A DNA stretch of 64,000 nucleotides from Macrocystis pyrifera. Lineage: Eukaryota > Sar > Phaeophyceae > Laminariales > Laminariaceae. Positions within the stretch are counted from its first letter, which is position 1, and every line of letters begins with the position of its first letter. Positions 1-64,000 of the stretch are shown here, in pieces. Made by a program: the position numbers and the translations under genes. Location of the stretch: NCBI GenBank assembly GCA_031763025.1, contig JASSKH010000027.1, positions 9,918,241 through 9,982,240 on the forward strand, in the 5' to 3' direction. The notes beneath the pieces are model-generated. The model ran no database searches, had not been told where the DNA came from, and was given only the letters and a program-made list of their open reading frames with translations.

Positions 1-27
1 TCTCGCATTCATCAACAATCCTTCCTG

Positions 28-156
28 TTACGGGGGTCCATAGTTAATAGGACCTATGGTTCACATAAATACCTACCATGTATTTACCTATTTTTACTAC
101 CAACAGTTGGTCCTGCTAACAATATTTGGTCCTATTTACTGTGGTCCCCCCCGTAA
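28..156. mobile_element. TA-MITE copy 1 (foldback, with internal duplication)
   Basis: First of about 19 copies of a ~110-bp foldback element ('TA-MITE'). It begins TTACGGGGGTCCATAGT and ends with the near-complement ACTGTGGTCCCCCCGTAA. The core has the family's motifs: AGGACCTATGG, a T/A-rich middle, and TTTGGTCCTATTTACT. This copy is longer than the others because the 'TTGGTCCT..TAACAA' segment of the right half is partly duplicated. It has no coding capacity, so it is non-autonomous. The TA-flanked ends fit Tc1/mariner-type mobility (inference). Confidence 0.85.
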
Positions 157-235
157 AAGAAGTATGGAAGCCCAGTGTCAATCGGGTAGTTGGCACCTCC
201 GCGCCCGGGAAACTGGTAGGGCGACTAATAATGAC

Positions 236-1394
236 TAATACGGGGGTCCATAGTTAACAGGACCAAATATTGTTAGTAAAAATAGGTAAATACATAGGTA
301 TTTATCAAGGGTGTGTTCGGTACGGTACTACCGAGGCCTACCGGCGGTAAAATACCGCCGGTATACCTGTACCGAGAGGATTCGGTACGTTCGGTCTGGA
401 GTTCTATACCGTACCGACAATTTCGGTACGTTCGGTCTGGAGTTCTATACCCTACCGAACATTTCGGTACGTTCGGCACGATGTCCGTACCCTTACCGGC
501 GGTATCGGTATGATACACCGTACCGATACCAAGAAGCTCGGTATGTTCGGTACGATGCCCATACCGGTACCGAGAATTTCGGTACGTTCGGTACCATGTC
601 CATACCCTTACCGAGAACCTCGGTACGTTCGGTACCATGTCCATATCGTACCGGCGGTATCGGTATGACACACGTACCGATACCGAGCTTATACCCTACC
701 GAGAGTACCGATCCCGGGCTAATCGGGAAGTTAGGCTCGGGACAACCCGGTGCCGGTACAGTACCGCCACACACATAGCACGCAGCAGCACAGCAGCACA
801 GCAGCGTACCCTGCCTCATCGGTACAGCGGCCCTCATGAGCACCACAACACCCCCCCCCCCAGCAACAACGACAATGATGACCCCGCCGCTGGCGACCAA
901 AGCTCATCATTGCCAGCGCCGGCACACACATTCTTGATGGGCAATACCATGGTACTGCTGTGGAGCGACGCTCGGTTTGACAAATACCGCTGGTATCTGC
1001 GGTACGGTACCGGTATGGAGGTCTATACCGTACCGAGAATTTCGGTACGTTCGGTATGGAGTTCTAAATCGTACCGAGAATTTCGGTACGTTCGGTCTGG
1101 AGTTCTATACCCTACCGAAAACTTCGGTACGTTCGGCACGATGTCCGTACCCTTACCGGCGGTATCGGTATGATACACCGTACCGATACCGAGAAGCTCG
1201 GTATGTTCGGTACGATGCCCATACCGGTACCGAGAATTTCGGTACGTTCGGTACCATGTCCATACCCTTACCGAGAATTTCGGTACGTTCGGTACCATGT
1301 CCATACCGGTACCGAGCGTACCCGTACCGTACCGAACACACCCTTGGTATTTATGTAAACCATAGGTCCTGTTAACTATGGACCCCCGTAATAA
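236..1394. mobile_element. TA-MITE copy 2, split by a hAT-like insertion
   Basis: The left half (236-305) carries TACGGGGGTCCATAGTTAA and GGACCAAATATTG. The right half (1347-1394) carries CATAGGTCCTGTTAACT and GGACCCCCGTAATA. Together the halves rebuild an ordinary ~115-bp TA-MITE. The 1,041 bp between them is a separate element with its own terminal repeats and target duplication (next entry), so this is an ordinary MITE used as an insertion target. Confidence 0.85.
306..1346. mobile_element. Non-autonomous hAT-like DNA transposon with internal GGTACG-rich repeats
   Basis: The ends are perfect inverted repeats starting CAAGGGTGTGTTCGG (306 onward; complement ending at 1346). They are flanked by an 8-bp direct repeat, GTATTTAT, at 298-305 and 1347-1354. 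An 8-bp duplication and CA..TG-type termini fit the hAT superfamily. There is no transposase. The interior is almost all short direct and inverted units of the type TTCGGTACGTTCGGTA / TACCGAGAA. A ~220-bp block at about 420-650 is repeated at about 1081-1300, and a distinct ~260-bp core (about 720-985, with CAGCAG repeats) sits between. The open frames over this region are products of the repeats. Confidence 0.82.
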
Positions 1395-2030
1395 GTTGTT
1401 GGTGACCTCACCCTTTTGAGGCAAACAGCAGCAGTCCCGCCGTCTTGTGGGGGACAAACCACAACAGATCCTAATAAGTAGTTTGCCCCCAAAAAGCAGG
1501 ACGACGACTGCAGTACTATAAACGCACCGACCGACTCACAACAATAAGCGGTTCCGTGTATGAATAGCAAATGCAGATTATTCAATTAATGTCCTGAAGT
1601 TTTCAATGTTCCGCCTCCTCTCTCCACGGAGGAATCATTCGTCGTGGGGGATACGCGGCGTGGTAGGGGCTCCCCTCTCCTTCCCTGGCAGGGTATACGA
1701 ATTGTTGCCGTACACAAGAATAAATATAAAAAATAGTTGAGCTCACGCGAACTACTGCCATATGATGCGCGCTACATTTGCACGTTCTCTGGGTTGGTTA
1801 CAACCAGGTGCGCGCTACTGCTGTTGTTTGTGAGTTGTGGATAATAATAAATGGATGTGGGTATGTATGGTATACTGCTGTACGGATACACTGCTGCCAG
1901 GCAGCGGCGGGGGAGGGGGAAGTGTGTGCCCAGTTGAAGGTCCTCCGTGGAAGCGTAAATGAATGAGTTATTGTGAGCCCCCGGCGAGTGCACATCTGTG
2001 AGGACCATACTACCACTTTTCAGTTGGTAT
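1395..2030. other. Intergenic stretch with a degenerate TTAA-type MITE
   Basis: No gene is recognisable. Around 1408-1522 GCAGTCCCG and GGGGGACAAACCAC face GTAGTTTGCCCCCAAAAAG and GACTGCAG. That is the arrangement of the piggyBac-like MITE seen better at 53639-53742, so a decayed copy is likely. The remainder shows nothing I can name. Confidence 0.4.
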
Positions 2031-2031
2031 A

Positions 2032-2146
2032 ATTACGGGGGGCCGTAGTAAATAGGACCTACGGTATACACACAAAAACCTATATATATTTCCCTGTTTT
2101 TACTAACTATATTTGGTCCTATTTACTATGGTCCCCCTTACGTAAT
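2032..2146. mobile_element. TA-MITE copy 3
   Basis: Foldback element with ATTACGGGGGGCCGTAGTA at the left, TTTGGTCCTATTTACTATGG at the right and the usual T/A-rich centre. The right terminus is slightly altered (CCCCCTTACGTAAT). Confidence 0.85.
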
Positions 2147-2837
2147 GTGTTAGACAGTTTTGTTTTCGTTGTTGTGTCCGCCATCCGGCAGCATGAGAGA
2201 CTAGCTTCATCAACGCCGATCACACCCTCACTCATTACCAACATGAATTCCCAGAAAAAGCACAAGAAAGCCGCTCAAGGGGAACGAATAAAAAATACAA
2301 CAACACCTATTAATACTACCTGATACGCAAGGAATACGTACGTACGGCGCGGGCAAAACATGATCCTATTACGTATTACGGGGGTCCATAGTTAGTAGGA
2401 CCAAATATTGTTAGTAAAAATACGTAAATATATAGGTTTTTATGTATCCCATAGGTCCTATTAACTACGTATGGACCCTCGTAATAGTACATCCTTGTTT
2501 CGATCGCTATATATCTCGCGGTCCCAAAATAAAGCGGTTGACAGAAGTAAAAATAGTATGTTCCTGGAAGATTTTTCTTGGTGTGGAAGAAAGAAGTTCC
2601 GTTGGGGAGAAACTTTTGCGAGGCGCCATCCCCACCACCACCACACCGCTAGCAGATTGGATGCGACAGAAAGCTGCGTCATCATCATCATTATCACTCT
2701 CATCCTCCCGGACGGGCCATTGCACCATCGCTCGAGCAACGAGGACGCGCGAGTGACACACTTGTTTCTTACGGTGTTGGAGGAGCTGCTTACACACTAC
2801 AGTACAGCACACATCTATACCGCCTGGTGTACAATAT
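2147..2837. other. Unassigned stretch containing TA-MITE copy 4
   Basis: A complete TA-MITE lies at 2374-2486. It begins TATTACGGGGGTCCATAGT, ends CTCGTAATA, and has an extra ACGT near the right TIR. No coding region is seen in 2487-2837. TATTAATA at 2308-2315 belongs to the TA-word set described in the findings. Confidence 0.6.
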
Positions 2838-4220
2838 TGTTGTTGTTGTTTTCTTCACATTAAACCGTTCTTTCTACGCGTCGACATCCAGCACAACCAG
2901 TGTCCATGCCGATTCTTCAAACCTAGAGAGATACAAGTTCTGTGGTCACAAAGCTACGCCACAGAGATACTGTTGTTGTTGTTTTCTTCACATTAAACCG
3001 TTCTTTCTACGCGTCGACATCCAGCACAATCAGTGTCCGTGCCGATTCTTCAAACCTAGAGAGATACAAGTTCTGTGGTCACAAAGCTACGCCACAGAGA
3101 TACTACGTTGCCACGTATGTAATGCAATGCCATGTCATCATACTGCGTACGACAGGCACGACATACACATTCCATGACCTAGAGAAACAAAAACGCAACA
3201 AAGAGAAAAAACAAAAACAAAAACAAAGACAATTCGGAAGAGAAAATAAACAAAAAAGAAACTAAAATATACCTGGTATATGTATATACTTCAGTATAGC
3301 AACAAACCATCGTACCCCCACGTAGGGGACGTGGCAGACACTTGGAAAGAACGAGCTGGAAAAAAAAAGAAAAAGAAGAAAACACCACTAGTCGTCAACA
3401 GAGTAAGACTAAGAACCAAGGCAGCAAGGTAAAAATAACAGTCAAACCAAACAAAGCACAAGGCATGCTCCAGGTAGCGGCAGCAGTTTATGGTACGAGT
3501 AGCACAGCCAGGGTCTCCCTGCTGGCCCGCCTGGTACCTTGCTACCCTGTCGGCCACCATCGTCCAGCGTTCGTCAACTATGCCCGGCCCCTCGGCGTCA
3601 GACAGTACGAAACAAGCAGAGCAGGCTCGTCATCCACCCACGCCACACGACTCCTTCAATAAGGCTTATCAATCGAAGAAAGGAAGAGAAATGAAAATCA
3701 CATAGGGTCACCGCAAAGAAGACAATAAAATGAAATAAAAATAAACAAAAACAACAGGAAGACAAAGGAAGACCACGTTCGAACCAGCTGCACCAGTTGG
3801 TGGTGCGAGTAGTATGGGCATGTTCTACTTCTTAGTCTGCCCGGTACCTGGCTACCCTATCTGCCATCTCCTTCCTACTTTCGTCCACTGCAGTTTCCCT
3901 GCTGCTCCTCTTCCCCCCCCTCTCCGCATTCCCTTGGTCGGGTTTTCTGCTACTCCTCTTGTTGCCCCTCCTCCCCCCATTCCCTTGGACACCACCCACG
4001 GCGGATGCGCGGCGCTGCCTGCTCAGCTCAGCCTCAGCCTCGTGCCACCTCACCATGCACCGTTCGGCTGCTTCCAGGATCCCCCGGTACCACTTCCCCG
4101 CCTTTTTTGCAGCAGTGGGCCACAGTGCGGTCTCAACTCCAAACACCAAGGGAGCAAGTTCCGTTGACCCTTCGGTGGCGCGGAACTCCCTAAGGTCTTC
4201 GACTATGGGTAACAACCCAT
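2838..4220 (-). mobile_element. LINE family A, 3' fragment
   Basis: Read on the minus strand, this matches, segment by segment, the decayed LINE in the ALDH intron at about 57.1-58.3 kb. Shared landmarks are the CCAGCTGCA region, the Pro/Arg-rich stretch and the GAAGGTCTTCGA block. The minus-strand frame 4215-3832 gives the end of the reverse-transcriptase polyprotein ('KWYRGILEAAERC...', then Arg/Gly-rich repeats). At the far 3' side a ~133-bp block (CACATTAAACCGTTC to GCCACAGAGATAC) is duplicated in tandem at 2838-2971 and 2971-3104. A diverged copy lies at about 57180-57310. The element is 5'-truncated and not functional. Confidence 0.7.
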
Positions 4221-5284
4221 ATATAATAAAGAAAGGCCACAGTCTGAAGATTTTTCAGGAAAATGCGCATTCGGGAGACGCTGTCTGTCCGTGCCGAAGT
4301 CACTGCTGTAGTAGTGTAGAAAACAGAACGCACCCGTTCTCAAGCGAGAAATCCAACCCCTGGACCACCAGCTTCCCTCTCTTTTCTTGCTGTTAATTGA
4401 GCACAGTCACGCCTGATGTGATGATGGAGTTTCATATCTACCGCATAGGAACGTACATATACCCGTTCGCGAATCTTCTACGGTTACACGCGTAGCGTTT
4501 TTGAGAACAGCTCGTATGCGAATCTTGTATGGCTACACGCACGTAGCGCTTTGGGTATCTTCTTCATGGGAATACTCGTATCTGCGTACCAGGTTAGTTT
4601 TGTTCGGCATCTGGGCTGAGTTATGTCCCAAACGAAGCCCGCCCTCGCTCGCTCGAGTTCTCTCTTTCCCTCAACTCACTTGTGGAGCAATAATAAGAAG
4701 TTCGTGAACTACAAGCAGCGTGCTCTACCCAGCATCGACATCCCTGTGCCTCTTACCAGCCTCTATCTCTGCACCCCCCACTTCACACCTGAGGCCTACG
4801 GTACGTACGTATGTATGTATCTATGTGTGTGTGACGGACGGACGGACCGACGGACCGACGAACAAACATTTCATGATTGCCGATATAAACCCCACAGCGT
4901 CGAAGCACTGGGAGAATACGGCGGTGTCCTGTAGTATATGCTGCTGTCTGTACAACTAACTCTGGACTGAAATGTTGGGACCGTCGGGTGATTCGTACAT
5001 GCAGAAAATAACGGTCCGCATCGTTGTACCTGAAGGCGTCCTTATTGCAATAGCTATAAAGTAGTTTGCTGGTCGGTGTTATTTGCACAGTTACTTGCGA
5101 GGTAGCTACAGTATTAATAGTACGCACTTCTTTTTTTCTTTCCATAGCTTGCAGGAGCTTTTTTTTTCAATTTATTTTCTTCGTCCTTCCCCGGGTAGTG
5201 GCTTACGTACGTACGTACGAGTTGATGGTACGAGGACAACGAACGCCTGTTTGTGTTCTCCCCCCCTTTTCGGCTTGCGACACG

Positions 5285-5323
<39 letters not shown>

Positions 5324-5691
5324 CGGGAATTCAATTCAACTATACAAGCATCCCGAAGTGGGACCTTGTAGGTCCTTATCTTTCCGTCTAGAGCGGTAGA
5401 GGGCCAAGGCCGAAGACGAGACCTGGTCCCTCTCCTTGTTGCCTTGTGGTCGCCATCGTGCTGTGTTTTCCATCTCTTCTTGTGTTGTTCTCCTTGGGCG
5501 TCGCTGCAGCCGTTCTTTTCTACATCATCATCGAGCCGTCGCGCTGTTTTCTTTCCGTCTCTTCTTCTTATAGCGTTGCTGCACCCGCTCTTTTTCTACA
5601 CTAAGCCATCGTGCCGTTTTCCACAGCAGAGTATGCCTTTTTTTTCTTGGCGTCGTTACAGCCATCGTGTTTCTACGCTAAACATCTGGTA
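4221..5691. other. Unassigned stretch with a 38-bp poly-C run
   Basis: No recognisable gene. It contains two loosely repeated ~45-bp units at about 4470-4550 (CGAATCTT..TACACGC..GTAGCG), a short GTAT/GACG microsatellite at about 4803-4862, and an uninterrupted C run at 5285-5322. TA-rich and T-rich patches occur at 5125-5185. Confidence 0.4.
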
Positions 5692-5776
5692 CTGCAGCAG
5701 TCCCGCTTTGGAGGCTTACCACTCTAATTCCAAGTAGTTTGTCCCCCAGACGGGACTGCGGTCCTAAAAGAGTTAA
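5692..5776. mobile_element. piggyBac-like TTAA MITE (left end decayed)
   Basis: The right half is well preserved: AAGTAGTTTGTCCCCCAGAC, then GGGACTGCGGTCCTAAAAG, closing on TTAA at 5773-5776. The left half (GCAGCAGTCCCGCTTTGG) is its imperfect complement. It is the same family as the copies at 29607, 46896, 49602 and 53639. Confidence 0.6.
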
Positions 5777-5859
5777 GCTCTTTAGGATTCCACCCCCGCT
5801 GTACCCCCGTTCAGGAGACCCCCCCCCCCCCCTCATTCCCTCATTCGACGCTACCATCC

Positions 5860-6119
5860 TTGAGCAAGAAAGTCCGCACAAGGTACCAAAGCCCGCCCCA
5901 CGAACGGTTCTTAGTATGTAGGATGCAGCTCACCCTTCGTGCGACGCTCGCCGAACACCTCACGGCGCTTCGCACGCGCTTGGTGCAAGCAATGCCTACC
6001 TGGTATGTGAAAACATGACGTGCTCCGTCCGGGTGTTGTAAGGATGCGAGAGTCTATGGTTAAACGACTACGACCTTGCTAAACAATGAGTAGACCCCTC
6101 CCCCCCCCCCCCCCCCCCC
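5860..6119 (+). mobile_element. C-tailed SINE (SINE-C), 5'-truncated
   Basis: Shares GGTTCTTAGTA, GGATGCAGCTCACCC, CACCTCACGGCGCTTCGC, GACGTGCTCCGTCC and the AATGAGTA end with the near full-length copies at 38125-38637 and 45591-46117. It ends in a run of C (about 6099-6119) instead of A. A further ~40-bp tail-only copy (ACTACGGCCATG..GAGTACCACCCC) follows directly to about 6160. Confidence 0.72.
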
Positions 6120-6160
6120 TATATGACTACGGCCATGTACGATAAAGAGTACCACCCCTC

Positions 6161-6881
6161 CCGCCCCCCCTCACGCGGGAGGGATAGCGTAGTTGAGAAC
6201 GTATGGAAGGGTGTAGGAGGAAACCAGGAAGAAATGATGTTCGCAGATAAGTTTGGGAGGTACATGGCGGAAGTAGAAGAAAGGGTAGAAACAAGGGAAA
6301 AGCTAGCGCTAAGGAACAAAGTGAAATAGGAGAAACACGCAGAGATATGCGGGGGGTTAAACGAAAGGACATGAATGAGAACGTATTTGCACGGCCCGAT
6401 GGACTTCGCGAAAACGCTGAATCTGATACTTCGTGTAAGTGACCTGGACCTGCCAGAAAGAAGAAAGAGGTATACCAGTAGCCGGGAGGAGGAGGAAGTA
6501 GATGCACAGATGTGCCCGTGTGGCAAAGCGGTAGAGTAGAAATCACAGAGTAGGAGAATGTGAAACATACAAGGAGAAACAGGATGTGTTAGAAGAGGAG
6601 ATAAGGGATATAGACGAATGTGGCATGGAGGAGTATGGTACACTAGATAGCAGCGAGAAAACGATCGCTATTCTAGTAGAAGATAGACGGTGGCCACAGG
6701 CGGCGAAACACGAGGGGGATAAGATTAGCAAAAAAGTTCCTATGTAGTATATGAAAACAACGTAATGAGTGCCCACGTGTTGGAGGTGTCTCTATTAGGA
6801 GTAGGAACGGTGCTCCGTCTCGAAAGGGATGCGTGGTCAATGGTCATATGACTAAGGCAAGCAACAAATGAGTACGTCCCG

Positions 6882-6926
<45 letters not shown>
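6161..6926 (+). mobile_element. LINE family C, 3' fragment with poly-C tail
   Basis: Decayed copy, in the opposite orientation, of the LINE at 10571-11946. The two share, with point differences, the block encoding the Cys/His knuckle (ATGTGCCCGTGTGGCAAAGC), the acidic C-terminus and the 3' UTR (GGAACGGTGCTCCGTCTCG, ACAAATGAGTAC). An in-frame TAG interrupts the knuckle region here. The 3' end is CAACAAATGAGTAC followed by an extremely long C run (about 6882-6926). Confidence 0.75.
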
Positions 6927-6993
6927 TCCCCTCTCACCCGCCCCTCTCTCTTTTTATTCACACTTTATGGTCGGTTGCATGAAGCCCCCTCCG

Positions 6994-7530
6994 TTTTTTT
7001 TTTTTTTTTTTTTAATCCTCCGGCGGATTGGTAAAAAAATAGCTTAAGCTCACCACACTTCCACGTTCCAATTTTGTGTCGTGTGTCAATTTAGCCCATA
7101 GCTCCCGTTGTAACATCAGAACAGGCTGTTGTTACCCCTGGAGTTTGGGTACGTTGACCCGACCTGACCCCCGAGAGGAGCAGGTGCGGTGGAGATAGCC
7201 ACCCAGGAGAGTCATCTCTCCCGGGTAGTGTGGGACTTGCGCGAGCTCACCCACTAACAAAAAAACCGAGGCTATGAGGCCTTCCCGCCGGACTTGGTCC
7301 AGTTACGGTCCACCCTACCCGTTGGGGCGTTGGTCTCCAGCCGTTGAGGTCCCATGGGATGCCGAGGACGAGCGTTACTGGCACCTCTCACAGCAGTAGC
7401 CACTGACACTGACACGCCACCAGCTAATGGTAGTGGCGCATCATACATTCTCTTCGCTTTTATCTGGTTCCGCCACAGCCCTTAACAGGTGGCAGAAAAA
7501 CACGAAGGGAGACGTCTCATTAGGGCACGG
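6994..7530 (-). mobile_element. A-tailed retroposon family Z
   Basis: On the minus strand it ends in CCAATCCGCCGGAGGATT followed by a poly-A tail (T run at 6994-7013 on the plus strand). The same terminal ~75 bp recurs at about 10160-10260 and 49545-49720, each time next to a T run. The body is non-coding as far as I can see. The 5' limit is not defined; 7530 is approximate. Confidence 0.55.
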
Positions 7531-8914
7531 AAAAAAGAGAAAAAAACAACGCTAAATAGGCATCATTTTAAGATCTTAAGGGAGAAAGCCCGGCACAAAA
7601 AGCTTCTTTTTTTTCGGCGTTTTTTGGTAGGGTTCGGTGCGATCTAGACACCGCGATGAAAGAAATCATCGGGGGGGGGGGGGGGTTTGCCGCGCAGACC
7701 GAGAAAGTGGTCCACACTCGACGATAGAATTGGTAATCTAAACGGCGACAAGAACCGTGAGAAGCAAGGACAGTAATCAGAAAAAAAAAAAGTTAGGATG
7801 TCGATCAAAAATTTGGAGAGGGTTCTGGATAGAGATGGCCGCGACAGGACTAGTACGAGTGATTCTGGCAGCGGCGAGAGGAGAGAAGCCACAAAGAGAG
7901 AGGGAGGAGGGAGGAGGGGGGGGGGGTATCTTGGAAACGAAAGCCGTGGGGGTACTGAATTGACCTGGGGGGGGGAAAGGAGGACGCCCAGATTGGTGGC
8001 GCTCATGAGGTTGCTACGAGGGATACATACAGCATTCAGTACAGTAACAGAGTTGGACGGGAGAGGGTGGCGGTTTCAAACAGAGAGCAGGCGGAATGAG
8101 CGGAAAACATCGCAACCGAAATGGGCTGCGCCCAACAACAGCTATTTCATGGATGGATACCGAGATATCTGGATAGATGATATAGCACGCTAACGATTGC
8201 AAGCCTCACGGCCTCTTTCACTTCGGATGGGGATTCCAGAAAACATGGAAAGTAGTCCTGTACTTCGGGAAGACGCCACGCTCTAGGTAGGGTGGCCCCG
8301 AAAACTTCGGGAAGTGCACTATGTGCGGGCCGAAGACACTCCCTTGGGAGGGCGACAAAACACAGCCAGCACTCCAAAATCGTACCAAGTACGAGGTAGG
8401 AATCTCAGGTTGGAGGATGCCGGTGTATGCAGGAGTAAGGGTGGAGACAGTGGACCGGAAAAAGGAAAAAGAAGAGACGGCTCGATGAAAATATATGGTG
8501 GCGGAGCCAAAGGACTCTGACGCATCACAAAAAACAACTATAATATATATACGCATCATAAGAGCAAAAACGCGGATGATCACGAACCCCGATCGTAAAA
8601 AACGGCCACGTCACAAACACAACCACAACCACAAAAAAAAAACGAAACGAAGAGGAGGCGGTTATAGCGCATAGAAGGGGTATCATACATATATATGTAA
8701 TATATGTATCATACATTTCGTTATCATATGTACGTGAATATTTTCCGTTTTTTTTGCCGTGGCCATTGTTAACTTTCATCCATTCTAGAAGATTGGAGCC
8801 TATATTACAGCCCAAAAAGAGCGTTGAGTTCATGCAGGAGGGGTTCGATCGTTTTTCAGTGAGCGTTTTATTTCTCGACAACGGGAAAAGTGGGTGCTAT
8901 GAAGAGCCGAAAAT
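7531..8914. other. Unassigned stretch
   Basis: No gene recognised. An ORF-like remnant on the plus strand at about 8220-8520 includes a Cys pair (KCTMCGPK) and a basic tail, which could be a decayed transposable-element protein, but a stop interrupts it and I cannot name it. Short G runs occur at 7672-7685 and 7916-7926. Confidence 0.3.
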
Positions 8915-9145
8915 GACAGTTTCGGAAGAGGCCTCTACCTCGACCAGATATTTCCGAAAATACCTTAACGTTCTACTTTAAAGTCGAACACGACAGTTTC
9001 GGAAGAGGCCTCTCTACCTCGACCAGATATTTCCGAAAACACCCTAATGTTCTACTTTTAAGAGTCGAACATGGCAGTTTCGGAAGAGGCCTCTACCTCG
9101 ACCAGATCTTTCCGAGAACGCCTTATGATTCTCGACTTTAACGCC
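8915..9145. repeat. Tandem repeat, about 3 copies of a ~79-bp unit
   Basis: GACAGTTTCGGAAGAGGCC starts units at 8915 and 8992, and a variant (GGCAG..) at 9073. Each continues with CTACCTCGACCAGATATTTC and a TTCTACTTT end. Confidence 0.85.
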
Positions 9146-9210
9146 GTTAACCGCTGTCGGAAAAAAAAAAACGATCGCACCCCCTGCGATGCGAACGCGA
9201 CGGTCTGTAC

Positions 9211-9318
9211 TATTGCTGGGGACCATAGTAAATAGGACCAAATATTGTCAGTAAAAATAGGGAAACATATAGTTTTTTGTGTGTGCCGTAGGTCCTGTTT
9301 ACTATGGTCTCCCGTAAT
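9211..9318. mobile_element. TA-MITE copy 5
   Basis: Foldback element in the opposite orientation to copy 1 (GGGGACCATAGTAAATAGG to GTTTACTATGGTCTCCCGTA). The left terminal bases are altered (TATTGCTGGGG). Confidence 0.85.
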
Positions 9319-9702
9319 GCGGTCTTGCGGTAATGGCCAAAGGTGCTACTTTACATGAAAGTAGCAGTCCTTTCGGGCGCATCAAGGTCTCTGTTGGCCT
9401 GCAACACACCACTTTTTCGGGAGATTTATGGGAACGAGAACCAGATGTGCTGTTGTGAACATGCTGTAGGGGGATACCTGGCAAATTGGGTCTATCGCGG
9501 TTTCTGATTCTTACCACATATGCCCCCCGCGAAACAGTGGTGTTGTGTGATGACGATGATGATGAGGGTGAGGATGATCATGATCATGATGACGATGATG
9601 ACGATGAAGATGCTGAGGATGATGATGGCGACGATAATGATGTTCTCACACTATTATAGCCCATTCTCCTTAAATATAGCCCATGGTGTAGGGGGAGGGA
9701 GG
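9319..9702. other. Unassigned stretch with a GAT-rich microsatellite
   Basis: About 9545-9645 is an imperfect GATGAT / GATGAC microsatellite. Nothing else is recognisable. Confidence 0.45.
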
Positions 9703-9860
9703 GTGTACTCATTGTCATGCGTGGGAGTCGTATGACCATAGAGACCTTCGTACCCCTGCAGTGCCGGGACGGACCAGGTCGGGTCTTCACCGACCAGACA
9801 AGCATTGCTTGCACCAAGCGTAGGGGCGGGGGAGTGTACTCATTATCATGCATGGGGGGG
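9703..9860 (-). mobile_element. C-tailed SINE (SINE-C) 3' fragments, two
   Basis: In minus orientation, the plus strand reads GTACTCATTGTCATGC, GTCGTATGACCATAGA, GTGCCGGGACGGACC and TTCACCGACCAGACA, the complement of the SINE-C 3' end. A second tail-only fragment with a G run follows at about 9832-9860. Confidence 0.65.
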
Positions 9861-10159
9861 GGCTATGGTCAAGGTGTCATGTCGTAGTCTCCTATACATT
9901 ATAAAACAAAAAACAAACAACAAAAGCAGCTGTGAGTGAGATCGAGGATTTCGTCGAAACTCATCGTTGACGCGTTCTACGATGGAGGTAGCACATTTCC
10001 GCTAAAAAAAACGATTTTCTGAATGACGGGGCTCCTTAACCCATAATCGTCGGAGTGCCAATCTTGTTTCCAAAAAATGACGATTTTGTATACCCGGGCC
10101 ATGGGACTATTCATCGGGATGCAATTTGCCTTTTGCTTTTTGCTTTTTGCTTTTTGCTT
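9861..10159. other. Unassigned stretch
   Basis: No gene recognised. A TTTTGC-type microsatellite (10126-10165) leads into the poly-A side of the next retroposon. Confidence 0.35.
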
Positions 10160-10350
10160 TTTTTGCCTTTTTTTTTATCCTCCGGCGGATTGGTAAAAAT
10201 AAAGCTTAAGCTCACCACACTTCCACGTTCCAATTTCGTGTCGTGTTGCTGAAGTCAGTTTTTCGGGTGAGATATGGAGTTCCTTAAGTGAGGAAGGAGC
10301 CTCAGAAAAATTAGGTTGAACCTCTATCGTACAACGCCTCCGTCGTTGCT
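10160..10350 (-). mobile_element. A-tailed retroposon family Z, short copy
   Basis: The T run at about 10164-10176 followed by ATCCTCCGGCGGATTGGTAA and GCTTAAGCTCACCACAC is the same end as at 7014. After about 10250 it diverges from that copy, so the two share mainly the 3' end. Confidence 0.55.
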
Positions 10351-10570
10351 GGCTGTGATGCACCAGCTTAATCGAAGCAATACTACCCGAGGATTCACTG
10401 CACGTCTCGGACAGACCATCGCATCCCAACCGTCATCGTGATCTACATCAGCAGATCTTTCAAGACAGATGTATCTGTTTCCGATCTTGTATTTTTTATT
10501 TCTAGCCAATTGGACAAGGGCGCCCGAAAAAAAAAGAATGTGAACCGTCACGGTTTTTTTTTCGCTAGAC

Positions 10571-11946
10571 AGGGCGGGGGCCGGGGGGGGGGAGTACTCA
10601 TTTGTTGCTTGCCTCAGTCGTTTGATCATTGACCACGCATCCCTTTCGAGACGGAGCACCGTTCCTACTCCTAATAGAGACACCTCCAACAATTGGGCGC
10701 TCATTACGTTGTTTCCATATATTACATAGAAACATTTTTGCTAATCTTATTCCCTTCCTGTTTGGCCGCATGTGGCCACCATCTATCTCCTAGGATAGCG
10801 ATCGTTTTCTCGTTGCTGTCTAGTGTGTCAAACTCCTCCATGTCACATTCGTCTATTTCCCTCATCTCCTCTGCTAACACATCTCGTTCCTCCTTGTATA
10901 TTTCACATTCTCCTACTATGTGAGTTCTACTCTCTATTGCTTTGCCACACGGGCACATCTATCTGTGCATCTACTTCTTCCTCCTCCCGTCTACTGGTAT
11001 ACCTCTTTCTTTTTTCTGGCAGGTCCGGTCATCTACACGAAAGCGCAGTTTCAGTATTTTCGCGAAGTCCATTGGGCCGTGTAAATACGTTTTCATTCCT
11101 ATTCCTTCCCTCAATCCCCCGTATATCTCTAAGTGTTTTTCCGATTCCACCTTCTTAGCGCTTGCCTTTCCCTTCTTTCTATCCTTTCTTCTATTTCTTC
11201 CTTGTACCTCCCAAACTTCCCGTCGGACATCACCTCTTCTTAGCTTGCCCCTATATCCTTCCATACTTTCTCAACTACGCCATCCCACCTTATTCCAGCT
11301 CTCCCTTTTGTTACTTGCTCCCATATAGCTCTATCAACTATGGCTGGCAACCTCTTTTTTGGCATGTTCCTTACTTTATACCAGGTATTGCCATTTATTT
11401 CAACTTTCTCATGTCTCTATTTCTTTTGAGTGGGTGCATTCCCCGTTCTGCTCTTAATACTGTATTACTAGTCGTACTTGAGCATCTTAGGATTTGTTTA
11501 GCCGTCATTTGTACTGTTTCTAACTGTTTTACGAGTTTCGCGTTCCCTTCCCATAAATCTCCTGCATATTCTAGCTTTGGTACTATCACATTCATCAGGA
11601 TACATCTCTTAATCCTAGTGTCAAGGTGCGAGTCTCATCAATCTTGCGGACATGTGCCTTACCCTTTCATATACCTTTACTATATGTGCATCACAGGAGC
11701 AGTCTTTTGAGATCTCTAAGCCAAGGTAAGTATACTGGTCTACGATCGGCAATTCAACTTCTCCCCACTTCCAACTGAGATCTATCGGGTTTACCTTATC
11801 TTCGTTACAAACAACTACTGCGCATTTCCTGACGTTCGCAGTCACCCTCCATTTCCTAGTGCCTTCTCTATTTGTTTCTGCAATCCTTGTGGTGTTTCTT
11901 GATATCCTCACGAAGTCATCCGCGAACATCAATCCCGACACGTTAC
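10571..11946 (-). mobile_element. LINE family C, RT-to-3'-end segment with poly-C tail
   Basis: Non-LTR retrotransposon segment on the minus strand. Frames, in order, encode the end of a reverse transcriptase (FADD box, then 'YTYLGLEI', about 11962-11621), a linker, and a C-terminal Cys/His knuckle (CPCGKA..H..GEC) ending at a stop near 10722. Then come a ~150-bp 3' UTR and ACAAATGAGTAC followed by C (G run at about 10571-10590 on the plus strand). Several frameshifts separate the coding blocks, so it is dead. The upstream limit is the TA-MITE at 11947. Autonomous LINEs of this kind mobilise themselves and often SINEs with matching tails. Confidence 0.78.
10722..10958 (-). pseudogene. LINE-C ORF2 C-terminus (zinc-knuckle)
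   Basis: The frame encodes a C-x-C-x8-H-x4-C knuckle at its start, a Glu/Asp-rich helix and a Trp-Trp-Pro motif, then stops. This layout is typical of the extreme C-terminus of non-LTR ORF2 proteins. The matching copy at 6500-6750 shows the same protein with a stop in the knuckle. It is not intact as a gene. Confidence 0.65.
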
Positions 11947-11962
11947 TATTACGGGGGTCCAT
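11621..11962 (-). pseudogene. LINE-C reverse transcriptase fragment
   Basis: The frame contains 'LMFADDFV', the catalytic FADD box of non-LTR reverse transcriptase, and 30-70 residues later 'QYTYLGLEI', the downstream YLG motif. The upstream part is lost at the TA-MITE (11947-12054), and the frame breaks downstream toward the knuckle. The first few codons lie inside the MITE, so the true element sequence begins at about 11946. Confidence 0.7.
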
Positions 11963-12054
11963 AGTTAACAGGACCTATGATATACAAAAAACCCTATATA
12001 TTTACCTATTTCTACTAACAATATTTGGTCCTATTTACTATGGTCCCCCGTAAT
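11947..12054. mobile_element. TA-MITE copy 6
   Basis: TATTACGGGGGTCCATAGTT at the left and CTATGGTCCCCCGTAAT at the right. It abuts the LINE-C RT fragment, so it probably inserted into that LINE. Confidence 0.88.
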
Positions 12055-12239
12055 TTTAATAGAACCAAGTGGAAACAAAAAGGTTTTGTTTTTCTCTTCT
12101 TTTTTCTTGTTTCATCACGTACGGTATGTGATCACAACGGAACGGTTGCAACGGTTGCAACGTTTTTTTTTTTCTCACTCCGACCTCTGGGGGTGTGGTG
12201 TGTCGTTTTCTCTGCTTTGGAAGTGAATTTCCTCATTCA
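12055..12239. other. Unassigned
   Basis: Short stretch with poly-T patches and no recognisable element. Confidence 0.3.
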
Positions 12240-12400
12240 TGATGGACGTGAGATTCGAACTCACGACCAACGGCCCATTCCGTGTCCTGCCGATAGACAC
12301 CACTTGTTTGTTAAGGTCTTCGTCCGTGAGGCTATTGGTAAAATGTTATCCTTTTGCCTACCCAATGTAAGGCTTGTACGAACACCATGTTGACCAGTGG
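12240..12400 (-). mobile_element. tRNA-like (SINE-type) sequence
   Basis: On the minus strand it contains GTGAGTTCGAATCTCAC, a perfect T-arm with 5-bp stem and TTCGAAT loop (a B-box). About 90 nt upstream is an A-box-like TAGGCAAAAGGATAAC. A similar A-box segment lies inside the older LTR element at 15570-15610. I could not fold a complete cloverleaf with matching acceptor arms, so I call it a tRNA-derived repeat and not a tRNA gene. Confidence 0.4.
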
Positions 12401-12429
12401 GACCCGTACAATCTGCACGGCGATCTATT

Positions 12430-12560
12430 AATATAACAACAGTGCATGATTCCCGGGTTGTATCTGCCCTATAAGGCAAATCCTCTGCACAAACTCTCAC
12501 AGCGGCAGGAGGAGAGGAACTAGATCATCTATATCTATAGACAAATCAGATAGATAGATC
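12430..12560. repeat. Dispersed copy of the 54.3-kb repeat
   Basis: CCCGGGTTGTATCTGCCCTA, AAACTCTCACAGCGGCAGG and CAGATAGATAGATCATGACC occur in the same order as in the duplicated block at 54300-54490. Confidence 0.7.
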
Positions 12561-12779
12561 ATGACCTGTCCGAGGTAGGTGTGAAACATTGCCACCATCC
12601 GATTCGGCCTCAATGATGTAATCAACGCGGAGCATGGCGAGAAGTCGGCCTGGGTTTCCCTGCCGCGGTGCCTTCGCCACCTATGCATCTTCCTTGACAT
12701 TGATTGATGCACAAGCGACGGCATGGCCCTCCCCAGCTTGATTTGAGCCACGCCATGGCATTACATATGGGTTGGTTTC

Positions 12780-12935
12780 GGTTTTGGTGATGATGATGTT
12801 GGTGCTGGTGTTGGTGCTGGTGCTGGTGCTGGTTTTTCGGTGGTGGCGCTGGTGATGGTGATGATGTTGGTGGTGGTGGTTTCGGTAGTGCTCCTGATGG
12901 TGATGGTGCTGGTGGTTTTTGTTGGCGAAAGCATG
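12780..12935. repeat. GGTGCT / GGTGAT hexanucleotide repeat
   Basis: Imperfect GGTGCTGGT-type microsatellite. The polyhistidine-like ORFs over it are artefacts of the repeat. Confidence 0.75.
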
Positions 12936-13152
12936 CTATGTAGTACAACAGAGGTGCACCATTTGTTTTCTGAGGCTCCTCACTTGACCTTAAGGAGTTC
13001 CATACTTCACCCGAAAGCTGACTTCAGCAAAAATCAAATTGCCTTGCGATGAAAAGTCCCATGGCCCAAGCATACATAAAAGTAGTTTTGCGCAACAAGA
13101 CTGGCATTCCGACGATTTTGGGATAAGGAGATCCGTCGTTCAGGAAACATTT

Positions 13153-13261
13153 TATTACGGGGGGCTATAGCAAATAGGACCAACTATTCTTAGTAAAAAA
13201 AGGCACACATATAGGTTTTTGTGTGTACCGTAGGTCCTATTTACTATGCCCCCCCCGTATT
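13153..13261. mobile_element. TA-MITE copy 7
   Basis: TATTACGGGGGGCTATAG at the left and TTTACTATGCCCCCCCCGTA at the right. Flanked by TA. Confidence 0.85.
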
Positions 13262-13286
13262 AGCTGAAATTGTGCTGCCTTTATCG

Positions 13287-13395
13287 TATTACGGGGGTCC
13301 ACAGTTGATAGGACCTATGGTATACATAAAAAACTATATATTTACGTATCTTTACTAACAAAATTTGGTCCCGTTAACTATGGACCCCCGTAATA
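13287..13395. mobile_element. TA-MITE copy 8
   Basis: TATTACGGGGGTCCACAG to AACTATGGACCCCCGTAATA. It sits only 25 bp after copy 7, in the opposite internal orientation, and is cleanly flanked by TA. Confidence 0.88.
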
Positions 13396-13404
13396 GAACA
13401 TGTC

Positions 13405-13612
13405 CGCGTTTTCGTTGATGTTGGTGTTGGTGATGTCAGTGTTGGTGTCAGTGTTGGTGTTGTTGTTGGTTTTGGTGGTGGTTTTGGTGATGATTTTGAC
13501 GTTGGTTGGTGTTGGTGTTGGTGTTGGTGTTGGTGGTGGTTTTGGTGATGATTTTGACGTTGGTTGGTGTTGGTGTTGGTGTTGGTGTTAGTGTTTGCGT
13601 TGGTGGTGTTGA
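13405..13612. repeat. TTGGTG repeat with an embedded 58-bp duplication
   Basis: Imperfect TTGGTG array. GGTTTTGGTGATGATTTTGA followed by CGTTGG occurs twice (about 13480 and 13535), a tandem duplication inside the microsatellite. Confidence 0.8.
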
Positions 13613-13754
13613 CTGGTTCGGGTGGCCCCTGGGGTGTCAAGGTAGGCTACCAAACATGCCCATCATGTCTGCGGCGACTTCCCCCCCCCCCCCTCCGTTG
13701 TATGATTGTTGTATGCGCGCCAACGAAAAGCTATGAGGCTTTCCAGCGGGCGTG

Positions 13755-13786
<32 letters not shown>

Positions 13787-14674
13787 GTATGCAGGTCTCT
13801 CCCATACCTGAACACCGTTATGCCCCCCCCCCCTCCCCCCAATATTTTTTCCCTGCATGCGCGCCCGAGACAAGCAAGGCTTCTGACCGCCGCCGACGGG
13901 GGTGGTGGTGTCATGGGTACCCAACATCTCAGCCGTGTCCGTGCGGATCCCTGCCGTCCACTTCTGGACAGCGATATGGCCCATCGATATGGGACCGAGT
14001 TTTTGCACAGGCTGTGGTGCTGAGTTACGGCCGTACTGACTCCGTTGCGCGAGCCATGGATTATAGATAGCTGTAGCTGTAGTCTGAAGCTCGGCAGTTA
14101 GACCGGTTTGCGCGCGCTGCTTTTGTTTGTGTGGTACACTACACCAGGCATGCGTTAGTTCGTAATTATTTCCGTGAGCGATCGCGGTGGTAGCCGTACT
14201 GGCAGCACGATAGCACGGAAGCACGGTAGTAATATATACATATATATATTGATAGGAAGCCCTTGCGCGCGCTTAAAATGACTTCCCGTCCCTGCACGAA
14301 AACGATGAGGCGAGCCGTGGTTTCGCACGAGCCACACAGACGAAATTTTTCAATGCGGAAGGCGAAGGGCGGCGGCGGAGGGAGACAGACGAAACAAATC
14401 CACGGCAGGCAGGTTTGGGCCAACGCATCCATCCGAAGACCAGACCGGATTTTGTTTTGTTTTTTGGTTCAGAGGATTCGCGATTTTGGGCTCGGTCATC
14501 TGACATCATGTGTCATGAAAGATGACGGAGAAATGAGGATTTGTTTTTATTTGCAGTCACATACTGCTGGACGTTTCGCAGACAGACATGCATATAATTT
14601 TTTTCTCTGATTCTGCTCTCTAATCTCAGGGCTGGGCACTGACTCAGTACGTATACGTACTGGCTGTAGTATAT
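13613..14674. other. Unassigned stretch
   Basis: No supported gene. It contains C runs at 13681-13693 and 13824-13832, a TA microsatellite at 13757-13786, and a shorter ATAT tract at 14232-14248. Overlapping ORFs on both strands look like chance. Confidence 0.35.
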
Positions 14675-14945
14675 TGCTAAGTGTAAGGCAGTATGGACCT
14701 AGGGACCGACTACTGCTAGCAGGTTGATTCCTTTGGCTCTGTTCTGGTCACTCACACGAGGTGCTTGACGATATTACAAGCTCTTGTATTAGTAGTCGCT
14801 GTTTGCCTCGCCAGATGTCTTCTGAACGAAGGGGCGAGGCGCTCATCAGAAAAGCAGGCAACAACGCCTGCCAGGTATGATGAGAGGACGATTGCAATAA
14901 ACCATAACACCGCAACAGGGGAGGAGAGGGGATACCATAACACTA
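14675..14945. repeat. Left LTR of an older, short LTR element
   Basis: Starts TGCTAAGTGTAAGGCAGTAT and matches 21547-21811 end to end, roughly 90% by eye with small indels. The best-conserved part is the TTGGCTCTGTTCTGGTCACT and GAAGGGGCGAGGCGCTCATC region. The pair brackets the whole 15-21.5 kb insertion. Confidence 0.75.
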
Positions 14946-15756
14946 ACCCACCTTGAAGGGCCGTACATGCAGATTCATAGAAAACTCAGGTAAGAACAAA
15001 AACAATCCGGAGAATTCGGAGAATAGATCGAAGATGCGGCACTTCACAACCCACTCCCGCACCTCGAACTTGCAAGGCGGTAGCCGACTACACGTGGACA
15101 TTGCGAAACAGACAACAACAAGTCCGAAAGTACGGATACGCGGAAGCAGGCAAAACAAGCTTGAACTACCCGGAAACTAAATCGAGGACTTAAACTCGAA
15201 GAGGCGGTGTGGCTCGCGTAGCCAGAAGCGGCACAAGCTAACCTGAGAGCGAGACACAAACACAAAGAACAAAAAATTAGCCGCTACACTACCCACTGCG
15301 ACGACACGGGGTGCTTCGAGAATTAAAACGAACGGGGGTGGTAAAACGCAACAGAAACAAGTGCTGGCGCGAAGGGGCTCACTCGAATAGTGAGAACAGT
15401 TTCGGAAAACAGGAAATCACGCAATGGAAGAACCCAAGACAGTCAAGACCCGATCCCATAAAAGATGGAAGAAAGGACGCGTGCGAGATTTCGCCGACAC
15501 TGAGCGCGCTAGAAAACAAAACATACAATGAGCAGACATCGTTACGGCCTGTTGTTAAGTTCTGAGTCCCGTTGGGTTATCGGTAAAAGGTTAACCACTC
15601 GCCTACTACCCAATCTGAACCTGACAACACTCTGCAATATCGCGCGGCATTAGGCGGAATGCAAACGGTCGCGAACGCACGAAATCTATCACCTCGGCCT
15701 GCTTGGGGATATTAAGAAGGCAGAGGGGGAGCGCATGAACGGCAAATAATGGGGTC
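14946..15756. mobile_element. Interior of the older short LTR element (TRIM-like), left part
   Basis: Between the two diverged LTRs, after removing the nested Ty3 element, only about 840 bp of interior remains (here plus 21516-21546). No gag or pol domain is present. That size and lack of coding fit a TRIM-like non-autonomous LTR element. An A-box-like stretch lies at about 15570-15610 (minus strand). Confidence 0.55.
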
Positions 15757-15988
15757 TATGGCCTCTGCCAGATGATATCAGCAAGAGGGCTTCCAGCGAG
15801 GGACTCCACCAGTCTCGCTGGCCTCGCACTCAGTAAGTCTTGTTCTTAGAGCTTGTATTATCACGGAGTGATCCTCATCGGACCACGAGCCAGGTGGCTA
15901 GGGGACATCACACAGGATCCCCGGCCACTGCTCCACTCACACATGCGATTACACTGAAACCTCCACGGCTTGGTATCTTTTGGCTACA
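15757..15988 (-). repeat. 3' LTR of young Ty3/gypsy element
   Basis: 232 bp, identical by eye to 21284-21515. With these limits the element is flanked by the 4-bp direct repeat GGTC (15753-15756 and 21516-21519). In element orientation the LTR begins TGTAGCC. A G-rich stretch just upstream in element sense (complement of 15989-16003, CTTTGGGGGTGC) is the likely polypurine tract. Confidence 0.9.
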
Positions 15989-16066
15989 GCACCCCCAAAG
16001 CGAGTTCACTCGACACGAACGAGCTTGACAAAACCAAAAAACCAAGACGAAATCGCATGCGGCAAA

Positions 16067-19000
16067 TCACAAATCAATGCTGAACTCTGAAGCAATTTTA
16101 ATCTTGAGCGCACGGGTCATCCGTAATTTGCGCAATTCCTTCACGACGAATTCAGGCGCAGCAGAATAAATCGACCGCAAAGACTCCCACGTGCGCTCCT
16201 CTGCTTCGAAACCATCCCAATCGACCAAGACAATCACCTCGTTGGCATCATCTTCGGCCACATGCACCAAAGCATTCATGCGGCATTCACCCTGCGCAAA
16301 GGAATGTTGGAAAACATCCTTCAGATCAGCGGTGACGTTCAACGTCGCATCCGCATAAAATCGTAAACGAGCCACGTGAGCTTGATGCACCTTCCCAGAA
16401 ACGATGTTCTGAACTGAGTACACATGATCATGATCAGCTGCTACCACACGCCACGGACCAGTCCATGTGGACAACAATTTCGGTGTGACACCCTGCCGAC
16501 GAACACGAGCATACAACACGAAATCACCAACCGCAAATTTTGGCAACACCACCTGGCCCTGAGCCTGTTTACGTTTGTTGTCGCGAGACACGGCAACAGC
16601 TGCGCGAATATCGGCGCAAAATCTCTCCTGCTCTGCAACGACTTCACGGACGTTCGCACGCAACAAGTCAGCATTCATCACGTCAACATTCCACCTGCCA
16701 TCAGACTCAGAAACGAGCGCCGAGAAATCGGTACGCGGAGCACGCCCAAACATCACGCTGTACGGAGTGCTTCGGTAACGTTCACGAAACGAAGTGTTCA
16801 AGGCCCACTGAGCGGCCGGCAAAACATCAACCCACTCCGAAACCTGACGACGCTGTTCTGACAGAATGGAACGCAGAGCACGTACCACCTCTTTTACCAT
16901 GCGTTCACACGTACCGTTCGACCACGGCGTGTAAGCGACAGCAAAACGATGTTCGATGTGCAACGCGTCGCTCAACAAAGCAAGCACCCTGTTCTTGAAA
17001 TGCGTGGCGGTATCACTCACCCACACACGCGGCACCCCCAAAGTCTTACACCAGGCTAGCAAATGCTTCGCTGTGACCTCGGCTGTACAAGCCTCGGCCG
17101 GTTCCAACGCCACGTAGTTGGACAAATCATCCATGATGACCAAAACATATCGGAAACCATCCTCATCAGGCAGGCCATCGCTACCTTCGGGCCCGCTGTG
17201 GCCAGCATACAAAAAATCAAAGTGCACCACTTCTCCCGGAGCGGTACCATGCACCGTGTCTCCGTAGGGACGAGGAATGAGTGCACCTGCACGCGTGTCT
17301 ACACAGTGCAAACACTGGCGAACGAATTCGCGAACCTGAGAATCCATGTGAGGCCAAACACAATATTCCTTCAGGCGAAACAAAGTCGGCGCCACACCAC
17401 GGTGACCAGCCGAGCGCATGTGCGCGCACACCATCAAACGAGTTTGAAGAGCAAGATCATCCGGCGGAATCCACAAGACGTCACGCACCCCAACACGCAC
17501 ACGAAACAAACCATCATCGGCCAAGGTAGCTTGACCGAAGGTTGTCGAAAATTCATGAACACCAACGCCGATACGAGCGACAGACCTTTGTTGCGAGGCA
17601 CGAATCACATCCAATGCGGGAAGCGAATCGTCAGCATTACATGGGCTGTGCACGGCAACCGAACGAACAGGCACCGTAGGAACTTTGACCCAACGAGACA
17701 ACAGATCCCCCCAACAGTTTCGATCGCCAGGGATGTGTTCGATTGCATAGCGGTATTGTCCTAAAACACCCTTCCAATTCTCTAGGCGTTGTGCCATGGT
17801 CTTTGTGACCGTCGTGACACACTTCTCCGGATTGAAAATGTACTGCAAGTTTCGATGATCAGTAAAGATATGAACACCACCCCAAAGCAGGTATTCGAGC
17901 CTCCGGAACGTATTAACGATCGCAAAACCTTCTTTGTCGACAGTCGCCCAGCGCAACTGCGAACCTGTGAACGAACCACTCAGAAATCCGAGAGGCTCGT
18001 GAGACATGCTTTCCAACGCCAATCCACTGCGAAATTCGTGTTCAGGCACTTGGGTGAGAAAACTACCCCAATGGAAATCAGAAGCGTCAGGAAACATCAA
18101 AACAACGCACCCGGGACGAGGATGATGAAGCGGCACTGCTTGCGCCACCAAACCCCGTGCGGCATTCCACGCCCGCACCCGATCCTCCGTCCACGCGGTA
18201 TCCTTGATGACACGATTGCGCGCCACTCGCTTAGTCCGACGTGTAGCCCCAACAAGGAGCTCCTCCAAAAAATCACGTAACGGTGCTACCGTTTCCGCTA
18301 AACGTGGTAACGATGTACGCAACCAGTTGACAGCCTGCAAGAATTGCATTAGTTCTCCAGCGTTTTCGGGACGACGCATTTCACTTAAACCTTGCACTCG
18401 AGCGGGGTCATGGGACACGACACCATTGGAATACACCTTACCACACCAGACCAGTTCACGAGAGAAGAAGGTACACTTGTGGGCGGCGACAAACAGTCCA
18501 ACATTCTCCAGGCGTTCAAGAATGTCATCAAGCAGCTGCAGAAGAGCTTCTTCGGTGTCTGCGAAAAAGAAAACGTCATCGACCCAAACTTTGCAATCCA
18601 AACCACGCAACACTTCAGTCATGACACCTTGGAAATAAGAAGTCGCATTCAAAACACCTTGGGGAACACGGGTAGGCGTGAACAAACCGTCGCTTGTCGC
18701 CATGGTGAAGACGTCTTGCGCCTCCGGAGCCAAAGGCATCTGCCAGTACCCTTGAAGTAGGTCCAGCTTGCCGAAGAAACGCGCCCCCAGCAGATCTCCC
18801 ATGTCTTCATGGTTGGGCATGACGCCCGGGGACTTCTCCACCTGTGCGTTCACCGCCGAGTAGTCGCTCACCAAACGGAAAGAGTCCTTCTTGGGCACCG
18901 CCATCGCCGGACTCGCCCACACCGCCTGGATGTTGTGGTAGACAAAGCCAAAAAACACCAAAGCAGCAATGCACTTCGAGAGCCAGTCCCTTTTTGTCGG

Positions 19001-21076
19001 TTCGTACCGACGTGGCGTTGCCTTGACAGGCTTCGCCTGTTGCTTCAGCTGCACTCGCATCGGCTCCACTTGCGCTGGCGGATCACCACACAGCGCACGG
19101 CGAAAAGCACCCACGCGACGAGCCAAAATTTCGCGCAAACGGGTTGCTCCGCCGACGCTTAATCCACTCTGCTCTGCCTGCTGCACGCTGTCCTCCAACG
19201 CCCGTTCTCGGGCCGTCCGCTCCGCCTCCGGATCCATGAACATGTCTGGCCCCCGGTCGACCAAATGTTCCACCGCCTTGTCCTCCGGAGCATCCACCGT
19301 AGCCTCGGTCTGAAAAGCACGCACGGAAACCGTCACTCTGCGCGCCGCAAGGTAACTCGGAGTCTCCACACCGGTCGATACCGGCACTGCGCGAGGGCGA
19401 AGCTTCTCCAGAGCTTCACGGTAGACGTCGATGCCAAGAGCTTTCATGGTAGCCATGCCAAACAGAACTACGTTATCTGTACCAGGCATGACCGCGAAAG
19501 TGATGGGCTCCAATTTCACCGCTCCCCACGGCGTCCGTACACTCACGGCAATCGGCACCGTTTTGTGCGTGACCATCACTGAAACACCCGTAGCGGTTTT
19601 CGCCTGCTGCGGGCCATTTTCGAACGGAATTTGCAGATCGGCGCCGCCGAAATGCGAAGACAGCTGCTGAAGTAAGCCGACACCGATGGACGTGAGCGCC
19701 GACCCCGAATCAAGGATCACACGCGCCATCAGCGAACCAACCGACCCTGGCAAAGAGAGATCAGCGCGTAAACACTCAGCGCTGCGATCGACAGGCACTT
19801 CACCTGCCGTTGAACTCTGGTCGGTACCAAGAGTCACCTGACGCCATGGCTGCCCTCCTACAGCCGGCGCCGAAGAAATAGAATCGGCGGTCCACCCCGA
19901 CCAAGACGTCGAATATACAGACGGTTCCGGCGCTACCGCCCCTGCAGCAGCACCAGACACTGACTCCGCCCGCTCGGTGGATGGCGAAGTTCTCGCTCCA
20001 GCAGCACCCACCGATGTTCCAGCTCCTCCAACGTATACAGCTCGGCCGGCAACAGACGAACCAGATCCCGACCCAGCGGCTCCTGCCGCTGGCGCACCAG
20101 AAGTTGAAGAAGCAACAGCAGAAGTTCCACCGCCCGCTGTCAATTGATTGCCACCACGGCCACCGCGCCCGCGTCCATGGTTGAATCTGCCCCGGCCGCC
20201 ATTGCGGCCCCCGCGATACCCTGACGACCCGCGCCCACCACTGCTGGGAGCTGTGCCGCCACCGCGAGCTTTTGGGCAATCAGAAACATAATGGTTGGGA
20301 TCACCACACTCGAAACAGACGCGAACAAACGACTTTTTCGCGGACTGCTGCTGTTTCGGTTTCTGCTGCTGTTGGCGTCGCGGTTCAGCTGCCCCTGCAG
20401 CATCTTTCCGACCATACGCCTCGATGAATTTCCACTGTTCTGCAGCAGAAAAAATTTGGTCCATGACCAATGCCGGGTCCTTCTTCCACCCTGCAGCGTA
20501 CGTTAGCTGACCTTTTACGTACTTTTTGAACTCGGACGGCCATAAGCCATCCACCAACGCCATGCTCACAAATTCCGCCGGTCCGGGCAACCACGAACGG
20601 TCCTGCGCGCGGTACATGGCATGCACCGCGTGATTCTCCGCAAAATACTTTTCCATAGCGGAGTTTACCATCATCGCGCGGTCTTTGACGGATGTTTCAC
20701 CGCCCTGCTTTTCATCGCGCCTCATTGAGAGAACGCGACGCAAGTCCGCTGCCGCCCGCGAGGTGTCAAATCTGTTGCTGGTGGTTGTGTAACCAGCGTG
20801 CTGCCTAACAGCGTCCAACAACTCCGAGGCGGTCATCGTAGTCTGATGCTTGTAAAATCCCTCAAAACACCGATGAATGTAATTGGGGATAAGCTGGCCC
20901 ATGCTCACTTTGGAGTGCTGAACCACCCCCTGAGCGTTGGCGAGCTGCAGCCGTTCCTCATAATCGAGGTACGCTGCGTAAAAAACACGAGAGGCCTGCT
21001 CGGTCCACACCTCTCCGTATTTCGGTGGAGTCAGAGACTCCCCTACCACCAGCGGCGTGCTTGCCGTGTGCGCCAT
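16067..21076 (-). CDS. Gag-Pol polyprotein of Ty3/gypsy retrotransposon (chromovirus)
   Basis: Single 1669-residue ORF in pol order protease, reverse transcriptase, RNase H, integrase. Gag occupies the first ~250 residues, with a CCHC nucleocapsid knuckle at 254-267 (C-x2-C-x4-H-x4-C) followed by a Gly/Arg-rich linker. The aspartic protease site is DSGS at ~456. In RT, 'RVPQG' lies at ~803 and the catalytic box is WVDD (831-834), with Trp where many relatives have Tyr. RNase H begins near the Asp of 'FPDAS' (~997). Integrase has an HHCC zinc finger (1219-1258) and the D-D-35-E triad at D1287, D1355 and E1391. The last ~60 residues contain 'VDWDGFEAEERTWESL', a chromodomain-like module that in chromoviruses steers integration to heterochromatin. 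No frameshift separates gag from pol. The ATG at 21076 is the first long-frame start after the leader. Confidence 0.95.
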   Translation of the reverse strand: MAHTASTPLVVGESLTPPKYGEVWTEQASRVFYAAYLDYEERLQLANAQGVVQHSKVSMGQLIPNYIHRCFEGFYKHQTTMTASELLDAVRQHAGYTTTSNRFDTSRAAADLRRVLSMRRDEKQGGETSVKDRAMMVNSAMEKYFAENHAVHAMYRAQDRSWLPGPAEFVSMALVDGLWPSEFKKYVKGQLTYAAGWKKDPALVMDQIFSAAEQWKFIEAYGRKDAAGAAEPRRQQQQKPKQQQSAKKSFVRVCFECGDPNHYVSDCPKARGGGTAPSSGGRGSSGYRGGRNGGRGRFNHGRGRGGRGGNQLTAGGGTSAVASSTSGAPAAGAAGSGSGSSVAGRAVYVGGAGTSVGAAGARTSPSTERAESVSGAAAGAVAPEPSVYSTSWSGWTADSISSAPAVGGQPWRQVTLGTDQSSTAGEVPVDRSAECLRADLSLPGSVGSLMARVILDSGSALTSIGVGLLQQLSSHFGGADLQIPFENGPQQAKTATGVSVMVTHKTVPIAVSVRTPWGAVKLEPITFAVMPGTDNVVLFGMATMKALGIDVYREALEKLRPRAVPVSTGVETPSYLAARRVTVSVRAFQTEATVDAPEDKAVEHLVDRGPDMFMDPEAERTARERALEDSVQQAEQSGLSVGGATRLREILARRVGAFRRALCGDPPAQVEPMRVQLKQQAKPVKATPRRYEPTKRDWLSKCIAALVFFGFVYHNIQAVWASPAMAVPKKDSFRLVSDYSAVNAQVEKSPGVMPNHEDMGDLLGARFFGKLDLLQGYWQMPLAPEAQDVFTMATSDGLFTPTRVPQGVLNATSYFQGVMTEVLRGLDCKVWVDDVFFFADTEEALLQLLDDILERLENVGLFVAAHKCTFFSRELVWCGKVYSNGVVSHDPARVQGLSEMRRPENAGELMQFLQAVNWLRTSLPRLAETVAPLRDFLEELLVGATRRTKRVARNRVIKDTAWTEDRVRAWNAARGLVAQAVPLHHPRPGCVVLMFPDASDFHWGSFLTQVPEHEFRSGLALESMSHEPLGFLSGSFTGSQLRWATVDKEGFAIVNTFRRLEYLLWGGVHIFTDHRNLQYIFNPEKCVTTVTKTMAQRLENWKGVLGQYRYAIEHIPGDRNCWGDLLSRWVKVPTVPVRSVAVHSPCNADDSLPALDVIRASQQRSVARIGVGVHEFSTTFGQATLADDGLFRVRVGVRDVLWIPPDDLALQTRLMVCAHMRSAGHRGVAPTLFRLKEYCVWPHMDSQVREFVRQCLHCVDTRAGALIPRPYGDTVHGTAPGEVVHFDFLYAGHSGPEGSDGLPDEDGFRYVLVIMDDLSNYVALEPAEACTAEVTAKHLLAWCKTLGVPRVWVSDTATHFKNRVLALLSDALHIEHRFAVAYTPWSNGTCERMVKEVVRALRSILSEQRRQVSEWVDVLPAAQWALNTSFRERYRSTPYSVMFGRAPRTDFSALVSESDGRWNVDVMNADLLRANVREVVAEQERFCADIRAAVAVSRDNKRKQAQGQVVLPKFAVGDFVLYARVRRQGVTPKLLSTWTGPWRVVAADHDHVYSVQNIVSGKVHQAHVARLRFYADATLNVTADLKDVFQHSFAQGECRMNALVHVAEDDANEVIVLVDWDGFEAEERTWESLRSIYSAAPEFVVKELRKLRMTRALKIKIASEFSIDL

Positions 21077-21283
21077 AATCCACAGCAGTCCACCTGGACT
21101 CTACTGTAATAACGGAGAAACTGCCGCCTGACCTGTGCGTCCTCCAGCTCCCGGAGCGTCCTCCCCTGCTGTGCGCTTCAAGCCGTTTCGATCCGTCCAA
21201 CGGGCCAACTGCCTTCCCAGCTGTGACCCAATACTCCGCAGCCGAAAACTCCTCCAACAGAAGTTCCGCGAATATCTAGATAT

Positions 21284-21515
21284 TATGGCCTCTGCCAGAT
21301 GATATCAGCAAGAGGGCTTCCAGCGAGGGACTCCACCAGTCTCGCTGGCCTCGCACTCAGTAAGTCTTGTTCTTAGAGCTTGTATTATCACGGAGTGATC
21401 CTCATCGGACCACGAGCCAGGTGGCTAGGGGACATCACACAGGATCCCCGGCCACTGCTCCACTCACACATGCGATTACACTGAAACCTCCACGGCTTGG
21501 TATCTTTTGGCTACA
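21284..21515 (-). repeat. 5' LTR of young Ty3/gypsy element
   Basis: Identical to 15757-15988. As the 5' LTR in element orientation it should carry the promoter driving the gag-pol transcript leftward (family knowledge). It is followed outward by GGTC. Confidence 0.9.
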
Positions 21516-21546
21516 GGTCAGACCTAAACCTAGGGCACGACGGCAG

Positions 21547-21811
21547 TGTTAAGTGTAAAGCAGTATTGACCTAGAGACCAACTATACTGCTAGCAGGTTG
21601 ATGCCTTTGGCTCTGTTCTGGTCACTCACACGAGGTGCTTGACGATGTTGTAAGCTCTTGTATTAGTCGCTGTTTGCCTCGCCAGACGTCTTCTGAACGA
21701 AGGGGCGAGGCGCTCATCAGAAAAGCAGGCGAGAACGCCTGCCAGGTGATGAGGGAACGATTGCTACAGACCATAACGCCGCAACAGGGGAGAGGGGATA
21801 CCACAACAACA
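21547..21811. repeat. Right LTR of the older short LTR element
   Basis: Begins TGTTAAGTGTAAAGCAGTAT and ends CCACAACAACA. ATAT follows directly (21812-21815), and ATAT also precedes the left LTR (14671-14674), a possible 4-bp target duplication. Divergence from the left LTR makes this element clearly older than the Ty3 copy nested in it. Confidence 0.72.
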
Positions 21812-21854
21812 ATATACTGCAGTACGGGTGGTGGTAATCTACTGATTGAATCGC

Positions 21855-22040
21855 CCAGTATCAGTAGTTTTTTCTTCAGTACTCAAAGAAACACGCCATT
21901 ATATAGTACGGAAACCCACCGGATGCATTTGTGAATCGTCGGTATACGTACGTTCACCAGTAGTTTTTTCTTCAGTACGTCAAAGAAACACGCCATAATA
22001 TAGTATCGAAACCCACCAAATGCGTTTGGGAGTCGGGAGG
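21855..22040. repeat. Tandem duplication, ~98-bp unit, two copies
   Basis: AGTAGTTTTTTCTTCAGTAC, AAAGAAACACGCCAT and GAAACCCACC occur at about 21859-21935 and again at about 21958-22037 with few differences. Confidence 0.85.
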
Positions 22041-23970
22041 AGAGAGGAGAGAGGAGAGGAAGATCGTCACATCATCGCCACGCGTTGCATGCATTTTTCT
22101 TGGATGTTTTGTACTATACCAGTATTTGTTTTCTGTGTCGATGACCGCAATCACCCGCGGCCAATATTGCAGTTTCGAGCCCGATTATTATGATGGGAAA
22201 TGAAGCCAAAACAAATGATGTGTACCAGGTATGTTTTCGTTTTGCTTCCTGCGGCACCTCCAGCGCCCTCCCCTCACAAGCCGGGGGAGGCTGATTGGCC
22301 AAGCGTGGCCAGTTCTTACTGCGACATAGTATCGGACTATAGAAGAAGTGGTTACGAGATAGCCCGTACTATCAAAGCCCTGAATATCCTAGGAGTATTC
22401 CCGAGGCTCTGAACTTTCCCTTGCAGTACAATGGTTAGGATAGCTGATAGGAGAAGAAGAGCAGACAAGCGCCCGAGGAAATCCTCAGACAAGTGTCTGT
22501 ACGCCGGACCTCACTTTTTATGTTTGTCTGAGGTGTAGATATGCTATGGTTATCATACATACGTGTATTATTCTTTGCTTTTTTTTATTTCTACCGAGGT
22601 ACCAGGTATTAGAATTCTTCCATTCCAGAGTCACTGGAGCCTGTCCTGCGACCACAGAATGCATTGCATTGTTGTGGCGATGAGTTAATGTGAGAACACC
22701 AACAACAACAACAACCGGTTTAGCTGATTATTATTAATAGAATGAGCAGAGTGAGCTTTTGATGCCTTGAATCAAGCAAGCCCCTATCGAATCACTCTCG
22801 AAAGCTCCCTTTTCTCTCTCATCATGATCAACAGGAATGATACGTCAACGCAAAAAAGAAGTCTCCTGAACAAGAGAAGCTGCCCCCCTAGCCAGTTCAG
22901 AAAGTTCCTGCTTTCCATCCCCTTACTCGTACCACGACACTCGGATTCTACTACACTTGGCGTCGGCGGCAGGACGCGCGGGTTCTACTACCTGGTACTT
23001 ATTATTGTTGTTGTGTTGTAGTGATCGATTCTGACCACAACAACGATAGAGTATAATCGCTACTGACTGAGTCAGTCAGTCAGTACCCAGCCCTACTACA
23101 TCGTATCTCTGATCTCTGGTCTTTGATGACTACTACTACTGTTTGTGGTCCCCTAGATGAGAGGTCTTTGGTCTCCAAGCTCGATCAAAACACGGACGGA
23201 TGTGCGATGATTGATGACAACGATGGTTTTATAAAAATGACCTTCTCTCTGTCTGTTCCGCGCCGTGGTCTGCACTTCCCACAATCCACTCATTTCATCA
23301 CTCACTCACTGCTGCGCTTTCCTTTGTCTTTTTTTTCTCCTCTCTGTCTCTTCTAAGACTTGCTGTGCCCCCTCCCCCTACCACGCAAAAAAGAGAGCGA
23401 AAGCTGCCGCCGACATACCTGCGTAACGGTTCAAGAAGATCCAGAAGCATCTGAAATTAGAAAATCCTGCGTCATGAACCATATATTTTTTACTTCACAT
23501 TTGTTTCTGGTCTCTCTTCTTTCCCGCCGATCCTATCCTTTTCACCGGGGCAAGCAAGGGGCAAGTCAAATCACAGATGTCGCCCGACCGATTGATGTAC
23601 TGTTAATTACTACTTACTACTGGTTGGTATGCCCCAAGCTGTGCAGAAAGTCACGGAGGGGAAGGGTGGGGGGTGGAGGAGAATCCGGCTCTGAATGATA
23701 TGCATACGATGTGCTTGTGGTCTGTAGGAATGATCTGGATCTTACAAGCAAGGTATCTGTACCTGTATGCTGGTATCATTTGTTGTGTGGCCCACGCAAC
23801 CATTGTTCCTTCCCCTGAGGCCGCATCCTGCACGCCTCTGTAAAAATGAAACGAGAACAGCCCAATTTTCAATTTTTCAGAAATCGAAACAAATAATTTT
23901 TTTGATTTTGCTGTTTGGTGTGTGTGGAAAATATGTGTCAACATTTTGGGTTTTCACAATTATTTTTTCC
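22041..23970. other. Gene-poor stretch
   Basis: No recognisable coding region. A short plus-strand frame at 22200-22412 has a helical-looking C-terminus (YRRSGYEIARTIKALNIL), but it matches nothing I know and overlaps a TACCAGGTA word. Several TA-words occur here (TACCWGGTA at 22223, 22600 and 22989; TATTAATA at 22732). Confidence 0.35.
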
Positions 23971-23971
23971 C

Positions 23972-24181
23972 AGGTGTTTCCGGTTTCGCCGCACCCTCCA
24001 CCTGCCACACTCCCAACTTCCCAAGCAAGCGCTGACCCGTGCGCGCCCAGCCTCTCAGCCCCCCAGCCTCCCTGCGACGGAGAGCCACGACAACCACCTC
24101 TCCACGCAGCTGTTTTCTATGCCGAGGATCTATTGCGGGTGGTAGTTGTGGTTCGTCTGGCGCACGCTGGTCGACGTTGAC
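23972..24181 (+). other. Possible exon of an unrecognised or non-coding transcript
   Basis: A good acceptor (TTTTTTCCCAG) precedes 23972, a good donor (GACCAA|GTAAGTGG) follows 24181, and another acceptor (TTGTTTTGTAG) occurs at about 24222. No frame across this stretch looks like a conserved protein; all are Pro/Ser-rich or short. It could be a non-coding exon or coincidence. RNA-seq junctions would decide. Confidence 0.2.
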
Positions 24182-24221
24182 CAAGTAAGTGGATGCTTGA
24201 GAAATTCTGTTGTTTTGTAGA

Positions 24222-26416
24222 CTCTGATCGCCTTTTGCCACCGCACCAGCTCAGCGGTCTCAGAGCTCATCAGAGGCCTAGGCCCTCCTGTGAGATAGAA
24301 TCGCAACGCCATTATCATCGACCTCTGGCATTCCCTGTACGGCTCACGATTCTCGCGCCAGGAGGCAGCTTTGCGCTGTGCACGACGTCGGCACTGTTGA
24401 CACAGCGTTCTAGCGTGTATGCGCAGTCGCTCGGGCGGCAGCAGTGACGAGATGTTTCACACCGCAGCAGCATGGCAGCACAGCCAACAGGCACCAGCAC
24501 CAGCAGAGCACATCCATCAGCAGCCTCCGAAAACATAGATTTCATTTCAACAGCGTGGTAGCGACCGAATTTTACGAAACGTACCTACCCTGTACCTCCT
24601 GACATGACCATTTTTTCTGAACAGCAGAAGTTACGTACGATGTAGTGAACTCTCGAGTGCGTGCTGCTGCAGCATGCTGCTGCCTGCTGTTTGTAGTTTC
24701 ACTTTGTGAACGCTTCCTGCCTCGGCCACATGCACAACCAGGACACGAGTCGCTCTGCGTGTGAGGGGAGAAGAAGGTGCATGCATATTATATACATGTT
24801 GTTCCAACCTCCACCGTTGATGCTGATGTGCACCGCTCTCTCTGGGCCCGCGAGGGGTACCCCCGGGTAAGGTACGACTACTTTATTACTACGTACTATA
24901 TAGTCTACTGCTTTTTGTTCGGTTTGGTGTCACATCATCACGGCGATGAGCGCCTCGCAGTGGGAGAAAAAAAATGATTATCCGGAAGAAGAGAGAGAAA
25001 CGGTACGTTCACGAGCGAAAGCTCCCCTCAGCCCAGGGCAGCAGTCTTTTGAGAGAGACGACGCAGAATTGCGACGACACCGTAAACACACACAATCGTA
25101 TGTCACACCAGACAACTACAACAGCAGCAGCCACGATGTACTGCTGCTGTACGAGCCAGTTCATATCATATAGACTTCAAGTACGTATCATCACAGCAGC
25201 AGAGTATTAGGCGCACCAACAGCAGTGTAGATGAGATAAGAATTCAGAGCCCGAACCATGGTAATCTGTAGCACTTAGGTTGGTACCTGGTACGATCATA
25301 AATTATTATCACGTCATGGCGAGATGGTCTATCTATGTGTATCGCATCATTACGAGTACAACCCTGGAATCTGCGAGCATTTTGTTGCAACTCATCCCAA
25401 GCCGGATGCCTGATACGTGTGTACCGGGCAGGTACTATTCAATACTATTACACAGATATTTCGTGTTTCGTGTTCTTTTGTTTCCTTTTTTTCTGCTGAT
25501 TGATCGATGATGTGGGTCTTCTTTTTTCGTCTCGACGATTCGGTGGTTGTCGCTTTTCCTCTAAAATTAATAGTCTGTACCATCTGATGGAGAGCAAACA
25601 AAAAACGAGATCCGTACATTACGGAATTTGATTAATTGCTACCTGGCATATACCACACCACACCACCAAAATGTGCCAGCCAGCAGCTATTAATAGCAGC
25701 AGTGGCATCCATCACTCACCAACACCGCTTTTTCCCTTCCACGCGTAAATAATACCAGGTACAACGAGTACTATTATTAATAATAGCAGGTACAATTAAG
25801 AAGCGTACCTGTACTTTTAATAATAATAAGCGTACAACTGACTCGTTGTGCTCGTAATCGTACATACCGGTATTATTCAAATATTAATTGAGTGTACGAA
25901 ACGTTTTTCATTCCGCCCGACCCTACCCGCCTACACACACACCCTGATGCCGCGCCCACACACATATTGTGTGTGTGTGTGCCCCGCCTTCTTCGTCGCT
26001 CGTGTATTTTTTGAGGCTGCGCCGAATTTCGTTTTTTTTTTTTTTCAGACGACTTTTCGGATCTTCCCAGATAGGGCTCCAGTCAGCACCTTCGTGTGAC
26101 CACGGACTGCCCTCCCTCATTTCAGATTTTGAGAGTTTATTAATCCCTGAGAGAAAGAACAACGTGACAATAATATCCATGCCTTCGCATTAACTAACTA
26201 AATGATATCGTACGGCTGCTGGTGCTTCTACTACGTATCACGAGGTGTGTTTACGATTTTTTCGCGTTGGCTGTGGCATATATACCAGCGTATGTATTAT
26301 GTTATGTATCGAAGGCACGAGTTACTGCAACAACAACCTGATGACTTTCGCTTGTCATCATCTGTACCTATTATTAATAGTAATATTAGCCTGCGTACAC
26401 GTAACTCCTACCCGCG

Positions 26417-26459
<43 letters not shown>

Positions 26460-27087
26460 GAGAGGTACCACGTACCCGCAAGTACTGCGAGTAACTCCTG
26501 CTGCCTGCTGCACCTGGTACCTGGTACCAACACAGCAGTGTTGTACGTGGCACTCACTGCGTGCGGTGGATCTGTCATGTATGCCCCCTCAACCGCTCGC
26601 CCCCACTCGAATTACAGCCGGTAGTTATTAATAGTCTCTACGCAACGATGTTCTGTGTTAAGTATGATACCAGGAATGTACGTATTTCATGATCCATTAT
26701 TCCTTTCATGGTGACGATGACGCCCCCCCCTCGCGCGGACCCACGACAACAACGGGAGCAGGAGGAGGAGGAGGAGGAGGAACAGAGCGACAAGGCGATT
26801 CGCTGTTTTTTTGGTACTGATTTCGCTGCCGGAGATAACGCGGAAAAGGCGGCGACTGACGGCGGACCACCCTAACCTACTACCGTTACTAACCCACGTA
26901 CTGCTGCAGCCGCTCGTACGGCTGCTACTGCTGTACGAGACAAACACACGCGCTGAACCGAGGGAACTATTATTCGGAATCGCCGAGCCTATCTACTGCT
27001 TGCGTCGTAGCAGCAGTACACCAACACGGCAAGATCGTCTCCCCGACTCATTTCCCGCGACTGCGGGGTGCGACTACGGCCGCACCC
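24222..27087. other. Gene-poor stretch upstream of the ankyrin gene
   Basis: No gene recognised. It holds an (AT)n run at 26418-26458, a GT/CA run at 25966-25980, and a dense cluster of TA-words (TACCWGGTA at 25284, 25753 and 26518; TATTAATA at 25688, 25775, 26372 and 26626; TACTGCTGTA at 26936). The last ~300 bp should contain the ankyrin gene promoter; I see no defining motif. Confidence 0.4.
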
Positions 27088-28188
27088 ATGCGGAACGCGG
27101 CGCCCCCCCGCCCCGATAGGGCCGCGGCCTCAGCTAACGCGGCAGGGGCGGCGTCGTTAACCAACGACGCGGCGGTCATCTGCTGGGTGGCAAAGTTCGT
27201 CGACCACAGGCAGTACCTCTTCTTCGCTCCCGTATCCCGAGCCTGGCGTGACGCCTGGAACCGAAACAGACGCCCCAAGCTGACGAGCTACATGACCCCC
27301 TACTCCTCGCCGTCCCAGCTGCGGCACAGCTTCGAGCACCTCGGCCTCCCGAAGAACGAGGTCGGGGTGTGCAACGCGGCCGTCCGCCTCGGCAACCTCC
27401 AGCTGCTCCAGTGCGCGCGGGAGCACGGCTGCCCCTGGGACGAGTGGACCCTCTGGCTCGCCGCCCTCAGGGGTCAGCTGCACCTCCTGCAGTGGGCTCG
27501 CCTCAAGGGGTGTCCGTGGGGCATGATCATGTATCTCGGGGCCCTCCAGGGGGGGCACGTCGCCGTCCTCCAGTGGGCGAAGGGCGCCGGCTGCTCCTGG
27601 GACACCTGGGACACGAGGGTCTGCGCCGCGGTCGTGAAGGGGGGTCACGTGGAGGCGCTCAAGTGGGCACTCCGGAACGGATGCAGCTGCCCCCCGAGAG
27701 CCCTCGCGCTGGCCGCCGAGCGGGGGCACCTGCACCTGCTCCGCTGGGCCCAGCGGACGAACCACTGCCCCCTCGACGAGTGGACGTGCGCGAAGGCCGC
27801 CCTCGGGGGGCAGCTCGGAGTTCTCCAGTGGGCGCGGGAGATAGGCAGCCCGTGGGACGAGACGACCTGCATCGGGGCGGCGGAAGGGGGGCACCTGGAC
27901 GTGTTGATTTGGGCGAGGGAGAACGGCTGCCCTTGGGACAAGCGGGCGTGCAAGAGCGCCGCGGAAAACGGGCACCTCGAGCTGCTGCAGTGGGCGAGGC
28001 GGAACGGTTGTCCGTGGGATTCGGGTACGTGTCTGGGTGCTGCGCGCGGTGGTAGGCTGGAGGTGCTCCAGTGGGCGAGGCGGGAAGGGTGTCCCTGGGA
28101 CGAGCGGATCGGGCGGGATGCTTTCAAGGGGGGGCACCGCGCTCTGCTTGCCTGGGCGCGCGCTAACGGCTGTCCCAAAGGGAGTTAG
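27088..28188 (+). CDS. Ankyrin-repeat protein with F-box-like N-terminus
   Basis: Intact 366-residue single-exon ORF, ATG at 27088, TAG at 28186-28188. Residues ~1-28 are Ala-rich. Residues ~30-57 ('VICWVAKFVDHRQYLFFAPV') resemble the F-box-like head of many stramenopile ankyrin proteins. From ~95 to the end there are about nine units of ~27-33 residues with the pattern 'A..GHLEVLQWAR..GCPWD', a divergent ankyrin class abundant in brown algae and oomycetes. It may be a protein-interaction scaffold, possibly a substrate receptor for SCF-type ubiquitin ligases if the head is a true F-box (inference). No signal peptide or membrane segment. The coding part is much more G+C-rich than its surroundings, and stays open on the antisense strand for the same reason. 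No introns, unlike the two other host genes here. Confidence 0.88.
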   Translation: MRNAAPPRPDRAAASANAAGAASLTNDAAVICWVAKFVDHRQYLFFAPVSRAWRDAWNRNRRPKLTSYMTPYSSPSQLRHSFEHLGLPKNEVGVCNAAVRLGNLQLLQCAREHGCPWDEWTLWLAALRGQLHLLQWARLKGCPWGMIMYLGALQGGHVAVLQWAKGAGCSWDTWDTRVCAAVVKGGHVEALKWALRNGCSCPPRALALAAERGHLHLLRWAQRTNHCPLDEWTCAKAALGGQLGVLQWAREIGSPWDETTCIGAAEGGHLDVLIWARENGCPWDKRACKSAAENGHLELLQWARRNGCPWDSGTCLGAARGGRLEVLQWARREGCPWDERIGRDAFKGGHRALLAWARANGCPKGS

Positions 28189-29606
28189 TCTTACTTGAGG
28201 TTGTTGTTGCTCGGGAATATATTTTCTTTTTTTGTTTTGTTTTGCTTCTTCTTCTGCGCAACCTTCTACCCCTGCGCTCTGCATGCATCGTCCCGGTATT
28301 ATGTACGAGTACAGCAGTATTGTATTGTATGAATGAATCAATCAATCAATGAATGAATGAATGAATGTGCACATTGTTGTATGATATTTTGTATTCTGGT
28401 ATTTGTTGTCTTTTTGTACGTAGCATACCTCCGTCTTCAACTATTATTACACTAGCGCTGTAGATATGCAACAGCAGTAAATGTACTGATGGTATATTGA
28501 TAGTATCTTATTCATGTATCCTACTTATAGCGTGCCTTCGGTATTATATATACCTGGTCGTTGGTTGACCTTCGGTTATCGTTGTGTTTTTGTTCTGTTT
28601 CTAGACGGGGGGGGGGGGCGGCGTCCTCATACACTTGAATTTTTGCTTGTATCATACGAGGTACCAGGTATCATACAGCAGCAGTATGCGTGCATGGCGG
28701 CGTCTCTTCGAAGCCCTTGTGTGCTGGTTTTGTTCCCGTACACTACTGTTTACAAGTATTAATAGTTTTGGCCTCCTACTAGTAAAACGTGCGCGAAGTT
28801 TTCTATTAATAGAGTACCTGAGAGGTATTACACAGCAGTACGTACGGCAATAGGTGGTATTATCAGGAAATAAAATGAGTAGAACAGGGTTTTCTACGTA
28901 ACACTCTGGACGAGAATATAAGTACCACTTGGCTTCATATTACGCTCTAAACGGGCCTTCTGTTTCCGTCCAAAGTGGTACCAGGTATAATACAGGGCCG
29001 TGATTTGGCTGATTTACATCATGAGTCGGGGACTACTACTGCTGCAGTCGTTATTTGGCTATCATTAGTACGTAGTCGGCTGTTATTTGCCGACGGGCTT
29101 TGCGTCTTTGCGTTTGACTTGCAGTAGCGCATTTATTCGTGGTTCGACGCTTTGCTCGACGTGTGGTTTTTCTGTGCGAAGAAGACCTAAGCACATAAAT
29201 AGATAAATCGGTTACGATCGTATTAATGGCTCGCTTACCTTGGCCACTCGCCGCCCACCTGATAACGCGGAACCCACAGCCGCCCTAGTTTTGTACCGTG
29301 TGTGGTACGGTACTAGCGTACTTTCGAATCTGTTACGGGCTATATATGTATAAAATATGACGCTCCAAAAAAAATGTTGCTCTCATGGTACACCAGTCAT
29401 ATGTAGCTCATATCATACGTACATGGCCCATCCAGCTTCGAAGTACTGCTGTATTTTAGCTGCTCGCTGTGCTGTGTGCAGTTGGTTCGTGCGAGAAAGC
29501 TGGAATGGTGGATGTTCCGTCGGTCGTCTGTATGATAGATATCATCGTGTGTATAATAGATGACACCGCGTCGTCATCGGTGCCGTACGTGTGTGTGCAG
29601 CTTAAT
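28189..29606. other. 3' flank of the ankyrin gene and unassigned DNA
   Basis: It contains a short AATGAATG/AATCAATC microsatellite at 28327-28365 and a G run at 28609-28619. TA-words: TACAGCAGTA at 28310, TACCAGGTA at 28662 and 28979, TATTAATA at 28757 and 28804, TACTGCTGTA at 29444. No gene recognised. Confidence 0.4.
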
Positions 29607-29690
29607 TTAACTCTCTTACGAGGGCTGCAGTCCCGATTTGGGGACACAAACCTCACACCCCAAAACGGGACTGGAGTTCCAAATAGGGCG
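29607..29690. mobile_element. piggyBac-like TTAA MITE
   Basis: TTAA at 29607-29610 precedes CTCTCTTACGAGGGC. GCAGTCCCGATTTGGGGAC faces CCCCAAAACGGGACTGGAG. The right TTAA is not preserved. Same family as 53639-53742. Confidence 0.55.
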
Positions 29691-31169
29691 TGCACTGCAT
29701 GCTCACAATAAATAGCCAGCATCGATTTTTGGACGGTTCGCTTGCGACCGCTGCGTGGTGCATTTTTTTTTTTTTGTCTTGGTCGTGGTAAGGGTTGGCA
29801 CTTGAGCGTGGGTGGGAGAGTCGTACACGTTTTTACTGCAGCCTGCTCAAGACTATACTCGAAGGGAGGTGTGATTGATCCCTTCTGGCGTTGATGTTCT
29901 ATTGATAGCAACGTTTATTTCATGAGCTGTTCATAGCGCGTCAGTTGTTAGAGAAGAGCAAGGGTCATTACTCTTGGGAGGGTTTTTTTTTTCCCCCAGA
30001 ATTTCCAGGGGGGGGGGGGGTCGCGCATTTTTTCTTCATTTTCCAGATTTTCCAGATTTTCCAGATTTTCCTGATTTTTTTTTGCCAAATATGTGAAATT
30101 TATCTTCTTTTGATATCTTGCCCCCTCTGTTTAAATTTCACATTTTTTTTAAGGAATGCCTCCGTATCTTGATACAAATTTCACACGTCTGGAACTTCTG
30201 GGAAAAAAATCTCTCCGATGAAAACGGCTCTATTTGAGTGAGTGTTAAGACACTTCCGTGCCCGCAGTTTTGTGATTGGGTTTTGTTGGAATGTTTGGTC
30301 GGTGGAAAATCCTTGGTCGTAATGCGTGATGATGTTCAAGTACGCCCACGCACCATTTGTATGACGAGAATATGAATGGTGTATGCGGCGTACGGAAGTG
30401 GTGTACCGTATTTTTGGCCCTATTAAAGAATATCGTGCTGCCGTGTATTGTTCTACCTTGCTTCCTGCGGTATCAGGACGTAAGTGTATGAAGTTGTCAT
30501 GGTGCTTTCGAGACTTCGAAGGCTTTTCTTGAGAGGGATTATCAAACAGGTTTAGGATTCACCAACTACACGTATTTGATTACACAGGGGATCACTACAG
30601 GTGATAATACTGCTTGCTGTCGGTCATGTGGAAACGCTGTTTAGCTATTCTAGTCGTCCCTCGCGCGCATGGGAGTGTGCAAGACTTTCTCATGACATCA
30701 TCGGTGGATGCAAATGCTTTGGGTAAACCGTACAAACTCTGTGGCCCCAACTTGTGGGTCACATATCGAACATCCCTGGCGTCGAATAACCTTTAATTCA
30801 TACCTGGTATACTATGTCGTGTTTGATGCACTTTGCCTTGATATCTGAGGCCCTCCTTGTTCTTAAGGCTCCTTCCCGCAGTTACTGATGGATGCGTGCG
30901 GACTTTGTCACTGCCTGCCTGTTCTTATTGGTCAAGTGAGAAGGCGGCTTAATATTATGTAGGCAATTGCTTTGTATATTCCTCTAGAGTTCAGAGTGTT
31001 CCTCTAGAGGGGCTTTTAGAACGGGTGAAGATAACATCGTCCAGTCGCGAAAAAAACATCGTCCAGTTATTCTCATAGCTGAGGGCGAGATGACACTCGC
31101 ACTCACATATGCAAAAAAAATCGATGCACGACTACATAGATCTAAAAAAAAAAACGTACGGAACGCCGC
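29691..31169. other. Unassigned stretch
   Basis: No supported gene. It contains poly-T and poly-G patches at about 29763-30020 and a TTCCAGATTT tandem motif at about 30041-30075. A short plus-strand frame near 30625-30796 is open but unrecognised. TACCTGGTA lies at 30801. Confidence 0.3.
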
Positions 31170-31305
31170 AAGTGTTTGGGGTGTCTCTACAAGCAGGAGG
31201 AAAACGGTGCTCCGTCTCGCAAGAGGGATGCGTGGCGGATGGTCAAATGGCGAGAGCTGGCAACAAATAAACGAGTACGCCCCCCCCCCCCCCCCCCGCT
31301 CGAAA
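31170..31305 (+). mobile_element. LINE family C, 3' tail only
   Basis: GGGGTGTCTCTACAAGCAGG, ACGGTGCTCCGTCTCGCAAG and CAACAAATAAACGAGTAC followed by a C run (about 31279-31297). Severely 5'-truncated. Confidence 0.7.
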
Positions 31306-31790
31306 TAATGCACTCTTTGGTAGCGCTAAACTATGCATGTACGAAAGCGGGTAGTGAGCGGGATGTGCAGTACCATGTGCTCGGCCAAATGCACACACCC
31401 CGTCATTCCGACCTCACGAGCCGGCTGCAGGCGAACAGGTCCGATCTGACGAACCGGCGTCATACAAACATCCGGCTCGCATCCTAACAACAACAGCGTG
31501 GCATTGACATTTTTCTTCGGTCCATATCATGTAACTCATCCCACTAATCACGTGTAGAGCGACGAAGCTCGGGTCTGCTGCGTGTAACTATCATACGTAA
31601 ACTCTCCTCTACACGATGTCCAACGTCGAACACCAGGTGTCATACACACGAAGCATATACTTGTACAAAGTCCCCCCAATGCACCCACTCACTCGCTCTA
31701 TCAGAGACAGACGTATCACGAAAGAGCTACCGGTTCAGCCATACCATAGCCCACATACATCAAGAGTAGATCATCCTTGAATGGTGGTCC
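31306..31790. other. Unassigned stretch
   Basis: No recognisable feature apart from a C run beginning near 31797 that probably ends another truncated C-tailed element. Confidence 0.3.
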
Positions 31791-31819
31791 CCCACCCCCC
31801 CCCCCCCCCCCCCCGTCTC

Positions 31820-33330
31820 AAAAAAGCGGTTCTCAGGACATGGCAGGATGCAGCTCACCCTTCATCAAAGAGGTCGGGAGACGGCACTTTCACCCCTTGA
31901 CAGACAGCAACCTTGCCTTGACATGCCTTGACTGACACCAAACTACTAGGTTTTAGTGTGGAACACGCGGCCCTACCACCTTGACAGCGCACGTTTGGCA
32001 TTGCTTGACGTGTCTCCTGACGTATTTGCCCTTCATGCGACTCGGCACAACACCCCATGGCGCTTCGCGCTTGGTACTGGCAATATCTGCCTGGTCGGTG
32101 AAAACCGGACGTGCTCCGTCCCTGCAATATAGGGATGCGAGGGTCTGTGGTCATACGACTACGGCCATGCATTATAGGAGTACCCCCCCCCGCCCGCCCC
32201 CCGTAAACCTAAGCAATGTCCGGCTGGTCGGTGAAACCCGACGTATCTTAGGGATGCGAGGGTCTATGGTCACACGACTACAGCCACACGCATGATATCG
32301 AGTACACCCCCCCCTCCATTTTTGTGCGGGGAGAACCTTTACGCACAAGGGGGATGATTGTATCACGTAGTGTGTATATGGTGAGGCACCCACGAGGCAG
32401 CTACATAGTAAGCCCATTGCTGTCTCTGGAAGTGGCCACACCAGAAATCGAATCAATTCATTGATGCTGTCATCCATACGCAAGAAAATCCGCCTCTAAA
32501 GCGGTTCTTAGTAGGATGCAGCTCACCCTTCATGCGACTCGCCGGACACCTCACGGCGCTTCGCACTTCGTGCACGCAATGTCTGCCTGGTCGGTGAAAA
32601 CCCGACGCGCTCCGTCCCGGCATTGCAGGGATGCGAGGGTCTATGGTCGTACGACTACGGCCATGCATGATAATGAGTACACCCCACCCCCCCCCCCCCC
32701 CCCCCGCCCGGTCTATCTCCGCCTCCTCACCCTTTTGGGACTTGGTTATCGTACGAATAATAGCGACCTAAAAAGCGGCAAGCAAGCGCGGTTTTATCAA
32801 TATTCTATACACGTACGCACCTATTAAGCGCAAACAATGAGATTCGACGAAACCCTCGTGTCTTACGTCACGGCTGATCTTTTTTTAATTTCATAAACAC
32901 CAGGAAGTAGAGCATGCAACAGCAAGTGCGAGTATCATCATGCTGAGCGCGTGTTGTCCTTCTATCTCCTTCCGTTGCACTTCGGACAGACCCCCCCCCC
33001 TCCCCCCCCTGCCCCTCTGCCTGGTCGGTGGAAACCCGACATGCTCCGTCCCGGCATTGTAGGGATGCGAGGGTCTATGGTCATACGACTACGGCCATGC
33101 ATGAGATCGAGTACATCTCTTCTATCGAGTACACCCCCCCTCCCCCCGCTGCGACTCGCCGGACACCTCACGGCGTTTCGCGCTTGGTGCAAGCAATGTC
33201 TGCCTGGTCGGTGAAAACCCGACATGCTCCGTCCTGGCATTGTAGGGATGCGAGGGTCTATGGTCATACGACTACGGCCATGCATGAGATCGAGTACATC
33301 TCTCCTATCGACTACACCCCCCCCCCCCCC
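31820..33330 (+). mobile_element. Cluster of five C-tailed SINE (SINE-C) copies
   Basis: Successive plus-strand copies end at C runs near 32190, 32316, 32706, 33145 and 33330. Each carries CTGGTCGGTGAAAACCCGAC (or a close variant), GGGATGCGAGGGTCTATGGT and a GAGTAC-type end. The third (about 32317-32706) extends furthest 5', with GGCACCCACGAGGCAG and ATTGCTGTCTCTGGAAGTGG. The first (about 31845-32190) is interrupted by ~130 bp of foreign sequence after AGCTCACCCTTCAT. Several insert next to the C run of a previous copy, so C runs may be preferred targets (inference). Confidence 0.75.
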
Positions 33331-33605
33331 CGCTGCCCCTCCTCCAGCAGCGTGAGCTGTTTTTTGTGCCGCCGATCGATGCTGTACGTGATCATCACCT
33401 TTTTCGGGCAATTGTTTTTCTGTCCTTTGAAGCCTCAATGGGATGTTAATCAAGCAGTATTTTGCCGCCTTGTCTGTCTAATACCAAGGGTGCACAACAA
33501 AAAATCAGCAAAAACCGACACCTGAACGACCGCGACAGAAAAAATTTTACAGCACTCATCACCGCCCCCAACACAACGTCTTCACGACCCTACGGAGGTG
33601 CGCGC
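33331..33605. other. Unassigned
   Basis: Nothing recognised; this is the DNA downstream of the MFS gene's 3' end. Confidence 0.3.
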
Positions 33606-33616
33606 TTATAATAGTA

Positions 33617-33617
<1 letters not shown>

Positions 33618-33662
<45 letters not shown>

Positions 33663-33796
33663 TACATTCACCATCGTCTGTAGCACCCTAGCAGCATGAG
33701 CAGCGGCAGCAAAGCAAGCACCGCGAGGAGGCAAGATCACCATCCGTGACAATATGGTAACCACACAGCAACCACTCTTGGTTTGACCATGCTGCT

Positions 33797-33834
<38 letters not shown>

Positions 33835-33835
33835 C
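33618..33835. repeat. Two (CAG)n microsatellites downstream of the MFS gene
   Basis: About 13 CAG units at 33622-33660 and about 11 at 33796-33829, separated by ~135 bp. They lie 60-270 bp past the MFS stop codon, so they are probably in its 3' UTR as CTG repeats in the transcript. Confidence 0.85.
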
Positions 33836-33893
33836 ACCGAGAAATTCCAATCAGCCACCCAAGACATGACACGACAACACACAAAAATAAAAA

Positions 33894-34089
33894 TCAAGCC
33901 TCCTTGAGCTGCTTCTGCTCTCGCTGGTGGTCGGCCAAAACGGACTCGCCCACGAAGAAAAAGAACAGCGCGCTGACCGTGTAGAAAGCCGCCACGCTCC
34001 AGAGGAGCACGGTCTGCAAGTCGAAGCCCCCTTGCTGAACCAGGGCGCCCATCAAGGGGGGCGCCAGCGTCCCGAACGCTGACAGCGTG
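33894..34089 (-). CDS. MFS exon 8 (last): spans 11-12 and C-terminus
   Basis: 196 nt. It begins with one base that completes Ser with exon 7's last two ('QGVF-S-TLSAFG'). It encodes the end of span 11 and span 12 ('LLWSVAAFYTVSALFFFFVG'), then a charged tail ending in TGA (33896-33894). The acceptor is odd: in transcript sense CAG is preceded by a ~23-nt A run (T run 34093-34115), where a pyrimidine tract would normally be. Confidence 0.88.
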
Positions 34090-37000
34090 CTGTTTTTTTT
34101 TTTTTTTTTTTTTTTCGGTTTGTGGGGTGAAAAACGTCGGACAGGGGGAGGCTATATGTTATTTTTTCGTTTGCCATCTTACAATGTGTACGTCGCGTGA
34201 GTGTCACGTTGAGGACGAGGGCAGAGACAGCTGCAAGCCTCCCTCCACAAAAAAAAAAACGAACAAACAAACAAACATACGAACAAACATGCGAACAAAA
34301 CGAACAAACAAAAAGCAAACAAAAACAAACAAACAGGCTAACAAAACAAACAAACAAACAAAGCAAACAAAAGCAAACAAACAAACAAAAAAAACAAACA
34401 AAGCAAAACAAAGAAAACGAACAAAAAACAAACAAACAAACAAACAAAAAAAAACAAAAAAAAACAAAACGAACAAACAAAAAAAAACAAACAAAACAAA
34501 AAAAACGAAAACAAACAAACGAAACAAACGAACAAAACAAACAAAACAGAACAAACCAAAACAACCACCTGCGAACGAACGCCGGTGCGACCACACAAAC
34601 ATACATACAAGGATTTTCTTCGGAGCGGGAGCAAAAAGATGGAGTCGTTTCTTGTACCAATACGACTTCGTTTGGTTGGCCTTGGACCATTCCGCCAAAT
34701 TATTGCAGTAATATGCCTTCATTGGGGTAATAGTACGGGGGATCATAGTAAATAGGACCAAATATTGTAAGTAAAATTAGCGAAATATATAGGTTTTTGT
34801 GTATGCCGTAGGTCCTATTAACTATGGCCCCCCGCAATAGTAGTCCAAAGCCGCCCACACGAAGTTGCAATTGTGTCATAAACGACAATATTTTCTGGGC
34901 AGCTATAAAGCGACCGATAAGCGGGCGACGCAAGAGGCACATTATCTGTAGCCCAGGGGGTAGAGTCGAGTTGGTGTGTGAGCAAGAGCTGCAAAAAAAG
35001 AGTGCAGCCAAGTTTACCGCCAGCACTTGCCGGTAACGTACGAAATTCGAAAAACAAAAAAAAAATTGGTCACAACAGGCAAAATTTGAAAGTCGAACAG
35101 GCCTTAAGGCTTAAACGCGGCGAACAATAACAGGGTAGTACCAGGTACCAGTACTATTTAGTCCGGGGCAAGGGTTGAGTAGTGCATGGCATGGGGATGA
35201 TATATAGTACGTATAGGCTATAGTATCGAGTAGAGGAGGGTTTGGTACGGGGAGGAAGGCAGCAGTACCGGCAACAACGACGGTTGGTTACGGAAAAGTC
35301 GTACAGCAGTTGTTGGGGCGTCCGCGATTTCTATCGTGTCGAGTTCCCTGCGGAGTCGTCGTGTTATTACGGGGGACCATAGTAAATAGGACCTACGGTA
35401 CACTCGAAAAATTATATATTTACCTATTTTTACTGACAATACTTGGTCCTATTTACTGTGCCCCCCCCGGTAATCCAACAATAACGACGGCAACGCAAGG
35501 AATAAGAAGCCCTGAAGAAATATGACTGAATACTTGTGTATCTAAATGATTGCACTTGTATATATATACCCCACAGCTTGTGAGGTGTCCTCTAGAACAT
35601 TTTTTATGCACGACTATTTTACCAATGTGGTCGAAAATATGATACTCGATTTATTAATACCTGGTATTACGGGGATCCATAGTAAATATGACCCACGGTG
35701 CACACAAAAACCCATACATTTACCTATTTTTTCCAACAATATTTGGTCCTATTTACTATGGCCCCCCGTAATAGCATTCACGTCACAGTCCGAACAGGGA
35801 CTACACCGACGGGTAGAATGACAGCTATCCCTTGTATCCCTACCCACATCTGCTTCATCCCGCCATCGAAGTCTTAAGCCTTTCGTTTCATTAACTACGT
35901 CTTCTATATCGAGCAGCAGCATCCTCCTCCTATCCTGCCGTAGTTTTGCTCGATGCGTATCTTGCGTGTGCCTTACTCTTGTCCCTTACAGCCTCTTTTA
36001 CTTGCTCCTCCCACCGTTCGGCTGCTCTGTTTCATACTATCAACTTCTTCCCCATTACTTTATTTGCCGTGGTCTTAAAAACTGCTCCCATCCTTCTAAT
36101 ATCCTCGCTCCTGCACTGTCCTTCTCCCTTTCGTTCTTCGTTGTGCCTGTGCTTTCCAACAGCTCGGAAAATTGCTCTGCATTTCGGCCATCTCTTCTTG
36201 GAGCTTTTTTATACTTCTTTTACTTCTACTGCTGTAGTTTATCCATTCTCCATCTGTACAATTTCCTACCGCGCCTATTTTTGGTAACTCTCGTCTGCTG
36301 CTGACTGTCCGTCTATATTAGGTAGTGATCCGTACTTCCTGCGTCCGCTGTGCATACGCGTACTTCCGTTTATTTACTATGCTTCCATTTTCTACCACTA
36401 AAAAGTCAAGAATGGAGCTCTCTCCCTTTCGTGTGCACTGTCTGGTCCATTCTGGCCCTGGCTTTTGTACTCTATCGTTCAACGTCTTCACCTCATTGTT
36501 CTTGAGGAACTTGAACATCTCTGCCCCATTCTTCTTCTTCGTTGCTTCCCCATATCCAATGCTCCCATTCGGGTTGCTCGCCTTCCCAATCATTTACTTA
36601 AAATTCCTCACTGGTGTTACTTCTCCTTGCCTTTTATACTTCTGTACATGGACTGCTGCTTCTCCGAACTTCCTCTACCGTACTCTTCGCCTCTGGGGGC
36701 ATATAGATGTTTCCTACGAAATGACCTTTTGCAGCCCCTCGTTCCCCAGGTAGCCATGTCTACCTGGTCGGTGAACACCCGACGTGCTCCGTCCCGGCAT
36801 TGTAGGGATGCGAGGGTCTATCTATGGTCATACGACTACGGCCATGCATGATAATGAGTACACCCCTGGTATCTTCATCCACATGCTTTCGTCGAATTTT
36901 GTGTCTTTGATCACCTCTAATATGCCGCACAGGTATCATTTGACTATTGATAGGGACCCTACTCTCCCCCGCCCCCCTGTTCTTGTTATTGATGTCCCTC

Positions 37001-38678
37001 TTTTTCCCTACCATGCTTACTCTCTAATAGTGCATCCTACGCCCCCCCCCCCCCCCCACCTCTTTCTCCCACGACTCTTGAATTCCCATTGTGTCTAGGC
37101 AGCGCTTACTTACTTTGTTCGGCTATTTCTATCCTTTTGCGCTCTTGCCTGGCGAATCCGCGTACGTTCCATGATCCTACGTATCCTCAGCCTCTTTTTC
37201 GTTTCTCCATCCGCTCTACGCTCGTGATGTGTTCCTTCCCCGTCCTTGCCTCTTATTTGAGCTTTCTTTCCGCGTCCGTTTCCGATGTTGTCTTTGTTTC
37301 TCCCTCATTCCCTTTGGGCCACTTACTGTTTGCTGCCGCCCCTCTCCTCCGTCCACCCTAGGACTACGTCTTAGTTTCGTTGTTCCATTAGCGTCGTATG
37401 CATACCGTCCATCCTACAGCAGTCTTCCAACGCATGCCGGCACTTTTTTTTCTGTTTCTATCCTCTGCCACTCCATGCTCGGTTTCGGTTTTAGCGTGAC
37501 TCGAGAAGGCTCTCCCTCCTTTTCAACTTATCCTAACGCAAAGCAGCACAGTCTTACTTCGTCGTACTTCCTCCTGAGATTGTTCCATATTAAATCTGGG
37601 TTTAGTGTTTTAGTAAAAGAAAAGGTAAGTTGAGTTATTTCAGGCCCATATCTGTTTTGTGTTTCGGTATGGGAAAATAAAACGGTTAGTTGCGTAATTT
37701 CATGGCTATGTCTGGTGTGTGTTTTGATGTGGGGAAAAAAGAAACTGGTTAGTTGAGTTGTTTCATGCTTAAATCTGGTCTGTTCTTTCGTCTAAATCTG
37801 GATTGTGTTTTCGTCTGAGAACAAAAAAGTGGCTAGCTGAGTTACTTCATGTTTGTGTTTTGGTATGGGGGGGAAAAAGTCGACAGTTGATTATTTCCAT
37901 GTCTCAATCCGGTTTGTGTTTTAGGTATGGCAAAACAAAACTGTGATGTCGTGTCTATCGCGTTGTGTCTGCTGTTCCAGTGGGTCTTGTCAATAAGCTA
38001 TTGTTTGCATGGTGTCTGTCTGGTCCATGTGGCATTTGTCCGGGAAGGGGCAGTCTGTACATTGCATGTCTAGTGTCTGGTGACTTGATTTACAGCGTCG
38101 TCACCACTCGACGCGTCACAGGGCGGGGGGGGGGGGGGGGGGTACTCATTATCACGCATGGCCGTAGTCGTATGACCATAGACCCTCGCATCCCTACAAT
38201 GTCGGGACGGAGCATGTCGGGTTTTCGCCGACCAGACAGACATTGGTTGCATCAAAAGGGCGAAGCGAAACGTGAGGTGTCCGGCGAGTCGCATGAAGGG
38301 TGAGCTGTATCCTACTAAGAACCGCTTTTGGGGCGGATTTTCTTGCATATGGATGACAGCGTCAACGAACTGGTGTATGCTCTGGTGTGGCCACTTCCAG
38401 AGACAGCAATGGGTTCACCATGTAACTGCCTCGTGGGTGCCTTACCATATACACACTTTGTGATACGATCAATTCCCTTGTGCAGAGTAAAGGTTCTCCA
38501 CCCCGCACAAAAATGATTTACCTCAGTCGCCAGTCGTGGTGACCGCCCAAAAAAAAAAACGGTACTACCCTGGCTGTCTAGCTCACGCAATGAGAGGCGT
38601 GTTTTACAGAATCGTCGCCAACCGACGCCAACCCAACTATATATACCAGGTATACCAGGTATATATTATAGAGGAAGG

Positions 38679-38715
<37 letters not shown>

Positions 38716-41700
38716 ACTCATTTGTTGCATGCCTTAGTCATTTGAACGTTGACCACGCATCCCTTTCGAGACGGGGAGGGGGGGGGGTATTCACCTGAAC
38801 ACCCCTTGGCCAACGCCTCGGACGTTAGGAGGAAGCCCTTCCTGGAGTATCGTCACCGTGGGTCCGAACCAGCATTCCGCCACGATGTACTCGGCCAGGA
38901 GAAAGCCGAGCGACACATAGAAGTTCGTGCCCGACACTACCCCGATCCAGCAGGGGACGGCGAGCAGACACCCCACCATCGGCACCCACGCTCGCACCCG
39001 CACGTCCTGAAAGAAAACGCACGAAGCGCAGAGCACGGAGCGAGGGAGCGCGGAGCAGACGGCGGGAGCGCGGCGGACAGAGCTAGAGTTAACGGCGAAT
39101 ACCTGGTACATATTTCGTTGGCGGCTTAGGGACGCCTTGGTCGGTCGAGCCGTCGCTCTTGTAGCTATAAATACGAGGGCTTTTCGCGGGCCATGACCCG
39201 ACCCGCGGGTCCGGTGAGGAGGTCTTAAAATAACCTCATGGTTCGGTTCAGAGCAGGAGGTTTTAGAATATCATGGGTCGGGTCGGGTCGAGCCTACCCG
39301 AGCCAACCCGACCCGACCCGACCCGACCCGACTGGACCCGACCCGACCCGACCTTTCTCGCGAGTTTGTTTCTGGCCCGTGAATAGCCCTGATAAATACC
39401 ATTGCCTCTCCGCGAAAAAAAAAAAACGATTTCGATCCTTGTGGGCGGGACGAGCTAGCTGGCGCCGGCTGCAATAAACACAGAACAAAAGACTTGTGGT
39501 ACCCTCCCAAGCAGAGCTAAAAGAGCATCGTGAATAGGCATCATCGGGGGAGCAGCGAAGGTGAGTGAGGCGGAAGGAAAACGGGCCGCGGGATGGAATC
39601 TTTGTGCGGCGGGACCCTTCCCCCCCCCCCCCCCCCGCTCTTTCTCTTTCTCTCTGTTGGTCAATTTATAAGGTACATTAATACTCCGGGATACTGGTGG
39701 TAAATTTAGCAAGAGGTCGCGGGGGGCGGGGGGGGGGGGGGGGGGGTCAGCGGTAAAAGCCACGGCGAACACGTAAGACCGCGCACGTCCCGACGAACAC
39801 ATGGCATGCACAGCCAGCGAGCGGTGTGCGCTTCGACCAGAAACACGGACGTCACGATGCGCACGAGCTCGCCTGGTTCTCATCCCAACCCCCATCCCGC
39901 CTCCCCCCTCGTACCGCTTTTTGTTTTTTTTTTGTTTTTTTTTTCGTCGGCCGGTCACAGCTGGCGATCGAGTTGACAAATCGTTTGTGCGGGGTGGGGA
40001 ACCTTTGCTCCCCGCAAGGGGAATTATCGCATCACTAAGCGTTTATGGTTCGGCACCCACGAGGCAGTTACATAGTACCCCCATTGCTGTCTCTGGAAGT
40101 GACCACGCCGCAAGATAAATTAAGTCATTCAAGCTGCCATCCATATGCCAAGTCCGCCTCAAACGCGGTTCTCAGTAGGATGCAGCAAACCCTTCACGCG
40201 ACTTACCGAGAAACCTCACGGCGCTGCGTGCTTGGTACAAGCAATGCCTGCCTGGTCGATGAAAACCCGACGTGCTCCGTGCCGGCACTGTAGGGATGCG
40301 AGGGTCTATGGTCATACGACTACGGCCGTACATGATATCGACTACATCTCTCCTATCGAGTACCCCCCCCCCTTCCCCGCACCTCCTCCCTAATATCACC
40401 CCCCTCCGCCCCCCCTCTCACTAAGCATCCAAAATTCACCAACTCCTCGCCCCCCTCCCTAAGTACTAAAACATCAGCCCCCCTCTCCCCCCTCCCCCCT
40501 TCCCCCTTCCCCAGAACCTCAAGCACTCAATCAACAACTGCTCCATCGCAGAACAGGCAGACCCGCCCGCCCCAATCACAATCACAGCATTTTTTTCCAA
40601 CCGCACTAACCTGCACAGAGTACTTGTCCGAGATAACGCCTCCCAAGAAAGACGAAAGCAGCCCCCCGCCGGCGACAACGAAGGCGTTCAGGACCGAAAA
40701 CTCCGAGGTGAAAGAAGGGTAGCGCCCCCTGAAGAACGGTGCGCACCACACCCCGATCCCGAAGCCGGCGCAGAACCGGAAGGCCGTGGCCGCGAAGAGC
40801 TGCGCGCGCACCGCACCGCACCGCACCGCACCGCAACGCACCGCAACGCACCGGTCAAGGTTTCGACGGAAGGAGGCGTTTCGACGGGGGGGGGGAAAGG
40901 GGACAGCAAGAAGCACGGTGACGGGCGGTGTTGGTGGTGTTGGTCGTGGTGATGATGGTGGTGGTGGTGGCGGTGGGGGCGGCGGTAGGCACATGTCGAC
41001 GGAGGGAGGAGGGGACAGAAACGAGGGTGGCGAGGGGCGGTGGTGGTGGTAGTCTTCGGTCGCGCGTGCGTAGGTGAGCGCGTCTACAAGATAAAACAGT
41101 GGGGCACAACCGAACCTACATACGTATGACACCTGGGTACAGCAGTAGCATGTTACTCGCCCTAGCAGACATAATTGGGGAAAACAACAATTGGCGGTAG
41201 ACTTGAACGGACACGCGAAACGCCACCGGTTGATTAAAATTCATGTAAAACGCTCAATGGCTACCGAATCAGAACTTAGAAATGGTGTTACCACACCCCT
41301 TCTCCTCTGCAGGATTTTTTTAAGTTAGAGAAGGCGTTGAGATACCCTTGCTTTGGGTAAGGTATGATGAGCATTCTGGTGCAGGGAGCACACCGGTTCA
41401 AGAGCCCGCAAGGCAAGACCCTTCGGGATTTACGCTCGGTAAAAAACGGCTTGGCGCGAAAAAAAAAAAAAAAAAAAGTTGAAAAGAGCGTTTTCCCGTT
41501 CTGCTGTAAATTATTATCACCAGTAGAAAACTTCGGAACGAAACATCGGCGAATACGTACGTAGCGTTCGACAAAGACTTCGGAATGTCCGCACCGGCGT
41601 TTAGCACTCAACGAGCAGCCACCTCAATCGCAGCCCTCTTATATAGCCTCTCTTCCGGCTGAGTCGGGTCTCACGGCAACGTGTGGCGTGAAACGTTTCG

Positions 41701-44700
41701 ACAAGCGCGTTTTAAAACATTGCGCCGCGTTTTGAAACGTTGCGCAGCGTTTTGAAGTTGTGCGCCGCAGGGTTACACGACCCCTTCGCCTCTCGGCGTC
41801 ATGGCTGGCTACGCTGCAAACTACAAACAACATAAACAAACTATCAATAACTTACGTTCATCTTTTTCTAAAAATTACTTGATTATAAGGACCTGCCTCG
41901 CGCTCAGCGAGTCTTACCACGATTTTTTTTGTCGCTTCTACGATCTTTGCTTTCTTCGCGTTCTTTGATTTCTTTGCGTGCTTGCTTGTCGTGCCACATA
42001 CTTTTTTTCCCGGAAAAAGAGGAAAAAAAAATCTCGGAAAAAGAAAAAGTCGATTTTGTTTTTTCAGCGGTTTGGCACTGCTCTATTTCGCTTTTTTTCA
42101 CCGGCTCGTTGAAATTTCTTTTGCACTTTCAGTTCTTTTTCCTGTTTTCTTCTTTCGTCTCGTGTGCGTGCGTGTACTCGGAGCACGGCACCGCGGGCGA
42201 GGCCGGCGCCGTCGCGGCAGTCAGCGGATGCTGGCGGGTAGAGGGGGGGTTGCAATGAGCGTGGTCGCCGTTTTCGTGGCTAGGCGTCGTGTGTGCCTCG
42301 AGACACGAGGGAAGCACGAATGGGCTCTGTCTGGCCTCCATCTGAACAAATAGATTGAGTATGTACGAATCCATAAGGGTCGTTCGGGATTGCAAGATAA
42401 TATTCAAGCGGTGCTTATTTTTGCGTAGAAAGCTGAAGCTCACCGAGAGACGTACGCAGTCTGAGCACCAACATTGTCGAGTTGGCGAACGAGTGTCACG
42501 GTGAGCACAGGGCTTCACGCGGGGCGTGCTACGGGGCTCACTGTGACAGAGAGGAAGGAAACCTTCACCCGGACCGAATCGGTGGCGAGGTGGTCGCGAG
42601 AGGGGCGGGCGACGTACGATGTTGAGAGAGAAGCTCTGCTGTTCGATTTTTTTTTTTTTCGACTGGTGCAAAGTGTTCCAATTAGGCAGAAATTTTTTGT
42701 TGCATGAGAGGGGACGGGGATTCGTGTTTCTTTCCGAAATTTCGGTTTCATTTTCATATTTTTGGCGGTGCTGCTGCTGTGCCGTGCTGTGTTTTCTCTT
42801 CCCTACATACCAGGTACATACAGCATACCAAAAGAACAGAAGCACCCTACCTGGGGTATGTACGTACGTACGGCATGTGAGCGAGCGTAGCGGGCGGAAC
42901 CCGCCCGCGACGCGAAGCGTATGTGGCGTCCGAGCTGCTTTCTCCTCAATGAATGAAGCATGGCGGCGGGACTCTTGGCATTATCAAGTCGCCAGTTTGC
43001 AGCTAACTACACGGGTCATGAAAAAAACAATATTCAATCATGGAACTCTGTCCGCTTCGCATAGTTTGAAGTACTTTTCCTTCCTGAGCGGGCGTAGCGG
43101 GCGGCGTAGAAGCGCCTTGTATATATATATATATCTGTATACCACCAGGTAAGGACGACATAGAACTGTTGTGGCGTTCACGTTTCCAGAAATGCTTGAA
43201 ACTCCAAACGCATTTTGCACAAAAAACAATGGTCCCGTTGGCTTTCCAGCTCAAGTCGCAGGAGCTCTTCCTTCCTGCACATGAATAATAGCATACTGGT
43301 GCTGTAAATGGTCCCTCCATAGTATTGCCGGTATGCACCAGCCAAGCCAGACCGGCATCGTATACAGCGGCAACCAGCACTGCTGCTCCTCAGACCACCA
43401 CACCGGTTAATCCCATCTGCATCAAGCGATTTCACCGGCGCTATACACAGCGGACGGCCGGCACTACTCGTCCGGCACTGCTTGTAGAGGGACTATTATT
43501 ACGGGGGTCCATAGTTAATAGGACTTATGGTATACATAAAAACCTATATATTTTTACCTATTTTTACTGACAATATTTGGTCCTATTTACTATGGACCCC
43601 CGTAATAATACTACTACTGCTGTACTGCTTGCCATAAAAGGGGAGCTCACATGCTACGATATCGGTATACCGTTTTTTTGGCAGAAAACAGTTATTACGA
43701 CTTGACGGACTCCCCAACTGAGGAACTAACTGCTCAATGTCGTACCCAGTACGACTTATCAATTTTCCTGAACAAAATTGTATTATTCGGTGTGCATGCA
43801 CACCCATTAATAGCTGGGCCACGCAATAAAACGCGAGTCGACGGGGGAAGAAAGGGCTGAAGCGTTTTCGCGCTAAAAAATGGAAGGCGCGAACCGTAGT
43901 GGGCAGGGGGAGGAGAAAAGCCTGCGCTATAATAGGTGACCCCGGATCTGAGTCTTATGACTATCAACAGGACGGGAGAGAGAAAAAAGACTAACAAACG
44001 GAGAAGAAGAAATTAAAAGGAGAAAGAAAGAAAGAAAAAACATGGCTCAGATCATGTTGAGGTTTTGACCGTTCAACGTTTCGCCAATCCGGCGTCCCCG
44101 GTGGCTTGGTAGGTGGTTCGCGTGCCTATCAAGATCAATTTCGTGGGTTCAAGTCTCACCGAGTGCATGCTCGTAGGGACTTTTTCTTGCACAAAAAATT
44201 GATCAGCGGAAAGCGCGAGAGCGTGAGTTAGCTACATCCGATGAAAATCGACGAGCAGTGGGAATGCTGAACCCTATGCGCGACAAAAAAAAAAGGCACG
44301 TACCGGGGGGGAGAAGGGACGACACCTGTGACCACGGCTTGTCCAGAAGATCGCTGAGGGTAAAACCTCCTACGAGTTAGGCTGGAAAGTAAAAGTGATG
44401 ATAAAAAAAAAAAAAAAAAAAAACGTTTCGCCAAAAAGCCACTTTTGGTTTTGGGGGGTGAGAGGTACAGTAGAGAGCTCCCACCTTGAAAAAGGAAACT
44501 TCTCTCTCCTCTACCACAACAAGCGTACAACAACAAAAAAAACTTCACAAACCGCTGTGCACTTACCAGCCTGGCCGTGTTGGACTGGAACACGATACGG
44601 AGGGCCTCCTGAAACGATTCCCTATCCTCCGCCTGCTCCGCCCGCCCCCCCTCCCCCTCCCCCGCCGGCGACACCAATTCCCTCGCCTCCTTTTTTTACG

Positions 44701-47700
44701 ACCGCGTCTATTGCCGCCGCCGATGCCTTTAGTGGTTCCGCCGCATCATCCCCGCTTTTTCCCGAAACGGCGCCTTCTTTCGCACCGACGGCGGGCTCAG
44801 CCGCAGCAGAACATTCCCTTGCCGGCTCTTGTATGAGCAGGGCGGACAGGAGAGCGATCGCGAAGCCTACGGCGGCCACGACGAAATGGCTGTCGCGCCA
44901 GCCGATTGCGCCTGCTCGATACGTTTCAAAGGTTTCACACGCGGGTCGGACAAAACCGCAGATCAGATCAGTTCAGATCAGATCAGATCAGATCTCCGGT
45001 TCATGATCTAGATTTTTCGTGGCGGATACGCACTTTTGTTGTTGTTGTTGTTGTTGTTGTTGTTGCTGTTGTTGTTGTTTGTTGTTTCCATTCATTGCCT
45101 TCGCCTTTCTTTTCTCTCTCCTTCCTATTAATAGCAGTTGTAACTCAGATCCGGGGGTCACACAGCAGAATCTCCCCCCCCCCCCCCCCTTCCCCCCCTA
45201 CCATTCATGCCTTGCTTTTGTTTTTCATCGCGAGATGACTTCAGCCCCTTTCTTCCCTCAAAGACTCGCGTCAAATACACATATATATATATATAAATAT
45301 ATATATATATATCCCTGATATGATCTCTACGCTCTAGACAATGCTTCTAGGGTGGGATCTGTATGATACCGACCTCTGCAGCACGTGTTTAGTAGTTGGG
45401 GGGGGTGGGGTTTCGTATGATACCGATCTCGCAGAAGATATCATAATAGTAGGCAACATACGGTAGGATCTACACGGTCCACAGTGTATCGTGATCTGTC
45501 TGATTTGTGCAAGGTTTGACAAAAGTCAGGCGATGGCGTTGCAAAACGCCATTTTCTTTATAGTGGCAGCGAAGCGCGGGGGTCTGCCGGGGAGGGGAGG
45601 GGGGGGGGGGGGGGGTGGTGTACTCATTGTCATGCATGGCCGTAGTCCTATGACCATAGACCCTCGCATCCCTACAATGCCGGGACGGACCACGTCGGGT
45701 TTTCACCGACCAAGCAGACACTGCTTGCACCAAGCGCGAAGCGCCGTGAGGTGTAGGGCGAGTCGCATGAAGTGTCAGCCGCATCCTACTAAGAACCGTG
45801 TTAGAGGCGGATTCTCTTGCATACGGATGACAGCACCCATGAATTGATCTAATTTCTGGTGCGACCACTTCCAGAGGCAGCAATGGGTTCACTACGTAAC
45901 TGCCTCGTGGGTGCCTCACCATATACACACCACGTGATACGATCATCCCCCTTGTGCGGAGCAAGGGTTCTCCCCGCACAAATATGATCTAACTCGACCG
46001 TCAGCCGTGGTAACCGCCAAAAAAAAAAAAAAAAAACGGTACTCTGGCTGTCTATTAATAGCTCATGCAGTGAGAGGCGTGTTTCACAGCGTCGTCGCCA
46101 ACCGACGCCAACCCAACCGAATATATATATGTATATATACCAGGTGGGGGAGGGGCATAATCGTAAAGGGCTCCAACGACATACACCAAAAACACCAACG
46201 CCGTTTTCTTGCAGCACGGCACTGATCTTTCGCGGCCATTCGAAGCAGAGAGATGCCGGATACTCAATGATCCAGCAGTGGTCACCTGTTCATGGCGAAT
46301 TTTTCCCAAGGTCTAGCTATTAGCTATTTGCGCACTCTGATTGGCTACGCAAGAGGCATATTGTACGCGGCTCAAGTCAACCTACTTGTACAAGTAGAGT
46401 CAGTCCAAGCCACAGCATCCAGAGCGGATCGAATCCAGCTATTTATAGAGTCTTTCCAAGCACAGCACCCAGGCCGGTCGAATCAACCTAGAGTCTTAGC
46501 AAGCACAGCATTCTAGCACTGCCTACCGGTTTAGGGCTCGGGTTCGGGCGCGGGTTGGGATTCGGATTCGGGTTCGGGTTCGGGTTCGGGAGCGGGTTGG
46601 GGTTCGGATTCGGGTTCGGGTTCGAGTTCGGAGGGTCGGCTTTAGGGGCCGAGCACAAAACCTCCGTAATTATTCGCTATCGAGGGGCGACCACGCCGCC
46701 AAACGATCACGTGTATAAGCACCACCTATGGATACGGAACAAATACAAGTATGCAGGTGTAAGTAACATCCTCTGGACACTCAACGAAGTACCCATACGG
46801 ACTTTTGTACATCGCATGAATGCGGGAGGCTACAACGTACAACAAGACACCGGAAAAAGAAAACAGCGCAATGAGTCGCCCACGCATTTCAAATGTTGAA
46901 CCCTTTTTATTAATACTGTAGTCCCGTTTTGGGGGGGCAAACCAGTCAAATCCCAAGTAGTTTGTCCCCAAAACGGAACTGAGGTACTAAAAGGGTCAAG
47001 AGCGGGACACAACCCAGCCCGCGACTAGATAAATCAAGACTCAGCAAGACATGCCCAACCGGGTACAAACAAAAACCGTCGGGAGGAACGCAAAAGCGCG
47101 GTCGGCTTACCGTTGAGGAGCAGAGACAAGCTCGCCAACGCTCCCCCCAGATACACGCCCGACGAGTAAATCGAGTTGGCGGTCCCCCGAGTCGACGCCG
47201 GGAAGAGGTCGCTGATCATCGTGTACGCCGCCGGTGTCTGCTCGAATCAGGACGCGGCGGGGGGGAAGAGGGGGGGCGGGGGGGGCGGATCGCGGGCGAA
47301 AGCGATCGGCGACAACGCTGACGAGCGAGTAAAAGCAGCACAAAAGTGCTCAGGGGTGTGATCTGTAGGGTATGTACTCGGAGGGTACCCGGGTACCTAC
47401 CCGTTTGTACTCAGGGGGTACCCGAGTGCCTACCCGTGTGTACACGGGGGGTTCTCGGGTATCTGCCCCAGTGTACTCGGGGGGTACCCGGGTACCAACC
47501 CAAGTGTACTCGGGGGGTACCCGCGTGCCTAGACGTGTGTACTCGGGGGGTACCCGAATACCTACCCCGATATATCAGGGGGGTACCCGGATACCTACCC
47601 GTGTGTACTCGGGGGGTACCCGGGTACCAACCCAAGTATATACCGGGGTACCTACCCGACTATGACGACAACAACTAGGTTTTATACCTGCGTATCTCAG

Positions 47701-48820
47701 AAAATATACCCTACAAAACATCCCCTTGATAAGACTTCGAACATGGCCACGGGGTACCCGGGTACAAGCTCAAGTGTACCGGGGGGTACCCGGATGCCTA
47801 CCAGACCATGACCACAACAACTGGGTTTGAACCCGGGTACCCCAGAGTATATACCCTAGTAGTGAGGCGCGCGGCTTTTTTTCTTGACCTGCAAGGAAAA
47901 AAAGCCTCTTCGTGATGGATCATACCTGGTACGAGCGTAGGGTGCCTTGCTTTAGTTTCTCTGTAAGCGTGTTCGTGTGTGTGATTCAACGTTGTTTTCA
48001 CCGCGCTCAATGCACACAGCACCATTCCCAGCCCCGGCGGGCTTTGTGCACGCACACATACCAACGAACCCTTCTCGTGCTGCTGGTGTGTGGTTGTCAA
48101 GTCGCTCAGCGTTGGTCGAGCCAGGTGCGGCAACGTGTGCTTACGGGGGACCATAGTAAACAGGACCAAACATTGTTAGTAAAAATACCTAAATATATAG
48201 GTTTTTGTGTATACCGTGGGTCCTATTTACTATGGCCCTCCGTAATAGTGGAGGCAGGCACACGGCTGGACCATGTTTTCAAAACAAAATCGGAACGCAA
48301 AAAGGTATCATCACGCTTTTTGCTGTTTTTTTTTTTTTTTCATTTTTTCACAATCAGAGTTCTGCCGAGCGATACCCACAACCCTACAGGCAGAATGTGT
48401 GCGTCCACAGCTAAACGTTTGGGCCGTGTCCCCCAAGACATGCCGCAGGTGATAGTATCAGACCCCCCCTCCTACTGATGGAGGGGACGGAGAAGCCCTG
48501 CCGTGGATATCGTACAGCAGTAGTATATCCAGTGGTGGCATCTCTGCTATGTCGTATTACGGGGGACCATAGTAAACAGGACCTAGGGTAGACACAAAAA
48601 CCTATATATTTCCCTATTTTTACGAACAATACTTGGTCCTATCAACTACGGCCCCCCGTAATAGTTCGTGTTGGTGATGCCAGGTGCGGATTTTTCGCCC
48701 TCAAGTAAATCGAAACCGAGATCCACGTTCGGGCACGTGTACGGGTATGGAGGGTACAAGGGTTGATAGACCGACAAGCTGGGCGTACATCGACGCTGGC
48801 CCTGGCCAGGTGTGTTCTAC

Positions 48821-48868
<48 letters not shown>

Positions 48869-51800
48869 TGCTGTTGCTGCCGTGTTGTTGTTGCTGTCGT
48901 TGTTGATGCTGCCGCCGTCACCACGCTGCTGCAGCTGCTACTGATGACGGCATTTTATCTGCGGCGAAATACCCATACCATGGTGCACACCACAGGTAGA
49001 ACACGTAAACGTCCGTTCGTTTGGGTGCAGCACAACCCGTAGGCACCCCATACACAGCACGACGCATCGCAGACTTGACTACTGCAGGTATTGAGGTCGC
49101 GCCTCACTACCCCCAATCCCCCAATCACTAGTAACAGTGAACACAGCCTTGAAACAAGTCGAACGGTAAACACACCCTTTTCTACGGACACGGCGACGGC
49201 GGCGGCGGCGGCGGCGGCGGCGGCTTGGACGGAGTGCGTCTCCGAAAAAAACATGGCACACACGCGCTACCTAGTACTCGTATGCACAGTCTGCGGAACT
49301 CGCCCGCACCGATGGATTGGGAGAATAAAGATGCGCACGGATACCCTCCCCCTCCGCCGCCACGCCATTCGCAAGTCTGGAACACAGCGTCCTGTGACAA
49401 TAATATGTACCCGGCACACGCTTCGTATGGAGGAGAGCAAAGCGAGCTCAAGCTACAGGCAGTATGTAGACTGCACTCGTAGGGTACAGCACAGCAAAGA
49501 CACAAGAAGCGAGTATTCCGCTGTGGTGCTAATTTTTGTTTGTTTTTTTTTTGTTGGTTAACCCTCCGGCGGATTAGTAAAAACGAGAACAAAAGTAAAA
49601 GTAACCCCCTTTTTAAGGACTGCAGTCCTGTCTTGTGGACACAGTACTCAAATTCTAAGTACTTTGTCTCAAAGACGGGACTGCGGTCTTAAAAAAGGGA
49701 CAAGCTCACCACATTTTCCCACACAATAGAAAACAGGTGTCGCGTGTCAATTTTTTTTAACCCGTTGCTCCCGTTGCAACAGCGGGCCAAGCCGCTGCTA
49801 TGCTACCTCGGGGGGCGCGTGAGTATGTCGACTCGACCAAAAAAAAATTTACTGCCGTCTCACCGTGAACGCCTGCGCTGAGCCCTGCAAAACCCTGAGC
49901 CCGAACACGGCGGGAAATCCGTTCGAAAGAGCGGTGCCGGCTGCCATGGTTGACCAGACGAGGCAAGAGGCCACCGTGGCCGTCTTGCGGCTGACCACGT
50001 CCACTGCGCGGCCCGCCACGAGACTGCACGTGCTGAAAAGAAGCGTGAAGCTGAACGACGCAAGCAGTCCTGTTTTTTTTTCGTCCGCCGCCCCCGACCC
50101 CCACGTTTGTTTTCAGCGACGAACAACGGCGGACGGACGAAAAAAAAGGAAGACAATTAACAATATAGATCGATACAAAGATCAATATCAACCGCAAAAA
50201 CGAGGATAAGAGCAAGAACGAGGACAATAACAAGAACAAGGACAGGTACAAGAACAAGAACAAGAACAAGAGCAAGAACAAGAAGAAGAAGAAGAACAAG
50301 AGCAAGAATAAGGACAAGAGCTAGAGCAAGAGCGAGAACAAGAGCAAGAACAACTGCGAACGAAAACAAGAAACAATTCGACAACAGCATTACAGTGCAG
50401 TAGTGCCAGTCCCTCTAAATAGCGCCGGTTTGCGCCAGCCAACAATACCGGCACTATATATACCAGGTATAGCGGCAACCGGCACTATAACTACTCCGCA
50501 CACACTACCACACTGGAGAATCCAATGTGTGCCAAGCGAGACCGGCAACATATAGCGGGCAGCGGCACTATTAGAGGAACCGGCACTACTGTAAGCGCAA
50601 GCGAGAAAGAGACAAAAAAAAAATCAATCAACACCAAAAAGCGCATCGGTGAGTATAATAGTGCAGAGAACTAACTCAATGCGCGCGCGGCCTGTATTTT
50701 GAGTCCAAAAACGTGGCGGATGCAAAACATGCGCGTGGCCCGAGCAAAAACGAACACTTCGGTTCGGATGCCGATTATTGGCTTCGTCGAAAGGGCCGAG
50801 GCTCTCCAAGGTTGTGCTCGGTTGGCTTAACGCAGGGGGCGAAAACGGCGTGCAAGTACACTGAGTGCTGCTGCTGGTTGCGTTTATGCTGCTGCTGCTG
50901 CTGCTGCTGCTACTGCTTCTTCCTGGCGCCCGTACCACCGGGTGGCGAAACAGCCAAAACAGCCCTGGGAAAACGCAACAGTCCCGATGCCCACGGCGCA
51001 TTCCTCTCCGAATCGCTTTCCATCCTACCAGTATACATGGCACACATATGTACAAGTAGTAGTAGAACCAGCAGGCATCATACTGGGGGAAGCGCTCGGC
51101 GCAGCGCAGCGTCGCGTGCGTGCTCACCGTACTGCGTCTCGTCGAAGCCGAGGCCGATGTTCATGAACTCCTTCACGGTCGCCTCCGTGGTCGTCGCGTC
51201 GAAATTTTGCACGTCTTGTTTCGATCAGAACCACGGCCGGCGGAGCAGGCATCATGGAAAAAGAGAGAAAAGAAAAAACACCCGACAAAGGAAAACAAAA
51301 AACAACAAGAAAAAATGAACAGGGTGGGTGTGCGTGGAATAAATAAAACCGCAGGCGGAAAAGAAGCAGATGGGGCAAAAAAGAACAAGCAGACACGGCG
51401 AAAGATAGTATAGCTGTAGTTAGGAACTCGCACAGCAGGGTATTTGTAACTGTCGTCAACTTGTGTGCGTTGGTGGAATAGCAGGAAATAACTTGCTGTG
51501 CGTTGGCGCAAGGCAGAAATACACTAAATGATGTTGACTGTGTTCTAATCGCGTGTTTCCCTGTTGACACCCCCCGCGCGCCAGGCGGTCATACTGTTTC
51601 TTCTATACTACTGCGCACCGCTGCGCACCGCTGCGCAGTTTTCGTCCGCCAAAAGCCTGAGTCGGTACATACACACACGTTCAGGACGGCGCAGGCTCGC
51701 CGCTGGCGTAGAGCAGCGTTTCGTCTGGCATTGCCGGTTGTAATGCATTTGGTCCTCTCTTCGTGCGGCGTACATGAGCCTTGCTGTTGCTGCTGCTGTT

Positions 51801-54800
51801 GATCCAGCCGGAGCTATGCTTCCGAAGGGAGTGTTCGGGTCGAGGCTTCCGAGGTTGCAGGTGTCCCGCCATGGCGCAGCAATCGTCAAGCAAAAGGCAC
51901 ACCAACAGGACGGAGCCCAGAGACCCAGCTCCGGCGGTTCCCTTTTGCGGCTCTGGGCGCGCAGCGGCGGCGGCGCTGTTCAGCTGCTAGTCGTTTTGAT
52001 CGATACCTGCCCCGTGCTTGCTCGCGTTTTTTTTCTTGTTTTGGTACCCGAGGACACAAAATCCCATGTTGTTTCTTAGAATTTTTCAGAAAACGTCTCG
52101 CCATATACTATCACGGGGGTCCATAGTCAACAGGACCTATGGTATACATAAAAAACTATATATTTACCTTTTTTTTACTAACAAAATTTGGTCCCATTAA
52201 CTACGGACCCCCCTAATACCAAACGTCGCGGCGGGGGCTTGCAGGCATTTTTTTGGGCACCCTACTGTTTTGGCGTCGTCGAAAGAAGGAAACTCGCATC
52301 CGCTCGTAATAAAAACAAAAACGAATCGGGTTATGTGAGCGGTGAGTGTGAGTGTGACTTGATTCGTCCTATTACGGGGGACCATGCAGTAGTAAATAGG
52401 ACCGAATATTGTTACTAAAAATATGGAAATGTATGGGTTTTTGTGTGTACCGTAGGTCCTATTTACTATGGCCCCCCCGTAACAAGAAGTGGTCAAAGTG
52501 CGCGGCCTGCCCTAGGGAAACGATCACACCAGTATAAGGATGTTCGCGAAAGTTATGGTTAGGTTGGGTTTCTCGTACGTAGTCTGTTTCCTACTATAAC
52601 AGCAGTCCCAGCCCACGAAAGATTGAATGCTGTGGGAAAAAGTGACCGAATGACGTTTTCAGCCCTCAAGTTATTCTTGGATTTTGGGTAAACTCTGCGG
52701 GTTGGTTAGCAAACGGGAGCAATACTTCCGATTCACCTGTTGAACCAATCATCTCCTCACGTTCGTCGGTAACAACTATTTTTATAACCCAACCAAATCG
52801 GGCTACTATCGCAAACGCCCTACCAGGTAACCTACGATAAGCTGCAGCTCAAACTTATTGCGATTTGGGAGAGTCGACGGACAAATCACGAAACGGCTAT
52901 TACGGAGGACCATAGTAAATAGGACCTACGGTACACACAAAAACCTGTATATTTACCTACTTTTACTAACAATATTTGGTCCTATTTACTATGGTTCCCC
53001 GCAATAGCCAAACAAACAAACGACACTCTTTATTGGGGTCGCTACGAGTATTAAGCAGACTTTTGTGTTTCTCATCTCGCGGAAAACTCCCAGTTCGCAG
53101 CTTTTGTATTTCGCATTTCTGGAAAACTCTTCCGACTCGGCCAGACAAGGAATCGAGATGGCGGGGACACCGTCGTATCGTCGCAGTAACTTCGGGCAGG
53201 CGGACGGTGCGAACCGTGCGCGCCCTATCGCCACTCGCCACCGTGAAGGAAAAACCAGGGTAATGTCCAGGGTCATCTCGAGGCCATGGCTGATCACAGA
53301 AAGCGCCGTGCGTCGCGAGTCTTCCAACAGTCGTCCAGTTGACAGAGCCGATTCATCGACGTAGCCGAGATCAACACGAAACCGCTAACTACATTCTTGT
53401 CGTGGAGGGTTTTGTAGCGCCAAAAGCTGTTCATGTTCATAGCTGCGGTTACGCCGCATCTCCAGGAGGCGGGGGGGGGGCACCACCGGCGGCACCATCA
53501 AGCGGACGACCTTCTCGAGCGCGGCTAGTTTTTTGACGACTTTATTCGATCGATCGATTGGACGAGAGCGTTGCAACGTCACCAACGCATGAATGCAAAA
53601 CCAGGGGGCGCCTGGCACCATCAAAAGCAGGCGCACGCTTAAACCTTTCAGGGGAAAACCGCAGTCCCGGTTTGGGGGACAAACTACTTTTAATTTGACC
53701 GGTCTGTTCCCAAAAACGGGACTGCGGTCCTAGAAGGGTTAAAACCAACCAATGTTTACACACCTCAGACAGATCATCTACAGATCGTTCCTACACGATG
53801 ATTTAGCTCATTTAGGATAGGTATATCCCTGATCTATATGATCTAGCTCATGTTGCCGGGTGAGAGAGCCCGATGATCTAAATGATCTATTCCTACTTGA
53901 CGGCCTAGCTCATTTAGGACAGGTGCATCCCTGATCTATACGATCTAGCTCATGTTGCCGGGTGAGAGAGCCCGACGATCTAAATGATCTATTCCTACTT
54001 GACGATCTGGCTCATTTAGGACAGGTGTGTCCCTGATCTATATAATCTAGCTCATGTTGCCGGGTGAGAGAGCCCGATGATCTAAATGATCTATTCCTAC
54101 TTGACGATCTAGCTCATTTAAGACAGGTACATCCCTGATCTATATGATCTAGCTCATGTTGCCGGGTGAGAGAGCCCGACGATCTAAATGATCTATTCCT
54201 ACTTGACGATCTGGCTCATTTAGGACAGGTGTGTCCCTGATCTATATGATCTAGCTCATGTTGCCGGGTGGGAAGCGTATAATCTGCGTGATCTAGCACA
54301 TGTTTCCCGGGTTGTATCTGCCCTATAAGGCAGATCCTGCACAACCTCTCACAACGGCAGGTGAGGAACCAGATGATCTGCTGTAGACAGATCAGATAGA
54401 TAGATCATGACCTGCACAACCTCTCACAACGGCAGGTGAGGAACCAGATGATCTGCTGTAGACAGATCAGATAGATAGATCATGACCTGTCCGAGGTGTG
54501 CAGTGTTATACATACCGCTGTCTCTCAATACAAGCGCCTTTTTGATTAATTATTTAGTGTACAAATGGTCGTTCTATTTAGGGACAGAGAGAGTGGTACT
54601 GCCGAACGTACGTACAGCAGTGGCTATGGAGTCTATTACCGGTGCGCTTACAATCCCCGCAATCTACTGCTGCTGTTGTTGTACGCAATCATATAAATGG
54701 TGGCGACACGGGGCCGATCACTTTTGCCGCTGCAAAACTAATCCTGTTCAAATATCCAAGCAGTTCGTCTCCACAACGTGGGTGTTTGTCCTAAAGGCCA

Positions 54801-55450
54801 AGGTTAACCCTTCTACTGCTGTACCAGGTATAGTACAGTGCTGCACAAGCTATATAATATCCCACTTCATGATCAAGTATTCATCAATACAGAAGACGGT
54901 GCGGGTTCCAAGGGGTTTTCAGAGTTCCGCCGATTAACTGGTCGGGGGACAGACAAACTACTTGGAATTGGTGCGGCATAAGCTTTGCGCTTCTAAAGCG
55001 CCCCCCCCCCCCCCCCCCCGCGCCAAGGCCCCAACGCACGTCCCCCGCAAGCCCGCAAGCGTCGGACAGTGAGACCCACAGCCCTTACAGGAATAATATA
55101 CCTGGTACGAGTACCTACTATTATGGGGGAACATAGTAAATAGGACCTACGGTACACACAAAAACCTATATGTTTACCTATTTTTACTAACAGCATTTGG
55201 TCCTATTTACTATGGTCCCCCGTAATATAACATCAATAGTACACTCACAGTAAATAAGGCTCCTGGTCCACTGGTTGCTGACGTATACCAGCAGCAGCAT
55301 TGCCAGGGAAACCCACGACACCATGGGCACCTTCGATGCGGTCTCTCCTTCTTCCGCGCTCGTAGCAGTAGCTGGAGCTAGCGGTGCTCCCAGGCCTTCC
55401 CCTACCGCCAACCGACGGAGATCAGGCTCCTCGCCCCCGCCCCCGGTCAT
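33894..55450 (-). CDS. MFS transporter, complete multi-exon gene
   Basis: Rebuilt exons (minus strand, 5' to 3'): 55450-55249, 51214-51128, 50069-49864, 47237-47111, 44911-44567 (containing a probable 70-nt intron 44702-44633), 40799-40611, 39006-38795, 34089-33894. All junctions have GT..AG and matching phases, and the joined CDS is 1494 nt (497 residues plus stop). Twelve hydrophobic spans can be read. MFS motif A is present after span 2 (GRAVDVVSRK) and, reduced, after span 8 (GGVISDKY). Spans 4-5 carry 'LRVLQGSAQAF' and the 'LFPASTRGTANSIYSSGVY' loop. This resembles spinster-type and organic-anion MFS carriers, but the substrate cannot be read from sequence. Introns average ~2.9 kb and hold SINEs, LINEs, MITEs and satellites. 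Divergent from the ALDH gene 1.2 kb away. Confidence 0.88.
34093..34563. repeat. A/C-only (AAAC)n tract beside a T run
   Basis: From about 34246 to 34563 the plus strand is almost only A and C (AAAC units with slips), over 300 bp of strand asymmetry inside MFS intron 7. The T run 34093-34115 adjoins exon 8. The long Lys/Thr/Asn- or Phe/Val/Cys-rich frames here are artefacts of the repeat. Confidence 0.85.
34731..34839. mobile_element. TA-MITE copy 9 (MFS intron 7)
   Basis: TAGTACGGGGGATCATAGTA to ACTATGGCCCCCCGCAATA, with the standard core. Foldback, non-coding. Confidence 0.85.
34840..35364. other. MFS intron 7, unassigned part
   Basis: No gene recognised. TACCAGGTA lies at 35139. Confidence 0.35.
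35365..35474. mobile_element. TA-MITE copy 10 (MFS intron 7)
   Basis: TATTACGGGGGACCATAGTA to TTTACTGTGCCCCCCCCGGT. Confidence 0.85.
35665..35773. mobile_element. TA-MITE copy 11, inserted at the end of a TA-word chain
   Basis: TATTACGGGGATCCATAGTA to ACTATGGCCCCCCGTAATA. The TA it inserted at is the last TA of TATTAATACCTGGTA (35652-35666), so this MITE sits directly on two putative excision footprints. Confidence 0.88.
35780..37612 (-). mobile_element. LINE fragment with endonuclease domain (MFS intron 7)
   Basis: Minus-strand frames read as the apurinic-type endonuclease of a non-LTR retrotransposon. Around 37180-37100 is 'GSWNVRGFARQERKR', the opening motif. Around 36593-36318 come 'FKFLKNNEVKTLNDR', 'GPEWT' and 'ILDFLVVE', typical of the 'SxIDYILV' end of the domain. 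There are many stops and frameshifts. It is interrupted by a SINE-C copy at about 36751-36866 and a C run at about 37041-37056. Whether it is the 5' part of LINE family C cannot be judged here. Confidence 0.6.
36751..36866 (+). mobile_element. C-tailed SINE (SINE-C) 3' fragment nested in a LINE
   Basis: CTACCTGGTCGGTGAACACC, GTCCCGGCATTGTAGGGATG, CTACGGCCATGCATGATAAT and GAGTACACCCC, inside the endonuclease-bearing LINE on the opposite strand. Confidence 0.7.
37613..37950. repeat. Degenerate ~65-75-bp tandem repeat (MFS intron 7)
   Basis: About five imperfect units each containing GTTAGTTGAGTTATTTCATG and TCTGGTTTGTGTTTTGGTAT with an A-rich spacer. Confidence 0.7.
38125..38637 (-). mobile_element. 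Full-length C-tailed SINE (SINE-C) reference copy
   Basis: The minus strand starts TTGGGTTGGCGTCGGTTGG and runs through a poly-T/U patch, GGCACCCACGAGGCAGTTAC, GTGCTCCGTCCC-type sequence, TATGGTCATACGACTACGG and TAATGAGTAC, then a C run (G run 38125-38142 on the plus strand). About 510 bp, no ORF of note. I see no clear Pol III A/B boxes, so the head's origin is unknown. The last ~75 nt resemble the LINE-C 3' end. Confidence 0.78.
38682..38777 (-). mobile_element. LINE family C 3' tail abutting MFS exon 7
   Basis: The plus strand reads a 33-nt G run, GTACTCATTTGTTGCATGCC and GACCACGCATCCCTTTCGAG. This is a ~95-bp 3' stub of LINE-C, sense to the MFS transcript, ending about 15 bp from the exon 7 splice donor (38794-38793). 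Confidence 0.78.
38795..39006 (-). CDS. MFS exon 7: spans 9-10
   Basis: 212 nt. Acceptor GTTTTCTTTCAG|GACGTG, donor TTCAG|GTGAAT. Starts in phase 0 with 'DVRVRAWVPMVG' and ends two bases into a Ser codon after 'GVGQGVF'. It encodes span 9 ('WVPMVGCLLAVPCWIGVV') and span 10 ('YVSLGFLLAEYIVAECWFGP'). Both junction phases match their neighbours. Confidence 0.88.
39285..39358. repeat. (CCCGA)n pentanucleotide repeat
   Basis: ACCCGACCCGACCCG units with a few substitutions, in MFS intron 6. Flanked by related GGGTC-rich sequence (39190-39285). Confidence 0.85.
39359..39947. other. MFS intron 6, unassigned part
   Basis: C run at 39619-39635 and G run at 39731-39746. No gene recognised. Confidence 0.35.
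39948..40372 (+). mobile_element. C-tailed SINE (SINE-C), nearly full length
   Basis: GTCGGCCGGTCACAGCTGGC, GGCACCCACGAGGCAGTTAC, GACGTGCTCCGTGCCGGC and GGTCATACGACTACGGCC, ending GAGTACC..C at about 40360-40372. It lacks roughly the first 90 bp of the 38.1-kb copy. Confidence 0.75.
40373..40610. other. C-rich stretch in MFS intron 6
   Basis: CCCCCTCC-rich low-complexity DNA running to the donor of exon 6. Nothing else seen. Confidence 0.4.
40611..40799 (-). CDS. MFS exon 6: spans 7-8
   Basis: 189 nt, 63 codons, phase 0 at both ends. Acceptor GCGCGCAG|CTC, donor GTGCAG|GTTAGT. It encodes span 7 ('LFAATAFRFCAGFGIGVWC'), the loop 'FFRGRYPSFTSEF', span 8 and the second-half motif-A remnant 'GGVISDKY'. 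The acceptor is preceded by a CGCAC repeat in place of a pyrimidine tract. Confidence 0.88.
40803..41055. repeat. GCACC and GGT microsatellites next to exon 6
   Basis: CGCACCGCACCGCACC units at about 40806-40852, starting right at the exon 6 acceptor, then GGT/GGC-rich repeats at about 40925-41052. Confidence 0.8.
41056..43490. other. MFS intron 5, unassigned part
   Basis: No coding exon recognised. It contains an A run (41461-41476), three GCGTTTTGAAACGTTGCGC-type units at 41709-41762, a T run at 42648-42659, and GC-rich foldback sequence at 42868-42915 (GAGCGAGCGTAGCGGGCGG facing GCCCGC). The last is related to minus-strand sequence at about 60215-60265. The 43320-43490 segment resembles 50400-50600 (GCGGCAACC.GCAC motifs). 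Confidence 0.4.
43497..43607. mobile_element. TA-MITE copy 12 (MFS intron 5), near-perfect foldback
   Basis: TATTACGGGGGTCCATAGTT to CTATGGACCCCCGTAATA, flanked by TA on both sides. One of the best-preserved copies. Confidence 0.9.
43608..44074. other. MFS intron 5, unassigned part
   Basis: TACTGCTGTA at 43615. The segment at about 43845-43970 (GACGGGGGAAGAAAGGG.., TAGTGGGCAGGGGGAGGAGA, GGTGACCCCGGATCTGAGT) recurs at about 62940-63060 in ALDH intron 2, so it is another dispersed repeat. Confidence 0.5.
44088..44421 (+). mobile_element. tRNA-derived SINE, intact, with 13-bp target duplication
   Basis: Body ~315 bp plus an A tail (44403-44421). The head has an A-box-like TGGCTTGGTAGGTGG and B-box GGGTTCAAGTCTC, spaced as in a tRNA promoter. 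AACGTTTCGCCAA flanks it exactly (44075-44087 and 44422-44434). A second copy is at 62471-62788. Antisense to the MFS gene, in intron 5, about 130 bp past the end of exon 5. A-tailed, so probably mobilised by a different LINE from SINE-C. Confidence 0.9.
44567..44911 (-). CDS. MFS exon 5 block: span 6, central loop, lead-in to span 7
   Basis: Starts with two bases completing Gly ('LLLN-G-AIGWRD'). Acceptor CGAGCAG, donor GGCTG|GTAAGT in phase 0 after 'FQSNTARL'. It encodes span 6 ('FVVAAVGFAIALLSALLI') and a hydrophilic Ala/Glu loop. The frame changes by one base inside a G-rich linker. A 70-nt intron at 44702-44633 (GTCGTA..GAGCAG) restores phase exactly, giving sub-exons 44911-44703 and 44632-44567. 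A length change in one of the G runs would be the alternative. Confidence 0.82.
45037..45080. repeat. (GTT)n microsatellite
   Basis: GTTGTTGTT with one GCT interruption, in MFS intron 4. Confidence 0.85.
45591..46117 (-). mobile_element. Full-length C-tailed SINE (SINE-C) with a TTAATA micro-insertion
   Basis: Same structure as 38125-38637, in MFS intron 4, ending in a long C run (G run from 45591). Where the other full copy reads GGCTGTCTAGCTCA (plus strand, about 38572), this one reads GGCTGTCTATTAATAGCTCA (46045-46064), a clean 6-bp gain that turns one TA into TATTAATA. Confidence 0.8.
46118..46895. other. MFS intron 4, unassigned part
   Basis: It contains a GGGTTC hexanucleotide array at about 46543-46640. 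No gene recognised. Confidence 0.45.
46896..46999. mobile_element. piggyBac-like TTAA MITE (MFS intron 4)
   Basis: Foldback with TTGAACCCTTTTT at the left and CTAAAAGGGTCAA at the right. Core GTAGTCCCGTTTTGGGGGG faces GTTTGTCCCCAAAACGG. The flanking tetramers TTGA/TCAA look like one-base variants of TTAA. TATTAATA (46908-46915) sits in the left arm where other copies read TAGGAC. Confidence 0.65.
47111..47237 (-). CDS. MFS exon 4: span 5
   Basis: 127 nt. Acceptor TTCGAGCAG|ACA in phase 0, donor CTCAACG|GTAAGC in phase 1. It encodes 'TPAAYTMISDLFPAS', the conserved cytoplasmic side of spans 4-5, and span 5 ('SIYSSGVYLGGALASLSLLL'). Confidence 0.9.
47346..47860. repeat. ~39-bp minisatellite rich in GGTACC
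   Basis: About eight units of TGTACTCGGGGGGTACCC and GGGTACCTACCCG in MFS intron 3 (47375-47655), plus two degenerate units to about 47860. Frames over it give repeats in all registers, so these are not genes. Confidence 0.9.
48141..48247. mobile_element. TA-MITE copy 13 (MFS intron 3)
   Basis: TTACGGGGGACCATAGTAAA to TTTACTATGGCCCTCCGTAA. Confidence 0.87.
48555..48663. mobile_element. TA-MITE copy 14 (MFS intron 3)
   Basis: TATTACGGGGGACCATAGTA to AACTACGGCCCCCCGTAATA. Confidence 0.87.
48820..49225. repeat. CTG and GGC microsatellites (MFS intron 3)
   Basis: (GCT)n at 48820-48885 and (GGC)n at 49194-49224. Poly-Cys, -Leu and -Ala frames here are artefacts of the repeats. Confidence 0.85.
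49541..49840 (-). mobile_element. A-tailed retroposon family Z, carrying a TTAA MITE
   Basis: T run (49541-49551), CCCTCCGGCGGATTAGTAA, then after a ~100-bp foldback insert it resumes AAGCTCACCACATTTTCC and later CGTTGCTCCCGTTGCAAC, matching the 7.0-kb copy. Located in MFS intron 3, ending ~25 bp from exon 3. Confidence 0.6.
49602..49703. mobile_element. piggyBac-like MITE inserted in retroposon Z
   Basis: CCCCTTTTTAAGGACTGCAG at the left, GACTGCGGTCTTAAAAAAGG at the right. The uninterrupted Z copies at 7.0 and 10.2 kb show the empty site, so this is a real insertion. Confidence 0.72.
49864..50069 (-). CDS. MFS exon 3: spans 2-4 with motif A
   Basis: 206 nt. Acceptor AAAAAACAG|GA, donor TTCACG|GTGAGA. 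It encodes span 2 ('LLASFSFTLLFSTCSLVAG'), motif A 'GRAVDVVSRK', span 3 and span 4 ('FGLRVLQGSAQAFT'). The phases (two bases in, zero out) match exons 2 and 4. Confidence 0.9.
50158..50360. repeat. AAGAAC/AAGAGC hexanucleotide array
   Basis: AAGAACAAGAACAAG-type purine-rich repeat in MFS intron 2. Open in several frames but low-complexity. Confidence 0.85.
50361..51127. other. MFS intron 2, unassigned part
   Basis: It contains dispersed ACCGGCACTA / AGCGGCAACC motifs (50400-50600, shared with 43320-43490), TACCAGGTA at 50461 and a CTG run at 50885-50910. Confidence 0.4.
51128..51214 (-). CDS. MFS exon 2: loop 1-2
   Basis: 87 nt. Acceptor GAAACAAG|AC, donor CAGTACG|GTGAGC. It encodes 'VQNFDATTEATVKEFMNIG' and 'LGFDETQYG', the extracellular loop between spans 1 and 2. 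The AAG acceptor is weak, but the phase and the match to the expected MFS sequence support it. Confidence 0.85.
51215..52108. other. MFS intron 1, unassigned part
   Basis: No exon recognised between 51215 and the MITE at 52109. Confidence 0.35.
52109..52217. mobile_element. TA-MITE copy 15 (MFS intron 1)
   Basis: TATCACGGGGGTCCATAGTC to AACTACGGACCCCCCTAATA. Confidence 0.87.
52370..52483. mobile_element. TA-MITE copy 16 with a 5-bp internal insertion
   Basis: TATTACGGGGGACCATG to TTTACTATGGCCCCCCCGTA. Where other copies read CCATAGTAAAT, this one reads CCATGCAGTAGTAAAT, a GCAGT gain at a TA. Confidence 0.87.
52898..53006. mobile_element. TA-MITE copy 17 (MFS intron 1)
   Basis: TATTACGGAGGACCATAGTA to TTTACTATGGTTCCCCGCAA, flanked by TA. 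Confidence 0.87.
53007..53638. other. MFS intron 1, unassigned part
   Basis: G run at 53472-53481; no gene recognised. Confidence 0.35.
53639..53742. mobile_element. piggyBac-like TTAA MITE, best-preserved copy
   Basis: TTAA at 53639-53642 and at 53739-53742. Arms: ACCTTTCAGGGGAAAACCGC then AGTCCCGGTTTGGGGGAC, facing CAAAAACGGGACTGCGGTCC then TAGAAGGG. TTAA flanks plus a C/T-rich start next to TTAA are features of piggyBac-superfamily elements (inference). No coding. Confidence 0.75.
53785..54290. repeat. 102-bp tandem repeat, about five copies
   Basis: GATCTATATGATCTAGCTCA starts units at 53831, 53933, 54035, 54137 and 54239, exactly 102 bp apart. Each has GTTGCCGGGTGAGAGAGCCC and CTATTCCTACTTGACGA. 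Very high identity implies recent amplification. In MFS intron 1. Confidence 0.93.
54300..54490. repeat. Short duplicated block next to the 102-bp array
   Basis: CACAACCTCTCACAACGGCA and CAGATAGATAGATCATGACC occur twice in tandem. A single diverged copy is at 12430-12560. Confidence 0.85.
54491..55118. other. MFS intron 1, unassigned part
   Basis: Contains the chained word TACTGCTGTACCAGGTA at 54814-54830 and a C run at 54999-55019. The segment 54917-54985 resembles one arm of the TTAA MITE (GGGGGACAGACAAACTACTT). Confidence 0.4.
55119..55228. mobile_element. TA-MITE copy 18 (MFS intron 1, 20 bp from exon 1)
   Basis: TATTATGGGGGAACATAGTA to TTTACTATGGTCCCCCGTAA. It ends only ~20 bp from the exon 1 donor. 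Confidence 0.87.
55249..55450 (-). CDS. MFS exon 1: N-terminus and span 1
   Basis: 202 nt from ATG at 55450 (complement of CAT 55448-55450) to donor TTTACT|GTGAGT. It encodes a ~42-residue cytosolic Gly/Ala/Glu-rich head and span 1 ('VSLAMLLLVYVSNQWTRSLI'). The last base combines with exon 2's AC to give Tyr. No upstream in-frame ATG; only a GTG at 55477 precedes it in frame. Confidence 0.85.
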
Positions 55451-56687
55451 GCTCAGAACGCCGGATCCTCGAAGCACACCGCCAGGACCGGGAGGCGTTT
55501 TTACGCCCCGACCGAGGGGAAGAGGGTGCGGCTTTGAGCAAGATGTTCGGTGAAGGTCACCGATGGTTGGGCGAAGGCAGTAGTGGCGGCCGCGCTGTTG
55601 CTGTTGTCGATGGCGGGTTGCCGGTGACCCCGTTAGGTTCGCGGGGCAGGTTGAGCGAGGAGCGTGGTGCCGCCGACTGCCGGTGGGGTTTCGCCGCCCG
55701 AGGAGGAGCTTCGTTTCTCCGGCGAAGGCAGCGGGAGGAGCGGCTGTGCGTACGTGCGTACGTAGGAGGAAGGGGGAGCGAGCGCGTCAGAAAGCGGAGC
55801 AGCAGCAGAAGAAGAAGGGACACATGTCTATCGGCCAAATGGAGCGGAGGGCAAAGTTTTGAGCTTCGTATGATAGCGCGTTCATGCATGGGCAGGTGTC
55901 CTGGTGTGCAGGAACTCATGGGCGAAAGTAGGATGAATAGAGCGGGACGGTTCGTTCTGCACATGCAATGATGATTCCGTATAACTTAAAAAAACCCAGC
56001 ACCAAAACGTATCGACTACTATTAACACTGCAGTTTCTAGGTCCACCGCGACAAGGAATCTCCAGGACTATGCCCAGCGGAAGGTGGCTCACAGGGTACG
56101 AGAGCCTCCGGGTGAACTAGGTGGAAGACGACAGTCCAGGCAATGGCCAGGTTGGCGCGCTGGATGAGCATTCCCTTGGTCTCGAGAAGGCCGATCAACT
56201 CGTTTCTGACGCGAGCTTTGAAATGCCCCTACGTCAGCAACTACAACACTTTGCCTCAAGCGCGTTGCGATCACTCGCTGCTTCTTTGTATGCTCTGCCG
56301 CAGGGTGAAGTATGCCCCCCACAGATTCTGCCGAACCCAAGACGAGCGCCTTCAATGCTCGTACTACTGCTGTGCTAGTGTTTTTCTCGTCTCTCTACAG
56401 CCGGGGCCAAAACTCAAAACCCGAAACTAAAGACTACAACGGAGTTCGACATACATTGGGATGTTTCGCTTGCTGTGCTGCGGTCTCGTGAGCTCCGCTC
56501 GCTCGCTGCAGTTGCCCCCACTGCACTCCACTCTGTCTTCAACATCAGAACATTTGTTTTGCAACATCGCAGAACCATTCAATTTATCGCAGGATTTACG
56601 TCAGCGCCAGCGTGGGGGCTAAGAGCGCCGGCTATATCCTTCTACGCGACTGCTGCTGCTCTCGACAGATCCAAAAGACTTTTGAGC
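55451..56687. promoter_or_regulatory. Divergent upstream region between MFS and ALDH genes
   Basis: The 1.24 kb between the two start codons must hold both promoters and 5' UTRs. The first ~500 bp is G+C-rich and open in several frames without resembling a protein. An acceptor-like CTCTCTACAG at 56391-56400 could end a 5'-UTR intron of the ALDH transcript. An out-of-frame ATG at 56461 opens a ~53-codon upstream ORF before the ALDH start. I see no convincing TATA box. Confidence 0.45.
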
Positions 56688-56743
56688 ATGTCGTCTTCTC
56701 CTGAACCCAAGATGTTCATCAACAACCAATGGCGGGATGCTCG
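56688..56743 (+). CDS. ALDH exon 1
   Basis: 56 nt from ATG to donor GATGCTCG|GTGGGT. The in-frame sequence upstream is Arg/Ala/Ser-rich with almost no acidic residues near the ATG ('SFYATAAALDRSKRLLS'), like a mitochondrial presequence, but has no ATG. Either an upstream spliced exon supplies one or it is 5' UTR. Confidence 0.82.
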
Positions 56744-59700
56744 GTGGGTGCATATTGGGCTCCCACTTCAGTAATACAACCGGCCTGCCTTTCAGCCGTG
56801 TTTGTCATTTGTGTGGCACAAGTGTTCACTGGTGGGCATGTTTCGGATGCACCTGTACTTTTCGCTACGAGTACCCTGGAATAATACCCGAGATATGTTT
56901 ACGTAGATAGAGGCAGTACTGCTGCTGTAAAACAGCAACTTTCATGATCACATCTACCGGTACTATTTACGGGGGGGGGCTATAGTAAATAGGACCTACG
57001 GTACACACAAAAACTTTATATTTGGCTATTTTTACCATCAAGATTTGGTCCTACTTACTATGGTCCCCCGTACTATTAATAATCCATGACCACCACCACC
57101 AACCTGTAAGAACACAAAACATACATGCACGTACATGTTTGGGCGAGTTGTCTGTCGTCAATCTCTCTGCTGCTTCTTGTTGTGTTCTTCAATACTCGTC
57201 TTCTTTTCTACCCGTCGACATCCGGCACAACCAGTGTCCGTGCCGATTCTTCAACCCTGGAGAGATACAAAGCTCTGTGGCTCACACAGGTATGGCCAAA
57301 AAACATGCACCAGAGATAATAATGGTTATGCAGCAAACAACCAGAGTAGACAGCACTGCAGAACAGTAGTGCCATGTTCATCGTACTGGATACCACATGC
57401 GCAACACATACGTACACAGCAGCAGTCTATGAAAGAGAGAAAACGAAAGAACAGAAACCGAAAAATAAGTGCCGTGCCCCCCTGCACTTTGGCAGACACC
57501 AGCAGTAGTCCAGTAGTACTGAACGACCTAGAGAAAACAATACCACCAGACCACCACAAATAAACAGCAGAGTAAGAGCAAGAACGAAGGGCTAACGGAA
57601 GCACAACAAGTAATCACCCTCCAGGCAGCAGCAGCAGCAGCAGTTTGTGGTACGAGTATGAAGCATAGACAGGTTTTACCTTGTACTATTGATTAATAGA
57701 CGGGTGATACCTGTCGGCCGTCTCCTCCCTGCTTTCTTCGTCAACCATGCCCACCGCCGGAGAGGATGCTTCAGACAATATATAGAACAACCAAAGCAGG
57801 CTCGCCATCCGTCGACGAAACAAGGCTTCTTTCAAAACAGGAAGAAAGATAAGAGAAACAAGAAAAAAAAATCACGGAGGACCAAAAGCGCCAAAAGAAG
57901 AAAGAAAGGAAAAAAGGAAGATCACGTTCGAACCAGCTGCAGCGGTTGGCGGCGCGAGTACTCGTAGCGTAGACATGTTCCACTTGCTGTAGTTCACTCC
58001 TCCTGTTGCCCCCCCTGTCCCCACTCCCTCGGGCGGGTTTCTTTCTACTCCTCCTGTTGCCCCCCCTCCCCCCACTCCCTTGGGCATCACCCGGGGCGGA
58101 TGCGCGGCGCTGCGTACTCATCTGTGCGTCATCCTCGCGCCACTTCACCATGAACCGTTCGTCTTCTTCGAGGACCCCCCGGTAGCACTTCCCCGCCTTG
58201 TTTGCTGCAGTGGACCATAGCAGCGCGATCTCAACTCCATGCTAGAATGGGGAGTGTTCCGTTGTTCCTTCGATGGCCCGGAGCTCCCGAAGGTCTTCGA
58301 CCATGCATATCTATGCCAAGTCTTGAAGTGTCCTCCAGGTCTCGAGGAATCTCCGCACTAGCCATCGTCCCGAACATCACCCGACTGGGTGTTCGCCCTT
58401 TGCTTTGCCGCGCCACGGCCCCCGCCAGTAAGAGCCGCCGTTTACGGATAGTCGTTCCGATGCTCTCGCAAAGGCCTTCGCGTACGAGGGGGTGGCGTGG
58501 TCGGTACGAAGCCGGCGCTGGAAGCCAATGACTCGCAAAAGGACTTGGTGGTAAAGCCGTTCGAAGCTTGGCATAGTGTTCCGCTCTGAAGGTCCGCGTC
58601 ACACACCAGTACAGCAGGGTCTCAATCAACTCGGCCTTCAGCATGCGGGCTTTTCAGACTAAGCGAGGCGGTCGTCCTATCATACAACCCCGGGCCGAAC
58701 CGTTGGAGGCATGCCCGCATGAGACGGATCCGTCGGTCGATTTCGAGTGAGAGGTCAGCGTTTCGTTGCTAATGCCGCCTTTGTAGGTATAAGAACAGGG
58801 CCGTCTGTTTTTATTTGTGGGCATAAGAACTTGGCCGTCTGTTTATACCTCTGGCCTCTGCTGCTTCGATGACGAGCAGCGGGGCGAGGGTTGTTTGGTC
58901 TTGTGTTTGTGGCAGCATTGTCTCTGTCTTCTTTTCCGATACGGTGAGGCCTGCTGCTTCGAAGACAGGCACGGTGACTGTCATAATTTGAGCGAGTCCT
59001 TCAGCCGACTTCGAGACAACGCGTGCGTCATCCGCGTACAACATGCCCCATTTAGCCCTTCGCATGCATGCCAGGGGCTCCTGCTCCTCTGTTTGTTCCA
59101 ACATCGTTGAGTTGAACCGTTCCGAGTGCTCGCCGTCATCTGTACGCACCCGAGCCCGCATGCCTTCATGCAAATTGCGGATAACTTTAAGCATCTTGCA
59201 TGGTACGCCAGAGCGTGTGCGTACCTCCCACAGCAGCTCTCGGTCGACAACCGTGGTACGCTTTCTGCAGATCGACTACGTATCGACCGACCTCTTTCAA
59301 CCGGCGCACAGCGAACAGCGTATCGATCGTTGATCGTGCGGGGCGGAAGCCGCCCTGGTCCTCCGGGAGTATGCCCTCGGTCTTGAAGTAATTGATGAGG
59401 CGGGACTCGACGATTTTCCACAACACTTTGCCTGCGTGGGCAACAAGCGAAATCCCTCTGTAGTCATTGCAATCAGTTCGGTCCTTTTTAGTGAAAGACC
59501 TTGATGGTCGCATCTTTCCACTGCTGGGGGACTTCTCCCGTTACCCAATCGTTGACAAGGATGTTGTGAAAGCACTGGGCGAATACGGGGTGGTCGATTT
59601 TCAGGAGTTCGGCCGGGAGAACATGTGGCCCAACAGCCTTTCAATTTGACGTGTTCTTGATTGCTTCCGTCATCTCGTCCATGTTGATGGTTCGTCTCCG

Positions 59701-62242
59701 AGCGACAGTTTAAGCGGTCGCGGCGGCAAGAGGTCGATGATCGTGATATCGAGTTTCAGCGATTTCGTGTTTGTGGTAGAATCCCAACCATCGTTCACGA
59801 ATTCGCACGTTATCCCGCAACAGCGTGCCATCCTCGTCCCTAAATTTAGTCCCTTCCAATCCCGCCGTACTCTTGAGGTGCTTGTAGAACCCTCTCTGAT
59901 CGTTATTCGCTAGGAGTCTCTCGGTTTCGGCGAGGTACTCTTCAAAATTCGCTTGCACTCCTGCGGCAATCACCTCCTGCAGGTTCGCACACGCAGATCT
60001 CAAGTGTCTCCCACGCGGTTCTATCCCGGGGGTGGGCGCGCAAGAATAGTCGTGCATCCTCCCTCGCTGTCCTTGCTAATATGAATGCGGCCAAGCTTTC
60101 GGCAGATTCGCACTGCGGTGGCAACTTGGAGAGGGTGGGATAACGCGATTGATACATACAGTAGCTACAACAGTACCAGTTGGTTGGTGTTGATTTAGGT
60201 ATACGTAAACGAGGCGCTTCGCGTGGCGGGCGGTTCCGCGCCGCCGGCACGCTACGCTCGCTCACAAGGAAGAATGGAACGCAGCAGATAGATAGATAGA
60301 TACATAGATAGATGGATGGTCCAAACGTTGAGGTGCGAACAGGCGACTTGCAAATGCCGAGAGCTCCATGCTCTAGGAAAAAAACCCCGACGCCGCATGC
60401 ACGTATGGTATGTACGTACACACTCTTTTGATATTGACGAAAGAACAAGCACAGTACAGCACCGCATGGCGTTGCACTGCGCGGCGCTGCTGCGTGAGAT
60501 GCGCTGAGCGGGGTGCACCTTGCTTTCTTGTTTCCTTACTCTTATGCGGTACTTCGTATACGTACATGGTAGATACATACCTGGTATGCACGAAAGCTAC
60601 TGCTGTTCTACTACGCTGAGCTGAGCTGAGCTGCGCTGCGCTGCTGAGCTAGCGCTGCTGATCTGATCTGAGCTGAGCTGGGTGTGATTTGTGCCTTTTT
60701 TGTTATACTTCGTGTACGATATGATATTATTATACCGTTCATCTTGAAGTATGTGTGGTAGGGCTACTGCTGTATCTCACTCAGTTTTGACCAATTGGTC
60801 TTGACTGCTTTCGATTCATCTTCGAGTTTTCGAAAATCCGATTTTGGTTTATTTTACGAAAGACAAACCGGATTTTTTATATTGAATTTAGTGTAGGAGC
60901 GGCTTTCTCGCTCAGTTTTGACTGCTCTTCTATGCTGACTCGAGTTTCGAAGACCAATATCTCGACTTTGTTTCAACTCTTGAAGATATATATATCTTGG
61001 AGATAGTGCAGGATATTTTTCATCTTGGATTTAGTATCAGCTGAGCCGCGATGGGTGTGATTTTCGAAGAAAAAAAATAGTAAACGAAAAAAAGGAAGAA
61101 TGCAAAAAAAGCAAAGAACTCGAGGAAAAAAACAAACACTTTCTCGATCGGCCATTCCGGCTGAGGAAGGCTGTGAGGGGGGAGAATATACCGTGGGCGT
61201 GCTCCGAAGTAGGCGAGATTACAGTTTGTAAGTCTACTAGTTGCAACACTGCACCCCAGTTTGTGCTGGTTGGCTGAGGCTGGGGTTTCACTGGTAATGG
61301 ACCAGTGTTCACACTGACTGCGTCTTTTTACCTGACATTCCTTGGCTCTTGTTAATAGTTTGACTAGGGTTTGACTCGGACAAATACTAGACACAGTGAT
61401 GTTGTTAAATACCTGGTACGTTTCACTGTCTTGACTTGACTTGGCTTGACTAGGCTTGACTACGACGTAGCTTGACTTTCATGAACTTGGAGGTATCTTT
61501 GCTGTGCTTGACTTGACGACGGGACTTGACGTGCGGTAAACATTACTGAACGTGCCGTTACGTGACTTGACGTGGCGTGATGCGACTTGACGTGACGTGA
61601 CGCGAGTTCGCGTTCCGCTGCATGACTTGCCTTGCTGTTACGTGATTTGACATGCCGTTGCATGGCTTGACGTGCCGTTGCATGACTTGACGTGCCGTTT
61701 CATGACTTGACGTGCCGTAACGCCGTAACATGACTTGACGTGCCGTTACGTGACTTGACGTGCCGTTACGTGAATTGACGTGCCGTTGCATGACTTGACA
61801 TGCCGTTTCTGTGCCTCTATATGACTTGACGTGCCGTTCCATGACTTGACGCGCCAGTATCTTAGCGTGCCGTCACGTGTCTTGCGTGCCGTTATTTGTA
61901 GCTTGACGTGCCGTTCCACGACTTGTTTACCGTTACGTGTCTTGACGTGCCGTTTCATGACTTGACGCGCCGATATGTATGTTAGAATGCCGTTACATGA
62001 CTTGACGTGTCGCTACGTGACTTGGCTTGTCGTTTCATGACTTGACGTGCCGTTACGTGGCTTGACTTTCCGTTACATAACTTGACGTGCCGCTACACGA
62101 CTTGACGTGCTATTCAATCCCATCCGCGCAGGGGCGGTGCGACTTTCGACAACGTGAACCCCGCTACGGAGGAGATCATCTGCGCGTGCCCGAACGCGCA
62201 GGCCGAGGACGTGGACGATGCCGTGGCGGCCGCCCGTAAATG
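56688..62242 (+). CDS. Aldehyde dehydrogenase, 5' part (gene continues past the window)
   Basis: Exon 1 (56688-56743) encodes '[18 protein letters not shown]'. Exon 2 (62132-62242) encodes '[16 protein letters not shown]', '[10 protein letters not shown]' and '[11 protein letters not shown]'. The phase (two bases out, one in, giving Arg) and residue pattern fit the N-terminal strands of the NAD(P)-dependent ALDH family ('FINxxW.DA...F...NPAT.E.I..V....DVD.AV.AAR'). Only ~55 of the usual ~480-500 residues are in the window; the catalytic Cys and Glu lie beyond it. Exon 2 ends AAATG|GTAAGA in phase 2. The family oxidises aldehydes to acids; the subfamily cannot be fixed from this piece. The start at 56688 is the first in-frame ATG, although the frame stays open ~100 codons upstream without one. 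Confidence 0.85.
56964..57075. mobile_element. TA-MITE copy 19 (ALDH intron 1)
   Basis: TATTTACGGGGGGGGGCTAT to TACTATGGTCCCCCGTACTA. TATTAATA overlaps its right flank (57074-57081). Confidence 0.85.
57130..60140 (-). mobile_element. LINE family A, RT-bearing decayed copy (ALDH intron 1)
   Basis: Minus-strand frames, in order: a linker ('[18 protein letters not shown]', then '[17 protein letters not shown]') at 60140-59710; RT with '[19 protein letters not shown]' and '[18 protein letters not shown]' (59513-59187) and the catalytic '[10 protein letters not shown]' (about 59050); the post-RT '[19 protein letters not shown]' region (58644-58231); and the Arg/Gly-rich C-terminus with the 133-bp-unit 3' region seen at 2.8-4.2 kb. 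At least four frame changes and stops. Antisense to ALDH and not functional. No endonuclease upstream, so 5'-truncated. Confidence 0.8.
58811..59513 (-). pseudogene. LINE-A reverse transcriptase remnant
   Basis: Two overlapping frames carry the RT fingers ('DYRGISLV'), 'GFRPARST' and the palm YADD box with downstream '[12 protein letters not shown]'. The frames shift between the fingers and the palm, near 59190. All RT motifs are in the right order, so this is one ancestral domain broken by an indel. Confidence 0.78.
60141..61424. other. ALDH intron 1, unassigned part
   Basis: It contains an AGATAGAT run at 60286-60315, a GAGCTGAGCTG/GCGCTG run at 60615-60680 and an A/T-rich part at 60800-61140. 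TA-words: TACCTGGTA at 60578 and 61410, TACTGCTGTA at 60765. No exon recognised. Confidence 0.4.
61425..62112. repeat. ~20-bp minisatellite up to ALDH exon 2
   Basis: About thirty imperfect units of ACTTGACGTGCCGTTACGTG (variants CATGACTTGACGTGCCGTT). The array stops only ~20 bp before the exon 2 acceptor (CATCCGCGCAG|G), so it occupies the usual branch-point zone. Confidence 0.92.
62132..62242 (+). CDS. ALDH exon 2
   Basis: 111 nt, acceptor CCGCGCAG at 62130-62131, donor TG|GTAAGA at 62243. Encodes 37 residues of the ALDH N-terminal domain. G+C-rich and in the family's codon register, unlike the flanking repeats. Confidence 0.87.
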
Positions 62243-62289
62243 GTAAGAACCGTTCCATACCATGGTCGAATGGTATGCCATATGCTACT

Positions 62290-62470
62290 ACTGTGCCGTA
62301 CGATTCCATCCCTCCCCATCCCATCCCATCCCATCTGAGCCCATCTGAGTCCATCACGTCCTATCCTATCCGACCCCCTCCGATGCATCCAATCCCATCC
62401 TGTCCTGTACCATACCGTTATACCTATACCATACCAATATACCTTTACCATACCATTATACCTATACCAA
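62290..62470. repeat. CCCATCCCAT / CCATACCATTATA microsatellites, first block
   Basis: Simple repeats in ALDH intron 2: CCCATCCCATCCCATC around 62318-62335, then ACCATACCATTATACCTAT units at 62407-62468. The second block (62789-62910) lies on the other side of the SINE, so the SINE split one array. Confidence 0.85.
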
Positions 62471-62788
62471 CCGGCGTCCCCGGTGGCTTGGTAGGTGGTC
62501 CGCGAGCCTATCAAGATCAATTTCGTGAGTTCGAGTCTCACCGAGTGCATGCTCGTATGGGCTTTTTCTTGCACAAAATTGATTAGCCGAAAGCGCGAGA
62601 GCGTGAGTTAGCTGTACACTCGATGAACATCGACGAGCAGTGGGAATGCTGAACCCTATGCGCCATAAAAACTGAAGGCACGTACCGGGGGGGAGAAGGG
62701 ACGACACCTGTGACCACGGCTTGTCCAGAAGATCGTCGAGGGTAAAACTTCCTACGAGTGGGCTGGAGAGTAAAAGTGATGAAAAAAA
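62471..62788 (+). mobile_element. tRNA-derived SINE, second copy (ALDH intron 2)
   Basis: Starts CCGGCGTCCCCGGTGGCTTG with A-box-like TGGCTTGGTAGGTGG and B-box GAGTTCGAGTCTC, and ends TAAAAGTGATGAAAAAAAA. It matches 44088-44421 throughout with few differences. It sits inside a CCATTATACCTATA microsatellite that continues on both sides, which hides the exact target duplication. Confidence 0.88.
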
Positions 62789-64000
62789 ATACCATACCAT
62801 TATACCTATACCATACCATTATAGCTATACCATACCATTATACCTATACCATACCATTATCCTATACTATACTATTATACCTATACCATACCATTATACC
62901 TATACCATTCCATACCAGGTAGCAATAAGACGCCTGTCGACGAGGGAAGAACGGGCGGAAACCTTCTCTCTCGCGATCAAAATGCAAGGCACGAACCGTA
63001 GTGGGCAGGGGGGGGAGAAAAGCCTGTCATATATTAGGTGACCCCGGATCTGAGTTTCGACTTTAGGTAGGAGGGGAAGAGATAAAAGAAGGACGAAGGT
63101 AAAATGTATGAGGGAAAAAATGCCATACCATGCCATGCCATGCCGCACCACACCATGCCGTTTCGGCTCGAAGGCGTAGTATGTTCATAGATTTCATGGG
63201 TACGTTGTACCCAGCGTATTGCTACCGCCTTGCCTACCGCGCGTATCATACTCGCGAAGAAAGGAACGGGAAGTGTGGTTATGTATCCCGCCAAAACCCA
63301 GGGTGACACCGGGGAAGAACGAACCGCAACAACATCGGCGTGCTGGCGACGGTCACGCTCGTATCGCACAGGAAGGGAGTGCGGGGCGCGGTCGCCGAGA
63401 GTGTTGGCTGTGGGGGTTCTCTTGCGGTTTTCCTGCGCCCACCGGCCTTAAGGCTTTATAGGCCGGTTGCTGTTGTGCTCGTCGTGTAGTAGTGTCCAGT
63501 AGTGTCGTGTATTGGTATGATGGTTTAGTGTCGTATTCATATCTTTCTTGGGAGTGTCTTTTCGTCTCATGTCTTAACTTTTCGATTTTTTTTTTTCCGC
63601 TCATGTTTTTATCATCTTCCAGGTTTTCCTGTTTTTTTTCTCCAAATATTTTTGAAATTTAACTTTCCCGGTATTTTTCCCTCTGGTAATTTTCACCAAT
63701 CGTGACAGAACGCCTCCTAACCGCCTTAAAATCTCCAAAATTCTCAGTGACTTTATTTATTAATAGTCACTGGGCTGACACGAAAACTATTAAAATCCCC
63801 AAATCCCCTGCTTTTCAACTCTGTTTCGACGTATAATTCCTTTGTTTATTTAGTAGTCCCCTCCCTGCTATTAGTAGCTTAAGTCAAAACACGATTTGGC
63901 TCTGTAGCCCATCGTTCATCTACTCCACATTTCATCGGGTATACGTAATCTGACTCTGTAGCTTTCCCGTCGCCAATGTTTTTCCTATTCGATGCTCCAC
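62789..64000. other. ALDH intron 2 to the window edge
   Basis: Microsatellite (62789-62910), then a repeat shared with 43845-43970 (62935-63060), then CCATGCCATGCC units (63120-63160). No ALDH exon 3 is recognisable before 64000. TATTAATA at 63758. Confidence 0.5.

Follow-up and report, generated by a model that had tools for sequence, protein, structure and literature searches.

Two collinear copies of the SINE-C repeat in the giant kelp genome differ by six bases at a single TA, raising the question of whether the additional bases are a footprint left by a transposon that has excised. Both copies lie in the window (the whole 64,000-nucleotide stretch analysed, C208:9918241-9982240) and read as originally described: the unscarred copy, with its empty TA aligned at 38579..38580, contains GTCTAGCTC, and the other (46050-46064) contains GTCTATTAATAGCTC, in which the palindromic 8-mer TATTAATA occupies positions 46053..46060. 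The genome assembly searched consisted of 223 contigs totalling 537,376,219 bases (the available text of its description, PMC10498591, gives a size of 537 Mb, 223 contigs and a GC content of 50.37%), and a 264-kb sample combined the window with 20 further 10-kb stretches, all from one contig. Our results indicate that TATTAATA very probably marks, in most instances, the place from which a cut-and-paste element inserting at TA, mainly a MITE of ~105 bp with the structure TA-TTACGGGGG...CCCCCGTAA-TA, was excised and the donor DNA repaired. Rfam at gathering cut-offs gave no matches in the window and no tRNA was found there; an ankyrin-repeat gene of the LQWAR..GCPWD type was located at 27088-28188, with a long open frame on the opposite strand too.

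The resident element displays the features of a MITE, namely small size, absence of coding capacity, inverted terminal repeats and high copy number. It measured 104-107 bp between the flanking TAs in 13 intact copies and is therefore non-coding. A profile search identified 21 loci in the window and 58 in the 264-kb sample, pieces included, in keeping with the ~19 TA-flanked copies initially counted in the window. Copies on the forward strand were matched at 2032..2140, 2374..2486, 9212..9318, 11947..12054, 13153..13261, 13287..13395 (with TA on both sides), 34732..34839, 35365..35467, 35665..35773 (beside stacked scar words), 43498..43607, 48555..48663, 52110..52218 (with the variant end TCACGGGG), 52370..52481, 52898..53006, 55119..55227 and 56967..57073, and one on the reverse strand at 48141..48247. 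Pieces were matched at 28..156 (two overlapping partial matches), 237..306 and 1345..1393. At the 63 TA-flanked ends among 78 scored (the other 15 lacked TA), the first two bases were TT in 52 cases, TC in four, GT, TA and TG in two each and AT in one. Exact TATTACGGGGG ends numbered 66,605 genome-wide against 212 for the control, and scaling by the 58 loci per 43 exact TATTACGGGGG ends in the 264-kb sample gave an extrapolated ~90,000 MITE loci, a figure that includes pieces and is scaled from one contig.

MITE ends were also observed at a fixed 1.24-kb spacing on contigs C5, C14 and C19, the C19 example (L049) perhaps being a duplicated segment. As a candidate autonomous element this arrangement was rejected, the L049 example consisting of three separate MITEs and a SINE-C. 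The exact TIR pattern occurred twice in GTDB contigs and was absent from viral contigs. A kelp-like, MITE-bearing contig (L022) is filed in a bacterial genome named Flavimaricola, and a protein named Marinobacter in a bacterial bin (P0121) was 100% identical over the searched region; kelp-like sequences of this sort in public bacterial bins suggest host contamination.

Comparison of homologous sites supplied evidence for excision. In a dispersed repeat, one homologous TA was found empty, filled by the MITE and as TATTAATA. The empty state was present in five copies, namely L040 (...CTACTTCC-TA-GTCGG), L009 (...CTACTTAC-TA-GTCGG), two copies in L003 and one at window position 3832; the filled state was present at L003:9738-9846 (...CTACTTAC-TA-MITE-TA-GTCGG) and the scar state in L009 (...CTACTTCC-TATTAATA-GTCGG). 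The empty site has one TA and the filled site two, which, with the 63 TA-flanked ends, is the target duplication of a Tc1/mariner element. In both this repeat and SINE-C, TA has become TA-TTAA-TA, showing the TA duplication plus two to three end bases of a Tc1/mariner scar and matching the TA-TT-AA-TA that the original prediction had derived from the end bases of the MITE. Targeting of TTAA with seamless excision, as for piggyBac, was rejected, the empty sites reading CTAG-like TA and not TTAA. A second repeat, with TATTAATA at 45126..45133 in the window and in its relatives L019 and L020, and with a MITE at approximately the same place in L022, is a weaker case than the three-state repeat because the immediate bases vary among copies and one window copy reads TGTTGATA.

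The scar in the SINE-C copy at 46053 was 6 bp longer at the TA than all seven spanning copies. In a systematic test of 60 TATTAATA sites, 11 had a spanning homologue and four of these were exactly 6 bp longer, whilst the controls gave no such gain in 30 AT 8-mers or nine TA..TA words. Two of the four were clean gains at TA (46053 and L009:8693, the latter +5 in some alignments), one involved TG (L003:8765 was +6, yet shorter copies read TG) and one, L012:6773 inside a MITE, was ambiguous, with a gain of 9 bp in 35 alignments but of 6 bp in a single alignment. The seven remaining sites included some with +9 at TA, some misaligned and some in which scarred copies were compared with one another. 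None of the 11 comparable sites was collinear only. Aligned repeats thus showed gains at TA and not substitutions, and an origin of TATTAATA by point mutation, the outcome that would have undermined the original prediction, was rejected.

This pattern is consistent with excision of the Tc1/mariner type in which a 2-nt stagger is filled in. A transposase would cut the transferred strand at the tip of the element and the other strand 2 nt inside it, leaving each flank with TA and the first two element bases (TT); because the two TT overhangs cannot pair, they would be filled in and joined to give TA-TT-AA-TA. We infer the 2-nt stagger, end-joining repair and the MITE, as opposed to a longer same-ended relative, as the usual source. 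Cleavage with a 2-nt stagger is described for ISY100, a Tc1/mariner element of the IS630 group, in the available text of PMC2170065; ISY100 and the kelp MITE both target and duplicate TA, whereas the ISY100 junction after in vitro ligation is given there as TATATA and the TT/AA ends of the kelp element yield TATTAATA. Sleeping Beauty, in contrast to the 2-nt overhangs proposed here, has 3-nt overhangs according to the accessible part of PMC7827188. A stagger of that length is not favoured for the MITE, because the corresponding word TATTATA was found 23 times in 264 kb, near the order-3 expectation of 18.3 (8.0 at order 1), and TATTATAATA had no occurrences in the same sample.

Profile searches of the genome with PF13358 and PF03184 did not find an autonomous partner with matching ends. 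PF13358 gave no matches, with three candidates scored, and PF03184 (DDE_1, pogo-like) gave 39, of which 17 had E <1e-18 and 15 of those were without internal stops. The one inspected of these 39 loci, L048, contains a DDE_1 frame with no TTACGG or CCGTAA within its 3.6 kb, and this pogo-like copy was rejected as a partner of the MITE on account of the missing TTACGG ends.

The bases adjoining the TA provided a further connection between scar and element. T-3, A-2 and C-1 had frequencies of.58,.52 and.44 at the 63 MITE ends and.49,.51 and.51 at 116 TATTAATA scar flanks, compared with.28,.27 and.20 at background TA. Scored under the MITE logo, TATTAATA flanks had a mean log-odds of 0.62, against a null mean of -0.80 and maximum of -0.35 in 2,000 random draws, and 12 words used for comparison (11 distinct, because one pair are reverse complements of each other) scored between -1.82 and -0.08. 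Scar and MITE therefore have a target preference in common. The TTAATA gain at TA, the three states at one TA and these common flanks all support the original claim that TATTAATA is an excision footprint of the MITE.

The second commonest MITE end, TC (4/63), predicts the variant scars TATCAATA and TATTGATA, which were found 30 times against 4.7 expected (14 versus 3.3 and 16 versus 3.6, respectively, at order 3), an excess bigger than the MITE end frequencies predict. Their flanks scored -0.16, a value reached by three of 2,000 random TA draws; this is well below the TATTAATA flanks and no better than TATTATTA (-0.08) or TACAGTA (-0.22). These words are not most simply read as decay products of TATTAATA, because its other transition neighbours were less raised (CATTAATA, 13 versus 5.9; TACTAATA, 10 versus 4.3; TGTTAATA, 5 versus 6.6). 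The transversion neighbours TAATAATA and TATAAATA were also raised, 6.0-fold and 4.0-fold. The correspondence of variant end and variant scar lends weak support to the excision reading.

Real scars might nevertheless derive more from other TA elements with TT...AA ends, such as a longer autonomous partner or relative, than from the MITE itself. A scar keeps just two bases per end, so any element of this kind would leave TATTAATA, and the surplus of variant scars over MITE end frequencies is what such additional sources would produce. We regard this as unlikely, however, given that the target flanks of scar and MITE coincide, that the filled sites found hold the TTACGGGGG-ended MITE, and that the recurrent TA termini in 264 kb (12-mers with diverse left flanks and at least 6 copies) were limited to TTACGGGGG and the scar words.

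Having attributed most scars to the MITE, we considered how many excisions they represent. The SINE-C set consisted of 71 alignments (minimum length 90 nt) to an unscarred copy, with extra loci fetched using a scarred query, which biases the scarred fractions upward: 42 alignments covered the TA that is scarred in the copy at 46053 and six of them were +6 bp there, and 41 spanning copies comprised 25 with TA, six with the scar, five with CA and five others. A second SINE-C TA, in L031, also showed a TTAATA gain, and all seven SINE-C gains were at TA. The scar with its flanks, GGCTGTCTATTAATAGCTCA, was found at 15 places genome-wide. So many exact scarred copies at one TA would be expected had excisions been few and scarred SINEs or other repeats multiplied, spreading copies of an old scar. 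Two scarred SINE-C copies in L046 with a common flanking variant agree with such spread, as does the finding that scarred copies were on average slightly nearer each other than empty ones (0.101 versus 0.131, in the set fetched with the scarred query), and some scars are copied inside SINEs. As an account of the scars in general it is nonetheless quite improbable: for each of the six scarred SINE-C copies, the five closest relatives in the set were all unscarred, a pattern that suggests repeated scar events in SINE-C, and 52 of the 58 TATTAATA occurrences sampled in 264 kb were in distinct contexts after a 6-nt flank filter.

An exact word count gave 16 occurrences of TATTAATA in the window. 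All 14 sites in the original list were real, but the list had missed two, at 5112..5119 and 12426..12433. The remaining putative scars were located at 2308..2315, 22732..22739, 25688..25695, 25775..25782, 26372..26379, 26626..26633, 28757..28764, 28804..28811, 46908..46915 and 63758..63765, together with the two repeat sites described above, one at 57074..57081 adjoining the 3' end of the MITE copy at 56967..57073, and one at 35652..35659 followed by CCTGG-TA and a resident MITE. The claimed excess over about one occurrence at even composition was borne out, the expectation being 0.88 from base composition and 0.65, 0.27 and 1.24 at Markov orders 1, 2 and 3; at orders 4-6 the expectation (4.4, 9.0 and 14.6) climbs towards the count found, since these models are trained on the word as well. 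Outside the window, 42 occurrences were found in 200 kb of the same contig, giving 58 in 264 kb against 2.3 (order 1) or 4.7 (order 3, a 12-fold excess). Genome-wide, where a comparison with background had been proposed as a check, there were 94,130 occurrences against 7,522 of the reversed word (12.5-fold). Of the TA-NNNN-TA words found 8 or more times in 264 kb, only TATATATA exceeded TATTAATA in order-3 over-representation. These excesses over Markov and reversed controls in the window, the 264-kb sample and the genome rule out chance. That TATTAATA is no scar and reflects base composition, a microsatellite or a regulatory motif is scarcely credible, for although AT-rich palindromes such as TATATATA are frequent too (139 in 264 kb) and a protein might bind a palindromic 8-mer, the shortfall of both controls, the 6-bp unit gain at TA in SINE-C, the occurrence of all three states (filled, empty, scar) at a single site and a flank preference equal to that of the MITE all contradict it.

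Net of the control, TATTAATA amounts to an estimated ~87,000 exact words genome-wide, and scars seem about as common as MITEs still in place. The earlier proposal that the MITE has excised as often as it stayed agrees to an order of magnitude with the 94,130 TATTAATA words and 66,605 exact TATTACGGGGG ends.

A second TA-flanked word, TACCAGGTA (TACCWGGTA), was found 121,279 times genome-wide on both strands, against 2,421 for the reversed control (~50-fold). In the window, TACCAGGTA or TACCTGGTA occurred at 22223, 22600, 25753, 28662 and 38644, among others. Gains of TACCAGGTA at TA were identified in repeats or MITE copies at L009:8717 and 8926, L004:7787, L012:6746 and, as a double gain, L015:1957, and also in a SINE-C copy. 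Among 90 sites, 14 had a spanning homologue, of which five were exactly +7, three were collinear only and six were other. The flanks of TACCAGGTA had a MITE-logo score of -1.10 and displayed a preference of their own, with a purine before and a pyrimidine after. The TA(CAG)nTA words TACAGCAGTA and TACAGCAGCAGTA were strongly raised in the 264-kb sample (words of this form were at window positions 28674 and 48513 and at L015:143), and in one SINE-C copy such a word was cleanly gained at TA. Words of the TACGAGTA type were raised too; there were single gains of the TACAGCAGTA or TACGAGTA type, the CTCG one being against a TG copy. TACWGTA and TACCWGGTA are reminiscent of what would form if overhangs mismatched at the centre were joined. 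Neither 264 kb nor ~348 kb contained a recurrent TA terminus whose ends match TACCAGGTA or the TA(CAG)nTA words, and TACCAGGTA may be the footprint of an element that is now scarce or has vanished. A Gypsy-type retroelement frame of 1669 aa at 15757-21516, situated between identical 233-bp direct repeats and consistent with a recent insertion, contained neither TATTAATA nor TACCWGGTA.

Scar words were also found stacked. At 35652-35667 the window reads TA-TTAA-TA-CCTGG-TA-MITE, the MITE beginning at 35667, and a ~600-bp tract at L012:80-720 is dense in TATTAATA, TACCTGGTA, TACAGCAGTA and similar words, as if by repeated insertion and excision at one locus; overall, scar words cluster modestly beyond random placement. 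On balance we lean slightly towards the view that several TA transposons have left the kelp genome a lexicon of TA-core-TA scars, and that some of these transposons are now nearly without resident copies. If so, the scars would record vanished transposon families, and each would add a TA target for new insertions, giving rise to tracts of stacked scars.

The excision mechanism is of a known kind, and the interest lies in its scale and in the ghost-like scar words. Stowaway MITEs resemble the kelp MITE in being short, non-autonomous and TA-flanked, as far as the available parts of PMC4561436, PMC1925063 and PMC4423477 describe them, and the first of these says that Stowaway-like and Mariner elements, on excision, leave end sequences behind together with a small duplication. 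The kelp MITE differs in ending with TTACGGGGG and not with CTCCCTC, the Stowaway terminus, listed as the Mariner TIR in Table 1 of PMC4423477, and, unlike in the Stowaway comparison, its scars approximate the number of resident copies across a 537-Mb genome. Among the titles listed in searches of the open PMC literature, none announced genome-wide scar counts or kelp MITE scars. In a genome-wide comparison, transposon excisions were hand-sorted from hundreds of polymorphic loci, as the available text of PMC4423477 has it. Here, one genome carries ~87,000 net scars beside a similar estimated number of resident elements, so that the balance of excision and retention, the choice of target and the outcome of repair could all be measured in bulk. 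Should the second scar class represent a ghost family, scars would detect transposons of which little other sequence is left, and would supply a large multicellular alga with new TA sites.
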